Position numbers and translations under genes: made by a program. From Tidjanibacter sp. (GTDB lineage: Bacteria; Bacteroidota; Bacteroidia; Bacteroidales; Rikenellaceae), in contig JAFTUI010000018.1 in the NCBI GenBank assembly GCA_017466345.1, positions 46,039-110,038 of the forward strand: a stretch of 64,000 nucleotides of DNA. Direction: 5' to 3'. A model generated the notes under the pieces. It was not told the DNA's origin, searched no databases, and worked only from the letters and a program-made list of their open reading frames with translations. This document shows positions 1-64,000 of the stretch, piece by piece; the first letter of the stretch is position 1; each line of letters opens with the position of its first letter.

Positions 1-306
1 TTGGTTGAGTTGAATCTGGATGGTGTCGAAACCATACAAAACGCCGCCTTTACAAGATGTTATTCTTTGCTAAGCATTACCATTCCCGAAAGCGTAACCC
101 ATATTGGTAGCTGGGCTTTTGGTGAATGCGATAACCTTACTAGCGTCTATTTCGAGTCGCCTACTCCACCTTTTATGGATTATGATGTATTTGTAGTACC
201 GAAAGAACTTAGCATCTATGTACCTACCGAAAGTGTGGAAGCATATAAAAGCGCAACTTATTGGGGTATACATACCGACAGCATCTATCCTTACAACTTC
301 GAGTAG
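1..306 (+). CDS. BspA-type leucine-rich-repeat surface protein, C-terminal fragment
   Basis: The reading frame is already open at the left edge, so the N-terminus and any signal peptide lie outside the window; the ttg at base 1 is not a credible start. The 101 visible residues carry the LRR_5 (BspA-like) pattern: a repeat ending SITIPESVTHIGSWAFGECD, then LTSVYFESPTPP, then the usual capping segment with YVPTESVEAYKSA. BspA-like proteins of Bacteroidales are secreted or surface-exposed and are linked to adhesion; the role here is inferred from the family. The next gene is on the opposite strand, so this is the end of its transcription unit. Confidence 0.8.
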   Translation: MVELNLDGVETIQNAAFTRCYSLLSITIPESVTHIGSWAFGECDNLTSVYFESPTPPFMDYDVFVVPKELSIYVPTESVEAYKSATYWGIHTDSIYPYNFE

Positions 307-540
307 GCACTAAGAGCGTTAAAGACATTCAGGTCATTAAGGACCTTAAAGAAATTTCGCCATTTTGCTCGCGGGTATCAAAAAAGATACCCGCGAGTGG
401 TTTATATAAGCATTATAAGGCATATAGGGCGTATAGGCGACAGACCTCTCCCGCCCTAACGGGCACCCTCCCCTAACTTAGGGGAGGGTTAAAAAAACTC
501 TCCCCTTAATTAGGGGGAGAGTTAGGCAGATACCAGCCAA
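307..540. repeat. Intergenic filler with three hairpin repeats
   Basis: This gap between convergent genes holds no gene. It contains a perfect 12-bp hairpin at 368-379/386-397 with an A6 loop (arms CTCGCGGGTATC), whose relative is at 63822-63850. At 441-490 lies a CAGACCTCTCCC unit with a small GCCC-TAA-GGGC hairpin followed by the ACCCTCCCC/GGGGAGGGT hairpin; relatives are at 25181-25230 and about 3350-3385. A third hairpin, AACTCTCCCC/GGGGAGAGTT, lies at about 497-523. Any of them could terminate transcription of either flanking gene. Confidence 0.7.
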
Positions 541-1620
541 CTATCTACACAGTCGTTTATAGTTGCAGTGGAGCAGTTCGTGGTTGTCATCGTAGAGGTG
601 CATACCATTTCCCTCGCAGTAGCGCCACATCTTACAATCTTTACACTCGCCCTTGTGCGCCCACTCGCGGTTGCGGAAGGGCTCAAAGCGGTTTTGCCAC
701 ACCTCCCAAATATCATCTTTGTATATGTTGCCTTGGTCGAAGCCTGCGCGGATGCTCGTACAGCCCGAGATGGCTCCATCTACCTTTATGCCCACAATGC
801 CCACGCCCGCCTGGCAGCCAAAGAAATTATCCCTAACCTCCGCCTCGTAGTCCCCAAGGAAGCCCTCGCAAGCGTAGTTGCATTTGATGCGCCCCTCCTT
901 GCGGGTGGAGGCGATAAACTCCATAAGTCCTCTATAATCCTCAGCAGGGAGTTGCAGCGCCTCATCCTCGGCAGCCCTGCCTACGGGGAAAATCGTAAAC
1001 AATCGCCACGCTTTGCACCCTTTCTCAATAAGGAACTCTTTGAAATCGGCAAGTTGCGAGTAGTTGTCACGGCTCACGCAGGTCACAACGTCATAATTGA
1101 TGCCCTTTGTGGAGGTGATGACTTCGAGTGCCCTCACAGCGTTGCGCCAACTATTGGGGTTGCGTCTTATGGCGTTGTGTTGCTCCTCGAAGCCGTCAAG
1201 CGAGAGGGTTATGGAGCGAAGACCAGCTCTCACGAGCGAGCGCATACGTTCCGCCGTAAGCAGCATACCATTTGTCACAATGCCCCACGGGTAGCCACGC
1301 TTATAGAGTTCTCTGCCAACATCCTCCAAGTCGCGCCTACATAGAGCCTCGCCACCCGTAATGACGACCATAACCTTGTTGGGATTGACGTGCGGGGTAA
1401 TTTCATCCACCGCTGCAAGAAAATCCGCAGCAGGCATATCGGGCACCGTAGATGAGGAGCGGCAATCGCTACCGCAGTGGCGACAACTCAGATTACAGCG
1501 CAGCGTACACTCCCAGAAAATTTCTCTCAGCTCGTGTTTCTCTGCCAAGTCGTGCCTTATGCCCGCAAAGAGCCTTAGTGCCAAGCGTTTGCGCAGTCCT
1601 ATTTTATTCACTTTCTGCAT
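541..1620 (-). CDS. Radical SAM/SPASM enzyme paired with a small lipoprotein
   Basis: A 359-aa radical SAM protein. The [4Fe-4S]-SAM motif CNLSCRHC (CX3CX2C) places cysteines at residues 42, 46 and 49. A C-terminal SPASM-like region of about residues 275-358 has several more cysteines (GCQAG, SGCTS, GECKDCKMWRYCEGN, LLHC) that would hold auxiliary clusters. SPASM enzymes usually modify peptides or proteins. The gene lies 12 bp downstream of a small lipoprotein gene on the same strand, matching the known Bacteroidales pairing of a TIGR04133-type rSAM protein with its lipoprotein. The inferred role is modification of that lipoprotein; the chemistry is unknown. The ATG at 1620 is the only good start. 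Confidence 0.85.
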   Translation of the reverse strand: MQKVNKIGLRKRLALRLFAGIRHDLAEKHELREIFWECTLRCNLSCRHCGSDCRSSSTVPDMPAADFLAAVDEITPHVNPNKVMVVITGGEALCRRDLEDVGRELYKRGYPWGIVTNGMLLTAERMRSLVRAGLRSITLSLDGFEEQHNAIRRNPNSWRNAVRALEVITSTKGINYDVVTCVSRDNYSQLADFKEFLIEKGCKAWRLFTIFPVGRAAEDEALQLPAEDYRGLMEFIASTRKEGRIKCNYACEGFLGDYEAEVRDNFFGCQAGVGIVGIKVDGAISGCTSIRAGFDQGNIYKDDIWEVWQNRFEPFRNREWAHKGECKDCKMWRYCEGNGMHLYDDNHELLHCNYKRLCR

Positions 1621-1632
1621 ATTCGCAACACT

Positions 1633-2001
1633 CTATTTCTTTTTCATCACAACGCTCACGACATTGTGATTTTCGCTATTAACCACAACACTCTGGGTGC
1701 CAAAGTCGCCACCATTAGCCTCGCCATCGCAATCGGTAGCGGTAACAAGCACCGCGTCATAGAAATTGTAGGAACTCTCCAACAAGAAATGCCCCTCCTT
1801 ATCGGTAAGACAACTTGTTGCGCCTTCCGTTTCGACTTTGATGCCCTCGATAGGCTCCATATCGGTCGTTACGACAAAGCCCTCTACCGAGTCGAAAGGC
1901 TCCATTGGCTCATCGTAGGGCACACCATAGCAGGCGGTCAGCATAGGTGCTGCCGAGAATCCCGCAAGGCTCAAAAGTATGTTCTTAATGCTGCGTTTCA
2001 T
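1633..2001 (-). CDS. Radical-SAM-associated small lipoprotein
   Basis: A 122-aa lipoprotein. The ATG at 2001 puts a charged MKRSIKN start and hydrophobic stretch directly before the lipobox LTAC (Cys24); an upstream in-frame TTG at 2028 would spoil the signal peptide. The mature protein begins CYGVPYDEP, followed by one beta-rich domain resembling a carboxypeptidase-regulatory-like fold (residues about 38-75: VEGFVVTTDMEPIEGIKVET...GATSCLTDKEGHF) and a lysine tail. It is co-transcribed with the radical SAM gene downstream and is probably its substrate. No enzymatic motif is visible. Confidence 0.8.
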   Translation of the reverse strand: MKRSIKNILLSLAGFSAAPMLTACYGVPYDEPMEPFDSVEGFVVTTDMEPIEGIKVETEGATSCLTDKEGHFLLESSYNFYDAVLVTATDCDGEANGGDFGTQSVVVNSENHNVVSVVMKKK

Positions 2002-2050
2002 AGGCGTAACAGTATTTGGGGTTATCAACTCCTTACATTAAGGATGCACA

Positions 2051-2079
2051 AAGGGGGCAAAATGTTGCATCGCCCCCTT
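2051..2079 (-). terminator. Hairpin after the pseudouridine synthase gene
   Basis: AAGGGGGC (2051-2058) pairs with GCCCCCTT (2072-2079), just past the stop codon of the minus-strand gene at 2093. The 3' T-run is short, so it may be only a partial terminator. Confidence 0.45.
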
Positions 2080-2092
2080 ATTATACTATCTT

Positions 2093-2785
2093 CTACGACT
2101 GGCTCTCCTCGAAGAATGCCCAGAGAGCATCGCCCGTGGGGACGGGGGCGGTAATTTTGAGGGGCTCTTTTCTTACGGGGTGGATGAACTCCACGCTACG
2201 CGAGTGGAGTGATATGCCACCACCCTCGTTGGAGCGTTTGGCACCATATTTCAGGTCGCCCTTGATGGGACAGCCCACCTTCGAGAGCTGGCAGCGTATT
2301 TGGTGGTGGCGACCCGTGATGAGTTGCACCTCCAAGAGTTTATAGTTCTTGCTGCCACCCAGCATCTTATAGCGCAGTTCGGCACGTTTGGCATCGCCCT
2401 TCTGGGAGTTATAAGCCACTGCCTTATTGGTCTTGCCATCGCGAGTGATGAAGTGCACGAGCGTACCCTCCAACTCCTCGGGAGCCTCCTCGCACACAGC
2501 CCAATAGCGTTTGTCTATCTTCCTATCGCGCACCATCTCGTTAAGCCTCACGAGTGCCTTGCTGGTCTTGGCAAAGAGCACCACGCCACTCACGGGGCGG
2601 TCTATGCGGTGCACAACACCGAGGAACACCTCGCCAGGTTTCTCGTCACGCACCTTGATGAACTCCTTAATCTCGTCCTCCAAACCGAGCGTACCCTCAG
2701 CATCGGACTGCACCAAGTCGCCCGAGTGTTTATTGATGGCGAGGATGTGGTTGTCCTCGTAGAGTATATCTTGTTTCTTAAACAT
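2093..2785 (-). CDS. RluA-family pseudouridine synthase
   Basis: A 230-aa single-domain RluA-family enzyme that isomerises uridine to pseudouridine in rRNA or tRNA. The catalytic signature HRIDRPVSG is at residues 59-67, with Asp62 as the nucleophile; the downstream block LLEVQLITGRHHQIRCQLSKVGCPIKGD (here split as LITGRHHQIRCQL and GCPIKGD) is also typical. There is no N-terminal S4 domain, so it is nearer the short RluA/TruC type than RluC/RluD. The RNA target cannot be read from sequence. It begins at the ATG at 2785 and is followed by cdd upstream on the same strand. Confidence 0.9.
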   Translation of the reverse strand: MFKKQDILYEDNHILAINKHSGDLVQSDAEGTLGLEDEIKEFIKVRDEKPGEVFLGVVHRIDRPVSGVVLFAKTSKALVRLNEMVRDRKIDKRYWAVCEEAPEELEGTLVHFITRDGKTNKAVAYNSQKGDAKRAELRYKMLGGSKNYKLLEVQLITGRHHQIRCQLSKVGCPIKGDLKYGAKRSNEGGGISLHSRSVEFIHPVRKEPLKITAPVPTGDALWAFFEESQS

Positions 2786-2814
2786 TGTGTGTTTGGGTTT
2801 TTAGTTACTTACTT

Positions 2815-3270
2815 TTAGAGTTCAAAGGTAAAAGGCAGCAGGTCGCTCGCCCTATTCACAACCGAAGCCGACCCTGCACCGCTCATAATAACCTTAAAGT
2901 CCAAGCCTTGACGTTTCTCCACATCGTGCAGCACCTGACGGCACTGACCACAAGGGTAGCACTCCCTATGGCTGGGCTCGGAGGCGATAGCCAGAGCCAC
3001 AATACGATCCTCGGGCGAGGTTGCCTGATGGTGGTAGAGCAATGTGCGCTCGGCACACAAGCCAGCAGGATAGACCTCGCTCTCGATGTTGCTACCCGTC
3101 ACAATCTTGCCACTTTCGAGCCTTGCAGCCGCACCAACGTGGAAGTGCGAGTAGGTGGCAATAGCACCCTCGCAAGCCCTCTGGGCAGCCTCAACGAGTT
3201 CTCTATCCTCACTCGTCATATCCGCTATGGAGTCGTAGTGTTCGTACTCCAACGTCATCTTCTTTTCCAT
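2815..3270 (-). CDS. cdd: Cytidine deaminase
   Basis: A 151-aa homotetrameric-type cytidine deaminase that converts cytidine and deoxycytidine to uridines for pyrimidine salvage. Zinc ligands are Cys72 in AGLCAERTLL, with the proton-shuttling Glu74, and Cys107 and Cys110 in PCGQC; the substrate-binding SNIESEVYP block precedes them. I chose the ATG at 3270 because an upstream in-frame extension runs through repeat DNA and has no family resemblance. It ends 29 bp before the pseudouridine synthase start and may be co-transcribed with it. Confidence 0.92.
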   Translation of the reverse strand: MEKKMTLEYEHYDSIADMTSEDRELVEAAQRACEGAIATYSHFHVGAAARLESGKIVTGSNIESEVYPAGLCAERTLLYHHQATSPEDRIVALAIASEPSHRECYPCGQCRQVLHDVEKRQGLDFKVIMSGAGSASVVNRASDLLPFTFEL

Positions 3271-3349
3271 AACTTTATCATTAAAAACATCTTGCCATCC
3301 CAAGCAAAATCTATGCCCATAGATTTTGCTCCTTAATACACACGCCACC

Positions 3350-3497
3350 GCCTCAACGGGCACCCCTTCTAACTTAGAGAAGGGAATTCTCAATTCTCGC
3401 AAATGCGAGTAAGCGAGGGCAGAGGGCACTTGTGCACTATGCCGAGCGGGAGCATTTTAGACAAAACAAAGTTTTGTCAATTCTCAATTCTCAATTC
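3350..3497. repeat. Structured intergenic repeats (type B copy 1) and AATTCTC tandem
   Basis: A degenerate CCCTTCTAACTTAGAGAAGGG hairpin lies at about 3363-3385. The type B element at 3401-3479 has conserved blocks AAATGCGAGTAAGCGAGG and CCGAGCGGGAGCATTTTAGA around two hairpin slots whose arms differ from those of copy 2 at 14176-14256. A 7-nt tandem repeat (AATTCTC, about three copies) follows at 3479-3497. No gene is seen in 3271-3501. Confidence 0.7.
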
Positions 3498-3501
3498 TCA
3501 T

Positions 3502-4092
3502 CTACTCCCAGGGCCAGCACCAAGTGCGAGCCTTTGTGGTGTAGGAGTTGCCATCGGTGAGTTGCACCTTGCACTTCGAGCGTGTAGAGAATATGGGGTT
3601 GATGTAGTGCCTTAGAGTCTTGCTCTTACCGCTGAGCACCGACTCATCGCCATATTTGGGGTTGGGGGTCAAATAGAAGACCTCCATACGCACCCTCACG
3701 TTCTCGGCAGGGGCGGCAACAACATCGCCCTTGGCAACCTTGTCGCCCTCTTTGACCACAATGCCATCAATACCTTGCAAATAAGTATAAATACCCTCTT
3801 CGTGGCGGATGAGCACATCGCGCTCCATAACGCTCTCCACAACGCCATCGCGGGGAGCAACGACACCCGTAGGCTCCGAAGCAACAAGTTCCCAAGCGCA
3901 GAATTGGACCAAATTGTGGCTATGTCCTAAGCCCATACTCACAGGCGTAAGGCTATAAGCCACACACTTCACACCCTTATCAAAGGGCAGGCGATAGAGG
4001 GCATCGGTCTGTGGCGAAGACACCACAACACTCTGTGCGCCAAGCGAAAGCGAGCACACAAGCATCACAAAAGCTACTACTACTCTTTTCAT
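3502..4092 (-). CDS. Degenerate M23/LytM-like secreted protein
   Basis: A 196-aa protein with a signal peptide (MKRVVVAFVMLVCSLSLGAQ). Its core has the lysostaphin/LytM fold pattern: VVAPRDGVVESV, then VLIRHEEGIYTYLQGIDGI, then VKEGDKVAKGDVVA. In active M23 peptidases the equivalent segment reads HxxGxxTxYxHL and supplies a zinc-binding His; here that position is YTYLQG, so the HxH ligand is missing. It probably acts as a cell-envelope regulator or binder rather than a peptidase. Its ATG overlaps the stop of rlmD (ATGA), so the two are translationally coupled. Confidence 0.65.
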   Translation of the reverse strand: MKRVVVAFVMLVCSLSLGAQSVVVSSPQTDALYRLPFDKGVKCVAYSLTPVSMGLGHSHNLVQFCAWELVASEPTGVVAPRDGVVESVMERDVLIRHEEGIYTYLQGIDGIVVKEGDKVAKGDVVAAPAENVRVRMEVFYLTPNPKYGDESVLSGKSKTLRHYINPIFSTRSKCKVQLTDGNSYTTKARTWCWPWE

Positions 4093-5492
4093 CGTTTTAT
4101 AAGTTTTACTACATTTTCAACGTGGTGGGTATGGGGGAACATATCTACGGGCTGCACAGCGACAATCTCGTAGTGTTCGTTCATCAGTGCCAAGTCGCGG
4201 GCCTGTGTTGCTGGGTTGCAGCTAACATAGACTATACGTTCGGGAGCCGCCCTGAGGATAGTGGCAATAACGTCCTCGTGTACGCCCGCACGAGGTGGAT
4301 CGAGAATTACCACATCGGGACGACCATTGCGCTCCACAAACTCATCGTTCATCACATCCTTCATATCGCCCGCATAGAACGAGGTATTCTCAATGCCATT
4401 GATTGCCGAATTGACCTTTGCGTCCTCAATAGCCTCCTCGACATACTCCACGCCCACAACCTTCTTTGCTTTCGATGCCACGAAGTTGGCGATGGTGCCC
4501 GTGCCCGTATAGAGGTCATAGACAACCTCCGAGCCCGTAAGGTCGGCAAACTCGCGTGCCACCTTGTAGAGTTCGTAAGCCTGCTCGGAGTTGGTCTGGT
4601 AGAACGACTTGGGACCTACCTTGAAGCGCAAGCCCTCCATCTCCTCAAAGATATGGTCGCGACCAGCGTAGAGGATTGGCTCCCTATCGCCAAGCGAGTC
4701 GTTGAGTTTGTCGTTTATCATATAGACAAGCGAGGTAATCTGGGGGAAAGTAACCCTCAGGTGCTCCATAAGAGCCTCTATGCGTTCCCTGTCCTCCACC
4801 GCAAAGACCACAATAACCATCACTTCGCCCGTAGAGGCAGTGCGGATGATGATGTTGCGCATCAAGCCCGCGTGTTGGCGGATGTCATAGAAGGGGTAGT
4901 CATTCTCCACGCAAAAACGCTTCACCTCTCGGCGTATCTCATTCGAGGGCGAGGGTTGCAGGTGGCAGTAGTCGATGTCGAGAATCTTGTCGAACATTGA
5001 GGGAATATGAAAGCCCAAAGCGGGAGTGTCGGTAATCTCCTCGCCACGCGCCACCTCTTCGTAGGTCTTCCAGCGCTTGGGAGCGAAGGTAAATTCGAGT
5101 TTATTGCGGTAGTGGTCGGTCTTTTTCGAGCCGAGAATAGGGCTAATTGCAGGTAGCGAGAGGTGCCCAATGCGTGTAAGCTGATCCACGACCTGCTGCT
5201 GTTTGAAGGCTATCTGCTCGCTATAAGGGATGTTCTGCCACTTACAGCCGCCACAAACGCCAAAGTGAGCACAGAAAGGCTCCACACGCTTCTCGGAGCG
5301 TTTGACGTATTCGGTAACATAGCCCTCCATATAGCGGCGGCGTTTGGTGCGAATTTGCACATTCACAACATCGCCCGGAACGGTCAGTGGCACAAAGACC
5401 ACAATATCGTTCCACTTGCCCATAGCATTGCCTTCGGCTGCCAGAGCGGTTATTTCGAGTCCCTCCAAACGAGGGTGTCGGTTTCTTGCCAT
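4089..5492 (-). CDS. rlmD: RlmD/TrmA-family 23S rRNA (uracil-5-)-methyltransferase
   Basis: A 467-aa SAM-dependent RNA methyltransferase. An N-terminal TRAM domain (about residues 8-65) is followed by the [4Fe-4S] cysteines C74, C80 and C83 (FCAHFGVCGGC) and a fourth Cys in IDYCHLQ. The C-terminal Rossmann domain shows VYDLYTGTGTIANF, ILDPPRAGV and the catalytic-cysteine motif YVSCNPATQARDL. The family methylates C5 of uracil in 23S rRNA; the exact position is not predictable in Bacteroidota. The ATG at 5492 was preferred over one at 5513, which falls in the promoter. Confidence 0.88.
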   Translation of the reverse strand: MARNRHPRLEGLEITALAAEGNAMGKWNDIVVFVPLTVPGDVVNVQIRTKRRRYMEGYVTEYVKRSEKRVEPFCAHFGVCGGCKWQNIPYSEQIAFKQQQVVDQLTRIGHLSLPAISPILGSKKTDHYRNKLEFTFAPKRWKTYEEVARGEEITDTPALGFHIPSMFDKILDIDYCHLQPSPSNEIRREVKRFCVENDYPFYDIRQHAGLMRNIIIRTASTGEVMVIVVFAVEDRERIEALMEHLRVTFPQITSLVYMINDKLNDSLGDREPILYAGRDHIFEEMEGLRFKVGPKSFYQTNSEQAYELYKVAREFADLTGSEVVYDLYTGTGTIANFVASKAKKVVGVEYVEEAIEDAKVNSAINGIENTSFYAGDMKDVMNDEFVERNGRPDVVILDPPRAGVHEDVIATILRAAPERIVYVSCNPATQARDLALMNEHYEIVAVQPVDMFPHTHHVENVVKLIKR

Positions 5493-5514
5493 ACAATTTC
5501 GATAGTTTAACAAA

Positions 5515-5522
5515 CAAAGATA
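5515..5522 (-). promoter_or_regulatory. -7 promoter element for rlmD
   Basis: TATCTTTG on the minus strand, 23 bp upstream of the rlmD ATG. It lies back-to-back with the plus-strand promoter at 5546. Confidence 0.6.
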
Positions 5523-5545
5523 GGAATTTTCTCAAAAAAACTCCC

Positions 5546-5553
5546 TACATTTG
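5546..5553 (+). promoter_or_regulatory. -7 promoter element for the MBL-trmD-lpxB unit
   Basis: TACATTTG, 28 bp upstream of the MBL-hydrolase ATG, fits the Bacteroidota TAnnTTTG consensus. No clear -33 TTTG is seen. Confidence 0.55.
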
Positions 5554-5581
5554 TACAAAATAAAATCAACAATAGGCTATT

Positions 5582-6256
5582 ATGACCAAATTAGCGCGTT
5601 TTACGTTCAATCATTTCGGCACAAACTGCTACATCCTCTCCGATGAGCAGGGCGCAGCCGTCATTATAGACCCTTGTTTTACATCTGAGGCAGAGGCATC
5701 TAAACTCACGGATTTCATCGCCACAAACCACTTGGAGCCCCAGATGGTGGCACTCACCCACCCCCACCCCGACCATATAGGTGGCGTGGCTTTCGCCAAA
5801 AGGCTCTACAACATCCCCCTTGCGATGCACTCTGCCGATGGCGAGTTGCTTGCCATAGCACCCGCCTATGGTGCGCAGATGGGCTTTAACATTGAGCCTT
5901 TGGTGGCAGAGATTGACCTTGCCGAGAAGAAAACTTTGGAGGTCGGCACACTCCGCATCGAGGTACTCCACACCCCAGGTCACTCCAAGGGTGGCGTGTG
6001 TTTCTACGAGCCCGAGGGCGGTATTCTCCTGTCGGGCGACACCCTCTTTGCGGGTAGCATAGGTCGCAGCGACCTGCCGGGTGGCGACTACGATGAGCTG
6101 ATGCGTAGCATTATTGAAAAACTGTTGCCTCTGGGCGGTGGCGTGAAGGTCTACCCTGGTCACGGCGGCGACACCACAATAGGACAAGAGATGGGCACCA
6201 ATCCCTTCATTGGCGAGGTGCTCGATGGAGGATTTAACAAAGACACAACACTATGA
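5582..6256 (+). CDS. MBL-fold metallohydrolase, glyoxalase-II-like
   Basis: A 224-aa metallo-beta-lactamase-fold hydrolase with the metal motif [10 protein letters not shown] (His60, His62, Asp64, His65), a further ligand in [10 protein letters not shown], an Asp in [13 protein letters not shown] and the last His in VYPGHGGDT. This set matches the small glyoxalase-II-like hydroxyacylglutathione/thioester hydrolases; the physiological substrate is unknown. Its TGA overlaps the trmD ATG (ATGA), so it is the first gene of a coupled unit with trmD and lpxB. Confidence 0.85.
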
Positions 6257-6948
6257 GAATAGACATACTTACGGTCGTACCCGACCTGCTGACTTCGCCC
6301 CTCAACGAGTCCATCCTGCGCCGAGCACAAGAGAAAGGCTTGGCAGAGATTGTTGTGCACAACATACGCGACTACACCCCCTACAAGCACGGTCAGGTGG
6401 ACGACTACCCCTTTGGTGGCGAGGCGGGTATGGTTATGATGATTGAGCCCGTATTCCGCCTTATAGAAAAGCTCAAAAGCGAGAGGGAGTATGACGAGAT
6501 AATCTTCACTTCGCCCGATGGCATAACCTACAATCAGCAGGAGGCAAACCGTCTATCAACACTCGGCAACATCATCATCCTCTGCGGACACTACAAGGGC
6601 ATAGACCACCGCATCCGCGAGCACCTTATAACCCGCGAGATCTCCGTAGGCGACTATGTGCTGACGGGTGGCGAGTTGGCGGCGGCGATTATTGCCGACA
6701 GCGTAGTAAGGCTCCTACCGGGTGCTATTGGCGATGAGGAGTCGGCACTTACCGACTCATTCCAAGACAACCTCCTCGCTCCGCCCATCTACACCCGTCC
6801 TGCCGAGTTCAACGGTTGGAAGGTCCCCGAAGTGCTCACAAGCGGCAACTTCGCAAAAATTGAGGCGTGGAGGGAAGAGCAAGCCTACGAGCGCACAAAA
6901 CAACTGCGACCAGACCTTTTGGAAATTCAAAATGCAAAATTCAAATGA
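6253..6948 (+). CDS. trmD: tRNA (guanine37-N1)-methyltransferase
   Basis: A 231-aa SPOUT-class methyltransferase that makes m1G37 in tRNAs reading CNN codons and so prevents +1 frameshifts. The trefoil-knot SAM motifs are present: [13 protein letters not shown] and [14 protein letters not shown], with an N-terminal [12 protein letters not shown]. It is coupled at both ends by 4-nt ATGA overlaps, to the MBL hydrolase before it and to lpxB after it. Confidence 0.95.
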
Positions 6949-8078
6949 AGTACTATATAATAGCAGGGGAAGCAAGTGGCGATTTGCACGGCTCGAACCT
7001 GATGAAAGGAATACTCAAAGCCGACCCCGAGGCAAAGTTTCGTTTCTGGGGTGGCGACAAGATGGCTGAGGTAGGTGGCAGGGAAAACCTCGCCAAGCAC
7101 TATAAGCAGACCTCCTTTTTTGGGGTGTCGGAGGTGCTCCGTAATCTCCGCACGATATTCTCGCAACTATCGGAGTGTAAGCGTGATTTGATGGCATTCC
7201 AGCCCGATGTACTGATAAGCATCGACTACCCCGGATTCAATTTCAAGATGGCAAAGTTTGCCCACTCGCAGGGTATCCGCACCTTCTACTACATCTCGCC
7301 CAAAGTATGGGCGTGGAAGGAGCGCAGGGTGGAACGCATACGCAAATATGTCGATAAACTCTTCATCATCTTCCCTTTCGAGGTGGAGTATTTCAAAGGC
7401 AAAGGTATCGAGGCGATATACGAGGGCAATCCGCTTGTGGACTCCATTGCCCAAAGGCTCCGCACCATCGCCCCACGCGAGGAGTTCTTGGCTGAGAATG
7501 GCTTGGACTCTCGCCCCGTGGTGGCACTTTTGGCGGGCTCGCGCAAGAGCGAAATACAGCGCAATATGGGCTTTATGGTCGCTCTCTCGAAGGCTCACCC
7601 AGAGTGGCAATTTGCTGTTGCGGGGGTGTCGTGGATAGACGAAGAGTTATATAAAGCAGCGATTAAGGATAGCGATGTTAAAGTTTTGACCGACAAGACA
7701 TACGAACTATTGAAGTATGCCGATGCAGCGGTGGTTTGCTCGGGCACGGCAACCCTCGAAACGGCACTCATCGGAACGCCCGAGGTTGTCTGCTATCGTA
7801 TGGACGAGTTCTCCTACCGAGTGGCTCGTGCCTTTGTGAAAATAGGCTTCATATCGCTCGTTAATATCATTATGGGCAGGGAGGTCGTAAGAGAGCTCAT
7901 TCAGCACGATATGACCGTAGAGAACGCCTCCGAGGAGTTGCAAGCCATAATGGAGGGCGGCTCAAAACACCCGAAAATGATGGCAGATTATGCCGAACTG
8001 TGTGCTATTGTAGGTGGCGAGGGCGCATCCGACCGCTTTGCTGCACGAATGGTGGAATTGCTAAAAACCGACAAATAG
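6945..8078 (+). CDS. lpxB: Lipid-A-disaccharide synthase
   Basis: A 377-aa GT19 glycosyltransferase that joins lipid X to UDP-2,3-diacylglucosamine to form the lipid A disaccharide at the inner membrane. It starts [20 protein letters not shown], the family N-terminal signature, and has VDYPGFN-like [28 protein letters not shown] and [10 protein letters not shown]. The ATG at 6945 overlaps the trmD stop; a longer in-frame reading into trmD is not credible. Together with trmD it gives a Gram-negative envelope context. Confidence 0.94.
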
Positions 8079-8082
8079 ATAG

Positions 8083-8703
8083 ATGAAAATAATCTGCATT
8101 GGGCGCAACTACGCCGACCATATAAAGGAGTTTGACAACGGAGCAGCCCCCACCGAGCCGCTCTACTTCATCAAGCCCGACACCTCTTTGCTGAGGAACA
8201 ACGACCCATTCTTCATCCCATCCTTCTCGAAGCAGGTGGACTACGAGACCGAACTCGTTGTGAAGATAAACCGTGTGGGCAAGTGCATCGAGGAGCGTTT
8301 TGCACACCGCTACTATGACGAGGTGGGTTTGGGCATAGACTTCACAGCACGCGACCTGCAACGAGAGGCAATAGCCAAAGGTTATCCGTGGGAGCGAGCC
8401 AAAGGTTTCGACCGCTCGGCAGCCATCTCGCCCCGCTTTCTCTCGCTCTCGGAGTTGGGCAAAAAGGTGGAGGATTTGAGGTTCCAGATGACTCTCAATG
8501 GCGAGGTGCGACAAGTGGGAGAGCCTAAGAATATGATTTTCTCGGTTGACAAAATCATTGCCTACGTTTCGCGCTATATGACCTTGCGTATGGGCGACTA
8601 CATCTTTACGGGCACTCCATCGGGTGTTGGTCCTGTGAAAAAAGGCGATGTACTGAGAGCCTCGTTGGAAGGCGAAGAACTCCTCAATTTTGACATTAAA
8701 TAG
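8083..8703 (+). CDS. Fumarylacetoacetate hydrolase family protein
   Basis: A 206-aa FAH-fold protein of the YcgM/FAHD1 size class. Family motifs are IICIGRNYADHIKEF at the N-terminus, EPLYFIKPDTSLL, the acidic metal ligands in YETELVVKI, an Asp in LGIDFTARDLQ and FTGTPSGVGPVKKGD near the C-terminus. Related enzymes are acylpyruvate hydrolases or oxaloacetate decarboxylases; the substrate is not predictable. It begins 4 bp after lpxB, so it is likely in the same transcript. Confidence 0.85.
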   Translation: MKIICIGRNYADHIKEFDNGAAPTEPLYFIKPDTSLLRNNDPFFIPSFSKQVDYETELVVKINRVGKCIEERFAHRYYDEVGLGIDFTARDLQREAIAKGYPWERAKGFDRSAAISPRFLSLSELGKKVEDLRFQMTLNGEVRQVGEPKNMIFSVDKIIAYVSRYMTLRMGDYIFTGTPSGVGPVKKGDVLRASLEGEELLNFDIK

Positions 8704-8752
8704 GGTCTAACGTCAAAAGTCGCGGGCACTATGTGCCCGAAAATAGAATTTT

Positions 8753-9343
8753 ATGTTACTGAAAGATAGATTGAAACATTACCGTTTGCTCTTGGCGAGT
8801 AAGTCGCCCCGCAGGAGGGAACTTTTGGCGGGTTGTGGCTTGGAGTTCGAGATTGCCGAGGGCAGGGATGCCGAGGAGGTTTTTCCCGCAGATATGCCGC
8901 TTGGCGATGTTGCCGAATACCTCTCGAAGTTGAAGAGTGACGCCTATGCCGACACGCTCAGTGTGGGCGACATTCTCATCACTGCCGACACCGTAGTGAT
9001 TGCAAGTGGCGAGATACTCGGCAAGCCCCACGACAGGGAGGATGCTGTGCGTATGCTCTCCACCCTCTCGGGCGCAACACACGAGGTTGTGACGGGTGTA
9101 ACTCTCCGCACAACGGATAAGGCACAAAGTTTTTCGTGCCACAGCAAAGTGACTTTTCGCGACCTTACGAGCGAGGAGATTGAGCACTACATCGACACCT
9201 TCCGTCCCTACGACAAGGCGGGTGCATACGGAATTCAGGAGTGGATTGGCTATGTGGCAATCAGCGGCATCGAGGGCTCGTTCTACAATGTTATGGGACT
9301 GCCCGTACAGAGGCTCTATGTGGAGTTGGAGAAATTTGTATAA
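8753..9343 (+). CDS. maf: Maf-like nucleotide pyrophosphatase
   Basis: A 196-aa Maf/YhdE protein, a house-cleaning nucleoside triphosphate pyrophosphatase that hydrolyses dTTP/UTP or modified nucleotides. It has the N-terminal LLASKSPRRRELL signature, ITADTVV around residue 78, LGKPHDREDAVRML, VTGVTLRT and DKAGAYGIQEW. It starts at the ATG at 8753 after a short gap that holds a small GGGCACTATGTGCCC hairpin (about 8724-8739). Confidence 0.9.
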   Translation: MLLKDRLKHYRLLLASKSPRRRELLAGCGLEFEIAEGRDAEEVFPADMPLGDVAEYLSKLKSDAYADTLSVGDILITADTVVIASGEILGKPHDREDAVRMLSTLSGATHEVVTGVTLRTTDKAQSFSCHSKVTFRDLTSEEIEHYIDTFRPYDKAGAYGIQEWIGYVAISGIEGSFYNVMGLPVQRLYVELEKFV

Positions 9344-9364
9344 CCTAAAACATATCAACATTTT

Positions 9365-11380
9365 ATGAAGAAACTTATTTTAACGCTAAGTATCGCCATC
9401 CTCACCCTTTCGGGTGTTCGTGCAGACGAAGGTATGTGGCTCCCAATGCTCATTGGCGAGCGCATAGAGGATATGAAAGCCAAGGGGTTTGAACTCTCGG
9501 CAGAGGATATTTACAGCGTAAACCAAGCAGCCCTGAAAGACGCCATCGTACTCTTCGGCAGAGGTTGTACGGGCGAGTTGGTGTCGGGCGAGGGACTACT
9601 ATTCACAAACCACCACTGCGGCTACGGACAGATTCAGTCGCATAGCAGTGTGGAGCACGACTACCTCACAAACGGTTTTTGGGCTATGAATCGCTCGGAG
9701 GAGTTACCTAACCCGGGGCTGACCGTTTCGTTCCTCGTGAGGATGGAGGACGTAACAGCACAAATTGAGGGTGGCACAACCGCAGCCGAAGTTGTTGCAG
9801 CAGCCGAAGAGGGTGGCAAATACTCTGCATCGGTGGAGAGTCTTTACTACAACAACAAGTTCTACCTTTTTGTATATCAAGTATATAGAGATATTCGTTT
9901 GGTAGGAGCTCCCCCTTCGAGCATCGGCAAGTTTGGTGGCGATACGGACAACTGGATGTGGCCTCGCCATACGGGCGACTTCTCCATTTTCCGCATCTAT
10001 GCGGGCAAGGACAACGAGCCAGCCGACTACTCGCCCGAGAATGTGCCCTACCAGCCCAAACGTCACTTTGCAATCTCTACTAAGGGTGCCGAGGAGGGCG
10101 ACTTTACCTTCGTGTATGGCTTCCCTGGTAGCACTCGTGAGTACGTCACAAGCGACTTTGTGGACTACACTCTCAACCACTCCAACCCCGCAAAAATTCG
10201 ACTGCGCACCAAACGTCTGGACATTATTGGCGAAGCACAGAGCAAAGATGTTGCAACACGCATTATGTACGCCTCGAAACACGCAGGCATAGCCAACGCT
10301 TGGAAGAAGTGGCAGGGCGAGAGTCTGGGACTTGCAAGGCGCAACACGGTGGGCAAAAAGCAGGCATACGAAGCTCGCTTTGAGGAGTGGGCTGCGGGTA
10401 CCGAGTATGAGGGTGTGCTCGCCTCGCTCCACGCAAAATATGCCGAACTACTCCCCTACGCCATCTCTCGCGACTACTACAACGAGGCAGTATATGCCAT
10501 TGAACTTTTGGGCTTTGCAGGTCGCTTGGGTAGGCTCTCGGAGGCTAACTACAAAGACTATTCGCCCGCCATCGACAAGGCTATTACGGTTGCTATGCTC
10601 AGCGACTTTGGCGAGAATGTAGCCGCGGAGTTTGTACCCGAGTGGTACACCGCAAGGCTTGCCGAGTGTGGCTCGGTGGAGGCTTTTGTGGAGTGGCTAT
10701 ATGGCACCTCGCGCCTTACATCATTGGAGTGCTACGAGGGTGCAAAAGCTGAGGGTTACGACTTCGGTAGTGACCCCGCAGTGATTATGCGCCGTGAGTT
10801 CGACAACCTCTACAAAGAGAAAATCAACACCCCCTACATCACTCTCAACCAAGAGATTACCGAACTCTACAAGACCTATATGCGCGGTCAGATGGCTTTC
10901 GAGCCCGAGCGCACGTTCTATCCCGATGCAAACCTCACGCTGAGGGTTGCTTACGGCTCGGTGGCGGGCTATGAGGCTGCCGATGGCGTCTACCATCTGC
11001 CCTACACCACTCTCGATGGTATCATCGAGAAGGACAACCCAGAAATATACGACTACGACATTCCTCAGAGTTTGCGTGAGCTGTACGCCTCGAAGGAGTA
11101 TGGCAGGTGGGGCGTAGAGATGAATGGTCGCTACACCATTCCCGTAGCGTTCCTCGCCAAAAACCACACCACAGGTGGCAATAGCGGTAGCCCGATTATT
11201 AATGGCAAGGGCGAGCTGATAGGTATCAACTTCGACCGCACCTGGCTCAGCACAATGAGCGACCTCGACTACGATCCCGACATCTGCCGCAACATCTCGG
11301 TGGATATTCGCTATGTACTCTTTGTGATAGACAAGATAGGCGGCGCAGGCTATCTGCTCGAAGAGATGACAATCAACTAA
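9365..11380 (+). CDS. S46-family dipeptidyl-peptidase, DPP11-type
   Basis: A 671-aa secreted peptidase of the S46 family (signal peptide about residues 1-20, MKKLILTLSI...VRADEG) that removes N-terminal dipeptides in the periplasm, feeding peptide-fermenting Bacteroidales. The chymotrypsin-like catalytic His is in TNHHCGYG (about residue 84) and the nucleophile is Ser607 in TGGNSGSP. Arg625 in GINFDRTW sits 18 residues after the Ser, the same spacing as Ser655 and Arg673 of Porphyromonas gingivalis DPP11, where Arg sets Asp/Glu specificity (Gly in DPP7). Full length; monocistronic, with a terminator at 11386. Confidence 0.9.
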   Translation: MKKLILTLSIAILTLSGVRADEGMWLPMLIGERIEDMKAKGFELSAEDIYSVNQAALKDAIVLFGRGCTGELVSGEGLLFTNHHCGYGQIQSHSSVEHDYLTNGFWAMNRSEELPNPGLTVSFLVRMEDVTAQIEGGTTAAEVVAAAEEGGKYSASVESLYYNNKFYLFVYQVYRDIRLVGAPPSSIGKFGGDTDNWMWPRHTGDFSIFRIYAGKDNEPADYSPENVPYQPKRHFAISTKGAEEGDFTFVYGFPGSTREYVTSDFVDYTLNHSNPAKIRLRTKRLDIIGEAQSKDVATRIMYASKHAGIANAWKKWQGESLGLARRNTVGKKQAYEARFEEWAAGTEYEGVLASLHAKYAELLPYAISRDYYNEAVYAIELLGFAGRLGRLSEANYKDYSPAIDKAITVAMLSDFGENVAAEFVPEWYTARLAECGSVEAFVEWLYGTSRLTSLECYEGAKAEGYDFGSDPAVIMRREFDNLYKEKINTPYITLNQEITELYKTYMRGQMAFEPERTFYPDANLTLRVAYGSVAGYEAADGVYHLPYTTLDGIIEKDNPEIYDYDIPQSLRELYASKEYGRWGVEMNGRYTIPVAFLAKNHTTGGNSGSPIINGKGELIGINFDRTWLSTMSDLDYDPDICRNISVDIRYVLFVIDKIGGAGYLLEEMTIN

Positions 11381-11385
11381 CACAC

Positions 11386-11417
11386 AAAGGCGAGTCACTT
11401 GATGACTCGCCTTTTTC
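11386..11417 (+). terminator. Terminator after the S46 peptidase gene
   Basis: AAAGGCGAGTCA (11386-11397) pairs with TGACTCGCCTTT (11403-11414), followed by a T-run; 5 bp past the stop codon. Confidence 0.8.
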
Positions 11418-11440
11418 TTAAAAGCTACATAGGCCTTAGG

Positions 11441-11600
11441 GTATTAAGGACATTAAGGACATTAAGGAGTTTAAGGAGTTTAAGGAGTTTAAGGACATTA
11501 AGGTCGTTAAACTCCTATATGCCCTATAAGCCCTATAAGCCCTATAAGCCTTAGGACTATTGACGTTAGACGTTAGACGTTAGACGTTAGACTTTAGACG
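11441..11600. repeat. Intergenic 9-nt and 7-nt tandem repeats
   Basis: Several short tandem arrays follow one another: 9-nt units of the TTAAGGACA/TTAAGGAGT type (about 11441-11510), 9-nt CCCTATAAG units (about 11520-11549) and 7-nt GACGTTA units (about 11561-11595). No open frame with coding character is seen. With the hairpin element at 11602-11725 they fill the gap between the convergent S46 and prs genes. Confidence 0.8.
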
Positions 11601-11601
11601 C

Positions 11602-11725
11602 AAAAACGCATATAAGCGAGCGGATTTTAGGCGCACAAGAAAACCACCTTCGCAGTTTACTCTTCGTAAATGAGAAGGTGGTTTATCGCAGTGCAACGCC
11701 AAAGACGCCGCTTAGATGCGTTTTT
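11602..11725. repeat. Long-hairpin element A1 (124 nt) at the 3' end of prs
   Basis: Ends AAAAACGCAT (11602-11611) and ATGCGTTTTT (11716-11725) are inverted repeats, extended by TAAGCG/CGCTTA. A central 11-bp stem at 11641-11651/11674-11684 (AAACCACCTTC/GAAGGTGGTTT) carries the loop GCAGTTTACTCTTCGTAA. Right after 11725 comes the prs stop codon, so in the prs transcript the hairpin follows translation directly and ends in a T-run, which would terminate transcription. Relatives: 25442-25565, 46988-47112, 47114-47237. Confidence 0.8.
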
Positions 11726-12676
11726 TTATTTTTTGCCGAAAATGAACTGTGACGATATTTCACGATAATTATGCACTCGCTCAATAACGTCAGCCAACAT
11801 ATCGGCAACACTCAACACAGTGAACTTGTCGGTAGGTTTGTCGGTACGCAAGGGGAGAGTATCGGTAACGATAATCTCGGTCAGCTGGCTCTCGGCGATG
11901 CGCTCGTAGGCAGGACCACTCAGCACGGGGTGAGTGATGACGGCACGCACGCTGGCAGCGCCCATATCCATAAACATACCTGCTGCCTTGGTAAGTGTAC
12001 CTGCGGTATCGACCATATCGTCAAAGATGATTATATCGCGGCCCTTAACCTCGCCGATGGCGGTCATAGTACCTACAACATTGGGACGCTCGCGGTGTTT
12101 GTGGCAGATTACCAGAGGTGCTTCGAGATAGGAAGCATATGAATTTGCACGCTTAGCACCACCGATGTCGGGGGTTGCCACCGAAAGATTTTCGAGTTTG
12201 AGGTTTTTGATATAAGGTACAAAAACCTTCGACGCGTAGACGTGGTCTACGGGAATGTCGAAGAAGCCCTGAATCTGGTCGGCGTGGAGGTCGATGGTGA
12301 TAACCCTATCGCAACCTGCCGAAGTGAGGAGGTTTGCCACCAACTTAGCACCAATGGGCACACGGGGGCGATCCTTACGATCCTGACGAGCCCAACCAAA
12401 GTAGGGAATAACTGCAACAACCATATGAGCCGATGCCCTACGAGCAGCGTCAATGGTAAGCAACAGTTCCATCAAATTCTCAGCTGGTGGAGGAGTAGAT
12501 TGTACGATAAAGACGGTACAACCGCGAATACTCTCGTTGAAAGCGGGCTGAAATTCGCCATCGCTAAACTGACTGACTGTCAGGTCGCCAAGTTCCACTC
12601 CGTAGGACTTAGCAATCCTCGCAGCCACGGCTTCCGAGCCACGACAAGCGAAGATTTTGAGTTTATGAATAGCCAT
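11726..12676 (-). CDS. prs: Ribose-phosphate pyrophosphokinase
   Basis: A 316-aa class I PRPP synthetase that converts ribose-5-phosphate and ATP into PRPP for nucleotide, His and Trp synthesis. Seen are FSDGEFQPAFNESIRG near the N-terminus, YFGWARQDRKDRPR (ATP loop), the ITIDLHADQIQGFF block with its metal-binding His and the PRPP motif IIFDDMVDTAGT. Length is normal for the family. It is monocistronic with its own promoter (12708-12738), and its stop abuts hairpin element A1. Confidence 0.96.
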   Translation of the reverse strand: MAIHKLKIFACRGSEAVAARIAKSYGVELGDLTVSQFSDGEFQPAFNESIRGCTVFIVQSTPPPAENLMELLLTIDAARRASAHMVVAVIPYFGWARQDRKDRPRVPIGAKLVANLLTSAGCDRVITIDLHADQIQGFFDIPVDHVYASKVFVPYIKNLKLENLSVATPDIGGAKRANSYASYLEAPLVICHKHRERPNVVGTMTAIGEVKGRDIIIFDDMVDTAGTLTKAAGMFMDMGAASVRAVITHPVLSGPAYERIAESQLTEIIVTDTLPLRTDKPTDKFTVLSVADMLADVIERVHNYREISSQFIFGKK

Positions 12677-12707
12677 TATGTGTTAGAATTTGGGTTTATC
12701 GTGAGTG

Positions 12708-12738
12708 CAAAGATAACGCCCAAAAGCGGGATATGCAA
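12708..12738 (-). promoter_or_regulatory. prs promoter
   Basis: On the minus strand a TTG (12736-12738) is followed after 20 nt by TATCTTTG (12708-12715), 32 bp upstream of the ATG. Spacing and both boxes fit the Bacteroidota -33/-7 promoter. Confidence 0.7.
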
Positions 12739-12809
12739 TTTTTCTTTGTCGTTTTATCAACATTTGCCAAACATTTTGGCTGTGGCTATGTCCGCCCTCC
12801 GACAAAGGG

Positions 12810-13409
12810 TTACTCGGCACGCTCGGCAAGTACCGCAAGGCACTCTTCCACAAACGCGAGTATCTCCTCTCTCCCTCGGCGTTTCTCGGATGAGGTCACG
12901 AACATCGGAGGCAGTTCCTCCCACCACTCCGCAAGGGTGCGGCGGTAGGTTTCGATGTTGCGGTTCGTATCGCGCTGGCTTTGCTTGTCGGTCTTTGTAA
13001 AGACAATGCCAAAGGGTACGCCCTCTCTGCCCAAGAGTTGTATGAAGTCGAGGTCTATTTTGAGCGGCTCGTGGCGGCTGTCGACCAGCACAAAGAGGAA
13101 GTGAAGTGCCTTAGCCTTAGTAACATAGTCGGTAATGATGGTGGCAAACTCGCGCCTAACGGTTTGCGAAGTGCGGGCGTAGCCATAGCCAGGCAGATCC
13201 ACCAGCCACCACTTCTCATCGACCAGAAAGTGGTTGATGAGTTTGGTCTTGCCGGGGGTTGCCGACACCTTCGCCACCTTGCTCTCGGAGAGCATATTGA
13301 TGAGCGAAGACTTACCCACATTGGAGCGACCGATGAAGGCAAATTCGGGTTTGCCGTGGTCGGGAATTTGGGATAGTTTCGAGCTGCTGAACTTAAAAAC
13401 GGTCTTCAT
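12810..13409 (-). CDS. engB: Ribosome-biogenesis GTPase YsxC/EngB
   Basis: A 199-aa EngB/YihA-family GTPase needed for late large-subunit assembly. G1 GRSNVGKSS, G3 DLPGYGYA, G4 FTKTDK and G5 VTSSEKRRG are all present. An in-frame GTG at 13433 is the apparent longest start, but its first base is also the last G of the -7 box TACCTTTG (13433-13440). It would therefore not be transcribed, so the ATG at 13409 (MKTVFKFSSSKLSQI) is the start. Confidence 0.93.
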   Translation of the reverse strand: MKTVFKFSSSKLSQIPDHGKPEFAFIGRSNVGKSSLINMLSESKVAKVSATPGKTKLINHFLVDEKWWLVDLPGYGYARTSQTVRREFATIITDYVTKAKALHFLFVLVDSRHEPLKIDLDFIQLLGREGVPFGIVFTKTDKQSQRDTNRNIETYRRTLAEWWEELPPMFVTSSEKRRGREEILAFVEECLAVLAERAE

Positions 13410-13432
13410 AACGTCCACTTTATTGTGCGCCA

Positions 13433-13463
13433 CAAAGGTACATCTTTTTTTCGTGGTCGCAAA
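13433..13463 (-). promoter_or_regulatory. engB promoter
   Basis: Minus strand TTTG (13460-13463), 19-nt spacer, TACCTTTG (13433-13440). A near-perfect Bacteroidota promoter that also settles the engB start codon. Confidence 0.75.
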
Positions 13464-13549
13464 AGCACCTTAGGCAAGAAATTTGCACCCCCTAACATTC
13501 CGAAAAGCAAACGTCAAACCATTGTCTAACATTAAATCCGCATTTTGGA

Positions 13550-14137
13550 ATGAAAAAAATTCTACTTTTCATCGCTATCGCAGCAACGCTCGCCACCCTT
13601 GTAGTACCGCTCATAGTCACGAGCAACACCCCCACAGAGTACGACACCTCCTTTGCCGCAGACCGCACACGCGAGAAAGAACTGAGTGAGAAGCACCGCG
13701 AGCGCATCGAAAGGCGCAAGGCACGACAAGCAGCCTATGAGCACTTCATAGACTCCACAATCCTCTCGCACAACTACCGCTTTATGCCCACAATGTTCAA
13801 CGTGGAGCCTGCGGGCAGCAGCCAACTCATCACCAATCCCAGCATCGAACTTGGCATCTATGGCGATTGGGCAGACATTCACTTGCCTATCTATCAGGGC
13901 TTTACCCCACCCTATCGCCTTATTGTGGTCAATACCGCCATCACAAATCTTGCCGACTTCACGACAGTGCAGACCGACAACGGATGGACCATCTCGTTCG
14001 ACTCGTGGCTCTACTCCTCCAACGACTACACCTTCACGCTGGACGTCTATTCCAAGACAGGCGGCGCCACACTCTCGGTTTCATCCACCTTCTACCCCAC
14101 CACCACCTATTGGGGCTCGATTGTGGCAGTGTATTAA
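13550..14137 (+). CDS. DUF4251-like exported protein
   Basis: A 195-aa protein with an N-terminal hydrophobic segment (about residues 3-23), either a signal peptide or an anchor, then a charged helical stretch (residues 38-65, EKELSEKHRERIERRKARQ). The C-terminal part has the DUF4251 pattern: FNVEP, GDWADIHLPIYQG, WTISFDSWLYSSNDYTFTLD, GGATLSVSS and TTYWGSIVAVY. DUF4251 proteins are common in Bacteroidales envelopes and have no known function. Single gene, with structured repeat B2 just downstream. Confidence 0.7.
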   Translation: MKKILLFIAIAATLATLVVPLIVTSNTPTEYDTSFAADRTREKELSEKHRERIERRKARQAAYEHFIDSTILSHNYRFMPTMFNVEPAGSSQLITNPSIELGIYGDWADIHLPIYQGFTPPYRLIVVNTAITNLADFTTVQTDNGWTISFDSWLYSSNDYTFTLDVYSKTGGATLSVSSTFYPTTTYWGSIVAVY

Positions 14138-14310
14138 AAATTAAAAATTGAAAATTGAAAATTGAACATTGAAGCAAATGCGAGTAAGCGAGGGCAGAGG
14201 CTGCTTGCAGCCTCTGCCGAGCGGGAGCATTTTAGAGCAGCCGAAGGCTGGTCAATTGAGAGTTGACGGATTAACTGCGCTACGCCTATTGGCTTCGCTT
14301 GTGATCCGTC
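14138..14310. repeat. Type B structured repeat copy 2 with flanking 7-nt repeats
   Basis: A 7-nt AAAATTG tandem (about 14140-14170) precedes the type B element at 14176-14256. It has the same conserved blocks as 3401-3479 (AAATGCGAGTAAGCGAGG; CCGAGCGGGAGCATTTTAGA; TCAATT). Its first slot holds a perfect GGCAGAGGCTG/CAGCCTCTGCC hairpin and its second slot CAGCC-GAA-GGCTG. A further GACGGAT/ATCCGTC inverted repeat spans about 14264-14311. No gene is seen. Confidence 0.7.
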
Positions 14311-14326
14311 TGCTCGCCAAGGCAGT

Positions 14327-14454
14327 AAAGTTGCACATAGTTACATACTGCGTATGAGTTTTTTTGTTGCACAAAGGGGTGCTATGTGAGTAAACTCACA
14401 ACACCCCTTTGTACAACAAAAGCCACTCTTTCGAGTGGCTCTATGTGCAACTTT
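14327..14454 (-). repeat. Cloverleaf-like element T1 downstream of tRNA-Val
   Basis: A perfect 14-bp outer stem (14327-14340 with 14441-14454) encloses three hairpins: 14344-14356 (CATAC-TGC-GTATG), a central 18-bp stem 14364-14381/14402-14419, and 14421-14440 (AGCCACTC-TTTC-GAGTGGCT). The one imperfect pair in the central stem is C.A on the plus strand but G.U on the minus strand, so the structure is perfect in the RNA that also carries tRNA-Val. Its loop on that strand contains GTGAGTTTACTCAC. The tRNA 3' end is 10 nt away. Confidence 0.75.
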
Positions 14455-14464
14455 GTTGCTCTTG

Positions 14465-14539
14465 TGGGAGTTGACGGATTCGAACCGCCGACCCTCTGCT
14501 TGTAAGGCAGATGCTCTAAACCAGCTGAGCTAAACTCCC
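14465..14539 (-). tRNA. tRNA-Val (anticodon UAC)
   Basis: A 75-nt cloverleaf on the minus strand: acceptor GGGAGTT/AACTCCC, D-arm GCTC/GAGC, anticodon stem TCTGC/GCAGA with loop CTTACAA (anticodon TAC, reading GUA/GUG), and T-arm with GGTTCGAATCC. The discriminator is A and CCA is not encoded. Structured element T1 begins 10 nt beyond its 3' end. Confidence 0.95.
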
Positions 14540-14762
14540 TTGCTTTGTTTTGCGATGCAAAGGTAGTGCAAAAATTCTTTCCTGCAAATTTTTGGAGCAA
14601 AAAAAACACATTTTTTTGCACTTTTTTTCTTCGCAAATCCTAACTCTTTGTCCTCCAAAGCAATAATAAAATAAGTTCTTTCAACTTCAAGCCCCACACC
14701 CGCTCGACTCGCATTTGTCTCAACTCTCAACTCTTTCAGTTTCTATTATTGCAGAAAAACAC

Positions 14763-14770
14763 TATCTTTG
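14763..14770 (+). promoter_or_regulatory. -7 element for the thioesterase gene
   Basis: TATCTTTG, 36 bp before the ATG at 14807. An in-frame TTG at 14768 falls inside this box and is therefore not the start. Confidence 0.6.
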
Positions 14771-14806
14771 CAGATAGCAAACATCCTAAAACACAAACAA
14801 ACGACT

Positions 14807-15181
14807 ATGATTGAGATAGGAACACGTCACACAAGCACAACGGTTGTTGATAGCACCAAGACCGCCAGCGCAGTGGGTTCGGGCGGGCTCGATGTCTTTG
14901 CCACACCCTCTATGGTGGCACTTATGGAGCACGCAGCGATGACCGCCGTAGCACCCTTCCTCGCCGAAGGCGACACAACAGTTGGCGGCTATATTGCCAC
15001 CTCTCACATTGCCCCCTCGCCTATGGGAGCGACCATAGAGGCAGAGGCCGTTGTCACAGCCGTAGAGGGGCGCAAAATTGAGTTTACGGTGGAGGCTCGT
15101 TGTGAGGGCAAGACCATCGGTAGCGGCACCCACACACGATTTATTGTCAATGCCGCCAAGTTTATGAGTAAACTACTCTAA
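14807..15181 (+). CDS. Hotdog-fold thioesterase, FlK/PaaI-like
   Basis: A 124-aa single hotdog domain. The block DVFATPSMVALMEHAAMTAV followed by TTVGGYIATSHIAPSPMGATI matches the FlK-like acyl-CoA thioesterases, including the Glu in MEHAA and the conserved TSHIAP histidine. Substrate is unknown; a role in clearing acyl-CoA or acyl-ACP is a family-level inference. Monocistronic, with its own promoter and a terminator at 15192. Confidence 0.8.
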   Translation: MIEIGTRHTSTTVVDSTKTASAVGSGGLDVFATPSMVALMEHAAMTAVAPFLAEGDTTVGGYIATSHIAPSPMGATIEAEAVVTAVEGRKIEFTVEARCEGKTIGSGTHTRFIVNAAKFMSKLL

Positions 15182-15191
15182 AAGTAAAAGA

Positions 15192-15219
15192 AAAAGCGTG
15201 TGAATGGTCACACGCTTTT
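15192..15219 (+). terminator. Terminator after the thioesterase gene
   Basis: AAAAGCGTGTGA (15192-15203) pairs with TCACACGCTTTT (15208-15219). Confidence 0.75.
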
Positions 15220-15297
15220 ATCTTGTCAAACGTCTAAGGTCTAACGTCAAAAGTCGCGGGCTCGGCAAATCTACCGAGCCCGAAAACTTTACAAGGG

Positions 15298-17724
15298 TTA
15301 TAAGAGTGACAGTGATAGAACCTCCTCCACCGTCTTAACATAGTGGAAAGTAATTCCCTCTAAGTAATCCGCCTTAATCTCCAAGATGTCTTTGCGGTTA
15401 TCCTCACTGAGGATAATTTCGGTAATGTCGGCACGTTTGGCAGCGAGGATTTTCTCCTTAATACCGCCCACGGGCAGCACCCTACCCCTAAGCGTTGTCT
15501 CGCCCGTCATAGCCACACGCTCCCTGACCTTGCGTCCCGTATAGGTCGAGGCAATGGAGGTGGTCATAGTGATACCTGCACTCGGTCCGTCCTTAGGCAC
15601 TGCACCCTCGGGAACGTGGATATTGATGTCGTTCTTCTCGAACTTTTCGGGCTCTATACCGAGTTCGGTGTGGTGAGCCTTCACCCACTCCCAAGCGATG
15701 GTTGCCGACTCCTTCATAACATCGCCCAAGTTACCCGTAAGGCTTAGTGCGCCCTTACCAGGAGTTAGCAGCGACTCAATATAGAGGATGTCGCCACCTA
15801 CCTCGGTCCACGCCAAGCCCGTAACAACGCCCGTCATACCGCCAATATCGTACCTATCGCGCGAGAACTTGGCTGCACCCAATATCTCCTTTGCCTGCTC
15901 GGCTGTAACCTCGGGTACATACTCCTCGCCGAAGCCTATCTGCTTTGCCCTATGGCGTGCAATTTTGGCAATCTGTTTGTCGAGCGAACGAACGCCACTC
16001 TCGCGTGTGTAGTCGTCTATAATCATTGCCACTACATCTTTCGAGATAGTCATCTGTTCGGGCTTAATGCCGTGAGCCTCACGCTGTTTGTCCAGAAGAT
16101 GGCGCTCGGCAATTTCAAGTTTCTCGTCCATCACATAGCCCGCAATGTTAATCATCTCCATACGGTCGCGGAGGGCCTGCGAGATGTTGCCCACATTGTT
16201 GGCAGTAGCAATGAACAAAACCTTCGAGAGGTCGTAGTCGATGTCGATATAGTTATCGTGGAAAGTGGAGTTTTGCTCGGGGTCCAACACCTCCAACAGA
16301 GCACTCGAAGGGTCTCCGTGGTTGGAGCGGCTGACCTTATCCACCTCGTCCAAGATAATCACAGGATTGGAGGAGCCGCAACGCTTGATAGTATCAATAA
16401 TACGACCAGGCATTGAGCCGATATAGGTACGCCTATGTCCCCTAATCTCCGACTCATCGTGCAGACCACCGAGCGAGATACGCCCAAACTTCCTGCCCAA
16501 AGCCGCAGCCACAGACTTGCCGAGCGAGGTCTTACCCACTCCCGGAGGACCATAGAGGCAGAGGATGGGCGATTTCAGGTCGCCTTTGAGTTTCATCACT
16601 GCCAAGTGTTCCAAAATGCGCTCCTTAACCTCCTCCAAGCCGAAGTGGTCGGCATCGAGCCTCTGGCGAGCTTTCGAGAGGTCCATATTATCCTCCGTAA
16701 TGTCATTCCAGGGCAGATCGAGCATCGTTTCGAGGTAGTTAATCTCCACCGAATACTCCGCAACTGCGGGGTTCAGGCGCTCCAACTTCTGCACACCCTT
16801 CTCGAAGGCGGCAGCCACCTCGTCACTCCAATTCTTATGAGCAGCCCTCTCCCTAAGACGTTGTGCATCGCCAGCCTCATCGTGACCGAGCTCGTCTTGC
16901 AGAGTGCGAATCTGTTGCTGTATGAAATACTCCTTCTGCTGTTGGTCAATCTCCTGTTTTACCTTGCCCTGAATCTGGTTTTTCAGCTCTACGAGTTGTC
17001 GCTGATTGATAAGTATTTCGAGCAACTTACGAGAGCGAGCCAGCAGACCGGGAGCCTCCAAGAGTTTCTGACGCTCGGCATCCGTAAAGTCCATATTGGA
17101 GCAGATGAAGTTGATGATGCCACGCTTGGAGTCGATATTCTTAATAGCAAACGTAGCCTCCTTGGGCACTGCGGGCGAGATGCTGATAATATCCAAAGCC
17201 ACATCCTTCACAGAGTCCACAATGGCCTGAAATTCAACATTATTCTTATCGGGAGCAACATCCTGCAATACGCTCACCGTAGCCCTCATATAAGGCTCCG
17301 AGCGCAAGAACTGCAACACCTCTATCTTTTCCAAGCCGTGCAGAATTACAGTAAGGTTGCCGTTGGGCATTTCGAGAATTTTGAGGATTTTGGCAGCCGT
17401 ACCCACGCGGTACATATCGTCTGCTGCGGGGTTTTCGACATCTGCCTCACGCTGCAAGACAGCACCCAAAATACCACCCTCGCGCTCCACATCCCTCACA
17501 AGTTTTATGGATTTGGCTCTGCCCACCGTAATAGGGGTTATCGCCCCAGGAAAGAGCACCGATGAGCGCAACGAGAGAATGGGCAGTTCGGAGGGGATGG
17601 CAACCTTCTCGCCAAGTTCATCCTCGTCACCAACAATAGGAATGACCTGATGAACACCCTCGGCAGCTTCGCCAATGCCTGCTACAATCTCAAATTCTAC
17701 ACTTTTGTTCTTATTTCTATTCAT
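15298..17724 (-). CDS. lon: ATP-dependent protease La (Lon)
   Basis: An 808-aa LonA protease that degrades misfolded and regulatory proteins in the cytoplasm. An N-terminal substrate-binding domain ([19 protein letters not shown]), a coiled-coil region ([20 protein letters not shown]), AAA+ Walker [12 protein letters not shown] and Walker [10 protein letters not shown] are seen. The Ser-Lys dyad is in [11 protein letters not shown] with the downstream Lys in [13 protein letters not shown] chose the ATG at 17724; upstream in-frame codons lie in the promoter and in repeat DNA. No clear HrcA/CIRCE site is seen. Confidence 0.96.
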
Positions 17725-17757
17725 AATCGTACAAATATCCATTTTACAAATCAAACG

Positions 17758-17765
17758 CAAATATA
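17758..17765 (-). promoter_or_regulatory. -7 element for lon
   Basis: TATATTTG on the minus strand, 34 bp upstream of the lon ATG, with a TTTTGG stretch farther upstream as a weak -33 box. Confidence 0.55.
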
Positions 17766-17912
17766 GCACATTTCGTGCGCCAAAAGTGAGATTGGCGCAA
17801 AAAGTTATTAACAATCGAGTTGAAAGTTGAAAGTTGAAAGTTGAGAATTTCCCATATCTTCCATATCTCTCATAAGCCCCATAAGCCTTAGGTCGGTTAG
17901 ACATTCGACCAC

Positions 17913-17946
17913 AAAAAAAGTCGAGGGTTATTCCTCGACTTTTTTG
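17913..17946 (-). terminator. Terminator overlapping the glgB stop codon
   Basis: AAAAAAAGTCGAGG (17913-17926) pairs with CCTCGACTTTTTT (17933-17945); the TAA of glgB (17928-17930) lies in the loop, so translation ends inside the terminator. Confidence 0.75.
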
Positions 17947-19955
17947 TAGATGGTTGCCGTGCGGGCGACATTATAAATTTTCAGATAGTGTCGCACCACC
18001 CCATCATCACACTTGCGCGAGAAAGAGAAAAACTCGCCACCCAACTCATTGCGCTCGAAACCTCCGAAGCGTTCCTCATCGGTGGAGAGGATGATGCGGT
18101 ATTTGCCAGCCTCGGGAACGGGAATCATATAGTCGGGTACACTGCGCGAAGGGTTCCAATTGAAGACATAGACCAGCGGTCCCTTGTTATAGACCATCAC
18201 CTGGTCGCCATCGTACATTGCAAGGTTCCAAGCATAATCAATGGCGAGTTGGTTATATTTGCGTAGCATCTTTATCATAGCCTTATCGAACTCGCCCAAA
18301 GCGTGGTAGCGCAAGTTCTTGTCGTCCACCAGCGACCACTGGCGGCGGGCGTGGTCGTAACTCCAATTATTACCCACGCGCGGGAAATCTATCCACTCGG
18401 GGTGTCCAAACTCGTTACCCATAAAATTGAGGTAGCCCTGACCTCCCATCGAGGCTGTGACAAGCCTTATCATCTTATGCAGAGCCATTCCCCTATCAAC
18501 CATAAGATTTTGGCTCTCGGCGTGCATTGCATCATACATTGCCGTCTGCAAGAGGCGGAAGGCGATTGTTTGGTCGCCCTGCATTGCCTGGTCGTGCGAC
18601 TCGCAGTAGGCAATTGTTCCTGTGTTATTGCCACGGTTACTCAGTACATTCCAGATATCCCACACATTCCACTTCTCGTCCGGAACCTCTTTGAGCATCT
18701 TAATCCAGAAGTCGGGCACACCCATCGCCAAGCGGTAGTCGAATCCTATACCGCCCTCCTCAACGGGACTGGCAATACCTGGCATACCGCTCACATCCTC
18801 GGCAATAGTAACACCATCGGGGCGCAGGTCGTGCACAAGGCGGTTGGCAAGGCTGAGATAGGTAATGGCGTCACGATTAACCCCTGCATCGAAGTATTTT
18901 TCTCTCTCGCCAAACTCGGTGTAGCCGTGGTGGTAGTATAGCATAGAGGTAACTCCATCGAAGCGGTAACCGTCAATATGGAACTCCTCAATCCAATACT
19001 TCACATTCGAGAGCAGAAAGTGCATAACCTCCCTCTTGCCGAAATCGAAAATCTTTGAATCCCAATACTTTTGATAGCCAGCATCGCCCGCCAGAGAGTA
19101 GAGATTTGGCGAGCCATCGAGTTCATTTATTCCTTCGGCAAAGTTTTTGACATAGTGAGCGTGGACAATATCCATAATAACCGCTATGTTCATATCGTGA
19201 GCCTTGCGGACAAGTGCTTTGAGTTCCTCTGGGGTGCCAAAACGCGAAGAGGGAGCAAAAAAGTTGGAGACGTGGTAGCCGTAACTACCATAATAGGGGT
19301 GTTCCGCCAAGCCCATAATCTGAATGGCATTGTAGCCCGCCTCCTTGATGCGTGGTAGTACATTTTCGGCAAACTCGGTGTAGGTACCAACGCCCCTCTT
19401 CTCCTGAGCCATACCGATGTGGCACTCGTAGATGAATAGTCCCTCATCTTTGTTTATGCGAAAGCCGTCATTACCCCAATCGAAAGGCTCCGAGGGGTTC
19501 CAGAATTGAGCCGTAAAGTTCTTTGTCGTATCGTCTTGCACAGCGCGAGTAACCCACGCAGGGATACGCTCGTGAGTGCCATTTTCGCCCGTAACGAGGA
19601 TTTTGTAGAGCATACCGTGCTCCAAGTAGTACTCCCTATCCGAGAGGAAGATACTCCACACGCCTGTCTGCTGATTTTTGAACAGCGGCAGCGACTGCCT
19701 ATCCCAGCCGTTGAAATCGCCAAAGAGGTAGACGCTATGGGCTGCGGGCAGCCACTCACGGAACCACCAACCCTTGTTGCGCTCGTCCCTCTGGAAGCCG
19801 AAATAGCGGTAGCCATTGGCAAAATCCACCAACGAGCCCGAAGAGGCTTTGATGTCGGCAAGACGGTCGGTATAGAGTTTGTGACGATAGTTTAGTTCTC
19901 CCTCTACGGGTTCGAGCCAACTATCTTTTTCGATGATTGACAAGCGTTTAGACAT
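17928..19955 (-). CDS. glgB: 1,4-alpha-glucan branching enzyme
   Basis: A 675-aa GH13 enzyme that makes alpha-1,6 branches in glycogen. An N-terminal CBM48 module (about residues 55-150, YLFGDFNGWDRQSLPLF) precedes the catalytic barrel with IMDIVHAHYVKN, the nucleophile Asp in GYRFDGVTSMLYYHHGY, the acid/base Glu in TIAEDVSGMPG and the conserved CESHDQAMQGD. It is the compact eukaryote/Bacteroidales-like form. The ATG at 19955 (MSKRLSIIEKDSW) is preferred over upstream frames that run through the divergent promoter region. It is monocistronic and divergent from the transporter. Confidence 0.93.
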   Translation of the reverse strand: MSKRLSIIEKDSWLEPVEGELNYRHKLYTDRLADIKASSGSLVDFANGYRYFGFQRDERNKGWWFREWLPAAHSVYLFGDFNGWDRQSLPLFKNQQTGVWSIFLSDREYYLEHGMLYKILVTGENGTHERIPAWVTRAVQDDTTKNFTAQFWNPSEPFDWGNDGFRINKDEGLFIYECHIGMAQEKRGVGTYTEFAENVLPRIKEAGYNAIQIMGLAEHPYYGSYGYHVSNFFAPSSRFGTPEELKALVRKAHDMNIAVIMDIVHAHYVKNFAEGINELDGSPNLYSLAGDAGYQKYWDSKIFDFGKREVMHFLLSNVKYWIEEFHIDGYRFDGVTSMLYYHHGYTEFGEREKYFDAGVNRDAITYLSLANRLVHDLRPDGVTIAEDVSGMPGIASPVEEGGIGFDYRLAMGVPDFWIKMLKEVPDEKWNVWDIWNVLSNRGNNTGTIAYCESHDQAMQGDQTIAFRLLQTAMYDAMHAESQNLMVDRGMALHKMIRLVTASMGGQGYLNFMGNEFGHPEWIDFPRVGNNWSYDHARRQWSLVDDKNLRYHALGEFDKAMIKMLRKYNQLAIDYAWNLAMYDGDQVMVYNKGPLVYVFNWNPSRSVPDYMIPVPEAGKYRIILSTDEERFGGFERNELGGEFFSFSRKCDDGVVRHYLKIYNVARTATIYKKVEE

Positions 19956-20027
19956 ATTACAAGGATTTTTACGACAATAAAAGTACTCTTTTTTCGGAAG
20001 AAGAACAAATTTATTCCCAAAAATTAC

Positions 20028-20035
20028 TACTTTTG
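20028..20035 (+). promoter_or_regulatory. Possible -7 element for the POT-like transporter
   Basis: TACTTTTG, 92 bp upstream of the ATG, leaving a long A/T-rich leader. No good -33 box is seen. Confidence 0.4.
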
Positions 20036-20127
20036 TGGCTTTAATGGGCGTATTTGCCCGATGAAACGTAATGAATAACAACGAAACACATTTAATTTTT
20101 TTACACTAATTTTTAACTAAAACTATT

Positions 20128-21795
20128 ATGCTAAGTTTTTTCGCAAATCTCTGGGCTAACAACCGCCCGATGCTTATTCTGATGGCGATTTTGGTTGTGG
20201 TAATACCTTTCTTGGTATTCTATATCCGCAAAGCCACCAAAGAGCACCCCAAGGGTCTGATTGCTGCTGCTCTGAGTAACATGGGCGAGCGTTTCGGCTA
20301 CTACATTATGAACGCCGTATTGCTCCTTTTCATCTGCTCCAAGTTCGGTATTAGCGATGCTGCTGCCGGTTGGATTTACGCAGTATTCTATTTCCTTATC
20401 TATGTGCTCAGCCTGCCCGGTGGTATCATCGCTGACCGCACACAGAAATTCAAAGGCACCATCATTGCAGGTCTTTTGGTAATGGCTCTTGGTTACGGCA
20501 TCCTCTCGATTCCCGTATTTGCCGAGAAAGCAGGCTTCTCGTGGGTTCTCGTTCTCACTTGCGTTGCTCTGTTCATCATCGCCTTTGGTAACGGTTTGTT
20601 CAAAGGCAACTTGCAGGCTATCGTAGGTCAGATGTACGACAACTTCGAGGCTGAGGCTGCAAAGAAAGGTCCCGAGGAGTTGGCAAAAGCAAAAGAGAAA
20701 CGCGACTCCGGTTTCCAGATTTTCTACGTTTTCATCAACATTGGTGGCGTTATCGCTCCCTTCATCGCTCCCTTGCTTAGGAGTTTCTGGCTCAAAATGC
20801 ACGACTTGGCTTACAATGCCGACCTTCCCCGTTTGTGCCACGAGTTCATCAACACTTCGGGCAATATGAGCGAGGTTGCTACCGAGAACCTCAACAACTT
20901 GGCAGTAGCAGTTGGTCACAATGGTGTGGTTGATGCAGCATTCTGCAACTCCTACTTGGAAATCTTCAACACCGGTGTTCACTTCTCGTTCATCGCTTCG
21001 GTTGTTGCTATGCTCATCTCGCTCACCATCTTCCTCTGCGTTAAAGGCAAACTGCCCAACCCCACAAAGAAAGAGAAGAAGGCTGAGGTACAGTATACCG
21101 CTGAGGAGAAGGCTGCAAACGCAAAGGAGATCAAACAGCGTCTTTACGCTCTGTTTGCAGTGCTTGGCGTTGCCGTATTCTTCTGGTTCTCGTTCCACCA
21201 GAATGGTCAGTCGCTGTCGGTATTTGCTCGTGACTTCGTTTCGACAGGTTCTATTCCTCCCGAAATTTGGCAGTGCATCAACCCCTTGTTTGTAATCATC
21301 CTCACTCCTATCATTATGTGGATTTTCGGCTCGCTGGCACGCAAAGGCAAAGAGGTTTCGACTCCTCGCAAGATTGCCCTTGGTATGTTCATCGCCGCTT
21401 GCGCCTACATCTTCCTTATGATTATTGCTGCTGCTAACAGCTATCCTTCGGGCAACGAGTTCAAGGGCTTGGCAGAGGCTATCAAGGAGTCGATGAAGTG
21501 CAGTCCTCTGGTACTGATTGCAACCTACTTCTTCCTTACCGTTGCGGAGTTGTTCATTTCGCCTCTGGGCTTGTCGTTCGTATCGAAGATTGCTCCTCGC
21601 CACTTGCAGGGTATCTGCCAGGGCTTGTGGCTGTCGGCTACCGCTATTGGTAACCTCTTCATCGCCATTGGCGTCACGATGCTCAACACCTTCCCCGCAC
21701 AGTGGATGTGCTGGGCAGTATTTGCAGGCTTCTGCCTCATCTCGATGGGTGTGATGCTCGGTATGGTTAAGTGGCTCGAAAAAGTTACTGCATAA
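20128..21795 (+). CDS. POT/PTR-family peptide transporter, atypical
   Basis: A 555-aa inner-membrane protein with about 12-14 hydrophobic helices, recognisable as a proton-dependent oligopeptide transporter by SNMGERFGYYIMNAVLLLF, GGIIADRTQKFKGTI and GLFKGNLQAIVGQMYD. The proton-coupling motif ExxER of classical members reads NMGER here, so the first Glu is Asn; coupling may differ. A charged insertion with many Lys/Glu lies at about residues 310-340. Likely imports di/tripeptides, fitting the secreted dipeptidyl-peptidase at 9365. Preferred codons suggest high expression. Confidence 0.82.
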   Translation: MLSFFANLWANNRPMLILMAILVVVIPFLVFYIRKATKEHPKGLIAAALSNMGERFGYYIMNAVLLLFICSKFGISDAAAGWIYAVFYFLIYVLSLPGGIIADRTQKFKGTIIAGLLVMALGYGILSIPVFAEKAGFSWVLVLTCVALFIIAFGNGLFKGNLQAIVGQMYDNFEAEAAKKGPEELAKAKEKRDSGFQIFYVFINIGGVIAPFIAPLLRSFWLKMHDLAYNADLPRLCHEFINTSGNMSEVATENLNNLAVAVGHNGVVDAAFCNSYLEIFNTGVHFSFIASVVAMLISLTIFLCVKGKLPNPTKKEKKAEVQYTAEEKAANAKEIKQRLYALFAVLGVAVFFWFSFHQNGQSLSVFARDFVSTGSIPPEIWQCINPLFVIILTPIIMWIFGSLARKGKEVSTPRKIALGMFIAACAYIFLMIIAAANSYPSGNEFKGLAEAIKESMKCSPLVLIATYFFLTVAELFISPLGLSFVSKIAPRHLQGICQGLWLSATAIGNLFIAIGVTMLNTFPAQWMCWAVFAGFCLISMGVMLGMVKWLEKVTA

Positions 21796-21824
21796 GACGG
21801 CAAACTCATAAACCTAATATGTTT

Positions 21825-21858
21825 CGGCTCATTCCTTTGCGAATGAGCCGTTTTTTTG
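21825..21858 (+). terminator. Terminator after the transporter gene
   Basis: CGGCTCATTC (21825-21834) pairs with GAATGAGCCG (21841-21850), followed by T7. Confidence 0.85.
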
Positions 21859-21866
21859 TACATTTG
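21859..21866 (+). promoter_or_regulatory. -7 element for the MBL/radical SAM pair
   Basis: TACATTTG immediately after the terminator T-run and 25 bp before the ATG at 21892. Confidence 0.6.
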
Positions 21867-21891
21867 TGGGAAGAAATCATCTTTTGGGGAT

Positions 21892-22659
21892 ATGTTGAAA
21901 CTTACATTTTTGGGTACGGGTACTTCGCAGGGGGTGCCGATGATTGGGTGCGACTGCCAGGTGTGTCGCTCGGCAGACCCGAAGGACAAGCGTCTGCGCT
22001 CCTCGGCGATGGTCGAGGTCGGAGGGGTGTGCATCGTGATTGATGCGGGTCCCGACTTCCGCTACCAGATGTTGCGTGCGGGGGTAAAGGACCTCAGTGC
22101 CATACTCCTCACCCACCAGCACACCGACCACATCATAGGACTCGATGATGTGAGGGCTTTCAACTACTTTTGCCAAAAGAGTGTGGAGATATACGCCACC
22201 GAGGCGGTGCAGGGTGCCTTGCGCAGGGTTTTCGACTACGCCTTTGCCGAGAAGCCCTACCCCGGAGCACCAAGGATGACACTCCACACCATTGGTAGCG
22301 CCCCATTCGAGGTGGAGGGTGTGAGGGTTGTACCAATCTGCGGCAAGCACTTCACGCTGCCCGTTACGGGCTACCGCATTGGCAACATCGCCTATCTTAC
22401 GGACTTCAACCACATCGAAGAGAGCGAGTTGGAGAAGTTGCAGGGTTTGGAGGTTTTGGTTATCAATGCTCTGAGGCACACACGCCACCTCTCGCACTTT
22501 GCGCTCCCCGATGCCATAGAGATTGCCCGTAAGGTCGGTGCCAAGAGCACCTATTTTACCCACATATCCCACCAGATGGGGCTTCACGCCACCGAGGAAA
22601 AACTCCTACCCGAGGGTATGCACTTTGCCTACGATATGCTAACGATAGAAATACCATAA
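21892..22659 (+). CDS. MBL-fold phosphodiesterase, PhnP-like
   Basis: A 255-aa metallo-beta-lactamase-fold protein starting MLKLTFLGTGTSQGVPMIGC. It has the zinc-binding cluster CDCQVC near the N-terminus, the metal motif LTHQHTDHIIGLDD, VVPICGKHF and ITYFTHISHQMG (as YFTHISHQMG). This combination is typical of the PhnP-like cyclic phosphodiesterase/exonuclease-like group; no phosphonate genes are nearby, so the substrate is open. I chose the ATG at 21892 since an in-frame TTG at 21856 is within the promoter. Six bp separate it from the radical SAM gene. Confidence 0.82.
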   Translation: MLKLTFLGTGTSQGVPMIGCDCQVCRSADPKDKRLRSSAMVEVGGVCIVIDAGPDFRYQMLRAGVKDLSAILLTHQHTDHIIGLDDVRAFNYFCQKSVEIYATEAVQGALRRVFDYAFAEKPYPGAPRMTLHTIGSAPFEVEGVRVVPICGKHFTLPVTGYRIGNIAYLTDFNHIEESELEKLQGLEVLVINALRHTRHLSHFALPDAIEIARKVGAKSTYFTHISHQMGLHATEEKLLPEGMHFAYDMLTIEIP

Positions 22660-22665
22660 TCAACT

Positions 22666-24777
22666 ATGACCGATATATTACTTTTAACACCTCCTTTCGT
22701 ACAGCCCAACTGCCCCTACCCCGCCACAGCCTACCTTACGGGCTACCTAAGGCGCAAGGGCTACGCAGTGGAGCAAGCCGACCTCTCCATCGAAACCCTC
22801 GTGAGGGTTTTCAGCCGAGAGTTCATCTCCTCGCTCTTCGAGAACTACGATGGCGAGGGCGATGAGAATTGCAACCGTATGTGGGCTCTCAGGGGGGACT
22901 ATGTGGCTACCATAGAGAGCGTTATCCGTTTTTTGCAGGGCAAGGACAACACCATTGCCAGCCTTATCTGCTCGCCCGAATATCTACCCCAAGCGGGCAG
23001 GTTTGAACAGATGGCAGAGGTGGAGGAGGTCTTTGGCTCGCTCGGTCAGAAGGATTGTGCCGAGTATTTGGCTACACTCTACCTGCAAGACCTCAGCGAC
23101 TTCATAAGGGCAACCGTTACGCCCGATTTTGAGGTCGTGAAGTATGGCGAGAGCCTTGCGGTGGCTATTGCCGAGTTTTCGACCATAGAGCAGGAGTTGC
23201 AGAAGCCCCGCAATGCCATAGACAACCTGATGTGCGACATCCTCAGGGAGCATATTGAGCGCACACAGCCCCGCCGAGTAGGTATCTCGGTACCCTTCCC
23301 CGGTAACCTTTTGGGCGCACTGCGCATCGGGCAATATATCAAGGCAAACTACCCCTCGATTGAGGTCGTAATGGGTGGAGGCTATCCCACTACCGAGTTG
23401 CGCACGATGAGCGACAGGGAGATTTTCCGCTATGTGGACTATATCGTGCTCGATGATGGCGAACTCGCCTTGGAGTGCATATTGGAGGGTGGCGAGTTGC
23501 TACATACATACACCTTGGAGGGCTATCACGAGGGCAGCGGGCGCATAAGCCACCGCGAGCGTGGGTGCCCCGACTTTAACGGACTGCCCCACTCGCTCTA
23601 CTTCTCGCTGACGGAGGTGACAAATCCTATGCACCGACTATGGAGCGATGGCAGGTGGAACAAGATGATGCTTGCGCACGGATGCTATTGGGCAAAGTGT
23701 GCCTTCTGCGACACCACGCTCGACTACATCGGTTGCTACGATGCGGTTAGTGCTGCGGAGATTGCCGACTGGATGGACGAGGTGGCACGGCAGACGGGCT
23801 CACGAGGTTTTCACTTTGTCGATGAGGCAGCACCCCCACGACTGCTGAAAGAACTCTCGCTCGAACTCCTCCGCCGAGGGGCAAGGTATAGTTGGTGGAC
23901 CAACATTCGCTTCGAGAAGAGTTATACGGGCGACCTTTGCGCACTCTTGGCAAGGGCGGGATGCGTGGCAGTGAGTGGCGGATTGGAGGTCGCCAGCGAT
24001 AGGCTTTTGGAGATGATTGGCAAGGGTATTACCATAGAGCAGGCAACCCTTGCAATGCGCAACTTCTACTATGCGGGCATTATGGTCCACACCTATTTGA
24101 TGTATGGACTGCCCACCGAGACGCTCCAAGAGAGTGTCGATGCTGCGGAGGTTGTGCGCCAGATGTTCCGTGCCGAACTCATTGGCTCCGCCTTCTGGCA
24201 TCGCTATGCTATGACCGTACACTCTCGCTCGGGACACGAGCCCGAAGCCTTTGGCGTAAGGCGCAAGGATAGACTACCCAATCCCTTTGCCAACAACGAG
24301 GTGCCATTTGCCGAGAATAGGGGCTACTCGCTCGATATGGTGGGCGAGGCTCTCAACCTCTCGCTCGCCAATTGGTTGGTAGGCTGTGGCTTGGACAAGC
24401 CCGTACACAAGTGGTTTGCGACAAAAGTCCCCGCCACAACCGTCATCCCCTCGCTCATTACCGACCACCTTATAAAACCCGACTCGTGCCGCATCTACAA
24501 CGACAAGGCACGCATTGTGTGGGTGGGTGGCACTCCCGAACTCTCCGAGGAGGGTATCATCATCCATACTCCCTCCACAACTAAGGAGGTCAAGTTCACC
24601 GAGGCAGAGGCGGAGTTTATGTTTGCCGTCTTGGAGCAGACCTCCGACCTCGCCGAAGAGTACACCTTCGAGCAGATACGCACCCTCTGGGAGGAGCACT
24701 TCGACCGCCCCTTCATAGAGTTCTACTCCTCGAAAAAGTGGGACATTGTGAGAAAGTTGGGCTTGTTGCAGATTTGA
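22666..24777 (+). CDS. B12-binding-type radical SAM protein
   Basis: A 703-aa protein. The N-terminal half (about residues 1-290) resembles a cobalamin-binding Rossmann domain: LLTPPFVQPNCPYPATAYL, then VGISVPFPGNLLGALRIGQY and VVMGGGYPTTEL, then YIVLDDGELALE. The radical SAM motif is HGCYWAKCAFCDTT, with CX4CX2C spacing instead of CX3CX2C; this spacing occurs in a known subgroup with a GCxWxKCxFC motif. A C-terminal domain of about 150 residues is unassigned. Substrate unknown. Probably co-transcribed with the MBL gene. Confidence 0.8.
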   Translation: MTDILLLTPPFVQPNCPYPATAYLTGYLRRKGYAVEQADLSIETLVRVFSREFISSLFENYDGEGDENCNRMWALRGDYVATIESVIRFLQGKDNTIASLICSPEYLPQAGRFEQMAEVEEVFGSLGQKDCAEYLATLYLQDLSDFIRATVTPDFEVVKYGESLAVAIAEFSTIEQELQKPRNAIDNLMCDILREHIERTQPRRVGISVPFPGNLLGALRIGQYIKANYPSIEVVMGGGYPTTELRTMSDREIFRYVDYIVLDDGELALECILEGGELLHTYTLEGYHEGSGRISHRERGCPDFNGLPHSLYFSLTEVTNPMHRLWSDGRWNKMMLAHGCYWAKCAFCDTTLDYIGCYDAVSAAEIADWMDEVARQTGSRGFHFVDEAAPPRLLKELSLELLRRGARYSWWTNIRFEKSYTGDLCALLARAGCVAVSGGLEVASDRLLEMIGKGITIEQATLAMRNFYYAGIMVHTYLMYGLPTETLQESVDAAEVVRQMFRAELIGSAFWHRYAMTVHSRSGHEPEAFGVRRKDRLPNPFANNEVPFAENRGYSLDMVGEALNLSLANWLVGCGLDKPVHKWFATKVPATTVIPSLITDHLIKPDSCRIYNDKARIVWVGGTPELSEEGIIIHTPSTTKEVKFTEAEAEFMFAVLEQTSDLAEEYTFEQIRTLWEEHFDRPFIEFYSSKKWDIVRKLGLLQI

Positions 24778-24810
24778 GGTGGGGAGTGGTGCTAAAATGG
24801 AAAAAAGTTG

Positions 24811-24818
24811 TATCTTTG
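24811..24818 (+). promoter_or_regulatory. -7 element for tRNA-Pro
   Basis: TATCTTTG, 53 bp upstream of the mature tRNA 5' end. Confidence 0.6.
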
Positions 24819-24871
24819 CACCGCCCTTTTGCCAAGGAGAGATGTGGTAATTTCCTATGTGCAATGGGTTT

Positions 24872-24946
24872 CGGGGTGTAGCGCAGTCCGGTTAGCGCGC
24901 CAGCTTCGGGAGTTGGAGGCCGAGAGTTCGAATCTCTTCACCCCGA
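24872..24946 (+). tRNA. tRNA-Pro (anticodon CGG)
   Basis: A 75-nt cloverleaf: acceptor CGGGGTG/CACCCCG, D-arm GCGC/GCGC, anticodon stem CCAGC/GTTGG with loop TTCGGGA (anticodon CGG, codon CCG), T-arm GAGAG/CTCTT with TTCGAAT, discriminator A, no encoded CCA. The m1G37 made by TrmD would fall on the G after the anticodon. Element T2 starts 5 nt downstream. Confidence 0.95.
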
Positions 24947-24950
24947 CAGA

Positions 24951-25073
24951 GAATAAAAGAACAAACACCCGCTGTGCGGGTGTAAGAAAAGAGCAGAGTA
25001 GGCTTGGGAGTTCACTCACAAAAGCCTGCTCTGCTCTTTTCTTGTAGCCACTTTGTGGTTTGTTCTTTTATTC
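24951..25073 (+). repeat. Cloverleaf-like element T2 downstream of tRNA-Pro
   Basis: A perfect 16-bp outer stem (24951-24966 with 25058-25073) encloses three hairpins: 24967-24972/24976-24981 (ACCCGC-TGT-GCGGGT), a central 22-bp stem 24984-25005/25022-25043, and CCAC-TTT-GTGG at about 25048-25058, which shares its last base with the outer stem. The only imperfect pair of the central stem is U.G on the plus strand, the strand of tRNA-Pro. Its loop contains GAGTTCACTCAC, almost the loop of T1. Length (123 nt) and layout match T1 at 14327-14454. Confidence 0.75.
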
Positions 25074-25441
25074 GCCTCTGCGGGACGAAGAGATCACGGA
25101 ACGAAGAGCCACCTTGTGTGGCTCGTAGCGAGGTAATCTCTTGGATGAGAGAAATGAGAGTTATGGGAGTTATGGGAGTTACAGACCTCTCCCCCGCTTC
25201 GCGGACCCTCCCCTAACTTAGGGGAGGGTTGCAAGGGTTACAAGGGTTGCAAGGGTTGCAAGGAATTTTTTTCTCAAAAAACGCATAGAAGCGAGCGTAT
25301 TTTAGGCGCACAAGCCCCCCACCGAGTTTGCATTCCACAAAGGCAATAGGGCGTATATTGCGGAGGGATTTTTGTGCCAAACGAGAGAGCGAGTTATAGG
25401 CGCACAAGAAAACCCCTGACGAATTTACCTACCCAAATGGT
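25074..25441. repeat. Intergenic hairpins, 9-nt tandems and element-A fragments
   Basis: No gene. In order: an imperfect GAGAT/ATCTC structure with an inner AGCCACCTTGTGTGGCT hairpin (about 25090-25140); 9-nt GAGTTATGG units (about 25149-25175); the CAGACCTCTCCC plus ACCCTCCCC/GGGGAGGGT hairpin unit (25181-25230); 9-nt GGGTTGCAA units (about 25225-25262); and truncated copies of element A from 25276 on, recognisable by AAAAAACGCAT, TTTTAGGCGCACAAG and GAGTTTGCATTCC. Confidence 0.7.
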
Positions 25442-25565
25442 AAAAACGCAAATAACGTGATGGATGCAAGGCATACGAGAAAGCGGCTCCGCAGTTTACA
25501 CGAGGTAACTGAGGAAGCCGCTTATCGAAGTATAACGCCGCAGACGCGCGTTATATGCGTTTTTT
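25442..25565. repeat. Long-hairpin element A2 (124 nt) at the 3' end of yajC
   Basis: Ends AAAAACGCA (25442-25450) and ATGCGTTTTTT (25555-25565). The central stem AAGCGGCTCC (25481-25490) pairs with GGAAGCCGCTT (25513-25523) apart from one bulged A, around the loop GCAGTTTACACGAGGTAACT. The final T-run overlaps the yajC stop codon (25564-25566). Arm sequence differs completely from A1 but remains paired. Confidence 0.75.
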
Positions 25566-25881
25566 ATTGGCGGGGATCGCGCATAATGGCAGTTTTATCC
25601 ACTCGAAGAGTAACATTGCCATCAACCTCCATAAGGATGTCGCGCTCGTTAATCTCCTTAACAACGCCATAGATACCGCCTGCGGTCACAACTTTCTGAC
25701 CTTTGGCAAGCGAGTTGCGGAAGTTATCCAACTCTTTCTGCTGTTTGCGCTGGGGACGAATCATAAAGAAGTACATCACCACGAAGAGCAATACGATCAT
25801 AAGGAGCGAACTCCACATTGAGCCCTGTTGAGGGGTTGCTGCACCAGTTGCTGCTTGGAGCATAATAGTTGTAAAAGTCAT
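25564..25881 (-). CDS. yajC: Preprotein translocase subunit YajC
   Basis: A 105-aa single-pass membrane protein associated with SecDF. One transmembrane helix (about residues 24-41, SLLMIVLLFVVMYFFMI) is followed by the family motif RPQRKQQKELDNF and GQKVVTAGGIYGVV. A second ATG (MLQAATG) 18 bp downstream could be the true start. It is the last gene of nusB-DUF1573-yajC on the minus strand, a frequent Bacteroidales order, and its stop overlaps hairpin A2. Confidence 0.92.
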   Translation of the reverse strand: MTFTTIMLQAATGAATPQQGSMWSSLLMIVLLFVVMYFFMIRPQRKQQKELDNFRNSLAKGQKVVTAGGIYGVVKEINERDILMEVDGNVTLRVDKTAIMRDPRQ

Positions 25882-25963
25882 AGTTTTTGTGTTTTATTGT
25901 GTTAATTTTCGGTTTTGCGTGGTACAAAAGTAGGTTTATAATTTCAAATATCAAAATCCCGCG

Positions 25964-26404
25964 CTACTCCATATCAGCAGTGACGACCATTTTTTTTGGC
26001 GTGTGCGAGGCGGAGGTTATGATATAGAACGCTCTTGGAGGAAAATAATTGTACCCTGAGGAGTAAAAAGTCATCTTTGCCGACACTTTATCCCCTGCCG
26101 ATATGGGCTCACGAGGGTACTCCATTTCGAGGCAACCGCACGAGGTGTCGGTGGCAACTATCAGCACGGGGGCTTCCGAGGGGTTGCTGAGAGAGAAGGT
26201 GCGCTCCACCACCTCTCCTGCACGCACCTTGCCAAAGTGGAGGGTGTCGGTGCGGAGGGTATCTACGAGCGATACTATTTGTTGTCTTGTGGAGGTGGAA
26301 TCTACGACTCCCCTCTTGCGAGGAAGGCACGCCACCGACAAGAAAGCAAATGCTACCATCAGCAGAAGGTAGCATTTAGAGCGGTTATGTGCACCACGCA
26401 ACAT
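25964..26404 (-). CDS. DUF1573 lipoprotein
   Basis: A 146-aa protein whose N-terminus (CYLLLMVAFAFLSVACLPRKRG) carries a lipobox, so it is probably anchored to the outer or inner membrane. The rest is one Ig-like DUF1573 domain with the signatures LHFGKVRAGEVVERTFSLSN, TSCGCLEMEYP and MTFYSSGY. Function unknown; the family is common in Bacteroidota. The ATG at 26404 was chosen because the upstream in-frame stretch overlaps the 3' end of nusB. Co-transcribed between nusB and yajC. Confidence 0.8.
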   Translation of the reverse strand: MLRGAHNRSKCYLLLMVAFAFLSVACLPRKRGVVDSTSTRQQIVSLVDTLRTDTLHFGKVRAGEVVERTFSLSNPSEAPVLIVATDTSCGCLEMEYPREPISAGDKVSAKMTFYSSGYNYFPPRAFYIITSASHTPKKMVVTADME

Positions 26405-26426
26405 CTCTTTTTGAGCAAACAAAGGA

Positions 26427-27368
26427 CTAAATCTCCACCAAACCCCTACCCTGCTTGACAATCGCGCCTTTGGCAAGGAGGTCGGTAGATATTTTATCCA
26501 AAATACCGTTGATGAAGGTACTGCTACCGAGAGTGCTGTAATACTTAGCAATCTCGATATACTCATCGAGCGTAACCTTTACGGGAATGGAGTCGAAGCC
26601 CGTAAGTTCGGCAATGGCGGTTGTCATAACCACATTGTCCATCAGCGCAATACGCTCCACATCCCAATTTTTGGTATATTGCTCCACAATGGCAAGGTTC
26701 TCCTCGTAGCCAACAAGCGCACGGGCAAAGAGGCTCCTCACAAACGCCTCGTCATCTTCGTTTTTATACTGTGGAAGCAGAGCTACCTCGCTATTTTTGC
26801 GCATAGCACTGAGTGTGCGCAACACCATAATAAGGATGAAGTCGAGGTCATCGCTCCACATAATGGAACTCTCTTCCAGCACTTCGGTGAGCATCTGGTC
26901 ATCCTGCACGGTCTGGATGTAGAACTCCTCAACGAATTTTCTATCCTCAGTGTAGGAGCTACCCTCCGAGTTCATATACTCATTGTAGTAGTCCGCCTCG
27001 GTCATTTTATTATAGAGGTGCTTGATGAGTTCGGGGTTGTTTGCCCAGCCGAGCTTACGCTCCACGAGCATACTATCCAACGAGTCACTACCCTCCAACT
27101 GTGCGATGACAGCATTACTAACGAATTTACGATTGGGATTGAGTTCCTCGGCTGTTGGGAGGTGCTTTTTCAGACCTATCTCTATGCGCTCTTCGGCATA
27201 GCGTTTAATATCGACAATCAGCGAGAGGATGTGGGGATAGAGGTCATAAGATTTGTCGATACCTTTCAGGAGGTTTTTCTCCTCAATGGCGACAGATTCG
27301 ACAGCACCCGAAAGGTGTGCATAGAGTGCTTTGAGAACTTTAATTCGCAAAAATCTTCTGCTGAACAT
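26427..27368 (-). CDS. nusB: Transcription antitermination factor NusB, long form
   Basis: A 313-aa NusB. In most bacteria NusB is about 140 aa; the Bacteroidota form has an N-terminal extension of about 170 residues, starting MFSRRFLRIKVLKALYAHL, before the helical NusB core, here about residues 185-305 (ALVGYEENLAIVEQY, RIALMDNVVMTTAIAEL, VTLDEYIEIAKYYSTLGS, FINGILDKI). It binds boxA RNA with NusE in rRNA antitermination. The ATG at 27368 follows a good promoter at 27403. Confidence 0.9.
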   Translation of the reverse strand: MFSRRFLRIKVLKALYAHLSGAVESVAIEEKNLLKGIDKSYDLYPHILSLIVDIKRYAEERIEIGLKKHLPTAEELNPNRKFVSNAVIAQLEGSDSLDSMLVERKLGWANNPELIKHLYNKMTEADYYNEYMNSEGSSYTEDRKFVEEFYIQTVQDDQMLTEVLEESSIMWSDDLDFILIMVLRTLSAMRKNSEVALLPQYKNEDDEAFVRSLFARALVGYEENLAIVEQYTKNWDVERIALMDNVVMTTAIAELTGFDSIPVKVTLDEYIEIAKYYSTLGSSTFINGILDKISTDLLAKGAIVKQGRGLVEI

Positions 27369-27402
27369 AATGTAGGAACGTCTTGTGTTATTATTTCGGG
27401 CG

Positions 27403-27410
27403 CAAAGATA
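27403..27410 (-). promoter_or_regulatory. -7 element for the nusB-DUF1573-yajC operon
   Basis: TATCTTTG on the minus strand, 35 bp upstream of nusB; a 7-nt AAAATTG tandem repeat lies just upstream of it (27421-27443). Confidence 0.6.
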
Positions 27411-27460
27411 CCTATTTAAATTGAAAATTGAAAATTGAAAATTATCACTCATTATAGGCA

Positions 27461-27494
27461 AAAAATGGCGAGCAACCTATTGCTCGCCATTTTT
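27461..27494 (-). terminator. Terminator after the CPBP protease gene
   Basis: AAAAATGGCGAGCAA (27461-27475) pairs with TTGCTCGCCATTTTT (27480-27494), directly abutting the stop codon at 27495; symmetric, so it could work both ways. Confidence 0.8.
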
Positions 27495-28337
27495 CTATTC
27501 TAATTCCGTATTGTCGCGCAAAAGGCGAACAAGCCGCCATATTGCCCAGCCAAAGATGAATGCCGAGAGTCCGTAGATAATCCAATAGAGCCAGTCGGTG
27601 GGTATTAAATCGCGCAAAGTAACATCTGACGAGTCGCCAAAGAATGCCATTGTGATGTAGGCAATAGCATTGTTGAAGGCGTGAATGATGATGACCGACA
27701 GGAGAGAGCGTGTGCGGAGGTAGACGTAGCCCAAAATCAAGCCCACAACAAAGGCGTTGATAACCTGCACGGGGACAATGTGTATCACACCAAAGAGCAG
27801 TGCCGACACAATGAGTCCAACACCCCTACCCCAACGCTCGGCGCACGACTCGAAGATGACACCTCGGAAGAGTATCTCTTCGAGAATGGGTGCAGCAACG
27901 ATAGTGGAGAGAATAGCCCAACCGCCCAAACCTATGGTCTGCTGTACGCCATCGTAAGCCTCGGTGGGAAAGAGCCCCAAAAGCGGCTCAATGACAACGC
28001 CCGAAGCCACAACAACCACCACGCCCCAAAGCACCATCGGGAGTTGGAGGCGTCTCAGTCCCCAATGAATAGCACTTCCCTTACCTGCCCTCTGGCGCAA
28101 CCAAACGATGAATGCTATGGTGGGCAACATCTGGATGAGGTAGTAGACAAAAGTGATGTCGGGCGTGAGGCTCTCAGCCCCACGCAACCGCATCAATGCA
28201 ACAGACAAAAAGCTACCCAGCAGAACCGAAGCAATAAAGACTCCAATGGTGGCAAAAAAGTCCAACCAAGTGGGAAACTTACGCTCCGCCCTGAGGGGCT
28301 CCAATTTGTCGTTTTTATCTACCCTTTCACTATTCAT
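27495..28337 (-). CDS. CPBP-family intramembrane metalloprotease
   Basis: A 280-aa membrane protein with about eight hydrophobic helices. The CAAX-protease/bacteriocin-processing (CPBP, Abi) motifs are present: EEILFRGVIFE (motif 1, EExxxR), FGVIHIVPVQVINAF (motif 2) and IHAFNNAIAY (motif 3, HxxxN). Such proteins are glutamic-type intramembrane proteases; the bacterial substrates are mostly unknown. It lies 31 bp downstream of argF on the same strand, with no obvious functional link. Confidence 0.85.
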   Translation of the reverse strand: MNSERVDKNDKLEPLRAERKFPTWLDFFATIGVFIASVLLGSFLSVALMRLRGAESLTPDITFVYYLIQMLPTIAFIVWLRQRAGKGSAIHWGLRRLQLPMVLWGVVVVVASGVVIEPLLGLFPTEAYDGVQQTIGLGGWAILSTIVAAPILEEILFRGVIFESCAERWGRGVGLIVSALLFGVIHIVPVQVINAFVVGLILGYVYLRTRSLLSVIIIHAFNNAIAYITMAFFGDSSDVTLRDLIPTDWLYWIIYGLSAFIFGWAIWRLVRLLRDNTELE

Positions 28338-28368
28338 CTTTTACTTTATGTAGAGTGTGTTATAATAC

Positions 28369-29367
28369 TTACTCTCCGAGAGTTGCAACCATCACTGCTT
28401 TGATGGTATGCATACGGTTCTCTGCCTCGTCAAAGACAATCGAATGGCGGCTCTCGAATACCTCATCGGTAACCTCCAATTCAGCAGGGCCGAACTTCTC
28501 ATAGACCTCCCTGCCAATGCGGGTATTCAGGTCGTGGAATGCGGGCAGGCAGTGCATAAACTTAACCTCGGGGTTGCCCGTTGCGCGAATGACGTCCATA
28601 TTAACTTGGTAGGGCATCATACACTCCAAACGCTCTACCCAAGCCTCATCGCTCTCGCCCATCGACACCCAAACATCGGTGTAGAGGAAGTCGCAATCCT
28701 TCACAGCTTCTTTCACATCGTGAGTGATGGTAATCTTTGCGCCTGTCTCGGCAGCAATCTTCTGGCACTCCTCAACAAGCCAAGCCTCAGGCTCGTAGCC
28801 TGCGGGGCAAGCAGCACGGAAATCAACACCCATCTTAGCGCAACCAACCATCAGCGAGTTGCCCATATTGTAGCGAGCATCGCCCAAGTAGCAGAATTTC
28901 ATCTCGCCAAAAGGCTTGTTGCAGTGCTCCTGCATAGTGAGGAAGTCTGCCAAAATCTGCGTAGGGTGGTACTCGTTGGTAAGACCATTCCATACGGGAA
29001 CATCGGCATAGCGTGCCAAATCCTCAACAATCGACTGACCGTAGCCACGATACTCAATACCGTCAAACATTCTGCCAAGAACGCGAGCAGTGTCGGCAAT
29101 ACTCTCTTTTTTGCCCATCTGCGAGCCGCTGGGACCCAAGTAAGTAACGTGACCGCCCTGGTCGTGAACTGCTACCTCGAAGGAGCAACGAGTGCGTGTG
29201 GAGTCCTTCTCGAAGAGGAGCACAATGTTCTTACCTACAAGGTGTTGCTGCTCTTTGCCTGCTTTCTTATCAGCTTTGAGCTGGGCTGCCAAATCAAGGA
29301 AATAGCGAATCTCTGCGGGAGTAAAATCGAGCAGTTTCAAAAAATCTCTACCTTTCAACGATTCCAT
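28369..29367 (-). CDS. argF: Ornithine carbamoyltransferase
   Basis: A 332-aa transcarbamylase. The carbamoyl-phosphate loop [10 protein letters not shown] (about residues 55-64), HPTQILADF, the ornithine loop DVWVSMGE and the catalytic-cysteine motif [10 protein letters not shown] identify a standard anabolic OTCase producing citrulline. It is not the N-succinyl/N-acetylornithine variant known in some Bacteroides, which lacks the SMG ornithine loop. Monocistronic or with the CPBP gene; a -7 box is at 29443. Confidence 0.93.
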
Positions 29368-29442
29368 AGAAAATTTTATATTTAAGTTAAAGTTTTGGTG
29401 AATTGTTCAAGTCATTGGGGCTATAAATCCCTTTTCCAACCT

Positions 29443-29450
29443 CAAATATA
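29443..29450 (-). promoter_or_regulatory. -7 element for argF
   Basis: TATATTTG on the minus strand, giving a leader of about 70 nt. No ARG-box palindrome was recognised. Confidence 0.5.
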
Positions 29451-29493
29451 CGCTTTTAATCCGAAATGTCGTCTATTTTTCAAAGAAAAATAC

Positions 29494-29501
29494 TATTTTT
29501 G
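29494..29501 (+). promoter_or_regulatory. -7 element for the parAB operon
   Basis: TATTTTTG, 24 bp before the parA ATG. Confidence 0.5.
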
Positions 29502-29524
29502 CATCGTAATTAAAATGGGATATT

Positions 29525-30289
29525 ATGGGTAAAATTGTAGCACTCGCTAATCAGAAGGGTGGCGTAGGTAAAACAACAACGGCAATCAACCTCGCCGCAA
29601 ACCTCGCCATTATGGGCAAAAAGATACTGCTTGTGGATGCAGATCCTCAGGCAAATGCCACATCGGGATTGGGTTTCGACATTCGCAACGAGGGTATCTA
29701 CGAGTGCATAGTTGGTAAGCGAAAAGCCGAAGAGGTAATACTGCAAAGCGAGGATGTGAAGAAACTATCCGTACTGCCTTCGAGCATCAACCTGGTGGGT
29801 GCCGATGCCGAGCTTGCATCGCTCTCGGATGGTCACTACCGCATCAAGAAGACGCTCGATGAGGTTAGGGACAACTACGACTACATCTTTATTGACTGCT
29901 CCCCCAGCCTCGGCTTTACGACCGTAAATGCTCTGGTGGCTTCCGACTCGGTACTCATTCCCGTACAGTGTGGTTACTTTGCTTTGGAGGGTTTGGGCAA
30001 GTTGCTCAACACCATAAAGATGGTCAAAGGCAAACTCAACCCATCGTTGGAGATTGAGGGCTTTGTGATGACTATGTATTCTCGCTCGCGCTTGGCAAAT
30101 CAGGTAACATTCGAGGTCAAGGAGCACTTCAAGCACCTAACTTACGACACCATCATTTCGCGTAGCGTAAGGCTCGATGAGGCTCCCTCGCACGGTGTGC
30201 CCGTAATACTCCACGATGCCGCCTCTTCGGGTAGCAAGTGCTATATGGAGCTTGCCAAAGAGTTCCTAAGGCGCAATAGAAAGAGATAG
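29525..30289 (+). CDS. parA: Chromosome-partitioning ATPase ParA/Soj
   Basis: A 254-aa Walker-type partition ATPase that forms DNA-bound gradients to segregate ParB-parS origins. The deviant Walker A is QKGGVGKTTTAINL (signature Lys at residue 11), Walker A' is LLVDADPQANATSG and Walker B is YIFIDCSPSLGFTTVNAL. There is no N-terminal HTH, as usual for chromosomal ParA. It is followed by parB after 31 bp. No parS sequence was recognised in the window. Confidence 0.96.
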   Translation: MGKIVALANQKGGVGKTTTAINLAANLAIMGKKILLVDADPQANATSGLGFDIRNEGIYECIVGKRKAEEVILQSEDVKKLSVLPSSINLVGADAELASLSDGHYRIKKTLDEVRDNYDYIFIDCSPSLGFTTVNALVASDSVLIPVQCGYFALEGLGKLLNTIKMVKGKLNPSLEIEGFVMTMYSRSRLANQVTFEVKEHFKHLTYDTIISRSVRLDEAPSHGVPVILHDAASSGSKCYMELAKEFLRRNRKR

Positions 30290-30320
30290 AAACACGTTAC
30301 AATATAAAGAGAGAAACTAT

Positions 30321-31190
30321 ATGAAGAAACATACAGGTCTTGGTCGCGGCTTGGGTGCCATTCTCGAAGCCGAAAACTATGTGGAAAACCTCCCAGCGGT
30401 AAGTCGTATGGAGGAGTTGGAGGTGGAGAGTATCATTCCCAACCCCAAACAACCTCGCACCATTTTTGATGATGATGCACTGGAAGAGTTGGCAGACTCC
30501 ATCGCAACACTCGGACTCATTCAGCCCATAACAGTGCGCCGCGAGAGCGATGGAAGGTATATCATCATCAGTGGTGAGAGGCGTTGGAGAGCTTCGAGGC
30601 TTGCGGGCAGAAAGACCATCCCCGCCTACATCCGCGAGGCAGACGACAAGGAGTTGCACGAGATGGCTTTGGTGGAGAACATCCAGCGTCAGGATCTCAA
30701 TGCTATGGAGATTGCCATTTCGCTCCAAAGGCTCATCGATGAGTGTGGCGTAACGCAGGAGATGGTGGCACAGCGTGTGGGCAAAAAACGCTCTACGGTA
30801 GCCAACTATCTTCGACTTGTACAGATGTGCCCCGAGGTGCAGGCTGCCCTCAAAGAGAACCAAATCACAATGGGACACGCCAAAGCTATCGCCGGCGCAC
30901 CCGAAGAGAGTCAGCCCGCACTCGTGAGAAAAGTTGTTAAAAAGGAACTCTCAGTAAGGGCTACTGAGGCTCTTGTGAAGAAACTCTCCGAGGCAAAACC
31001 TGCCACAGCGGAGCAGGAAGAGGAGTTTCCTGAGATTTACACCAGAGTGGTGGAAAAATTGTCGCCACTTATGGGCGAAAACATAAAAATCAAACGCTCG
31101 GGCGATGGTTCGGGTAAGATTATTATTGGTTTTTCGAGCGACAAGGAGATTGCTTCATTGGTGGAGCGTCTGGAAGGGCTCGGCAAATAG
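30321..31190 (+). CDS. parB: Chromosome-partitioning protein ParB/Spo0J
   Basis: A 289-aa CTPase clamp protein that binds parS. The N-terminal LGRGLGAIL segment, the CTP/Arg motif SGERRWRASRLAG, the EMALVENIQRQDLNAMEIA block and the HTH region VTQEMVAQRVGKKRSTVANYLRL are in order, with a C-terminal dimerisation segment. Co-transcribed with parA and the DUF5683 gene (3 bp gap). Confidence 0.96.
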   Translation: MKKHTGLGRGLGAILEAENYVENLPAVSRMEELEVESIIPNPKQPRTIFDDDALEELADSIATLGLIQPITVRRESDGRYIIISGERRWRASRLAGRKTIPAYIREADDKELHEMALVENIQRQDLNAMEIAISLQRLIDECGVTQEMVAQRVGKKRSTVANYLRLVQMCPEVQAALKENQITMGHAKAIAGAPEESQPALVRKVVKKELSVRATEALVKKLSEAKPATAEQEEEFPEIYTRVVEKLSPLMGENIKIKRSGDGSGKIIIGFSSDKEIASLVERLEGLGK

Positions 31191-31193
31191 GAT

Positions 31194-32426
31194 ATGAGGT
31201 TCATTAAAAGTGCCATATTGCGAAGTGTGCTGATGGTGGTTGTTGCCACCCTCCTACCTTCTATGCTTTTTGCCCAGCAACAGGGCGACAACCCCGTAGA
31301 GGAGAAGAGCAAGGCAAGGCGCAAAAAGAAGGAGGTTGTGGCTATTGCCGACTTCACGCAGAGTTTCAGTGTGAGGGGTGGCGAGAAGATTATGCCCGTA
31401 GTGCGCACCCCTGAGCAGGACTCGTTGGAGGTGGTAGAACTTAGCCGATTGATAGACTCTTTGGTGGTGGCACGCGAGAGTTTGTTGCCCGAGGACACCA
31501 CAACACTTGCCAATGCCACCCTACGCATCGACTCGCTTATTGCAAGGCGCACCACACTACTCCCTGCCGACACTGTGGTGGAGAGGCTCGACACCATAGC
31601 GACCGACACCATCAAAAAGGCTCGCTACAATTGGTTCTTCCGCGATTCGCTGTCGCTAACACCGACAACCCTTGCGAGTGTCATACTGCCCGGTTTTGCC
31701 CAATTCTACGAAGAGAAATACTGGAAGATACCTCTCGAATATGCAATGGTTGGACTGCCTTTGTGGGCGGGCTTAGAGCAGAACAAGAAATACCTCAGTT
31801 ACAAGGCTGAGTTCGACAAACTTGCCGCATCGGGAGCCTCGCAAGAGGAGCGCACACCCATACAGACCAAGATGCTCAAACACCAAAACTACCGAACCCT
31901 ACTTATCGGTGCTGCGGCAGCATCGTTTATGGGTTTCTTGGTGGATGGTGTGGTTAATTTCCCATCGGATATGAGCGACATTCAGAAAGCCTCCACGCTA
32001 TCGTTTGTCTGCCCCGGTGCAGGACAAATATACAATGGTAGTTATTGGAAAGTGCCAATTGTGGTGGTTGGTATGGCTTCGATGGCATACGTCATTGACT
32101 GGAACCAGAGGGGTTACAACCGTTTCAAACTCGCCTACGACCTCGCAACCGATGGCGATGACTCCACCATCAGCGAGTTCCCCTACACGCCCGAAGAGTC
32201 GTTGCGTTCAATAAAGAACTCCTACCGCCGTAACCGCGACTTGGCAATCATCGGTACAGTGGCAGTCTATCTTGTGCAGGTGGCAGACGCACATATCGAT
32301 GCCCATATGCAGGCTTATGATATCAGCGACAACCTATCTATGAAAATCGAGCCACAAATCACGCAAACCGTTAGTCCGCAGGGCGTTACCAACAATTTCG
32401 GCTTTAACCTTACGATGAATTTTTAG
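31194..32426 (+). CDS. DUF5683 membrane-associated protein
   Basis: A 410-aa protein with a signal peptide (about residues 1-27, cleaved after MLFAQ), a basic KARRKKK stretch, and a C-terminal DUF5683 region: TLASVILPGFAQFYEEKYWKI, a second similar segment TLSFVCPGAGQIYNGSYWKVP and several hydrophobic helices. The two glycine-rich hairpin-like segments look like an internal duplication. DUF5683 routinely follows parB in Bacteroidota; function unknown. Only 5 bp separate it from the transglycosylase gene. Confidence 0.8.
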   Translation: MRFIKSAILRSVLMVVVATLLPSMLFAQQQGDNPVEEKSKARRKKKEVVAIADFTQSFSVRGGEKIMPVVRTPEQDSLEVVELSRLIDSLVVARESLLPEDTTTLANATLRIDSLIARRTTLLPADTVVERLDTIATDTIKKARYNWFFRDSLSLTPTTLASVILPGFAQFYEEKYWKIPLEYAMVGLPLWAGLEQNKKYLSYKAEFDKLAASGASQEERTPIQTKMLKHQNYRTLLIGAAAASFMGFLVDGVVNFPSDMSDIQKASTLSFVCPGAGQIYNGSYWKVPIVVVGMASMAYVIDWNQRGYNRFKLAYDLATDGDDSTISEFPYTPEESLRSIKNSYRRNRDLAIIGTVAVYLVQVADAHIDAHMQAYDISDNLSMKIEPQITQTVSPQGVTNNFGFNLTMNF

Positions 32427-32431
32427 TGTAG

Positions 32432-33724
32432 ATGACACTCCGACACCTCCTTGCACTATTTTGCACCGCTCTTGCCACCTCGCTTGCTGTGGCGCAGGAG
32501 CCTATACTTATCCCCGAAGAGAACGACACAAATCCAGAGATGAGTCTTGACGAGGAGCTATCTATGCCCCGACTTGACTCAATGCTCATTGCGTGGAGTC
32601 AGCGTCAGAGCGAATTGGTGAGCGAAAAACTCCTCAACCCTCTCATCTTGGCTGACACCATAGACCTCCCCGCAAGCGACATCCCCGACTCGGTCTACAT
32701 CGAGAGATTGAAGGCTATCGGCTCGGCAATACCTATGTCCTACAACGAGGTTGTCAGGAAATATATCATCTCCTACACCACACGCCACCGCAACCACATA
32801 AGCACCATCTTGGGGCGTTCACTCTACTATTTCCCCCTCTTTGAGGCAGAACTTGACGCACAAGGGCTACCCCTCGAACTGCGTATGTTGCCCGTCATTG
32901 AGTCCTCACTCGTTCCGAAAGCTCGCTCGAAGGTTGGCGCATCGGGTTTGTGGCAGTTTATGTACGGTACGGGCACGGGATATGGTTTGGAAGTAACATC
33001 CTTCATAGACCAGCGCTTCGACCCCACGCTCTCGACCAAAGCAGCCTGCCGACACCTCAAATACCTCTACGATGTTTATGGCGATTGGGAGCTTGCTTTG
33101 GCGGCTTATAACTGCGGTGCGGGCAAGGTCAATAAGGCCCTGCGCAGGGTGGAGAAGAAAGATGCGGGATTTTGGGACATCTACCCCTATCTACCCTCCG
33201 AAACAAGGGGTTATGTGCCGGCATTCATCGCCACCACCTACGCCTACCATTACCACTCACTGCACGGCATAGAGCCCGCTGAGGCTCCCCTGCCCCTTGT
33301 GACCGACACGGTGCATATTGACCGCATAATGCACCTAAAACAAATCACTTCTACCATTGGTACGCCTATGGAGGTGCTGAGGGCTCTCAATCCGCAATTC
33401 AAGCAGGATATTGTACCTGCTGTGAGGGGGCGTGCCTACGACCTTGTATTACCCCTCTCGGAGGTTGGTAAATTCCTCGACCACGAGGCAGAGATTATGG
33501 GCAAAGATACCATCTACTTGGCAGAGTATATGAGTCCACGCAAGAATGGCGAAATGCCCACATTCGTCATAGACAGCAAGATACACAAAGTCAAATCGGG
33601 CGAAAATCTCTCGCTGATTGCCAAAAAATATGGCGTGACGGTAAAACAGATTTGCAAGTGGAACAACATCAAAGACGCATCGAAAATTCGAGTAGGACAG
33701 AAACTTGAAATTTTCTTGAAATAG
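32432..33724 (+). CDS. MltD-like lytic transglycosylase with LysM
   Basis: A 430-aa secreted murein lytic transglycosylase (signal peptide about residues 1-21). The SLT domain has the catalytic Glu in LPVIESSLVPKARS, then GASGLWQFMYGTGTGYGL, STKAACRHLKYL and ALAAYNCGAGKVNKAL. The C-terminal 45 residues form one LysM (KVKSGENLSLIAKKYGVTVKQI...IRVGQKLEIF). It cleaves glycan strands with 1,6-anhydro products. It sits in the parAB transcription unit, linking wall remodelling with chromosome segregation genes. Confidence 0.9.
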   Translation: MTLRHLLALFCTALATSLAVAQEPILIPEENDTNPEMSLDEELSMPRLDSMLIAWSQRQSELVSEKLLNPLILADTIDLPASDIPDSVYIERLKAIGSAIPMSYNEVVRKYIISYTTRHRNHISTILGRSLYYFPLFEAELDAQGLPLELRMLPVIESSLVPKARSKVGASGLWQFMYGTGTGYGLEVTSFIDQRFDPTLSTKAACRHLKYLYDVYGDWELALAAYNCGAGKVNKALRRVEKKDAGFWDIYPYLPSETRGYVPAFIATTYAYHYHSLHGIEPAEAPLPLVTDTVHIDRIMHLKQITSTIGTPMEVLRALNPQFKQDIVPAVRGRAYDLVLPLSEVGKFLDHEAEIMGKDTIYLAEYMSPRKNGEMPTFVIDSKIHKVKSGENLSLIAKKYGVTVKQICKWNNIKDASKIRVGQKLEIFLK

Positions 33725-33749
33725 ACGGTGTGCAAATCCGAAACAGAGT

Positions 33750-35081
33750 ATGAAATTTAACGACACCATAGTAGCACCCGCCACCCCCACAGGAGGTGCC
33801 ATAGCCATCGTTCGCATAGAGGGCGAAAGGGCGTTGGATATTGCCGACAAACTCTTCCGCAGCCCCAAAAAAGGGGTAAAACTCAGCGATATGAAGGGAT
33901 ATTCGATGACCTATGGCTACATCTACGATGGCGAGCGCCGAGTGGATGACGTGGTGGTGGCAGTCTTCCGCACCCCGAATAGTTATACGGGTGGCGATAT
34001 GGTCGAGGTGTCGTGCCACGGTTCTGGCTACATTGTGGGCGAGATAGTAAGGCTCGCCATTGCCGAGGGTGCACGCGCCGCATCGGCAGGCGAATTTACA
34101 AAGCGTGCCTTCTTAGCAGGCAAGATGGACCTCTCGCAAGCCGAGGCAGTTGCAGACGTCATTGCCGCCGAAAATAGAGCCGCCCTAACTCTTGCAGACA
34201 CCCAACTAAGGGGCGCATACTCAGCCTCGCTCGCCACGCTTAGGGCAGAACTCATTCGCTTGGCTTCACTCTTGGAGTTGGAGTTGGACTTTTCGGAGGA
34301 GGATGTGGAGTTTGCCAACCGTTCGGAGCTCTTGGCACTACTCAATAGGATTGACGCTGAGATAGAACGCCTTGCGAACTCTTTCGTGGTGGGTAATGCC
34401 ATCAAGAGTGGTGTTGCGGTGGCTATTGTGGGCAAGCCCAATGTGGGCAAGAGCACACTCCTAAACCGAATTGTGGGCGATGAGAGGGCTATGGTTAGCG
34501 ATATTGCGGGCACCACACGCGACACTATTGAGGAGAGTGTTACGATAGATGGCGTTCGGTTCCGCTTTATAGATACCGCTGGTCTGCACCAGACGGGCGA
34601 CAGACTCGAAAATATGGGTATAGAACGCACGCATAGGGCAGTCGGCGAGGCTCAAATTGTGGTGCAACTCTGCGAGGAACCTTCGGAAGATATTGTGACC
34701 ACCACGCCCGAACAACACCTGCTGAGGGTAATCAATAAATGCGACTGCCACACCGCCCCCACCCCCGAAGGCTGGATAGCCATCTCGGCAAAATATGGAG
34801 ATGGAGTAGATACACTACTGAGAACTATTCGTGCGACTGTGAATACTGAGGATGTTATGAGGGGCGAGACGGTGGTCTCCAATAGCCGCCACTACGAGGC
34901 GCTGCTGAGGGCTCAGGAGTCGCTGCACCGCTCACGCGAGGCACTCACTATGGGCATCTCTACCGACCTTGTGGCTCAGGACATCCGTGCAGTCTTGGGC
35001 GCCATCGGCGAAATCACCGGCGAAGTCACCACCACCGACCTCCTCTCCGAGATCTTCTCCAAGTTTTGCATCGGTAAATGA
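33750..35081 (+). CDS. mnmE: tRNA modification GTPase MnmE
   Basis: A 443-aa GTPase that with MnmG installs the cmnm5 group on U34 of tRNAs. The N-terminal folate-binding domain starts NDTIVAPATPTGGAIAIVRI; the G domain has GKPNVGKSTLLN, DIAGTTRDT, DTAGLH and INKCD. The C-terminal cysteine motif CIGK, needed for catalysis, is intact. A strong terminator follows at 35179, after which the accessory island begins. Confidence 0.96.
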   Translation: MKFNDTIVAPATPTGGAIAIVRIEGERALDIADKLFRSPKKGVKLSDMKGYSMTYGYIYDGERRVDDVVVAVFRTPNSYTGGDMVEVSCHGSGYIVGEIVRLAIAEGARAASAGEFTKRAFLAGKMDLSQAEAVADVIAAENRAALTLADTQLRGAYSASLATLRAELIRLASLLELELDFSEEDVEFANRSELLALLNRIDAEIERLANSFVVGNAIKSGVAVAIVGKPNVGKSTLLNRIVGDERAMVSDIAGTTRDTIEESVTIDGVRFRFIDTAGLHQTGDRLENMGIERTHRAVGEAQIVVQLCEEPSEDIVTTTPEQHLLRVINKCDCHTAPTPEGWIAISAKYGDGVDTLLRTIRATVNTEDVMRGETVVSNSRHYEALLRAQESLHRSREALTMGISTDLVAQDIRAVLGAIGEITGEVTTTDLLSEIFSKFCIGK

Positions 35082-35391
35082 CCCTCACAACACCCTAATT
35101 ATCAAGCACTTACAAAACGACGAAAAGAAAGTAAAAATCAAGAACAAAGCATCTTAAAATACTAAATATCAACACTTTAAGAATTTTGCAAAAATCTGCA
35201 AAATTCTTTTTTTTCGCCCCATTTCACCCCCAAGTGTATCATTGTTTATCAAAACCGCACTTTCAAACACCTAGCAGAGGGGCATAGAAAAGGGGTGGGA
35301 AATTAAACTGATACTCATACGATACTCGTTTCTCGATCTGTTTACTGCGTGTTATATTTATTAAGTGTTACAACCAAAAACTTAATTGAAT
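35082..35391. other. Gap between mnmE and the accessory island
   Basis: No gene is seen. It contains the mnmE terminator (35179-35216) and, at 35211-35244, a sequence starting TTTTCGCCCC that recurs with differences at 44168-44205 and might be an attachment-site remnant. The DNA becomes A/T-rich from here. Confidence 0.5.
35179..35216 (+). terminator. Terminator of the parAB-mnmE unit
   Basis: AAGAATTTTGCA (35179-35190) pairs perfectly with TGCAAAATTCTT (35197-35208), followed by a run of eight T. Confidence 0.8.
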
Positions 35392-35982
35392 ATGACAAAA
35401 CTTAAACGACAAAGACGAGGTCTTCCGCCATTGGATTTACAAGTGCAAGACCACTATGAGGAACTGCTAACGGTAAGCCAAGCAGCCATACTTTCGGGAT
35501 TCTCAAAGCAATTCATTTACCAACTAATCAAGTCTAATACACTGTGTTACTGTACATTAGAAGATAAAGCACACATCAAGTATCGCCATTTAAGAGCGTG
35601 GTTTACTAAACTTCCATCCAACAAAGATTGCCCTCTTTGCCCTGCATCCCTCTCACTTGCTGGGTTGATGAACTATACAAAAATGGGGCGATCGTGGGTA
35701 TTATATTTTGTAGAAAGGCACTATATCCGCTCCTATTATTTGGGCAATTCTCGTAGATTTAACTATGAAGATTGTGTCGCAGCCTGGGAGTCCGAACTAG
35801 CCAAAAATACGGAATGGATAACCATAGATGATGCCATCGAAAAATTTGCGATAACAAGGGAGATTTTACTTTCTACTACAGAAAGTAAAATAGTCCGCAT
35901 CAAATGTGAGGACGCAAAAGTATTAGTAAATGTAGTGGATGTCAAACGATTAAAAGAGTTTAAGCAATGGGAAGAGTTATAA
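35392..35982 (+). CDS. Double helix-turn-helix DNA-binding protein (excisionase-like)
   Basis: A 196-aa protein with HTH_17-type modules: LTVSQAAILSGFSKQFIYQL (about residues 23-42), a second similar unit around SLAGLMNYTKMGRSWVLYFV (residues about 86-106) and a weaker third (ITIDDAIEKFAITREILL). Each is followed by a short wing, as in excisionase-type proteins. Its 3' end overlaps the integrase start by 16 nt, so the two are coupled: a Xis-like partner is the likely role. ATG at 35392 is preferred over a TTG 6 bp upstream. Function as Xis is inference. Confidence 0.7.
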   Translation: MTKLKRQRRGLPPLDLQVQDHYEELLTVSQAAILSGFSKQFIYQLIKSNTLCYCTLEDKAHIKYRHLRAWFTKLPSNKDCPLCPASLSLAGLMNYTKMGRSWVLYFVERHYIRSYYLGNSRRFNYEDCVAAWESELAKNTEWITIDDAIEKFAITREILLSTTESKIVRIKCEDAKVLVNVVDVKRLKEFKQWEEL

Positions 35983-37056
35983 TTCGCACGAAGAAAAAGA
36001 GCCACGGAACAATGTTGTCTATCTATCTTGAATTCAGTCCACCATTCGTGGATAATAACGGCAAAAGTGTGCGCTATGAATTCCTTGATCTTGAGAAGTA
36101 TACCACACCGACGAATGACACTCAACGGAAGTTTAACGACTCCATTGATGAGATTGCTGATGCGATTCGCTGTGAGCGATACATCAGCCTTGTACATAAA
36201 GATTATGAGTTTCTATCCAAGAGACGCATCAATGAAGACTTCCTTGACTATTTCCACCGCAACATAATATATCGTGGCATCAAGTTTAGGGTAAGCTTGA
36301 AATATCTCTACCGTTATTGTAAGGGCAAGTGTTGCTTCAAGGATGTAACGGTCAGTTTCTGCGAACAATTCAAGGGATACCTCACAAATACGAAAGGATT
36401 GCATAGGCAAGCAAAACTAAGCCAAAACACAGCATCAGCATACTTTAATGCCTTTATGAGTATCGTGAATCTTGCACACCAGGACGGTATCATCAAGACC
36501 GATATAAACACGAAGATATCTCGCATACATTGGAAACACGACACCGCAAAAGAGTATCTCGACGAGAAAGAAATTCGCAGACTGGAGCGTGTAGAGTTTA
36601 AGGAATATCAGGATATCCAACGAGCGAGCCTGCTGTCAATCTATACCGGACTGCGACGTAGCGACATCCTAGCCCTTGATTGGAAAAGCGTGCACATCAA
36701 CTCAAAGAAACGATCATATCTTGATATCGTTATTAGCAAAACACAAGTGGCCATAAAACTACCTCTCTCACCCTCTGCGATTGAACTACTCGGCAAACCT
36801 CAAAAGAGAGGGTTGGTCTTTCCCGACTTGACGAGTTATAAGTTAAGTTTCTACACCCCACGCCTACTAAAACTCGCAAAGATAGAGAAGCACATAACCT
36901 TCCACTGCTTTCGCCACACCTTCGCTATGCGTCTTCTGGAAAATGGCGTGGACATCTACTATCGCCACCCTCCTTGGTCATAAATCCGTCACAAGCACGC
37001 AGGTCTACGCCCGCCTCTCGCAAGCACAAATCCGACAGGCAGTGATGAAATTATAA
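35967..37056 (+). pseudogene. Tyrosine recombinase/integrase, frameshifted near the C-terminus
   Basis: Phage-integrase family. Core-binding helices span about residues 90-190; the catalytic Arg is in TGLRRSD (R230) and the box HCFRHTF (H313, R316) is present. After GVDIY (base 36959) the frame runs into a stop at 36981. Reading on from 36961 in the next frame gives IATLLGHKS and the catalytic tyrosine in QVYARLS, ending at 37056. A 2-nt loss (or 1-nt gain) at about 36957-36960 therefore separates the Tyr from the rest, and the enzyme should be dead unless the ribosome shifts frame or the base call is wrong. Confidence 0.8.
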
Positions 37057-37140
37057 GATGTGTAGTTTAGCATTAATTGATACTGACGAGATTTGACATT
37101 GTTGGGATGTAGTTTTGCCGAAAATTACATCTCATTTATT

Positions 37141-38178
37141 ATGAAAACCGAAAAATATACCCACTTGCGGGAGCAGGTACAGAAAATCGAGGAGAAGATT
37201 CTTGCCATCACGGGCAAAAATGTGGAGTTTAATATCGAGTGGACTCGCTCGCAGCGTAAATGCGAGCAGGTGGAACGACTGATTTGGAAGCGCAAACATC
37301 TGCTCGATAAGATGTTTGTCGCTAAGACAGAGGAGGTAAAGCGTATGGAGCAGTTGAACAGTCGTTTGTACGACCTCACGCAGAAAATGTATGCTCGCAC
37401 GGAGGAAGTCTATCGCAAGATGGCGACCACAACCTACGACCCCGAATTTGATGACGATGTGGAGGTCGAGGGCTCGCTTAGGTTTTCGCCGAATGGGCAC
37501 AGTTCTGTTTTGCCAATGGCGAATGACGACTATTACGGCTCGGAATTCTATGAGATGTTTTGCATTATTGACTGGCTCTACACTTGCGAGCATCTGAAAT
37601 TGGAGGAGGTAGAGTCTTGCTGGTGTCTCCGCTCGCCTGCCGACTATCGCCCCGAAATGACCCGCGAAGAGTTGGGGATAAAAGACGACCTCAATGACGA
37701 CACGACTTGGTATGAGTTCGTACAGCCCGCTGCCGAGAAATTGAGCCACCTCTGCATCTGCCACGCCATTCACGATTTGAGTTGCCACAAGCCCTATTCC
37801 ATTCCCGACATTCTGCGTATGAACGACTTTTGCGTGGAGGTCAAGGTCACGCATCAGCATTGGGAGGAGCAAGATGGCTGCGGTTGGAAATGGTGGGAGC
37901 GTTGTTCGTTCGAGGAGTTTAGGGATAAGTTTGTGCGCGAGGCGAAGCAGAATCGTGCGCCACAAATCCGACTTGGGCAGGAAATAGCCAATCGCACACG
38001 CCAATATTTCCACGATTATCTGGAGGACTTATCCGCAGATATGCCTAGCGTAGAGCAGTGGACGGAGCCATTATCCGATGAAGTTCACTATCGCTGGCGT
38101 CCGCAAAAAGATTGCTTCTACTTAGATGAAAATATAGACGACTACCTGCGAGAGTTGTATGAGTTTGTGAGAAGATAA
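37141..38178 (+). CDS. Hypothetical protein, accessory island
   Basis: A 345-aa protein I do not recognise. The first 110 residues are highly charged and predicted helical or coiled coil (LREQVQKIEEKIL, QVERLIWKRKHLL, KTEEVKRMEQL). The rest is rich in Trp, Cys and acidic residues (CIIDWLYTCEHLKLEEVESCWCL, GCGWKWWERCSFEEF). No signal peptide or membrane helix. The start is the ATG at 37141; upstream in-frame codons are unlikely. The strong acidic character resembles small phage or plasmid proteins, but no function is proposed. Confidence 0.6.
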   Translation: MKTEKYTHLREQVQKIEEKILAITGKNVEFNIEWTRSQRKCEQVERLIWKRKHLLDKMFVAKTEEVKRMEQLNSRLYDLTQKMYARTEEVYRKMATTTYDPEFDDDVEVEGSLRFSPNGHSSVLPMANDDYYGSEFYEMFCIIDWLYTCEHLKLEEVESCWCLRSPADYRPEMTREELGIKDDLNDDTTWYEFVQPAAEKLSHLCICHAIHDLSCHKPYSIPDILRMNDFCVEVKVTHQHWEEQDGCGWKWWERCSFEEFRDKFVREAKQNRAPQIRLGQEIANRTRQYFHDYLEDLSADMPSVEQWTEPLSDEVHYRWRPQKDCFYLDENIDDYLRELYEFVRR

Positions 38179-38213
38179 ATTTCATACTGTCGCATTTTGT
38201 TAGTCTGCCGCCA

Positions 38214-38221
38214 TACCTTTG
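38214..38221 (+). promoter_or_regulatory. -7 element for the small membrane protein / WYL unit
   Basis: TACCTTTG, 24 bp before the ATG at 38246, with TTTG at 38196-38199 as a closely spaced candidate -33 box. Confidence 0.55.
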
Positions 38222-38245
38222 CATCAAAATTTAATAGCAAAGAGT

Positions 38246-38488
38246 ATGGAGCAGAAGAAGCATCAGAAACAAAACCAAGAGCAGTTGCCATTTAGTGAGC
38301 AGTTGCGACAAAGTATTATAAATCAGTCATGTAACCCTACGACTTTGTGGGGTCGTGCGGCTGATTCGTTTCCACAGAATAAGCGCAAACAACGCATACA
38401 CATTGCTATTGCAGTCGTGGTTGGCGTCGTTATCGGCGCATTGACGATGCACTTTTTATCCTCGCCCGAGCGATGGATTCGATTATAA
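38246..38488 (+). CDS. Small tail-anchored membrane protein
   Basis: An 80-aa protein: a Gln/Lys-rich N-terminal half (MEQKKHQKQNQEQLPFSEQL) and one C-terminal transmembrane helix (about residues 51-71, HIAIAVVVGVVIGALTMHFL). No known family. It has its own promoter and lies 30 bp before the WYL regulator, probably in one transcript. Confidence 0.6.
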   Translation: MEQKKHQKQNQEQLPFSEQLRQSIINQSCNPTTLWGRAADSFPQNKRKQRIHIAIAVVVGVVIGALTMHFLSSPERWIRL

Positions 38489-38518
38489 TTTTTAACTTTA
38501 CCTAAAATTCATATTACT

Positions 38519-39457
38519 ATGAGTACCGCAGGACTTATCAATCGCTATGTATGGTTCGTGACGACCATTTATAACAGAGGCCCTATCTCGCTCGAAGAGA
38601 TACAGTGCCGCTACGAGTCGCACTTTGGGCGTGGCGAGGAGCTTTCGGAGCGTCAGTTCCACCGCTACACCGATGCTGTGGAGGAGTTGTTCGACATCGA
38701 GATAAAGTATAGTCGCACACAGCGAGGCTATGTCGTTGCCGACCGCGAAGGTATCGACAATATGGCTATGCGCAAGTGGCTTATCCAAACCTTCTCGGTG
38801 AATAACATTCTGCACGAGAGCCAGGAACTCAAAAATCGCATTCTCCTCGAAAATGTGCCTTCGGGACAGCAGCACCTGACGACCATCGTGGATGCGATGC
38901 GTGAGAGTGTAGCGCTCATAATGACTTACCACAGTTTTCATCGTGAGGAACCTTCGACCTTTGAGGTTGAGCCCTACTGTGTAAAACTCTTTGAGCAGAG
39001 GTGGTATATGCTCGGAATGAGCGACAAACTGCGCTTGTATGCCCTCGACCGCATTAAGGTATTGGAGCCGACCGAGCGCAAATTCAAACTGCCCAAGAAG
39101 TTCGATGCGGCGAAGTTCTTTGAGGACTACTACGGCATTATCATCGGCGATGAGGATTTCGATGTCGAGCCAGTGGCGTTGAAGGTCGATTCGTGGCAGA
39201 GCAAATATCTCCGCACTCTGCCACTACACCACACGCAGGTCGAGGTGGAGCGCAACGAGGAGTATTCAATTTTCGAGTACCGCTTGTGTCCGTCGTTTGA
39301 TTTTCAGCAGAAGTTGCTCTCAATGGGCGACTCGGCGGGTGTATTAGCCCCCGTGGCGCTCAGAGATATTCTCCGCAAGAAAGCCGAAACCACCGCAAAT
39401 AACAACGCCTTGGGAGGAATGGGCTCGGGGTATCATTTTAAGGTGTATAAGAAGTAA
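38519..39457 (+). CDS. WYL-domain transcriptional regulator
   Basis: A 312-aa protein with an N-terminal winged-HTH-like segment (about residues 1-75, LINRYVWFVTTIYNRGPISLEEI...ELSERQFHRYTDAVEELF) and a WYL domain at about residues 125-200 (MRESVALIMTYHSFHREE...YCVKLFEQRWYMLGMSDKLRLYALDRIKVLE), plus a C-terminal extension. WYL proteins sense nucleic-acid or nucleotide ligands and often control defence or mobile-element genes. Here it precedes the FtsK/DnaE-like cassette and is a candidate regulator of it; that link is inference from position. Confidence 0.85.
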   Translation: MSTAGLINRYVWFVTTIYNRGPISLEEIQCRYESHFGRGEELSERQFHRYTDAVEELFDIEIKYSRTQRGYVVADREGIDNMAMRKWLIQTFSVNNILHESQELKNRILLENVPSGQQHLTTIVDAMRESVALIMTYHSFHREEPSTFEVEPYCVKLFEQRWYMLGMSDKLRLYALDRIKVLEPTERKFKLPKKFDAAKFFEDYYGIIIGDEDFDVEPVALKVDSWQSKYLRTLPLHHTQVEVERNEEYSIFEYRLCPSFDFQQKLLSMGDSAGVLAPVALRDILRKKAETTANNNALGGMGSGYHFKVYKK

Positions 39458-39462
39458 TAAGT

Positions 39463-40275
39463 ATGAAAACTTATAAAGAACAAGAAGAGGAGTTGTTTGC
39501 TCGATGGATGGAGGCGTGCCGAGTGAAAGATGGCATAAATCCGGAGGAGGATTTTGCCTATGACGGCATCCTATTTCGTGGGGAACTTGAACTCTTAAAT
39601 GGCTGTTGGATACGCCACTCGGGAGACGAAACCGAACTGTGGGATAACGCACCTTGTCGTTTGCTGATTCTAACCAAAGATACCACCCGTAACGGCGGTC
39701 AAGAGGATATACGCGAGGAGGCTGCTCTGAAAAACAACATTGAGGATAGGAAAGAGCCGGCAGCAGGAATGTATCGAAACTTAACATTGTGGTCGTATGC
39801 TCTGCTCAATGCGGTGCAAGGTGGCGAGGTTGTAGAATACAACCAAACACCCCCCTGTTGGGATGAGTTGCGTGAGCACTACACCTCTGCCCCAATTGCG
39901 CGTGTGAATTGTAAAAAAGAGATTGGGGAGAGTTCTATCAGAGATGAGGTATTAAAGGCTCATATCGAAAGATATGCCGATTTACTCCAAGAGCAAATTG
40001 CGATGTACGATGCCGACATTATACTCTGCTGTGGAGGCGGCGGAATAATCAAAGATTTTGTAAAGGGCACATACTTACCAGACCTTGAAAAGTTTTCGGA
40101 TGCTGGCTGGGTATATTTTTCGCCCTCAACCAAAAAGATTGTAATAGATAGCTATCATCCAACAGCGCGTAAAAAGCGACAAGACATATACGAGCAGATG
40201 ATGGCAGATTTGAAGGCGTTTTTAGGGATGCATCCCGAATATCATAAATCCAAAACCGATGGAAGAGAAATTTGA
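39463..40275 (+). CDS. Hypothetical protein, possibly uracil-DNA-glycosylase-like fold
   Basis: A 270-aa cytoplasmic protein. Segments RLLILTKDTTRNGG (about residues 65-78), ADIILCCGGGGIIKDF (about 184-199) and VIDSYHPTARKKR (about 227-239) recall the spacing of the water-activating and HPS-type motifs of uracil-DNA-glycosylase-fold proteins, but the match is weak and no catalytic residue is certain. It follows the WYL gene by 5 bp and overlaps the next ORF by 17 nt, so it belongs to the cassette transcript. Confidence 0.5.
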   Translation: MKTYKEQEEELFARWMEACRVKDGINPEEDFAYDGILFRGELELLNGCWIRHSGDETELWDNAPCRLLILTKDTTRNGGQEDIREEAALKNNIEDRKEPAAGMYRNLTLWSYALLNAVQGGEVVEYNQTPPCWDELREHYTSAPIARVNCKKEIGESSIRDEVLKAHIERYADLLQEQIAMYDADIILCCGGGGIIKDFVKGTYLPDLEKFSDAGWVYFSPSTKKIVIDSYHPTARKKRQDIYEQMMADLKAFLGMHPEYHKSKTDGREI

Positions 40276-40512
40276 TTTTTCGCAGGCTGACCCTCTGTTT
40301 GTTGAGGCAGCAAGATTTGTTGTAGAGAACAATAGAATGGCTTGGGGGGCCCTTTGGAGCGTAAATTTGAGATTGGTTTCATTCGTTCCAGACGCATCCT
40401 CGAGCAGTTGGAGGCAGCCGGTATTGTTGGTGAGGCTGTGCGCTGTAAATCTCGCACCGTACTCTGCACCGCTGAGGAGTTGGAACAAAAACTCGCCGAG
40501 TGGCAGAAATAG
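40259..40512 (+). pseudogene. Stand-alone FtsK-gamma domain, frameshifted at a G6 tract
   Basis: The first frame gives ADPLFVEAARFVVENNRMAW; from about 40353 the other frame gives LERKFEIGFIRSRRILEQLE and AAGIVGEAV, ending in WQK at 40512. Joined, they are a complete FtsK gamma winged-helix domain (consensus DPLxxEAxxFV...FxIGxxRAxRxxxxLExxGIVG), the part that reads KOPS DNA in FtsK. The break is at GGGGGG (40345-40350): one more G restores a single frame of about 84 codons. It could be an assembly error, a true mutation or slippage-based phase variation. Confidence 0.72.
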
Positions 40513-40533
40513 CTAACTAATATACACAAACAT

Positions 40534-40574
40534 TCCCCCTCTCTGTCCTGATATGGCAGAGAGGGGTTTTACTT
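40534..40574 (+). terminator. Terminator after the FtsK-gamma ORF
   Basis: CCCCTCTCTG pairs with CAGAGAGGGG, ending in TTTTACTTTT; the T-run overlaps the next -7 box (TACTTTTG, 40570-40577). Confidence 0.7.
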
Positions 40575-40577
40575 TTG
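40570..40577 (+). promoter_or_regulatory. -7 element for the 92-aa ORF
   Basis: TACTTTTG, 24 bp before the ATG at 40602. Confidence 0.5.
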
Positions 40578-40601
40578 TCGCAGAATCAAAATCAATGATT
40601 T

Positions 40602-40880
40602 ATGACAAAAGAAGAACTCTGCGAGGCTCTCCATCGAGAGATGCTATTCTACTATTTTGCGCAGCGTGAGCCTCGGCTCGAAGTCCGCACGGGCGAGCCA
40701 TTGATAAATGCCGTCGGGCGGAAGATGCTGCCATACGCTGACTGCGGCTTTCCTCGCCCAATAACCGAGGCCGATATCGAAATGCTCTGCAACTGCTCCT
40801 TTGCGGGGTTGTTCCACTACGACCTCGAAAAAGGTGCAGAGAAAATTACTCGACTCAAACAAAAACTAAAATCACTCTGA
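40602..40880 (+). CDS. Small hypothetical protein, accessory island
   Basis: A 92-aa protein of unknown family, with no signal or membrane segment. Notable stretches are MTKEELCEALHREMLFYYFA and LPYADCGFPRPITEADIEML; it ends in a basic helix (EKITRLKQKLKSL). It has its own promoter and lies between two FtsK-derived ORFs. Confidence 0.5.
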   Translation: MTKEELCEALHREMLFYYFAQREPRLEVRTGEPLINAVGRKMLPYADCGFPRPITEADIEMLCNCSFAGLFHYDLEKGAEKITRLKQKLKSL

Positions 40881-40903
40881 CAGTTTTGGGCAGAGTTGGA
40901 CGA

Positions 40904-40911
40904 TAGCTTTG
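40904..40911 (+). promoter_or_regulatory. -7 element for the FtsK-like/DnaE-like genes
   Basis: TAGCTTTG, 30 bp before the ATG at 40942; the in-frame TTG at 40909 lies within it and is rejected as a start. Confidence 0.5.
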
Positions 40912-40941
40912 CTTAAAGAATATGATAAATACTGCAAGAAA

Positions 40942-41940
40942 ATGGAGAATAACACAAACGCACGCAGAATGAGATTGATACAACAGAGGATTAGAAAGAT
41001 ATTCAATCCCAGCTTGATAATCTCAAGTGAAAACTCTAATTATTATGTTTCCTCATTCTCCTTTAATCCCCCAAGGTCCAACCCGATGATAATACATAGC
41101 GATTTAGAAGAGGCTATATTGATGTTGGATAATTGTTGTAGACCGAGGGGAACTGTATCTGTAAATGAGGATGGGAGTATATTAGTCAGAATAGAATGCC
41201 CCAAGGGTGATGATAAATTGCATACGATAGATTTGAAACGGGAGTTTCAAATACTTGCTACAGAAATTGAGGGTATGGTTTTGCCCATTATTGTGGGTGT
41301 TGATGATAATCTCAAAACAAATATTGTTGATTTAGCAAGAATCGGAGGGCTACTTATTGGTGGTTCGCAGGCTGATAAATGCGAATTGTTATCATCTATT
41401 GCTTTGTCCGCACGGAAACTTCGGGTAAAAGGTTGCGCAAGTTGTATGATAATAGATCCTAATAGGAATCTTCAACAGTCTTATGAAAAAATAGAGTCTT
41501 ATTATTCGGCAGTTGATTATGCTCATACGAATAATGAGATAGATGGTATGTTACAATACATATGTGAAGTTATAGATAAAGAGGAGTCCGATTACAATCC
41601 TTATTTAATCATTATTGATGACTTTGATTGTATAATGCACGATGAGCAACTTGCAAATAAACTATTATATATCGCAGAGAGAGGGCAGCGAATTGGAATC
41701 TATTTGGTTTTAGCGTCTAATAAAGTGAATTATGAAGTCTTTACAGGGCGACTGAAAGCAAATTTCCCTGCCCGTATATCATTTCATCAGCCCACAGAGG
41801 TAGAATCCAGAATTATACTTGATGATACATACGCCCATTATCTGACACAGCATAATGAATTTTGTTATTCGTATGATAGTATTGTAACCATATTGCAAAT
41901 TCCTAAAACAGACGATGATTATGAATACTACATTTTTTGA
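40942..41940 (+). CDS. FtsK/SpoIIIE-like motor protein with degenerate Walker A
   Basis: A 332-aa protein aligning with the FtsK RecA-like motor domain: LPIIVGVDDNLKTNIVDLAR (about 114-133), then IGGLLIGGSQADKCELLSS where FtsK has the P-loop, Walker B LIIIDDFDCIM (222-232), ERGQRIGIYLVLASNK (247-261) and ANFPARISF...ESRIILD (273-294). The P-loop reads GGSQADKC (140-147): Lys is kept but the Gly before it is Asp and the Ser/Thr after it is Cys, so ATPase activity is doubtful. No membrane segment and no gamma domain. The gene is A/T-richer than its neighbours and overlaps the next gene. Confidence 0.78.
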   Translation: MENNTNARRMRLIQQRIRKIFNPSLIISSENSNYYVSSFSFNPPRSNPMIIHSDLEEAILMLDNCCRPRGTVSVNEDGSILVRIECPKGDDKLHTIDLKREFQILATEIEGMVLPIIVGVDDNLKTNIVDLARIGGLLIGGSQADKCELLSSIALSARKLRVKGCASCMIIDPNRNLQQSYEKIESYYSAVDYAHTNNEIDGMLQYICEVIDKEESDYNPYLIIIDDFDCIMHDEQLANKLLYIAERGQRIGIYLVLASNKVNYEVFTGRLKANFPARISFHQPTEVESRIILDDTYAHYLTQHNEFCYSYDSIVTILQIPKTDDDYEYYIF

Positions 41941-42868
41941 TTGGAACAGCCGCGACCCGCTGTTCGACGAGGTGGCGCATTATGTGGTTGAGCGACAGGC
42001 GGTGTCGGCATCGGCTATCAGTGATAAATTTTGCATCGGCTTTAACCGAGCAAAACGCATTATCAAGCAGTTGGAGCAGGCACATATCGTAGGCGAAGAG
42101 TGGAGCTCTCGCCATCCACGAGCAATCTATGACTGTTGTTTTCGTAAGCTCGATAAGAGATTGGCAGACCTTGCCACTATTGCCCGCTTGCAACCGTTGG
42201 AGGATAAATGGCAGGCAAAGTATGCAGCATATGAGGCAAAAAAACGCGAAGAGGAGGGTGAGGATTACTATTTCAAATTGGCAAATCACCTTCCGCTTGC
42301 CAAGGAGTTACGCGAGCAAGAGGAGGCTCGTGCCCGCTTTGAGGCAATGACCGAGGAGGAGCGACAAGCCGAAATAGAACGCCTCGATAAAGAGAGGAAA
42401 GAGAAGGATAATAATTGGGGCAAAGGTCCTGTTCACGGAATGGAACGCAAGGATTGGAATGCCTATGTGGGAGCGCACGATAGGCAAAAACACGATATGA
42501 TTATGCGCGAATTGCCGTGGGGTGGCGATTACGATTGGTCGGATATCTTCCAGATTTTGAAATTCAAAATCGAGCGAATGATTGAATATTGGGAGCAGTT
42601 CGGACATTGTCGAAATGGACGTTATGTGGTAAGTACAATGCGTACAGCCTGCAGCCTAATAGAAATAGTTCTAAAAGATGGTAACGAGAGTGGTAATTGC
42701 GAGCATTTCCCTTATCGGGTAAACCTGCATAATACCGAACGATTTAGAATTTATCACGACCACAAAGGTCTTATTTGCAAAGGCGACAAGCAAAGAGTGC
42801 GTTACTGCAAAGCGTATTGCATTTTGTTTAAATTTTTGGAGTTTCATATGCATAATTGGTGGGATTAG
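41921..42868 (+). CDS. FtsK-gamma-domain fusion protein
   Basis: A 315-aa protein. Residues about 9-70 form an FtsK gamma winged helix (RDPLFDEVAHYVVERQ, then ISDKFCIGFNRAKRIIKQLE and QAHIVGEEW). A long charged coiled coil follows (about 85-165, EEARARFEAMTEEERQAEIE), then an unassigned C-terminal domain ending FLEFHMHNWWD, a WWD-type tail I associate with phage and plasmid hypotheticals. It overlaps the FtsK-like motor gene, so motor and DNA-reading domain are coupled but separate. An alternative ATG lies at 41915. Confidence 0.75.
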   Translation: MNTTFFDWNSRDPLFDEVAHYVVERQAVSASAISDKFCIGFNRAKRIIKQLEQAHIVGEEWSSRHPRAIYDCCFRKLDKRLADLATIARLQPLEDKWQAKYAAYEAKKREEEGEDYYFKLANHLPLAKELREQEEARARFEAMTEEERQAEIERLDKERKEKDNNWGKGPVHGMERKDWNAYVGAHDRQKHDMIMRELPWGGDYDWSDIFQILKFKIERMIEYWEQFGHCRNGRYVVSTMRTACSLIEIVLKDGNESGNCEHFPYRVNLHNTERFRIYHDHKGLICKGDKQRVRYCKAYCILFKFLEFHMHNWWD

Positions 42869-42870
42869 TT

Positions 42871-43986
42871 ATGATTGAGTGTATTAGATTTCGTTCGGTG
42901 TTACCTTTTGATGAGAATGTTAAAGAGGAGTTTATATCCGAGATTTGGGGAGGAGCTATCCACCGTTGGAGAGGGAATATAACGCCTGATATTAAGGCGA
43001 GAATAGAGAAGGAGATTGCCACTTTTGAGCAGGTGGATGGGTATATGGAGTATCTCTATTTCGTGTGGCGAGTGGTCTATGATAGCGGATACTATATTAT
43101 GCCTTATCGTACTCTTGCCCACGCATCAGCGGTGTGCTATGCGTTAGAAATTACGGAGGTTGACCCTATTCGTTTGGGGCTTGATTTCAACCGCTTTATG
43201 CAGACAGATAAGCCACGATTCGTTGAGATTGGTTTGGCCACCAATGCTACAAAATCGCAGATTCAAACCGAGATTATGAACCTCGACTTTGATGAGGATA
43301 GGGAGCGCTTGGGCGAACGAGAGTTGGATGAGAAAGCCCCTGCTCTGACAATTTATCCGAGCCAGCGCACTGCACAGTTATTGGGATATTTTAGCGATAA
43401 AGTCAATTTTGACTACATACCATTTGACGACCGAGAGACTTTCTACACCTTGTTGCGCTCAAATGACTTAACGGGTGTGTATGGATGTAATGATGGAACG
43501 GTTTTGCAGGAATATCTAACGCAAGCCAAACCCCATTTTGAGGATTTAATACCGTTTTGTACAGCGAGCATTATAGACTATCCGACTAATCACATCTATA
43601 CATCACGCAAATATGGCCTTGCGTGGGAGCCTCGTTTCACGCCAGATATTGAGATGATATTGAGCGAAACTTGTGGCGATATACTCTACAATGAACAGGT
43701 CTATGCTATCGCCAAATTGGTCGGTTATACTCCAAGCGAGGCGGAGGCGTTTCGTAAGGTGCTGACTGCTCGCAAAAAGCAGGAATATAATAATCACCGC
43801 CGCCGATTCAATAAGCATAAGGGGTTACTTCGTAAACTTATAAATGAGGGCAGTTGGTCTTTTCCGAAGGCTGTGATGGCAGAGTTTACCCGCTTGGTCT
43901 ATCTTACCGCCTACCTCAAAACGCATTTCCCCGAGGAATACACTCGCGCAGCCTTATGCGTAGCAGCGAGCGATGATTATTATTAA
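42871..43986 (+). CDS. DnaE-like (Pol III alpha) protein lacking the catalytic aspartates
   Basis: A 371-aa protein that matches the palm-to-fingers part of bacterial DnaE. Residues 59-110 follow the GYFLIVxDFIxWA...PGRGSxAGSLVAYALxITxxDP...FxRFL block, but the PGRGS loop reads PYRTLAHAS and the PDFDxDF catalytic motif is PRFVEIG (115-121), so all three acidic residues are gone. Fingers motifs are clear: PFDDRETFYTLLRSNDLTGV, GDILYNEQVYAIAKLVGYTP, EAFRKVLTARK and YLTAYLKTHFPEEYTRAAL. No PHP domain or beta-clamp tail. It must be non-catalytic; a structural or DNA-binding role is inferred. ATG at 42871. Confidence 0.8.
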   Translation: MIECIRFRSVLPFDENVKEEFISEIWGGAIHRWRGNITPDIKARIEKEIATFEQVDGYMEYLYFVWRVVYDSGYYIMPYRTLAHASAVCYALEITEVDPIRLGLDFNRFMQTDKPRFVEIGLATNATKSQIQTEIMNLDFDEDRERLGERELDEKAPALTIYPSQRTAQLLGYFSDKVNFDYIPFDDRETFYTLLRSNDLTGVYGCNDGTVLQEYLTQAKPHFEDLIPFCTASIIDYPTNHIYTSRKYGLAWEPRFTPDIEMILSETCGDILYNEQVYAIAKLVGYTPSEAEAFRKVLTARKKQEYNNHRRRFNKHKGLLRKLINEGSWSFPKAVMAEFTRLVYLTAYLKTHFPEEYTRAALCVAASDDYY

Positions 43987-44315
43987 TAGCGGGTAGCACA
44001 TATTAGAAATATCATCAATCAAAATTATTATTGCATCTGCAAACTTATTATATCCATCAATCTATAAACTTTACAAAAATTATGTATCTTTACACTCGAA
44101 TTCGGGCACCGGCTCGGAACAGACGATTTATTATTGACTATCATTATTTGTTAATGTTTGTCAAAATTTTTCGCCCCAATTCAGCCCAAAACCCGTATAT
44201 GATTGATTTTCAAGCAGTCTAACCTTCTGCATCGGAAAGTAATTTTTGCACTCTAATGACCACTAATAAACACTAATGCCTACAAAAATCGGCTGAAAAT
44301 CATACAAAATAGACG

Positions 44316-44353
44316 AAAAATCCCGAGAGTTAGACTCGACTTTCGGGATTTTT
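44316..44353 (+). terminator. Terminator in the island
   Basis: AAAAATCCCGA (44316-44326) pairs with TCGGGATTTTT (44343-44353); symmetric, so it may act in both directions. Confidence 0.7.
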
Positions 44354-44393
44354 ATATGCTTTAATCTCTTCAACAAAAATATCTTGCCAAGTT

Positions 44394-44443
44394 TGCAATG
44401 GAGTGCAATGAGGAGCAATGGAGTGCAACGAGCTGCAATAACA
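44394..44443 (+). repeat. Five 10-nt iteron-like repeats
   Basis: Consecutive units TGCAATGGAG, TGCAATGAGG, AGCAATGGAG, TGCAACGAGC and TGCAATAACA. The one-helical-turn period and the position about 170 bp upstream of an HTH protein gene suggest a multimer-binding site for a replication, excision or regulatory protein. Confidence 0.6.
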
Positions 44444-44611
44444 GGGCGAAGAGAATCGTACTTTCTACAAAACAGCATTGGTTGTCGGTGGCGAAAGTCG
44501 TTAACAACTTTTTTACAAAAAAAAATCACCAATTCTCAAACCTTATCACAAACGCCCCTCTACTCTTAATATAAAAAGACTTCCAAATAGTTTAACTTAA
44601 AATTTAAAACT

Positions 44612-44974
44612 ATGACTATGCAAGAAAAAACTTTATCATTTGAGCAGCTACCGGAGCTCATTCAAAATCTGGTAGAGAGAATCGAATCACTCGAAAAGAC
44701 AGTTCGAGAGAAGCAGCAACCACAGCCACTCGAAGGAGAGTTGATGAGTGTGGAGGATGTTTGCAAACTGCTTGGTAAATCGAAATCGGCGGTGTACCGA
44801 ACGGTGAGGTGTCACGACATCCCGTTTATCCGTCAGGGTAACCGATTGTATTTCGATCGACCTACCATCAAGAAGTGGCTCGAGAAGAAACAAAATATCG
44901 AGTGCATCACCAATATGGAGGAGTTCGAAAAGTTTATGACTCCTGACCCGTGGCGATACCGAAATCGACGCTAG
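44612..44974 (+). CDS. HTH_17 (excisionase-like) DNA-binding protein
   Basis: A 120-aa protein: N-terminal coiled coil (about residues 8-35, LIQNLVERIESLEKTVREKQ), then an excisionase-type HTH at about 46-95 (LMSVEDVCKLLGKSKSAVYR, then IPFIRQGNRLYFDRPTIKKW). This architecture is common in Bacteroides integrative elements. It is a candidate ligand of the iterons upstream at 44394-44443. Monocistronic, terminated at 45005. Confidence 0.82.
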   Translation: MTMQEKTLSFEQLPELIQNLVERIESLEKTVREKQQPQPLEGELMSVEDVCKLLGKSKSAVYRTVRCHDIPFIRQGNRLYFDRPTIKKWLEKKQNIECITNMEEFEKFMTPDPWRYRNRR

Positions 44975-45561
44975 TAAAGTGGGTTGTGAATTAGGCAAAG
45001 ATTGACAAGGCGGATTTGGCCCGCCTTGTTTTATTAAATATATGATTAAATTTTGTGGAAATTTATTACACTATTATCTTATTATTCTCAATATGGAAAA
45101 ATATGTTATTACTTAAAAAATGCAAGAATCATCAGATAAAAGGTGTTTGTAATTCAACCGTAGCTATAGTACCACAAACGGTTATCTAAATATATAAACA
45201 CCAAGGCTTGTTATTACTCCTCTAAATCCTAAGAGCCAAAATAGAACTTTAAGATGATAAAAACAATTGTATCCAATTCGTATATAACTTAACATTCTGC
45301 AGTAGAAAGTAAATATTTACAAATGCTCAAACTATATCAAATGCAGGCGATACATTCTTTGGGACCATATTATATTTAACTCGTATTTTCTACAAAAAAT
45401 TACTATCTTTGTATTCGAATTAGGGCACCAGTGACAAAAGAGAAACTTGCAAAATTAAGCAAATAATACTTTTACAACCAAAATATCCATTCGATTCTAC
45501 AATGGCCGTGAGGTGGGAGCTATTTAGAATGAGCGAATGAGAAATTTACTAACTTTGCAAT
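44975..45561. other. Non-coding A/T-rich region before the Fic gene
   Basis: No gene is seen. It contains the terminator ACAAGGCGG/CCGCCTTGT (45005-45029), the second copies of the two short repeats described for 43987-44611 (45291-45312 and 45404-45431, the latter with the -7-like TATCTTTG) and the Fic promoter at 45550. The very low G+C suggests transferred DNA. Confidence 0.55.
45550..45557 (+). promoter_or_regulatory. -7 element for the Fic gene
   Basis: TAACTTTG ends only 4 bp before the ATG at 45562; if used, the mRNA would be almost or fully leaderless. Confidence 0.45.
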
Positions 45562-46632
45562 ATGAGCGAATTTGATAAATATATAGTTCAAGGTGAGCCG
45601 GACAAAAAGGCGAAAGCCAATGCGTGGCAGACTGCGATCGGTCTTCAAGATGTGGATGGTTTGAAGCCGTCGGAGTATCTTATCAAAACAGCGGTGCAGC
45701 ATATCGAGGGCGATATTACAATCGACCAGGTCAAGGATATGCTCGACACCTACTACGAGACCAAAAATGTTCGTAAGCAACTTGATGACGAGCGCACTGA
45801 GGAGGCGGACAAGGTTTCGGCGCGTATTACCGAGATTTTGTCCGAGCAGTCGTTCTCATTCACTCCCGATTATCTGCTGAGAATTCACCGTCGATTGTTC
45901 GAGGGAATCTACAAGCACGCCGGTAAGTTACGTGATGTCAATATCACAAAGAAGGAGTGGGTGCTGAGTGGCGACACAGTGCTCTATTCGAACTATGATA
46001 TGCTGCGTGAGACGCTCGAATACGACTTCGAGCAGGAGAAGAAAACCGATTATTCGGTGCTCAATGCCGATATGGCGGTTAAGCAAATTTGCAAGTTCGT
46101 GTCTGGCATTTGGCAGATACACCCTTTCCGTGAGGGCAACACCCGCACTACCGCTGTGTTTACGATGAAGTGGTTGCAGACCTTCGGATTCAGTGTCGAG
46201 AACGATGTATTCAAGGATAATTCGTGGTATTTTAGAAATGCGCTGGTGAGGGCAAACTACAACAATATTCCGAAGAGAATCTTTGCAACATCAGAGTTCC
46301 TCGAACTATTTTTCCGCAACCTTTTATTTGGCGAGCAGAACAAGTTGAGTAACCGCACAATGTTGGCAGGTGATCCCCAAAGTGCCACGCAAGAAATTTC
46401 AAAGAGCCAAAATGACACTTTGAATGGCACTTTGAATTGCAATCTTGACGAGTTGGCACTTTTGCGATTTGTGAAAGAAAACCCTGACGCCACCCAGATT
46501 GAAATTGCAAAGCACATTGGCAAGTCGGAAAGAACAGTCAAGCGTATGACACCTACTCTGATTGAACGAGGCCTACTCGAAAGAGAGAACGGCAAGCGCA
46601 ATGGCAAGTGGATAGTCAAGTGCGAAATTTAG
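45562..46632 (+). CDS. Fic-domain protein with N-terminal antitoxin-like segment and C-terminal wHTH
   Basis: A 356-aa Fic protein (AMP transferase fold). The catalytic motif HPFREGNTR is intact at residues 187-195. The N-terminal stretch SEYLIKTAVQHIEGDITIDQVKDML (read as AVQHIEGDITIDQV, residues 44-57) resembles the VbhA-type inhibitory helix with its IEG motif, suggesting self-inhibition. Residues about 295-350 form a winged helix (ATQIEIAKHIGKSERTVKRM) typical of Bacteroidota Fic regulators. It likely AMPylates a host protein such as a gyrase subunit, but target and toxicity are unknown. Terminator at 46655. Confidence 0.88.
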   Translation: MSEFDKYIVQGEPDKKAKANAWQTAIGLQDVDGLKPSEYLIKTAVQHIEGDITIDQVKDMLDTYYETKNVRKQLDDERTEEADKVSARITEILSEQSFSFTPDYLLRIHRRLFEGIYKHAGKLRDVNITKKEWVLSGDTVLYSNYDMLRETLEYDFEQEKKTDYSVLNADMAVKQICKFVSGIWQIHPFREGNTRTTAVFTMKWLQTFGFSVENDVFKDNSWYFRNALVRANYNNIPKRIFATSEFLELFFRNLLFGEQNKLSNRTMLAGDPQSATQEISKSQNDTLNGTLNCNLDELALLRFVKENPDATQIEIAKHIGKSERTVKRMTPTLIERGLLERENGKRNGKWIVKCEI

Positions 46633-46654
46633 AAGCAATCATATTTATATAACG

Positions 46655-46690
46655 ACAACTCGTGAGAATCACTCACGAGTTGTTCTTTTA
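46655..46690 (+). terminator. Terminator after the Fic gene
   Basis: ACAACTCGTGA (46655-46665) pairs with TCACGAGTTGT (46673-46683) followed by TCTTTT. Confidence 0.8.
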
Positions 46691-46828
46691 TACTAGTTAC
46701 ATCTTGCTTTTTTGTTGTATTTTAACTTGTGTTTTTGCTGTAATACAACAAGTATTTTGCTAATATAACGTGAGTTTTGACAGGGGGACGTAAGGTCCTC
46801 TTTTGGGTTGGGATTCCTCCAAACCAAA

Positions 46829-46960
46829 AAAATGCATAGAAGCGAGCGAGTAGCTCCCAAAACAACCATCAGCGAGTAGAATATCGTTGAGGGAATTTCT
46901 TGCCAAATAAAAAAGCGGCTCCGCAGTTTACTCTTCGTAAATGAGGCATCAGAGTGATGC
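46829..46960. repeat. Degenerate long-hairpin element A5
   Basis: Begins AAAAAAATGCATAGAAGCGAGCG and carries the loop GCAGTTTACTCTTCGTAA (46923-46940), but the right arm no longer matches the left and instead forms a GCATCA/TGATGC hairpin (46946-46960). Reads as a decayed or rearranged copy of A1/A3. Confidence 0.6.
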
Positions 46961-46987
46961 TTTTGTGTTGGGATTTCTTGGGAATGT

Positions 46988-47112
46988 AAAAAACGCATAG
47001 AACGGAGGGATTTTTGTGCCAAACGAGAGAGCGAGTCCGCAGTTTACTGAACGTAAATGAGGAACTCGCTCTTCGATGTGCGGTGCAAAAAGCACCCGTT
47101 ATATGAGTTTTT
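46988..47112. repeat. Long-hairpin element A4 (125 nt)
   Basis: AAAAAACGCAT (46988-46998) at one end and ATATGAGTTTTT (47101-47112) at the other. The central stem AGCGAGTCC (47030-47038) pairs with GGAACTCGCT (47061-47070), one bulged A, around the 22-nt loop GCAGTTTACTGAACGTAAAT(GA). A GGTGC-A5-GCACC hairpin is at 47082-47096. Confidence 0.7.
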
Positions 47113-47113
47113 G

Positions 47114-47235
47114 AAAAAATGCAGAGAAGCGAGCGAGTTATAGGCGCACAAGAAAACCCCTGCCGAGTTTACTCTTCGTAAATAAGGCAGGGGTTTATCG
47201 CAGTGCAACGACTAAATCGCCGCTCATATGCGTTT

Positions 47236-47237
<2 letters not shown>
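47114..47237. repeat. Long-hairpin element A3 (124 nt) at the 3' end of the V-ATPase operon
   Basis: Ends AAAAAATGCA (47114-47123) and ATGCGTTTTT (47228-47237). A perfect 11-bp stem, AAACCCCTGCC (47154-47164) with GGCAGGGGTTT (47186-47196), holds the loop GAGTTTACTCTTCGTAAAT(AA). Conserved flanks TATAGGCGCACAAGA and ATCGCAGTGCAACG match A1. It overlaps the stop codon of the K subunit and would form the operon's 3' end. Confidence 0.8.
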
Positions 47238-47724
<487 letters not shown>

Positions 47725-47735
47725 TTATTTGATTT

Positions 47736-49559
47736 TTAGTTTGTTTTACGCTTTTCAAAGGGAGTGTATACCCTTGTTGCTGCCTCGAAGCCGGCGTTCT
47801 TGTAGAACTCAATGAACGTAAGACGCATCGGGTGAACGAAGGCACCAATGGCAGACATAAAGATGTTTATACCGTGACCAAACGCCAAGATGAGGAACAT
47901 CACCACTTGGCGCAGACCGGGGGTGTCGGGAGCAAGGCTGCCTGCAAGGTCGTTGAACACCACTGCCAGCGCACCGCCCGAAAGGCTGATGGCGAACAGA
48001 CGCACATAACTCAGCACATCACCCAGCAGACCCGTAAGGTTGTTGTAGGTATCCCACAGACCCGAGCCAAAGTTGACCAAAGGATTGCGGTTGGGATTAT
48101 TCAGCAGGAGCATAAAGACTGCACCAAAGATCAGCACGCCGAGGAAGATGGGCGAAGAGAAGCCGAAGCCTGCAACGCCAACCATAGGCAGCAAGAATGC
48201 CAAGAGGCAGTCCACCAATATGATAAGCCAGCCAAGAGTACCAAACGAGTACTTAAAGCCGTAGGCGATGGTGGTATTTATCACATTGAGCACCAGAGCG
48301 AAAATAATCTGCACAATACCGCAACCGAGTGCGATGTAGAAGAGTTGGTCGTTGATGGTCTGCATAGCATTGTTATACCATTCGGGCACGCCCGAGTCGA
48401 TGAGCGACACACCGAATATATTGCCCACGCACAAACCAAAGACCATAGAGGCAAAGCCCAACCACATAACGAGTTGCGAGATAAGCCCCATTCCCTTCAT
48501 CTTCTTCAAGTACATAAACAGACCTATAAGGAAGAAGGTTGCACCATAGCCCGCATCGCCAATACAGAAGCCGAAGAAGAGCATATAGAAGGGTGCAAAA
48601 TACTTCGTCAGGTCCATAGTGCCATACTTGGGCACGGCGTAGAAGTCGCCAATGAACTCGAAAGGCTTAGCGAACCAGCCATTTTTGAGTTTCACGGGCG
48701 TGTCGTCCTCCATAGTGGGTTTCTCCTTAACATAGAACACATCGTTCTCTGCATCCAATAGAGCATCCACCTCCTTAGCATTAGCCTCGGGAGCCCAGCC
48801 CTGCAAAACTATGAGTTTGCCATCAGCCTCGCCCTCGCCACTGCGGCTCACTTGGCTAAACTGCAACTCATCTTTCAGACCATTGGCGTGGTCGGCAATG
48901 AGCGACTCACTTGCCACGCAACGAGCCATAACACTCTCCCACTCCGAGAGCACAGCCTGCAAAGCGGCAATCTCGCGGCGTTTGTCATCGGCATTGAGAG
49001 AGGGCGTTTTCACAACCTGAGCATCAATCTGAGGTGCGGGCTCACCCTTGCGGCTTACGACCACAAAATAGGTAACGCCACCCCTCTCCGAGATAGGCTC
49101 AACAGTGTAGTTCTCACTCCACGTCTCCACGCCCTGGGCATACTCGTTGGAGTAGCAGGAGTAGAAGTGGAGCAAGATACCCTCTGCTTCGAGGCGTGCG
49201 ATAGACTCGGGAGCGAAGTCGCCCCACATAGAGAGTTCCTCAGCCTCTTTCTCTGCCTTAGCAATCTGAGCAGTTAGGGAGTCTATCTTAGCCGAAGCCT
49301 TGCGGTAGTTCTCGTAAGCCTCCTCGCCACTTGCGAAGGGTTCGCCACCCAGATACTTGGGCTGTTTTTTAAGAGCCGCAAAAGCCTCCGATGCCGCCTT
49401 ATGAGCCTCAATCTCACCCAGCACTTCCCTTTCGCGCTCGTTAGGTTCCCAGCCGCTGGTTGTGATGTCCACAACACCGAGTTCCTGCAACCTTGCAAGG
49501 AACTCCTCTTGCGCCTTATGATAGAGCACAAGAGTATATTTGTTCATCTTTACTATCAT
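47736..49559 (-). CDS. ntpI: V-type ATP synthase subunit I (a-subunit)
   Basis: A 607-aa stator membrane subunit. About 310 N-terminal cytoplasmic residues, predicted coiled coils (ALRAEY-like KAASEAFAALKKQ, KIDSLTAQIAKAEKEAEEL), precede about seven or eight helices including GFCIGDAGYGATFFLIGLFM and SYVRLFAISLSGGALAVVFN, the helix with the half-channel Arg (YVRLF). Its start overlaps the D-subunit stop (ATGA); a second ATG (MNKYTL) 12 bp downstream is possible. Confidence 0.92.
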   Translation of the reverse strand: MIVKMNKYTLVLYHKAQEEFLARLQELGVVDITTSGWEPNEREREVLGEIEAHKAASEAFAALKKQPKYLGGEPFASGEEAYENYRKASAKIDSLTAQIAKAEKEAEELSMWGDFAPESIARLEAEGILLHFYSCYSNEYAQGVETWSENYTVEPISERGGVTYFVVVSRKGEPAPQIDAQVVKTPSLNADDKRREIAALQAVLSEWESVMARCVASESLIADHANGLKDELQFSQVSRSGEGEADGKLIVLQGWAPEANAKEVDALLDAENDVFYVKEKPTMEDDTPVKLKNGWFAKPFEFIGDFYAVPKYGTMDLTKYFAPFYMLFFGFCIGDAGYGATFFLIGLFMYLKKMKGMGLISQLVMWLGFASMVFGLCVGNIFGVSLIDSGVPEWYNNAMQTINDQLFYIALGCGIVQIIFALVLNVINTTIAYGFKYSFGTLGWLIILVDCLLAFLLPMVGVAGFGFSSPIFLGVLIFGAVFMLLLNNPNRNPLVNFGSGLWDTYNNLTGLLGDVLSYVRLFAISLSGGALAVVFNDLAGSLAPDTPGLRQVVMFLILAFGHGINIFMSAIGAFVHPMRLTFIEFYKNAGFEAATRVYTPFEKRKTN

Positions 49560-50164
49560 AACTCTTCGGCGGGTTTAAGTTGTTCGTGTTTAGTCTTAAC
49601 TATCTTCTGCGCACTCTTCGAGAGGTTCTCCTCATCTTCGAGGAATCGCTTAATCTTGCGAATAGCATCCTCGTAGCCAGGTATTTGCACCTTCTCGTAG
49701 AGGTTTACCTTCTGTGTGGTCTTCTTGCGTGCGTGGTCGAGCAACTCGGTACGCCTCTGGAACACCTCGAACTCGATACCCAGACGTGCGATGTTCTTCA
49801 ACACCTCCACACCATCGGCATACCAAGCAGGCGAAGCGAAGAGATCGTAGGGACGCTCCTCGAAGATGACCTCTTTCAGGGCTGGAATCTTCACGCCTGC
49901 GATTTTGTTCATCCCCAGCACGACATCCTTCACTGCCAGAAGGTCGCTTTCGAACTCGCCCCAAAGTGCCGCCATATAGTCGTACTTTGCAATAAGCTCA
50001 TCAATGCGTTTTTGGTAGCCCTCTGCCCTATCTTTGGCAGCCGACACCTCAACCCTCAGAGCCGACTCCTTACTCTTGATGGTAGGGAGGGCTCGTTGGC
50101 GCATTTTGAGCTGTTTGCCGAGTTCGCCAAGCGAAGTCTTATTGTATTGAAATTTTATTGCCAT
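49556..50164 (-). CDS. ntpD: V-type ATP synthase subunit D
   Basis: A 202-aa central-shaft subunit, mainly long antiparallel coiled coil. The N-terminal KFQYNKTSLGELGKQLKMRQRALPTIKSKE (read as NKTSLGELGKQLKMRQRAL) and C-terminal VNLYEKVQIPGYEDAIRKIK are characteristic. Translationally coupled to ntpI. Confidence 0.92.
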   Translation of the reverse strand: MAIKFQYNKTSLGELGKQLKMRQRALPTIKSKESALRVEVSAAKDRAEGYQKRIDELIAKYDYMAALWGEFESDLLAVKDVVLGMNKIAGVKIPALKEVIFEERPYDLFASPAWYADGVEVLKNIARLGIEFEVFQRRTELLDHARKKTTQKVNLYEKVQIPGYEDAIRKIKRFLEDEENLSKSAQKIVKTKHEQLKPAEEL

Positions 50165-50299
50165 CTAATTCTATTATTTATGATGGTTTTATTTTCTCTA
50201 ATTTGATGGATTTTTGAGCTATTTTTTCTTTTTTGCCGAGGGAGCATAGCGGAACTATGTGACCAAGGCAAAGAGAAAAAAGAGCCAAAAAGGCACAAA

Positions 50300-51616
50300 T
50301 TATTTCCAGTATTTCTCCACCAACTCCGATTTGATGGTAACCTCACTCTTCTTGAAGTACTTAGCAAACAGAGTCCAAGCCGTATCGAGCATCTCTGTAA
50401 TGTCGATATTTACGTCAATCGAAAGCAGTTTGTCCGAGTACTCCTTAGCGAAAGCGAGTGCACGCTCATCGTAGTCCGACAGGTCGAAACCGTTCTCCAA
50501 CTTGGTCTTAGCACCAGCAGCATCCGAGTAGAGTCGTACCGCAGCATTCATAACCTGAGGATGGTCCTCGCGGGTTTTCTTGCCAATAACGAGCTGTTTC
50601 AGACGCGAAAGCGAGCGGAAGGGGTCTACGATAACCTTACCGGTGTCGGTATCATTACGGAGGAAGAGCTGACCCTCGGTAATGTAACCCGTATTATCGG
50701 GAATTGCGTGGGTAATATCGCCACCCGAGAGAGTGGTAACAGCAATAATCGTAATCGAACCACCCGAGGGGAGTTGTACGGCTTTCTCGTAGATCTTCGC
50801 CAAGTCCGAGTAGAGCGAACCGGGCATAGAGTCCTTCGAAGGAATCTGGTCCATACGGTTCGACACGATAGCAAGTGCATCGGCGTAGAGTGTCATATCG
50901 GTAAGCAGCACGAGCACCTTCTCGCCCTTGTCGGCAGCGAAGTACTCGGCAGCCGTAAGTGCCATATCGGGCACCAACAGACGCTCAACGGGAGGGTTCT
51001 CGGTGGTGTTCACAAAGCAAACAATCCTATCCAATACACCTGCGTTCTCGAAGAGGTTTTTGAAATATAGGAAGTCATCGTTGGTCATACCCATACCACC
51101 AAGGATAATCTTATCTGCCTTAGCCCTCAGAGCCACATTAGCCATCACTTGGTTATAGGGTTGGTCGGGGTCGGCAAAGAATGGAATCTTCTGACCCGAC
51201 ACGATGGTGTTGTTAAGGTCGATACCTGCGATACCCGTAGCGATGAGTTCCGAAGGCTGACGGCGGCGGAAGGGGTTTACGGTAGGACCGCCAATCTCCC
51301 TCTCTTCGCCCTCAACGGGTGCGCCACCTTCCAGAGGCTCGCCATAGGCATTGAAGAAGCGACCTGCCAAACCATCGCCCACTTTCAACGTGGGAGGTAC
51401 GCCGTGGAAGAGTACCTCGGCATCGGTAGAGATACCTTCGGTACCCTCAAAAACCTGCAAGGTAACCTCGTCACCCATAATTTTTACCACCTGTGCAAGG
51501 TGTCCACCAACAGTAGCGAGCTCGTCATTACCCACACCCGTAGCGTGGAGTGTAACGGTTGCCTTAGTGATATTATCTATCTTGGTGTATATTTTCTGAA
51601 ATGCTTTTGTAGTCAT
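50300..51616 (-). CDS. ntpB: V-type ATP synthase subunit B
   Basis: A 438-aa non-catalytic nucleotide-binding subunit; no P-loop is present at the GLPHNE-like position (SGQKIPFFADPDQPYNQVMA), as expected for B. Typical blocks: GRFFNAYGEPLEGGAPV, SELIATGIAGIDLNN, ADALAIVSNRMDQIPSKDSMPG and SLSRLKQLVIG. The 135-bp gap to ntpD contains an imperfect hairpin with no further gene. Confidence 0.94.
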   Translation of the reverse strand: MTTKAFQKIYTKIDNITKATVTLHATGVGNDELATVGGHLAQVVKIMGDEVTLQVFEGTEGISTDAEVLFHGVPPTLKVGDGLAGRFFNAYGEPLEGGAPVEGEEREIGGPTVNPFRRRQPSELIATGIAGIDLNNTIVSGQKIPFFADPDQPYNQVMANVALRAKADKIILGGMGMTNDDFLYFKNLFENAGVLDRIVCFVNTTENPPVERLLVPDMALTAAEYFAADKGEKVLVLLTDMTLYADALAIVSNRMDQIPSKDSMPGSLYSDLAKIYEKAVQLPSGGSITIIAVTTLSGGDITHAIPDNTGYITEGQLFLRNDTDTGKVIVDPFRSLSRLKQLVIGKKTREDHPQVMNAAVRLYSDAAGAKTKLENGFDLSDYDERALAFAKEYSDKLLSIDVNIDITEMLDTAWTLFAKYFKKSEVTIKSELVEKYWK

Positions 51617-51634
51617 AACTTTCTCTCCTCCAAA

Positions 51635-53383
51635 TTATTTAGTGGCTGCAAAGGTTCTGATTTCTGCCTCGTATTTGGCAAACTCCTCGCTCTTCCACTC
51701 GGTGTAGTTGAGCTGTTTGAAGAGGTTGATGAGGTTTTTGAAGAATGCCGAGCACTCCTCGAAGTCTGCAAAGCCATACTGTTTGCGGCACATCTCCATC
51801 ACAAAGTCGAACATATATTTCTGCCTATCGATGGGGCAGTTGGCATCGATGTCATCGAAAGCGTCCTGCTGCAAGATAACAAAGTCTACAAGCTCGCTCT
51901 TCCAGAACATCTCGTGGTACTCTACGGGAACACCGTCATCGCCCAAGATGTTGATTTGCTCGGCAGCCTCTTTACCTCTACGCACAAGGGTCTTGCCCTC
52001 CATTACGTTCTTAACCCATCCCTCTTCGATGTGGTCATCGAGGTAGTCGATAATCTCGGGATATTCGAGGTATTTCGAGTAGCTGTCCAGAGGGTCAATT
52101 GCGGGGTAGCGTTTCGAGTCGGCACGCTGCTGCGAGAGAGCATAGAAGCACCTTGCAGCCTTCTTGGTCGATTCGGTAACGGGCTCTTTAAGGTTACCAC
52201 CTGCGGGCGATACGGTACCGAGGAAAGTAACCGAGCCGGTAGCACCACTACGCAAGTGAACCAAACCTGCCCTTGCATAGAACGAAGAGATGATTGCCGA
52301 AAGGTCCATAGGGAACGCATCCTGACCGGGAAGTTCCTCCAAGCGGTTCGACATCTCCCTCAGAGCCTGAGCCCAACGCGAGGTGGAGTCTGCCAGCAGC
52401 AGCACTTTAAGACCCATTGCGCGGTAGTACTCCGCGATGGTCATACCCGTATAAACCGATGCCTCACGAGCCGCAACGGGCATATTCGAGGTGTTACAGA
52501 TGATGGTTGTACGCTCCATAAGTTTGTGACCTGTACGGGGGTCATCCAAGTGGGGGAACTCCGCAAAAATCTCCACAACCTCGTTTGCACGCTCACCGCA
52601 GGCTACCATAATAATAAGGTCTGCCTCGGCTTGTTTCGATATGGCGTGCTGCAACACGGTCTTACCAGCACCGAAGGGACCGGGGATAAAGCCCGTACCA
52701 CCATCGGCAATGGGGTTGAAGGTGTCGATAGCCCTCACACCTGTCTCCATAATGCGGCTGGGGCGTGGTTTAGCGGTATAGGCTTTGATAGCCTTCTTAA
52801 CGGGCCAGCGTTGCACCATAGTTACCTCGTGGTCCTCGCCCTTCTCGTCTGTCAGCACGGCAACAACGGTATTTACGTTATACTCGCCTGCCTCAGTGAG
52901 CGATTTTACGGTATAGGTCTGCTCCATAGTGAAGGGCACCATAATTTTGTGAGCCACCCACAACTCCTGCACTTCGCCGAGCCAATCGCCAGCGGTGACC
53001 ACATCGCCCACCTTAGCCAGAGGCTTGTATGCCCAGAGTTTTTCGTAGTCGATGGGATCGGTCTTGGTACCCCTCTCGATGAAGAGGCTCTCCATCCTTT
53101 CGAGGTCGTTTTGCAGACCATCGTAGTTGCGCGAGATGATACCGGGAGCGAGTGTTGCTTCGAGCATATGACCCTCGAACTCCACCTCAGCACCAATCCT
53201 CAAACCGCGAGTCGAGTCGAACACCTGAACATAGGCATCCTTACCCGTCACTTTAATTACCTCCGCCATAAGTTTCACACCACCAACGGTAATGTAGCAG
53301 ATCTCGTTCTGCGACACTGCGCCCTCGGTGCGTACTATCACGATGTTGGAGATAATACCTTGAACTTTTCCAGTAGTTTTCAT
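51635..53383 (-). CDS. ntpA: V-type ATP synthase catalytic subunit A
   Basis: A 582-aa catalytic subunit. The Walker A motif is GPFGAGKTVLQHAISK, preceded by IADGGTGFIPG; the arginine/adenine region is LLADSTSRWAQALREMS. The A-type non-homologous insert follows the N-terminal barrel (about residues 115-190). With B it forms the A3B3 head. Length is normal. A 61-bp gap separates it from the DUF2764 gene upstream. Confidence 0.96.
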   Translation of the reverse strand: MKTTGKVQGIISNIVIVRTEGAVSQNEICYITVGGVKLMAEVIKVTGKDAYVQVFDSTRGLRIGAEVEFEGHMLEATLAPGIISRNYDGLQNDLERMESLFIERGTKTDPIDYEKLWAYKPLAKVGDVVTAGDWLGEVQELWVAHKIMVPFTMEQTYTVKSLTEAGEYNVNTVVAVLTDEKGEDHEVTMVQRWPVKKAIKAYTAKPRPSRIMETGVRAIDTFNPIADGGTGFIPGPFGAGKTVLQHAISKQAEADLIIMVACGERANEVVEIFAEFPHLDDPRTGHKLMERTTIICNTSNMPVAAREASVYTGMTIAEYYRAMGLKVLLLADSTSRWAQALREMSNRLEELPGQDAFPMDLSAIISSFYARAGLVHLRSGATGSVTFLGTVSPAGGNLKEPVTESTKKAARCFYALSQQRADSKRYPAIDPLDSYSKYLEYPEIIDYLDDHIEEGWVKNVMEGKTLVRRGKEAAEQINILGDDGVPVEYHEMFWKSELVDFVILQQDAFDDIDANCPIDRQKYMFDFVMEMCRKQYGFADFEECSAFFKNLINLFKQLNYTEWKSEEFAKYEAEIRTFAATK

Positions 53384-53444
53384 TAATCTTTTATTGTTTT
53401 TATAATTTTGAATTTCAATCTACTCAGTAGCACCCAAAGCCCCT

Positions 53445-54317
53445 CTATTTGTCGGCATAGTGGCTTTCGGCTCTGCGGATATGCTCCGTAGCACCCAGCG
53501 AAGCTGTGAGGCGTGCAAACATCTCTCTACCCCTCTCCGCATCAAGACCTGCCCAACGATGAACAAGTCCCAAGCGTGTGATATAACTCAGCAGGAAGTC
53601 GATATTGAAGTAGTCGAAGGTGGCAATATCCTCAGCCAACGACCAACGTATCATATCCATACGGTGCTCCTTATCCAAGAGGTTTTCGTTATCGGAGAGT
53701 GCACCTATGAGTGAGTCTATATAGGTAACCTCGCCTTTCAGACCGAAGTCGGCAGCCGAAGAGCGCGAGAGTTGATATACAATATCGCCCTCGCCAACCA
53801 TAAAGTCGGCAACCGAGAGTCCGCGCTCCCTGGCGGTGAGTGCGGCAGTGATATTCCTCAGGTTCCTGTCTGCCTCGCTCCACTCCCTCAGGAAGCGGCA
53901 CCTACTGCGCGAACAGTAGCGGTAATAGGCAGCGAAGAGTTCGGTCGAGAGGCTACGCGAAGTATCTATCCTCGTGAGCCTTGCGTCATCGGCATCCACC
54001 TCGCCCTTCTTGACCTCAGCAAAGAGTTCAACCACCTCTCTCAGTTCGCGGGGTAGTTCGGTTGGCTGCGCCAACTGCTCCTCCAACTCCTCGCGCGAAA
54101 AGTTGCCGAGGGTAGAAAAAGCCTCTCTGCCATTTGCTATATTTGCCATATTGCACACATCGTGGAAGAGCATCCAGCCCCTGAGTGCCAACGCATCGTC
54201 CTTCGAGAGCGACTCGGCAATCTCCTCGATTACCTCCCTCGCATCGAAGCCCTTAGCGTCACCATCGAGCGTATACTCCCTCAGACCGGCAACAAGGCAA
54301 TAGTAATTCTTTGCCAT
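53445..54317 (-). CDS. DUF2764 protein of the V-ATPase operon
   Basis: A 290-aa all-helical protein starting MAKNYYCLVAGLREYTLDG, the DUF2764 signature. It occupies the place where other V-ATPase operons have subunit C, between E and A, as is usual in Bacteroidota. It may be a divergent C (d-type) subunit linking rotor and shaft; this is inference from position and size. No catalytic motif. Confidence 0.85.
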   Translation of the reverse strand: MAKNYYCLVAGLREYTLDGDAKGFDAREVIEEIAESLSKDDALALRGWMLFHDVCNMANIANGREAFSTLGNFSREELEEQLAQPTELPRELREVVELFAEVKKGEVDADDARLTRIDTSRSLSTELFAAYYRYCSRSRCRFLREWSEADRNLRNITAALTARERGLSVADFMVGEGDIVYQLSRSSAADFGLKGEVTYIDSLIGALSDNENLLDKEHRMDMIRWSLAEDIATFDYFNIDFLLSYITRLGLVHRWAGLDAERGREMFARLTASLGATEHIRRAESHYADK

Positions 54318-54338
54318 AAAATTCTCTCTTGCGGTTAA

Positions 54339-54941
54339 TTAGAAGAGCATTTTAGTAACTTTCTCTTTGAGATACTCAGCAAGCAGAGCCGAGAAGTCCT
54401 CCTCAGTGAAGCTAATATAGAAGCCGCCCTCTTTGGGAGCCACCTTAAAGCCACTCTTTACCTTCTCGGAGTAGCCGACCTCGATACCCTCAGCCAAGAG
54501 AGCCTTGACAGCAGCCTCAGCCTCAGCACCAAACTTAGTCTTCATCTCGGCAGGCAGAGTAGCCTCCAACGACATCGATTCGCCATTCCAAGCGCGAGCA
54601 ACCGAAAGGAGCATCTCCTTTACAAACTCCACATCGAGGAGTGCGGCGTGTACCGAAGGCTCGCCAACTTTTGCTACCACAAGGTTGGCGATATTCTCGC
54701 GGAGTGCTGCCACCATCTGGCGTGTGGCGAGTGTCATCTCGGTTTCGTTGTTCTTTTTCAGTTCAACAGCCTTCTGCTCGGCATTTTTGATGATTGCGGC
54801 AGCTTTCTCTTCTGCCTCAGCCACAAGTGCAGCAGCCTTCTGCTCTGCCTCAGCGACCATACGCTCGGCATCCTCACGACCTTTTGAAAGCCCCTCATTG
54901 TAGAGTTTCTCGGTCAGTTCTTGCAATTTTTTGTTTTCCAT
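54339..54941 (-). CDS. ntpE: V-type ATP synthase subunit E
   Basis: A 200-aa peripheral-stalk subunit. The first about 75 residues are an uninterrupted Ala/Glu/Lys coiled coil (EDAERMVAEAEQKAAALVAE); the C-terminal globular part includes VAKVGEPSV and SGFKVAPKEGGFYISFTEED. First gene of the operon; no subunit F or G gene is recognised in the window, a common gap in this phylum. Its upstream leader holds paired hairpin repeats. Confidence 0.9.
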   Translation of the reverse strand: MENKKLQELTEKLYNEGLSKGREDAERMVAEAEQKAAALVAEAEEKAAAIIKNAEQKAVELKKNNETEMTLATRQMVAALRENIANLVVAKVGEPSVHAALLDVEFVKEMLLSVARAWNGESMSLEATLPAEMKTKFGAEAEAAVKALLAEGIEVGYSEKVKSGFKVAPKEGGFYISFTEEDFSALLAEYLKEKVTKMLF

Positions 54942-55331
54942 CGTTTAGTTTTTATTGTTTTATAATTTTGTTTTTTGTTGTTATTTCTTCTTTGCGACTT
55001 TTTGTAAAAAGTCGCCCAAAAACTTTTATGCGATACTGCGTATCGCTTTACCTTTGCTACGCCCTATATTAGCATTCCCAGCACAAGAGCGTCACTCTGA
55101 CGCCTTTTTGTAAAAAGCGGAACCAAAAACTTTTAGTGTAGCCCTTGCTAAGCCCTATATGCCTTAGGACTATTGACGTTGGACGTTAGACGTTAGACCA
55201 AAATTCCCTGCGAGTGCATATCGTGCCGCAGATGCAAGGCTTGCGAAGGGCGAGGAAGCGGAGTTTGCTCTGCGCAAATGAGCATTCCGAGCCCGAGCAT
55301 AACGCAGCAGATGCGGTGCGAGATGTGCTCG
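54942..55331. repeat. Leader of the V-ATPase operon: paired hairpin repeats and element A6
   Basis: No gene. Two copies of a unit containing CTTTTTGTAAAAAG followed by CCAAAAACTTTTA (54998-55028 and 55103-55134) have hairpins with different arms: GCGACTTTTT/AAAAAGTCGC at 54994-55015, GCGATAC-TGC-GTATCGC at 55030-55046 and GCGTCA/TGACGC at 55089-55103. 7-nt GACGTTA units follow (about 55171-55195). A degenerate element A (loop GGAGTTTGCTCTGCGCAAAT at about 55262-55282) ends next to the DUF4301 stop. Confidence 0.6.
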
Positions 55332-56786
55332 CTACTGGTGTTCGGGGCGCAGGAGGTCTGTAACCACCTTCACGGGCGAAAAGGTCGAGATGGGCACCTC
55401 AACAAACAAGGTGTTCCAATTCGACATTGCGCCATTCCACAAACCGGGCAACTCCTGAGCCAAGAGTGTACGACCGCTCTTGGACTTGCTCGAAATGAAG
55501 CCTGTTGCGGGGTCGGTATACTCCCTGAAATCGTACTTCTCGCCCTTGCGGTTGCGGGTTGCGCATACCAAATCTACGGGGTTGAAGTGTGTAGCGTCTG
55601 CCATCAGCGACTTCTGTTCGGGGGCAATCTGAGAGGACTCTGCAATCTGCAAAGCCACCATACCATCTGCCGACTCTGCCCAGAAGGGACCGCCACCAGG
55701 CTCGCCCTCGTTGCGCACCATACCGCACACCCTCAGCGGACGGTCAAGCACAGCAAGCAGGGCACTCCTCAGAGCCTCCTCACTACCACTCTTTACACTC
55801 TCGGGCAGCAAAACGCACAACTCTCTCTCCACGAAGGCAGCAACCTCCATAAGGTCGGCACTACCCTCCTCCAACTGCTGGGCATACGAGAAGATGCGGT
55901 TCTGCACCGACACCAACAAGCCTGCCAGCACCTCTTTGTATTTGATGGTGTCGGCTTTCAGGTGGTCGGGGGCAACATTGTCTATGGTCTTGATGAATAT
56001 GAGGTCTGCATCTATATCGTTCAGATTCTCGATGAGTGCGCCGTGACCTGCGGGGCGGAAGAGTAACCTACCGTCAGCCTCGCGGAAGGGGATGCAATCC
56101 TCATTTACGGCAATAGTATCTGTACTACCCTTCTGCACCGAGAAGGAAATGTTGTACTTGACCTCGTAGCGTTTCTCGTAGCGTTCCCTAACGCTCTCAA
56201 AGAGCGAAGAGAAGCCATCAACGTGTTCGGGCGATACGGTAAAGTGGATATTCACCTCGCCGCCACTCGAAGCATACATCGCGCCCTCTGCCAAGTGTTC
56301 CTCAAAAGGAGTGCGTGCACCGGTTGGGTATTTATGAAAAAGAAGAAGACCCTTGGGCTTGGAACCATACTCTAATCCCTCGCCAACAATGGTCTTCACT
56401 ACATCCCTCAAAGGTGCATCCAAAGCAATCTTCTCGCTGAGTGCCTCCGAGAAAGCAAATCGGTCGATATTAGCAGACAACTTATCCACCACCGAGTTCC
56501 TTTCGCCACTCTCCACAAAGGAGAACAAATCTTTGAACATTCGGGTAGCCGCGCCACTTGCAGGTACAAACTTCTCAATTTTGAGTCTGCGCTGTACATC
56601 GCGATACTCGGCACGGAGAGCATCCGACTGCTCCTGGCTAATAGACACAATGCCATCGCCAACTCTTGCCGAACGAATGATTTTTAGGTAAGGAAAGCCT
56701 TTGCGGAAGTTCTCCAATTGTCTTTCCACACTCTCCACAGAGAGTCCGTGTTGTTCGATTTGTTTTAGGTCCTCAGGGGTGAACAT
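55332..56786 (-). CDS. DUF4301 family protein
   Basis: A 484-aa cytoplasmic protein with the DUF4301 pattern: TPEDLKQIEQHGLSVESVERQ at the N-terminus (read as LKQIEQHGLSVESV), the nucleotidyltransferase-like loop KFVPASGAATRMFKDLF at about residues 73-89, KGLLLFHKYP, PAGHGALIENLNDIDADLIF and GPFWAESADG near the end. The GHGALIxNLN block suggests a sugar-phosphate nucleotidyltransferase-type fold; no activity is established for the family. Promoter at 56818. Confidence 0.82.
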   Translation of the reverse strand: MFTPEDLKQIEQHGLSVESVERQLENFRKGFPYLKIIRSARVGDGIVSISQEQSDALRAEYRDVQRRLKIEKFVPASGAATRMFKDLFSFVESGERNSVVDKLSANIDRFAFSEALSEKIALDAPLRDVVKTIVGEGLEYGSKPKGLLLFHKYPTGARTPFEEHLAEGAMYASSGGEVNIHFTVSPEHVDGFSSLFESVRERYEKRYEVKYNISFSVQKGSTDTIAVNEDCIPFREADGRLLFRPAGHGALIENLNDIDADLIFIKTIDNVAPDHLKADTIKYKEVLAGLLVSVQNRIFSYAQQLEEGSADLMEVAAFVERELCVLLPESVKSGSEEALRSALLAVLDRPLRVCGMVRNEGEPGGGPFWAESADGMVALQIAESSQIAPEQKSLMADATHFNPVDLVCATRNRKGEKYDFREYTDPATGFISSKSKSGRTLLAQELPGLWNGAMSNWNTLFVEVPISTFSPVKVVTDLLRPEHQ

Positions 56787-56817
56787 AGGTCATTTAATTT
56801 AGTATAAATTAATTCGA

Positions 56818-56825
56818 CAAAGTTA
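56818..56825 (-). promoter_or_regulatory. -7 element for the DUF4301 gene
   Basis: TAACTTTG on the minus strand, 32 bp before the ATG. Confidence 0.55.
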
Positions 56826-56930
56826 TCATCTTTTTGTCGGATTAGCAAACCCCGCAACCTCCTTTTTCAACATTTTTTCCACACCCGAATAATTATTGGC
56901 TCCCGTTAGACTTTTTTCGGCGAAAAATAC

Positions 56931-56938
56931 TACCTTTG
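56931..56938 (+). promoter_or_regulatory. -7 element for murB
   Basis: TACCTTTG ends 9 bp before the murB ATG at 56948; the transcript would have a leader of only a few nucleotides. Confidence 0.55.
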
Positions 56939-56947
56939 TCGTTTGAT

Positions 56948-57973
56948 ATGGCACGAATAATAGAGAATATAGACCTTGCAGCCTACACCTCCTTTGGGGC
57001 GAGTGCTATGGCAGACCGAGTGGTGGAGTGGAACTCCACAAGCGACCTTCTCGGTTATCTTGCGGGCGAGGGCAAAGAGCACTTTGGCGGCAAGTGGACC
57101 ATTTTGGGCGAGGGGTGCAACACACTTTTTACGGAGGACTACAACGGCACCATCATACGCTCCGTAGCCAAAGGTATTGAGGTTGTGGGCGAGGATGAAC
57201 AACATTTGACCATACGCGCCGCAGCAGGCGAGGTGTGGGACGATGTTGTGGCGTGGACCACCGAGCGCGGTTTGTGGGGAGCAGAAAATCTCTCTGCCAT
57301 ACCAAGTAGCGTGGGAGCAAGTGCCGTGCAGAACATCGGAGCCTACGGTGTGGAGGCAAAGGATATTATCGTGCGTGTGGAGGTGGTGCGTTTGGACACC
57401 TTAGTGGTGGAGTACCTCTCCAATGCAGAGTGTCGCTTCGGCTACCGCGAGAGCATCTTCAAGGAGTCTTTGGCAGGCAAAGTGATTATCACTTCCGTAG
57501 AGTATCGCCTCGGCAAAACAGCCGCCCCCCATCTCGACTATGGCACGCTGCGTCCCGAGGTGGAGAAGATAGGCGACATCACTCCCGAGGGTATTCGCAA
57601 GGCGGTTGTTGCCATTCGCGAAAGCAAACTCCCCGACCCCAAAAAGATAGGCAATGCGGGCAGTTTCTTCAAAAACCCCATACTTCCTCGTGGGCAGGTC
57701 GAGGAACTCCTCAAAGAGTACCCCACAATGCCCGTATATGAGGTTGCGGGCGCACCCGATAGTCTGAAAATTGCCACCGGTTGGATGATTGACACCCTCG
57801 GCTGGAAAGGTAAGGCGCTGGGACGTGCGGGAGTTCACTCCAAGCAGGCATTGGTATTGGTCAATTTGGGCGGTGCTACGGGCACAGAGGTTATGGCTCT
57901 TGCTGAGCGCATTTGTAAAGAAGTCAAGGATAGGTTTGGCGTAGAGATTTCGCCAGAGGTTAATATACTTTAA
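56948..57973 (+). CDS. murB: UDP-N-acetylenolpyruvoylglucosamine reductase
   Basis: A 341-aa flavoenzyme that reduces enolpyruvyl-UDP-GlcNAc to UDP-MurNAc in peptidoglycan synthesis. FAD-binding residues lie in TILGEGCNTLF, NLSAIPSSVGASAVQNIGAYG and AAAGEVWDDVV; the catalytic Ser is in KIGNAGSFFKNP and the C-terminal Glu in EISPEVNIL. It is the type I (E. coli-like) form. The ATG at 56948 is used because an in-frame TTG at 56936 is inside the promoter. It leads murB-tilS-holA. Confidence 0.94.
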   Translation: MARIIENIDLAAYTSFGASAMADRVVEWNSTSDLLGYLAGEGKEHFGGKWTILGEGCNTLFTEDYNGTIIRSVAKGIEVVGEDEQHLTIRAAAGEVWDDVVAWTTERGLWGAENLSAIPSSVGASAVQNIGAYGVEAKDIIVRVEVVRLDTLVVEYLSNAECRFGYRESIFKESLAGKVIITSVEYRLGKTAAPHLDYGTLRPEVEKIGDITPEGIRKAVVAIRESKLPDPKKIGNAGSFFKNPILPRGQVEELLKEYPTMPVYEVAGAPDSLKIATGWMIDTLGWKGKALGRAGVHSKQALVLVNLGGATGTEVMALAERICKEVKDRFGVEISPEVNIL

Positions 57974-57976
57974 GAG

Positions 57977-59329
57977 TTGAAAAACGAGAGTTTGATACAG
58001 AGATTCAAGAGTTACATTGCCGAGCATCAGCTGGCAACCACCGACAATCGCATACTGCTGACTGTCAGTGGCGGTGTAGACTCTATGGTTATGATGCACC
58101 TCTTTGTGGAGGCGGGCTATAAGGTGGGTGTCGCCCACTGCAATTTCTGCCTGAGGGGTGCGGAGAGTGACGAAGACGAGGTTCTCGTTGCCAAGGCAGC
58201 CGAAAGGCTCGGTGTACCACACTACAATCGCCGTTTCGATACCAAAGGCGAGATGGCTCTCACGGGCGAGAGTGTGCAGATGGCTGCCCGCCGACTGCGC
58301 TACGGGTGGTTCGATGAGTTGTGCATAGATGAGGGCTACGACACCATAGCCGTAGCACACCACGCAGACGACAGCATCGAGACCTTCTTCATCAACCTCC
58401 TGAGGGGTACGGGACTGAAAGGTCTGACGGGTATTAGCGTCATAAATGGCAAGGTTATACGCCCGCTTATCTTCGCCTCGCGCCACGAGATTAAGGAGTA
58501 TGCCAAGAGCCACTCCATACCCTATCGCGAGGACTCCTCGAACCGCTCCACAAAGTACTTGCGCAACAAGATAAGGCTCGGCATTGTTCCCCGACTAAGG
58601 GAGATTGTCCCTCAATTCACGGGCACAATGTGTAGCAACATAGACCGACTGACGGAGGCACAGCGCTTCATCAACCACGCAATAGAGAAGATTGCCCGCG
58701 ATGCTGTGGAACACATCGGTAGTGAAGATATTATCCACCCCGATAGGATAGATAGCGGTTTCCCCATAGGTTTTGTGATATACGAACTTATGAGTCACAA
58801 CTACGGTTTCAGGGGCGATGTTGTGGATTCGCTCTGTGAGGCTCTGGCGAGCAACTCTACGGGCAAGCGTTTCTACTCAAAAGATTGGGTGGCTTACATA
58901 GACCGTGGGCGCATAGTCATCTCGCACATAGCCGAGAATGACGAGTGCGAGGTGGTGGTAAACCTCTCGAAAACAAAGGTTCACTGCGGTGGTTCGGTGC
59001 TATATTTGGAAAAGTTGGACATTGATAACATCGAGTCGCTGAGGGTGCCCGAGCACATTGCTCTACTCGATTTGGACACCCTCCAAGAGCCCCTCACACT
59101 GCGCAAATGGCGCGAGGGCGACAGGTTTATGCCGCTCGGTATGGTGGACGAAAAGAAGGTTAGTGACTATCTCATAGACATTAAAATGTCGATGCCCGAG
59201 AAGCGTAGGCAGTTTGTGCTCACTGCGGGCGAAGAGATTGTGTGGCTCGTTGGTCAGCGCATCGACAACCGCCACAAGATAACCTCCAAGACCGAGAACG
59301 TGCTACGCATCACAAAAGAGGCTTTGTGA
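57977..59329 (+). CDS. tilS: tRNA(Ile)-lysidine synthetase
   Basis: A 450-aa enzyme that makes lysidine at C34 of the AUA-reading tRNA-Ile. The PP-loop SGGVDS is at residues 31-36, followed by AHCNFCLRG, HHADDSIETFFINLLRGTGLKGL and YREDSSN. The C-terminal TilS domain contains LRKWREGDRFMPLGM and KVSDYLID. It starts at a TTG (57977) 3 bp after murB; I see no in-frame ATG that preserves the N-terminal helix before the PP-loop. Confidence 0.92.
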   Translation: MKNESLIQRFKSYIAEHQLATTDNRILLTVSGGVDSMVMMHLFVEAGYKVGVAHCNFCLRGAESDEDEVLVAKAAERLGVPHYNRRFDTKGEMALTGESVQMAARRLRYGWFDELCIDEGYDTIAVAHHADDSIETFFINLLRGTGLKGLTGISVINGKVIRPLIFASRHEIKEYAKSHSIPYREDSSNRSTKYLRNKIRLGIVPRLREIVPQFTGTMCSNIDRLTEAQRFINHAIEKIARDAVEHIGSEDIIHPDRIDSGFPIGFVIYELMSHNYGFRGDVVDSLCEALASNSTGKRFYSKDWVAYIDRGRIVISHIAENDECEVVVNLSKTKVHCGGSVLYLEKLDIDNIESLRVPEHIALLDLDTLQEPLTLRKWREGDRFMPLGMVDEKKVSDYLIDIKMSMPEKRRQFVLTAGEEIVWLVGQRIDNRHKITSKTENVLRITKEAL

Positions 59330-59365
59330 ATGCAAAGTGCAAAATGCAAAATCAGTTTTTGATAT

Positions 59366-60436
59366 ATGGCAAAAAGTATTCGTTTCAGGGACGCCTATGG
59401 GCAGTACGAGAGTATCGTGAAGGATATTCGCGCTGGGCGTTTTGCGCCCATCTATCTGCTTATGGGCGAAGAGGGTTATTTCATTGACAGCCTGACGGAT
59501 ATGCTTGCCGAAACAATCCTTTCGGAGAGCGAAAGGGCTTTCAACCAACTGGTCATCTATGGTAAGGATGTGGAGGACGAGGGTATCATCGTAAACTATG
59601 CCCGACAGATGCCGATGATGGGTGGCAAGATGGTAGTAATAGTCAAGGAGGCGGCTTCGCTCCGCAAGGTCGAAAACCTCTCGCACTACACCGCCTCGCC
59701 AAGCCCCTCGACAGTTCTTGTAATTGCTCACAAGGGTAAGACGGTGGATAAGCGTTCGGCACTCTACAAGCACGCGAGCGCAAAGGGTGTGGTATTTGAG
59801 TCGCCACGCCCTTACGACAACGAACTTGCCCCCTGGATTGCGACCTATCTGCGTGCCACAAAGGGCTGTGCCATAGAGGAGAAGGCTCTGCGTATGGTTA
59901 CAGACCACCTTGGCACCGACATATCGAAAATCGTTGGCGAGTTTGACAAGCTCTTCACACGACTGCCCGAGGGCACAAAGGTAATTACTGCCGACCACAT
60001 AGAGCAAAACATAGGTATCAGCAAGGATTTCAACAACTTCGAGTTGGTGGAGGCCGTGGCGCACAAGCACTTTGCGAGGGCTATGCAGATTGCCGACAAC
60101 TTCGCACGCAACCCCAAAAACCATCCTCTGGTAGTGACCACCACTACCCTCTTTGGCTACTTCCAAAAACTCTTCACTATAAACTACAAGGAGTGGCAGA
60201 CAAAGGTAAAGGGTATGCCCGCAGCGAGCGATGGCGAACTTGCTGCGCTTATCAAGGTAAGTCCCTATGTGCTTGGAGGTTACAAGCAGGCGGCAAAGCT
60301 CTACCCAAATAAAAAAATCTTCCTCATTTTGGGGCTCATCCGCGAGTATGATATGAAAGGTAAGGGTATCAACTCTGGCGGTATGGAGCAGGGCGAACTC
60401 CTGCGCGAGTTGCTTATGAAAATTATGATGCTCTAA
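59366..60436 (+). CDS. holA: DNA polymerase III subunit delta
   Basis: A 356-aa clamp-loader delta subunit. The N-terminus (IRAGRFAPIYLLMGEEGYFIDSL) and the following NQLVIYGKDVE, PMMGGKMVVIVKEA and TDHLGTDISKIVGEFDKL are characteristic. AAA+-like fold without a working P-loop, as normal for delta. Third gene of the murB unit; complete. Genuine Pol III machinery, unrelated to the degenerate DnaE-like gene at 42871. Confidence 0.9.
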   Translation: MAKSIRFRDAYGQYESIVKDIRAGRFAPIYLLMGEEGYFIDSLTDMLAETILSESERAFNQLVIYGKDVEDEGIIVNYARQMPMMGGKMVVIVKEAASLRKVENLSHYTASPSPSTVLVIAHKGKTVDKRSALYKHASAKGVVFESPRPYDNELAPWIATYLRATKGCAIEEKALRMVTDHLGTDISKIVGEFDKLFTRLPEGTKVITADHIEQNIGISKDFNNFELVEAVAHKHFARAMQIADNFARNPKNHPLVVTTTTLFGYFQKLFTINYKEWQTKVKGMPAASDGELAALIKVSPYVLGGYKQAAKLYPNKKIFLILGLIREYDMKGKGINSGGMEQGELLRELLMKIMML

Positions 60437-60452
60437 GAGAAATTACAAGGCT

Positions 60453-61268
60453 TTGGAGGGCGAAAGAATCATATCGTTGGATGGCAAAATCACTTCGTGG
60501 CGCGAGGCAGACCTTGCGCCTGAGTTGTTGTTTGGGCACAATTGGGTTTACACTACCATCAACACTTTTGCCCACAAGCCACTCCACATTTCGCTCAAAT
60601 TGCGCTATGCGCTCGACTCCTACCACAAACTCTTTGGCAGTCGTCCCAAAATAGAACCCGAGATTGTGGCAAAAGAGGTGCGCAATTTACTCTACTATGG
60701 ACTCTATCCCGAGGGCGGAAATACGGTCAATCTCTATCTGATACCCACAGGCGAGGGTTCGTGTCGCAGGGTACTCATTCACGAGGCAACAACTCCCTAC
60801 GATGGTTACGGACTTCTCTCGGTACGCCCCAAGGGTATTATCGCCAACTACGAAATCCCCTACGAAAAACACCAAACAAACGTGTCGATGACGGCAGCAC
60901 GCTTCGCCGACAATTATGCCGCCTCGCACAACTACGACACAGCACTGAGGGCTAATCGTGCGGGAACACTAATCTCTTCGGGCGACAATCCACTCTTTGC
61001 ACTCAGAGGCAACACCCTGATTACGACACCCTTAGACAAGGGTGCAAGAGGCTCTGCCGAAAGGGAACTGATGTTCCGACTTGCAGAGTTGTGCGGTGTG
61101 GCAGTGGTGGAAGAAGAGCTCAAAGTGGAGGACGCAGCAACCTACGAGGAGATGATTGTTTTCACTCCCGTTGGCCTGCAAAGTATTTATTCTCTGGGGG
61201 ATATGAAGCTCGGCAATATCTACGCCACACTTCTTGGCAAGCACCTTGCTACTCTCTCGCGCGAATAA
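60453..61268 (+). CDS. Class IV aminotransferase-like PLP protein, divergent
   Basis: A 271-aa protein starting at a TTG. The N-terminal domain (LFGHNWVYTTINTFAHKPLH, HISLKLRYALDSY) and C-terminal part (ASHNYDTALRAN, LFALRGNTLITTPLD, LMFRLAELCGVAVVEEEL, EEMIVFTPVGLQ) follow the branched-chain/ADC-lyase class IV pattern. The PLP lysine is probably in YEKHQTN (about residue 137), but the conserved Glu and Asn of the cofactor phosphate region are replaced (TLISSGDNPLF). Activity is therefore uncertain. Its end overlaps the convergent recX by 20 bp. Confidence 0.68.
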   Translation: MEGERIISLDGKITSWREADLAPELLFGHNWVYTTINTFAHKPLHISLKLRYALDSYHKLFGSRPKIEPEIVAKEVRNLLYYGLYPEGGNTVNLYLIPTGEGSCRRVLIHEATTPYDGYGLLSVRPKGIIANYEIPYEKHQTNVSMTAARFADNYAASHNYDTALRANRAGTLISSGDNPLFALRGNTLITTPLDKGARGSAERELMFRLAELCGVAVVEEELKVEDAATYEEMIVFTPVGLQSIYSLGDMKLGNIYATLLGKHLATLSRE

Positions 61269-61749
61269 TCTCTTCCACAACCTCCAACACATCTTCGAGG
61301 TCGAAGCCACGCCCTATGGCAAAGCGCACAAGTTTACCTTTAAGGTCGTAAAGGTCGCGAGCAGTGGTCTTTGCGGCTTTTTTTTGGAGCATATCCCTAA
61401 GACGTGCGGCATTATCCTCGGGCACCATCTGACTCATAGCCTCGTCTATGATTTTTGGGGCTATGGCTTTGGCTCTTAGGGCTGCACGAATCTTCCTCTC
61501 GCCCCAGCCCGAAAAGCGCATCTTCTCCCTGACATAAGCCGCTGCATATCTGCCATCGTCAATAAAACGCTCCCTTTTGAGGCGTTCGAGCACCCCTCGG
61601 GCATCGGTGTCCGATAATCCCCAGCGGCGCATCGAGCGCAACGCATCACTGCTGCATCTCTCGGCACGAGCACAGATGCGCATAAGTGACGAGAGAGCCT
61701 GTTCGGGACTCTTGGTGCGGGGAGTTTTTACTGTGCCTTTTTGTAGCAT
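61249..61749 (-). CDS. recX: Regulatory protein RecX
   Basis: A 166-aa RecX that binds RecA filaments and limits recombinase activity. Three-helix repeats are visible: SSLMRICARAERCSSDALRSMRRWGLSD (as LRSMRRWGLS), RLKRERFIDDGRYAAAYVRE, KMRFSGWGERKIRAALRAKA. No recA is nearby. Its start overlaps the end of prmC by 22 nt, so the two are co-transcribed. Confidence 0.88.
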   Translation of the reverse strand: MLQKGTVKTPRTKSPEQALSSLMRICARAERCSSDALRSMRRWGLSDTDARGVLERLKRERFIDDGRYAAAYVREKMRFSGWGERKIRAALRAKAIAPKIIDEAMSQMVPEDNAARLRDMLQKKAAKTTARDLYDLKGKLVRFAIGRGFDLEDVLEVVEEIIRARE

Positions 61750-62576
61750 ACAATCATACGGGGTTTATGGTTCATATCGTGGTGCAGAGCAACTTCAAAG
61801 CCCTTCTGCTTCAACATTTGGGCTGTCTGCTCGGCAAGGGTTTCGTGTATTTCAAAGTAGAGCCTACCCTCCTCCGCAAGAGCCACCAAAGCAACCTCTG
61901 CAATGCGCTCGTAGTATATTAAAGGTCTATCATCGGGCACAAAAAGTGCCTCCTCGGGCTCAAAATCGGTAACATTACTCTCCATCGTGCCACGCTCACA
62001 CTCCGGAATATAGGGTGGATTGGAGATGATAATATCGTAACTCTCAGGAGCGGGGCTCCAAGCGAAAATATCGCCCTGTGCAACCGCCACATCCACACCA
62101 TTGGTGTGGGCGTTCTCGCTCGCCACACTCACTGCCACATCCGAGAGGTCAAGAGCCTCCACCCTTGCACCCCCAATCTCGGCAGCCAGCGACACCGCAA
62201 TAGCACCACTACCCGTTCCGAGGTCGATGATGCGTGGCTCGGCAAGGCGATTTTCTTTTACTACCAAAGCCACCAACTCCTCCGTTTCGGGGCGAGGAAT
62301 AAGAACTCCCGAACGCACCGCAAAGCGTCTGCCATAGAACTCCGTAGCGCCCACAACATACTGCACAGGCTCGCCCGAAGAGAGTCGCTCCAAAAGGCCT
62401 TGCAACACATCCTCGGCAACTTCGGGGCACTCCTTGGAGCCATCCAAAGCCACATCAAACCTGCCAAAGCCGCACACATCTACACAAAAACGCTCCGCAA
62501 CAGCCGCCGCCTCACGCCCATCGTAGACACCTTGTGCCACTTGCAAAATCCTATCGAAAATCTCCTTGCGTGTCAT
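61728..62576 (-). CDS. prmC: Release-factor glutamine methyltransferase
   Basis: A 282-aa enzyme that methylates the GGQ glutamine of peptide-release factors. The SAM motif IDLGTGSGAIAVSLA is at about residues 117-131, the substrate motif NPPYIP at 186-191, and the N-terminal helical domain is complete with PVQYVVGATEFYGRRF and VLIPRPETEELV. Upstream and divergent is the PerR-like gene. Confidence 0.94.
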   Translation of the reverse strand: MTRKEIFDRILQVAQGVYDGREAAAVAERFCVDVCGFGRFDVALDGSKECPEVAEDVLQGLLERLSSGEPVQYVVGATEFYGRRFAVRSGVLIPRPETEELVALVVKENRLAEPRIIDLGTGSGAIAVSLAAEIGGARVEALDLSDVAVSVASENAHTNGVDVAVAQGDIFAWSPAPESYDIIISNPPYIPECERGTMESNVTDFEPEEALFVPDDRPLIYYERIAEVALVALAEEGRLYFEIHETLAEQTAQMLKQKGFEVALHHDMNHKPRMIVCYKKAQ

Positions 62577-62612
62577 AGTGCCACAAAAATAGTGAATAAA
62601 GTTTAGAAAAAA

Positions 62613-62643
62613 TTTGGAAATTACTAAAAAGTGGGTATCTTTG
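62613..62643 (+). promoter_or_regulatory. Promoter of the PerR-like regulator
   Basis: TTTG (62613-62616), 19-nt spacer, TATCTTTG (62636-62643): an almost ideal Bacteroidota promoter, 49 bp before the ATG. A PerR-type operator could overlap the leader, but no palindrome was recognised with confidence. Confidence 0.75.
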
Positions 62644-62692
62644 CAATGGAAACATTTTTGTAATCCCTACAACTAAGTAAACCTTTACAACT

Positions 62693-63112
62693 ATGATGGT
62701 GGCAAAAGAACATTTGATGCAGTTTGGCATTCGCCCTTCGGTGCAGAGGGTTGCTGTGATGCACTATTTGCTCACACACCGCACACATCCAACCGTAGAT
62801 GAGATCTACACCGCGCTCGCAAAAGAGATACCAACACTCTCGCGCACAACCATTTACAACACCCTTCATCTGCTTTGTGAGCACGGAGCCGCACTGGCAC
62901 TTTGCATAGACGGCATCAATGCCCACTTTGACGGTTTTACCCACCCCCACGCACACTTTATGTGCACTTGCTGTGGCAAGGTATACGATGTGGATCTCGA
63001 TGACGCATCATTCGTTAAGCGCAATACACCACACAACGCCTCGCACATTACCGATGCACAGCTCTACTACAAGGGCGTTTGTGTAGATTGTGCGGCAAAA
63101 AAGAGCAACTAA
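62693..63112 (+). CDS. perR: Fur/PerR-family metalloregulator
   Basis: A 139-aa Fur-family repressor. The winged helix spans about residues 15-70 (RPSVQRVAVMHYLLTHRTHP, LSRTTIYNTLHLL); the regulatory metal site is formed by residues such as those in AHFDGFTHPHAHF, and two CxxC pairs (CTCCGKVYD, GVCVDCAA) bind structural zinc. The neighbouring rubrerythrin gene, 43 bp downstream on the same strand, is a classic peroxide-defence target, which favours PerR over Fur. The symbol rests on that context. Confidence 0.83.
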   Translation: MMVAKEHLMQFGIRPSVQRVAVMHYLLTHRTHPTVDEIYTALAKEIPTLSRTTIYNTLHLLCEHGAALALCIDGINAHFDGFTHPHAHFMCTCCGKVYDVDLDDASFVKRNTPHNASHITDAQLYYKGVCVDCAAKKSN

Positions 63113-63155
63113 AAACCATTAAAAAACAATATCAAATCAAACACGAACTATTACT

Positions 63156-63704
63156 ATGAAAAAATTCCGCTGTACCGTATGTGGTTACATCCACGAGGGC
63201 GAGAACGCACCCGAGCAGTGCCCCCTCTGCAAAGTTGGAGCAGATAAATTTGAGGAAATTGTTGAGAGCGATGAGGCTCTGACCTTTGCTGACGAGCACC
63301 GCCTGGGCGTGGCTCAGGGCTGCCCCGAGGAGATTTGGAAAGGCTTGCAGGACCACTTTATGGGCGAGTGCACCGAGGTAGGTATGTATTTGGCTATGTC
63401 GCGTCAGGCAGACCGCGAGGGCTATCCCGAGATTGCCGAGGCTTTCAAGCGTTACGCTTGGGAGGAGGCAGAGCACGCTGCTAAGTTCGCAGAACTCATT
63501 GGCGAGGTAGTTTGGGATACCAAGACCAACGTCTACAAACGTATGATGGCTGAGCACGGTGCTTGCGATGGCAAGAAACACATTGCAACGCTGGCAAAAC
63601 AGCACAACCTCGATGCTATCCACGACACCGTTCACGAGATGGCAAAAGATGAGGCTCGCCACGGCAAGGGCTTCGAGGGTCTCTATAACCGCTATTTCAA
63701 ATAG
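63156..63704 (+). CDS. rbr: Reverse rubrerythrin (peroxide-scavenging)
   Basis: A 182-aa protein with an N-terminal rubredoxin domain ([10 protein letters not shown] and QCPLCKVG, residues about 6-28) followed by a ferritin-like di-iron domain with [11 protein letters not shown] and [15 protein letters not shown]. The rubredoxin-first order defines reverse rubrerythrins. It reduces hydrogen peroxide in anaerobes using electrons from NADH systems. Likely co-transcribed with, and controlled by, the PerR-like regulator; a strong terminator follows. Confidence 0.93.
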
Positions 63705-63728
63705 TCGGCAACAACCACAAACATAAAC

Positions 63729-63762
63729 AAAGAGCCACGATTAAGTATCGTGGCTCTTTGCT
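63729..63762 (+). terminator. Terminator after rubrerythrin
   Basis: AAAGAGCCACGA (63729-63740) pairs with TCGTGGCTCTTT (63748-63759). Confidence 0.85.
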
Positions 63763-63821
63763 TTATTTTGCAGACAGTGGGTTGACAAATTGTAACAGTC
63801 ACATCATCCACAAGTTCAACT

Positions 63822-63850
63822 TCGCGGGTATTAAAAAAGATACCTGCGAG
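63822..63850. repeat. Hairpin repeat, relative of 368-397
   Basis: TCGCGGGTAT... with an A6 loop and ...ATACCTGCGA; same arm sequence as the hairpin at 368-397 with one G-to-A change that leaves a G.U pair. Confidence 0.65.
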
Positions 63851-63878
63851 TTTTTTATAGGCGTATAAGGCTTATAAG

Positions 63879-64000
63879 ACATATAGGACATATAGGACAT
63901 ATAGGACATATAGGACATATAGGACATATAGGACATATAGGACATATAGGACATATAGGACATATAGGACATATAGGACATATAGGACATATAGGACATA
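63879..64000. repeat. 9-nt tandem repeat array (ACATATAGG), cut by the window edge
   Basis: About 13.5 perfect copies of ACATATAGG run to the end of the window; total length unknown. On the minus strand it translates as repeated Met-Ser-Tyr, but there is no start region, no coding character and related arrays elsewhere are clearly intergenic, so it is not a gene. It has no spacers and is not a CRISPR. Confidence 0.9.

Follow-up and report, generated by a model that had tools for sequence, protein, structure and literature searches.

A WYL-linked operon with ParC, FtsK and DnaE fragments on a small integrative element in gut Bacteroidales

Why would a genome of the Rikenellaceae carry, on one strand and in close succession, the motor and gamma domains of FtsK as separate proteins, followed by a DnaE-like protein? 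The question arises from the window, i.e. the whole 64,000-nucleotide stretch of Tidjanibacter sp. DNA that was analysed, in which an earlier note had described a cassette of separated FtsK parts plus a dead DnaE-like protein. The gamma fusion, DnaE-like and motor genes of that description are real, and so is the spacing given for them, with a 20-bp overlap between the motor and gamma fusion genes and 2 bp between the gamma fusion and DnaE-like genes. As a definition, separated FtsK parts proved too narrow, with an optional motor and with ParC, DnaE, UDG-like, SprT-like and DprA domains involved; the cassette also starts further upstream than proposed, at the TM, WYL and UDG genes, and ends at or shortly past the stop codon of the DnaE-like gene. 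The features are as follows:

34980..35081, + strand: mnmE 3' end, left attachment region (MnmE by Pfam)
35386..35982, + strand: excisionase-like HTH_17 protein (Pfam HTH_17, 2.7e-6; 88% identity to the G154 copy)
35967..36983, + strand: tyrosine integrase (Pfam Phage_integrase, 8e-15)
37141..38178, + strand: 345-aa protein (present in many islands; median dN/dS 0.126, 4 copies)
38187..38221, + strand: conserved dyad and TAnnTTTG box, a promoter/operator-like site (from island comparison)
38246..38488, + strand: 80-aa TM-like protein with one hydrophobic segment, judged by eye (precedes WYL in islands)
38519..39457, + strand: WYL/WCX transcriptional regulator (Pfam WYL, 5e-15; WCX, 4.4e-6; median dN/dS 0.085, 5 copies)
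39463..40275, + strand: UDG-superfamily-like protein (UDGx), presumed effector (weak matches)
40259..40512, + strand: stand-alone FtsK gamma (gamma84), frameshifted copy (FtsK_gamma, 8e-11 for the C-terminal half)
40536..40566, + strand: sequence-conserved hairpin, then TTTTACTTTTG (from fold and genome counts)
40602..40880, + strand: 92-aa ParC fragment (ParC92), presumed C-gate region (NCBIfam, 1.1e-4; median dN/dS 0.119, 8 copies)
40942..41940, + strand: FtsK-like motor with degenerate Walker A, optional part (phrog FtsK/SpoIIIE-like, 6.1e-16; NCBIfam FtsK, 4.5e-10)
41921..42868, + strand: gamma fusion, with gamma2, a charged middle region and a C-terminal domain (Pfam FtsK_gamma, 1.7e-15, residues 12-71)
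42871..43986, + strand: DnaE-like protein (DnaEX), 371 aa, finger homology kept (Pfam DNA_pol3_alpha and DNA_pol3_finger, each about 1e-13)
44222..44242, + strand: candidate right attachment site (imperfect repeat of the mnmE 3' end, 15/21 bases identical)

The cassette is the 3' part of a ~9 kb element inserted in the 3' end of mnmE, at about 34,980-44,242. The G154 element, which has the same integrase, shows 88% DNA identity from 34,980 onward, inside mnmE, and the mnmE proteins of the window and G154 are only 50% identical. The integrase frame of the window has 338 aa versus 384 aa in a relative, with the C-terminal part in a different frame, and its Phage_integrase match stops at profile position 147 of 172, versus 170 in the L171 copy; the stand-alone gamma and the integrase make two broken reading frames in the window copy. 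The carrier of the cassette is a small site-specific integrative element at the mnmE 3' end, bearing one WYL-linked operon.

Related islands were found in gut Bacteroidales at differing genome positions, and the related operons lie behind different integrases or with none seen. In the window the order is operator-like site, TM-like protein, WYL, UDG-like protein, gamma84, hairpin, ParC92, motor, gamma fusion and DnaE-like protein. Gene order was consistent in 523 of 525 pair observations versus a shuffle mean of 0.69, a loose null since the islands share descent; minority-strand genes were dropped here and repeated families counted once, so that L101 and L097 each lose a second copy, of WYL and of the DnaE-like gene respectively. 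All 11 gene sets tested are under purifying selection, with dN/dS medians of 0.085-0.292 as computed on chosen complete copies only. The ParC fragment is present in 13/251 family genomes. In 11 of these it is followed downstream by a same-strand DnaE-like gene; of the other two, one is cut off by the contig end and one is without the gene.

The earlier note had asked whether the motor, gamma fusion and DnaE-like genes are kept as a group across other Bacteroidota: the gamma and DnaE-like genes do co-occur elsewhere, whereas the motor is not core, as it is missing from the complete slot in eight islands (L091, L093, L094, L099, L100, L103, L104 and L130). The ParC fragment and gamma2 are likewise each absent from some islands, L094 is without WYL, and truncated copies are seen in L097 (DnaEX) and L085 (gamma2). 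Scattered homologues, which the note had taken to speak against a system, were not seen for the tail genes, but other families have relatives of the WYL, 345-aa, UDG-like and KaiC-like proteins at loci devoid of tail genes (L185, L187), so that front and tail can exist apart. Further members are SprT-like proteins and, in distant relatives, DprA domains. A scan of genome contigs confirmed 206 stretches, of which the best 80 (79 loci) were kept, so that weaker short relatives may be missed; the short protein was present in 16 of these loci (L090-L104 and L130), and the other 63 had matched frames of at least 600 aa. A phage origin was not supported, as no relative could be confirmed in scans of viral contigs with DnaEX, the C-terminal domain of the gamma fusion, ParC92 and the 345-aa protein.

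With regard to the front of the operon, the operator-like site was found in 10 of 11 islands, eight by pattern and two by alignment with one arm mismatch, and is absent from one; across 253 kb, the strict dyad occurred only at operator-like sites and once within the L098 hairpin. Together, the dyad and the WYL/WCX regulator ahead of the operon form a BrxR-type arrangement in which an operator role is predicted from sequence, and BrxR-type WYL repressors, as covered in the available text of PMC9122601, provide a precedent for control by such a site. The earlier suggestion of a link to WYL held up, as the regulator belongs to the unit and has the conserved operator-like site in front. WYL was the only window protein with a clear match of regulator type in the PADLOC scan. 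The 345-aa protein had no convincing family match in profile searches, and the 80-aa protein had no Pfam match. UDGx is presumed to belong to the UDG superfamily from weak matches, with a putative glycosylase activity; a His-Pro is invariant across 11 aligned proteins, and a PDB sequence search with UDGx gave nothing relevant. Slots after WYL in relatives hold GmrSD, Mrr, PLD or more UDG-like genes, YhcG is present in the variable block of L094, and the best PADLOC matches of an AAA protein among the variable genes are AriA, NsnB, mad3 and PtuA.

This front resembles BrxR/WYL-controlled islands (BREX and others) in having WYL/WCX near the operon head with an inverted-repeat-like site ahead, and in the GmrSD, PLD and Mrr cargo of relatives. 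Unlike BREX, there is no PglZ/BrxC/PglX core among the seven window proteins compared with PADLOC (a scan without the integrase, excisionase and TM protein), and to our knowledge a tail of replication and segregation mimics is not part of BREX. Phages are stopped by the UDG-superfamily glycosylase Brig1 and by the glycosylase Brig3 (PMC11078745, PMC13160076), and the window likewise has a UDG-like protein in a defence-type neighbourhood, the likeness lying in the UDG-superfamily membership of Brig1; unlike Brig1 and Brig3 as described, several different UDG-like proteins here fill positions in a single ordered operon that also encodes the mimics. Word searches of one open-access library, including FtsK/ParC/DnaE/WYL defence islands and Rikenellaceae/WYL islands, returned no described system of the same composition.

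The tail itself opens with gamma84, which in the window has its N-terminal half in one frame and its C-terminal half (from 40,342) in another, so that the range 40259-40512, previously called as a gene, is not one open frame. Intact 84-aa copies are found in related islands, e.g. L090 and L091, and the frameshift is either real decay or an assembly error, both being alike compatible with the data. The residues of FtsK gamma that contact KOPS are N1296, R1300 and E1303 in E. coli numbering, according to the available text of PMC2533119 and PMC2680272. The equivalent residues are N-R-D in 13 host FtsKs (13 of the 20 scanned loci fitted the expression), while gamma84 has Arg in 8/8 and Asn in 5/8 copies, with Glu (six), Asp (one) or Ser (one) as third residue. 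In gamma2 the third residue is Lys or Arg in all 12 fitting copies, a count outside which the truncated gamma2 of L085 falls as it did not fit the expression, and the window gamma2 reads N-R-K, i.e. has a basic third residue. Being mostly acidic at this contact, gamma84 might recognise self by reading the G-rich hairpin palindrome or orientation motifs of the chromosome, and the charge-reversed gamma2 might read something else. The C-terminal domain of the gamma fusion sits after a DprA domain in the distant relatives L047 and L048, which recalls ShosA, the DprA-like protein of ShosTA (PADLOC ShosA 1.4e-13 for L047), whereas its partner in the window is FtsK gamma rather than DprA.

Downstream of gamma84, the sequence 40,525-40,580 folds with -24.3 kcal/mol (z -4.88). 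This hairpin occurs once per genome in 13/251 family genomes, versus 0 for a reversed-pattern control, with exact arms in 15/18 islands; second, weaker copies were found only next to the o184 gene in L100, L103 and L204. The pattern differs from an integron gene-cassette array, in which many attC hairpins plus IntI would be expected, in having one exact hairpin per genome. The one viral contig with the hairpin stem, L203, has no island gene in the 13.6 kb covered, and its stem resembles an unrelated terminator.

The gene at 40602, noted earlier as a small ORF, is real as judged by its dN/dS, and its product can now be named a ParC fragment: alignment with a host ParC profile gave an hhalign probability of 94.5 (E 8.1e-8). 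This profile was made from 15 host ParCs, two of the 17 loci (L066 and L070) being excluded because their longest frame is not ParC; the L068 host locus is DNA_topoisoIV by Pfam (1.8e-109). ParC92 aligns only with host residues about 389-477 of 935, a region we take to be the C-gate, and is without the DNA-cleavage domain (catalytic tyrosine) and the C-terminal pinwheel. By eye, the stretch opposite the host C-gate is changed, with invariant cysteines. Searching the PDB with the C-gate of host ParC retrieved no topoisomerase. A comparable fragment is GyrA14, a laboratory construct presumably representing the C-gate of GyrA. In the available text of PMC9491731, GyrA14 is bound by CcdB at nM affinity, so that a toxin is bound by this topoisomerase A-subunit fragment on its own; ParC92 differs in being a natural gene, 27-34% identical to host ParC.

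Motor and gamma are encoded by separate genes, unlike single-chain FtsK/SpoIIIE. The motor had no FtsK match in the Pfam scan, its PADLOC matches are FtsK/HerA-like ATPases, and its gene has a deviating base composition (GC 0.356). Opposite the host Walker A GATGQGKS, the window motor has GGSQAD-KC; this motif is also degenerate in L101 and intact in the four other aligned island motors (L090, L097, L098 and L102).

For the DnaE-like family, the profile matched PDB DnaE structures at 2.4e-39 at sequence level, and the structure model was of poor quality (pLDDT 40). The local alignment spans host DnaE residues 355-833 of 1,213, without the PHP domain and C-terminal clamp-binding region. The host DVDVD aspartates, which we assume to be the palm catalytic residues, align in the window protein with Glu, Gly and a gap; the L098 group-B copy shows Glu, Glu and Leu at these positions, and neither protein has a counterpart of the host GLIKMDFLGL segment. 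With no catalytic aspartate kept, the DnaE-like protein was rightly called dead, and the Walker A of the motor is degenerate too. The median dN/dS is 0.139 for six group-A genes (L044, L045 and L046 are cut). Searches with DnaEX by tblastn gave 754 phage and 885 plasmid records, each with its best place below 60% identity; the 20 matches listed per set have 27-31%, and the annotated ones are DNA polymerase III alpha, DNA polymerase or error-prone polymerase.

What such an operon does can be read in several ways. We tentatively favour, at somewhat less than even confidence, a WYL-controlled mobile anti-phage-type operon, with defence assigned by association, in which the tail consists of stripped-down replication and segregation mimics that would probably serve DNA-damaging effectors as a part for recognition or docking. 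WYL would repress the operon until infection yields its ligand, and the block adjoining WYL would make the effectors (UDG-like in the window; in relatives GmrSD, Mrr or PLD). In the tail, the ParC C-gate, gamma domains, DnaE fingers and sometimes the motor would keep partner- or DNA-binding surfaces without catalysis, and the tail may place or trigger the effectors at DNA-processing machinery that is phage-made or phage-occupied. Counted in favour were the fixed order, low dN/dS, operator-like site with its BrxR precedent, defence-type variable genes, the phage-stopping glycosylases Brig1 and Brig3, lost active-site residues and the presumed C-gate identity of ParC92; counted against were the PADLOC matches of the window, of which the WYL one is clear but of regulator type and those of the motor are to FtsK/HerA-like ATPases, the low dN/dS, which speaks against an arms-race surface, the missing ParC92, gamma2 or motor in some islands, the WYL-less L094, the front relatives without a tail and the weak UDG matches. 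The decoy or defence role raised in the earlier note is thereby partly supported. A stronger version, in which a sensor array of catalytically emptied ParC, FtsK and DnaE domain copies is linked, with its order fixed, to DNA-damaging effectors that can be exchanged, making a new kind of immune operon, we regard as unlikely.

Low dN/dS would also fit a conserved host partner, and with it a dominant-negative shut-off, an abortive-infection programme kept silent and then released by WYL, in which the truncated proteins join host complexes and stall replication or segregation (ParC dimers via the C-gate, FtsK hexamers via the dead motor, the replisome via the DnaE fingers). While the loss of active-site residues and retention of what we take to be oligomerisation or DNA-binding parts agree with this, many islands have no motor and four (L090, L097, L098 and L102) have one that keeps its Walker A, the measured identity between mimics and host proteins is only 27-45%, and the ParC92 C-gate stretch is changed, with invariant cysteines by eye; this explanation has in our opinion only a small chance of being correct. 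Chance-captured gene fragments carried as passengers would account for pieces of housekeeping genes, the two broken frames of the window and the truncated L097 and L085 copies, but this is rejected because dN/dS is low (medians 0.085-0.292), to which the fixed order is added, and we consider it extremely improbable.

We know of no attacker of these ParC, FtsK, DnaE or UDG surfaces in Bacteroidales, which counts against the mimics being soluble decoys that absorb phage or plasmid proteins attacking ParC, FtsK, DnaE or UDG and so protect without sensing. A decoy function seems quite unlikely, even though a toxin is known to bind a GyrA fragment tightly (CcdB and GyrA14, in the available text of PMC9491731) and inactive REase domains were proposed as decoys in BREX-related systems (in that of PMC12839542). 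In the latter text, systems with inactive P-loop/REase domains resemble the window in combining inactive domains with active effectors, with a decoy or sensor role proposed, but those domains are described as fast-evolving, whereas the window mimics are separate, slow-evolving ParC/FtsK/DnaE-domain proteins. A set for maintenance or DNA processing of the element (dimer resolution, decatenation and replication after excision) would suit its integrase and the connected cellular processes in which FtsK gamma/motor, ParC and DnaE act; however, the scanned element proteins include no recognisable replication initiator or relaxase, catalytic residues are lost, and related operons lack a common integrase, making such a set very unlikely.

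If the favoured reading of a WYL-controlled anti-phage-type operon is true, bacteria would have re-used dead replication and segregation pieces as immune recognition parts, and the islands would list surfaces that are met by viruses or effectors. The UDG-like proteins of gut Bacteroidales would then be possible additions to the few anti-phage glycosylases known.

The source genome (1.82 Mb in 30 contigs, the window lying on contig C9) carries the cassette to the right of an mnmE gene recognised with Pfam, from which the following genes are read, all on the forward strand:

+, first gene after mnmE: excisionase-like HTH protein
35967-36983, +: tyrosine integrase (Phage_integrase, 8e-15)
+: 345-aa protein, family unassigned
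+: TM-like protein
38,519-39,457, +: WYL regulator
39,463-40,275, +: UDG-like protein (UDGx)
40,259-40,512, +: stand-alone FtsK gamma protein (gamma84)
40,602-40,880, +: 92-aa protein (ParC92)
40,942-41,940, +: FtsK-like motor
41,921-42,868, +: gamma fusion, the second gamma protein (gamma2)
42,871-43,986, +: DnaE-like protein (DnaEX)

The integrase frame is shorter than that of a 384-aa relative and stops before the tyrosine motif, which is present in another frame, reflecting either real decay or an assembly error. In genome G154 the same excisionase and integrase genes follow mnmE (88-92% identical). As DNA identity between the window and G154 starts within the mnmE 3' end, and positions 44,222-44,242 form an imperfect repeat of that end (15/21 bases), we consider the element to be about 9 kb long, with the cassette as its 3' part. 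Judged by eye on 18 right ends, similarity mostly stops at or just past the DnaE-like stop codon, with a longer common right tail in six of them and about 25 bp in common between genomes G156 and G112. The window and G154 also have DNA farther to the right in common: an HTH_17 gene and its neighbouring DNA past the right attachment candidate (44371-45039) are 77% identical to the DNA past the same element in G154, so that the element may be followed by another one in tandem. Further along the window are a protein combining a Fic domain and a winged helix at its C-terminus (45562-46632, Pfam Fic 4.2e-14) and genes resembling a V-type ATPase operon (approximately 47236-54941), of which the one protein examined, of 607 aa, matched V_ATPase_I (Pfam, 7e-14).

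Within the 251 genomes of the family, ParC92 was found in 13 and the DnaE-like protein in nine (E 1e-20 or better). A DnaE-like gene of one of two groups (A or B, approximately 30% identical) lies downstream on the same strand in 11/13 ParC92 genomes, while in G204 the contig ends and G242 has no DnaE-like gene. Of the genes for which the earlier note proposed a neighbourhood search (motor, gamma fusion and DnaE-like), the gamma and DnaE-like genes do remain together elsewhere, and the motor is optional. A wider set of 79 loci, drawn from the genome contigs of 84,980 species as the best 80 of 206 confirmed stretches, included 16 with a short DnaE-like protein (L090-L104, L130), the matched frames in the remaining 63 being at least 600 aa. 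These 16 come from Rikenellaceae, Alistipes, Tidjanibacter, Bacteroidales and one Flavobacteriales metagenome-assembled genome, with a herbivore gut sample named as the origin for 13. Searches of viral contigs with DnaEX, the gamma-fusion C-terminal domain, ParC92 and the 345-aa protein gave no confirmed relative. The 345-aa protein has matches in 7/393 genomes of the order, and none of the tail genes (gamma, ParC92, motor, DnaE-like) was present in the five other loci fetched with it: L185 has WYL and o173, L187 has WYL, UDG-like and KaiC-like genes, L186 has GmrSD-like genes, L189 has no further island gene and L188 is a contig-end piece. The front block can therefore occur apart from the tail, which shows that the tail is dispensable in some places. 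A KaiC-like ATPase gene and, after it, a 353-aa gene without Pfam match recur as a pair in island slots (L102 and L130, with genes of 284 and 353 aa, and L204), and the ATPase also adjoins WYL in L187.

Gene order is strongly conserved, with pairwise order of gene families agreeing in 523/525 observations from 18 islands or island parts (mean 0.691 and maximum 0.750 in 500 shuffles). The shared arrangement runs: integrase, 345-aa protein, o173, TM, (UDG-like), WYL and effector-type genes (UDGx, GmrSD, Mrr, PLD and others), followed by gamma84, (SprT/YgjP-like, KaiC-like, o184), ParC92, (AAA, Sel1, SprT-like), motor, gamma2 and DnaE-like. The exception seen is L097, with the motor after a truncated DnaEX and before a second DnaE-like gene; this row at 4011-6489 consists of a truncated group-A gene, the motor and a full group-B gene. 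Median dN/dS, computed on 2-8 copies per gene set, was 0.085 for WYL, 0.119 for ParC92, 0.126 for the 345-aa protein, 0.139 and 0.150 for DnaE-like groups A and B, 0.155 for gamma84, 0.171 for motors with Walker A, 0.189 for short gamma2, 0.191 for the gamma fusion and 0.194 for UDGx; the window-type motor gave 0.292 from one pair, and the highest single-pair value was 0.386 (short gamma2).

Two non-coding features are also conserved. Upstream of the TM gene, 10/11 islands have a dyad of the CTGWC-N7-GWYAG type together with a TACCTTTG-like box, TAnnTTTG being the Bacteroidetes -7 box. The dyad begins 57-60 bp before the TM start codon in the eight islands found by pattern, has one arm mismatch in the alignments of L090 and L098 and is missing from L104; DNA farther upstream is not conserved between islands. 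The strict form CTGWC-N7-GTYAG occurs nine times on both strands of the 253 kb scanned, eight of these being the sites just described (six sites, two counted on both strands) and one lying inside the L098 hairpin. As read from sequence, this setting agrees with that of BrxR-type WYL repressors, as far as these are described in PMC9122601. The second feature is a hairpin at 40,536-40,566 (-24.3 kcal/mol on folding 40,525-40,580, z -4.88), which an exact search found once per genome in 13/251 family genomes (reversed-pattern control 0). Twelve of these are known ParC92 or DnaEX carriers, and in the thirteenth (G269, locus L204) WYL and further island genes extend as far as the contig does; the carriers without an exact hairpin are G252, with variant arms (L098), and G237, G156, G187 and G282, with cut contigs. 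The arms are exact in 15/18 islands, L098 being a variant and L092 and L097 beginning beyond the place. The hairpin lies past the effector-type genes or gamma84, and past o184 in L094, ahead of the first tail gene after them; in second copies next to o184 (L100, L103, L204) the left arm is degenerate. The hairpin might terminate transcription ahead of a new start, offer a palindrome for a protein to bind or supply homology for module exchange. The same stem, flanked by T runs, occurs in a viral contig (L203, 7027-7061), where the stretch examined contains no island gene, and is probably an ordinary terminator.

The window's DnaE-like and motor proteins have lost active-site residues of their host counterparts. 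Alignment of the DnaE-like protein to host DnaE covers residues 355-833 of the latter, and its description as dead in the earlier note is borne out by this alignment: opposite the three host DVDVD aspartates the window protein has Glu, Gly and a gap and the L098 group-B copy has Glu, Glu and Leu, and neither aligned protein matches the host GLIKMDFLGL segment, which we take to carry the third catalytic aspartate. A decayed second remnant (65% identical, two stops) lies in the end region of another contig of the same genome (G000:C2:21493-21690; L038, L050). The motor aligns with that of host FtsK with a degenerate Walker A in the window (GGSQAD-KC vs GATGQGKS in the host) and in L101, while Walker A is kept in L090, L097, L098 and L102. 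The first gamma protein does have a gamma domain but is split over two frames in the window rather than being the single ORF of the earlier note; intact 84-aa copies are found in L090, L091, L083, L101 and L104. The small ORF following it is real and is a ParC fragment, as profile-profile comparison with 15 host ParCs gave a probability of 94.5 (E 8.1e-8).

E. coli FtsK gamma is described in PMC2533119 and PMC2680272 as contacting KOPS via N1296, R1300 and E1303. When 20 loci were scanned, these residues were N-R-D in the 13 host FtsKs fitting the expression. In gamma84 the Arg is present in 8/8 and an acidic third residue in 7/8 (Ser in L100), with Asn first in 5/8 (Ile in the window and L091, Ala in L130), whereas all 12 gamma2 and gamma-fusion proteins fitting the expression have Lys or Arg third, and 11 have the Asn. 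With such opposite third residues, the DNA read by gamma84 probably differs from that read by the gamma2 of the same operon. Without its gamma domain, the gamma fusion has matches in 7/251 family genomes; in L047 (9762-11105) and L048 (7085-8356) DprA takes the place of gamma ahead of the C-terminal domain (Pfam, 9.9e-15 and 1.5e-26), and the L047 protein is ShosA-like in PADLOC. A WYL gene is near in L048 and L049, as is a relative of the 345-aa protein in L048.

Close ParC92 copies are 80-88% identical, and other matches in family genomes lie in frames of 554-960 aa (27-34% identity, E 9e-6 to 0.01), of which 15/17 fetched align as one ParC family (L068 is DNA_topoisoIV, 1.8e-109, Pfam). ParC92 spans host residues 389-477 or thereabouts of 935, a stretch comprising the C-gate and some of the coiled coil, and the cleavage domain is absent. 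Cys 48, 63 and 65 are invariant across 13 copies, the aligned host residues not being cysteine, and are a possible metal site. GyrA14 corresponds to the C-gate region of gyrase. The CcdB-GyrA14 complex, as presented in PMC9491731, is a precedent for a topoisomerase fragment that binds a toxin.

Related units thus occur at differing sites with conserved order, sequence and control sites and with active-site residues lost. We propose that WYL would release the operon upon infection, that the effectors would damage DNA, and that the mimics would dock on, or be bound by, the replication and segregation machinery, thereby positioning or triggering the effectors. Alternatively, the mimics could act by dominant-negative shut-off, serve as soluble decoys or maintain the element itself; the loss of catalysis does not fit such maintenance and fits every other reading. 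Low dN/dS favours a conserved partner over a fast arms race, and a motor that is optional and effectors that vary speak for an immune operon of modular build. Inactive domains have been proposed as decoys or sensors in the BREX-related systems covered in PMC12839542.

A mobile, WYL-linked, defence-type island is an already known kind of element. For a tail in which mimics of ParC, FtsK and DnaE domains follow one another in a set order, literature word searches found no description, in line with the earlier remark that no described system of such composition was known, and the less likely reading is that this tail represents a categorically new system.
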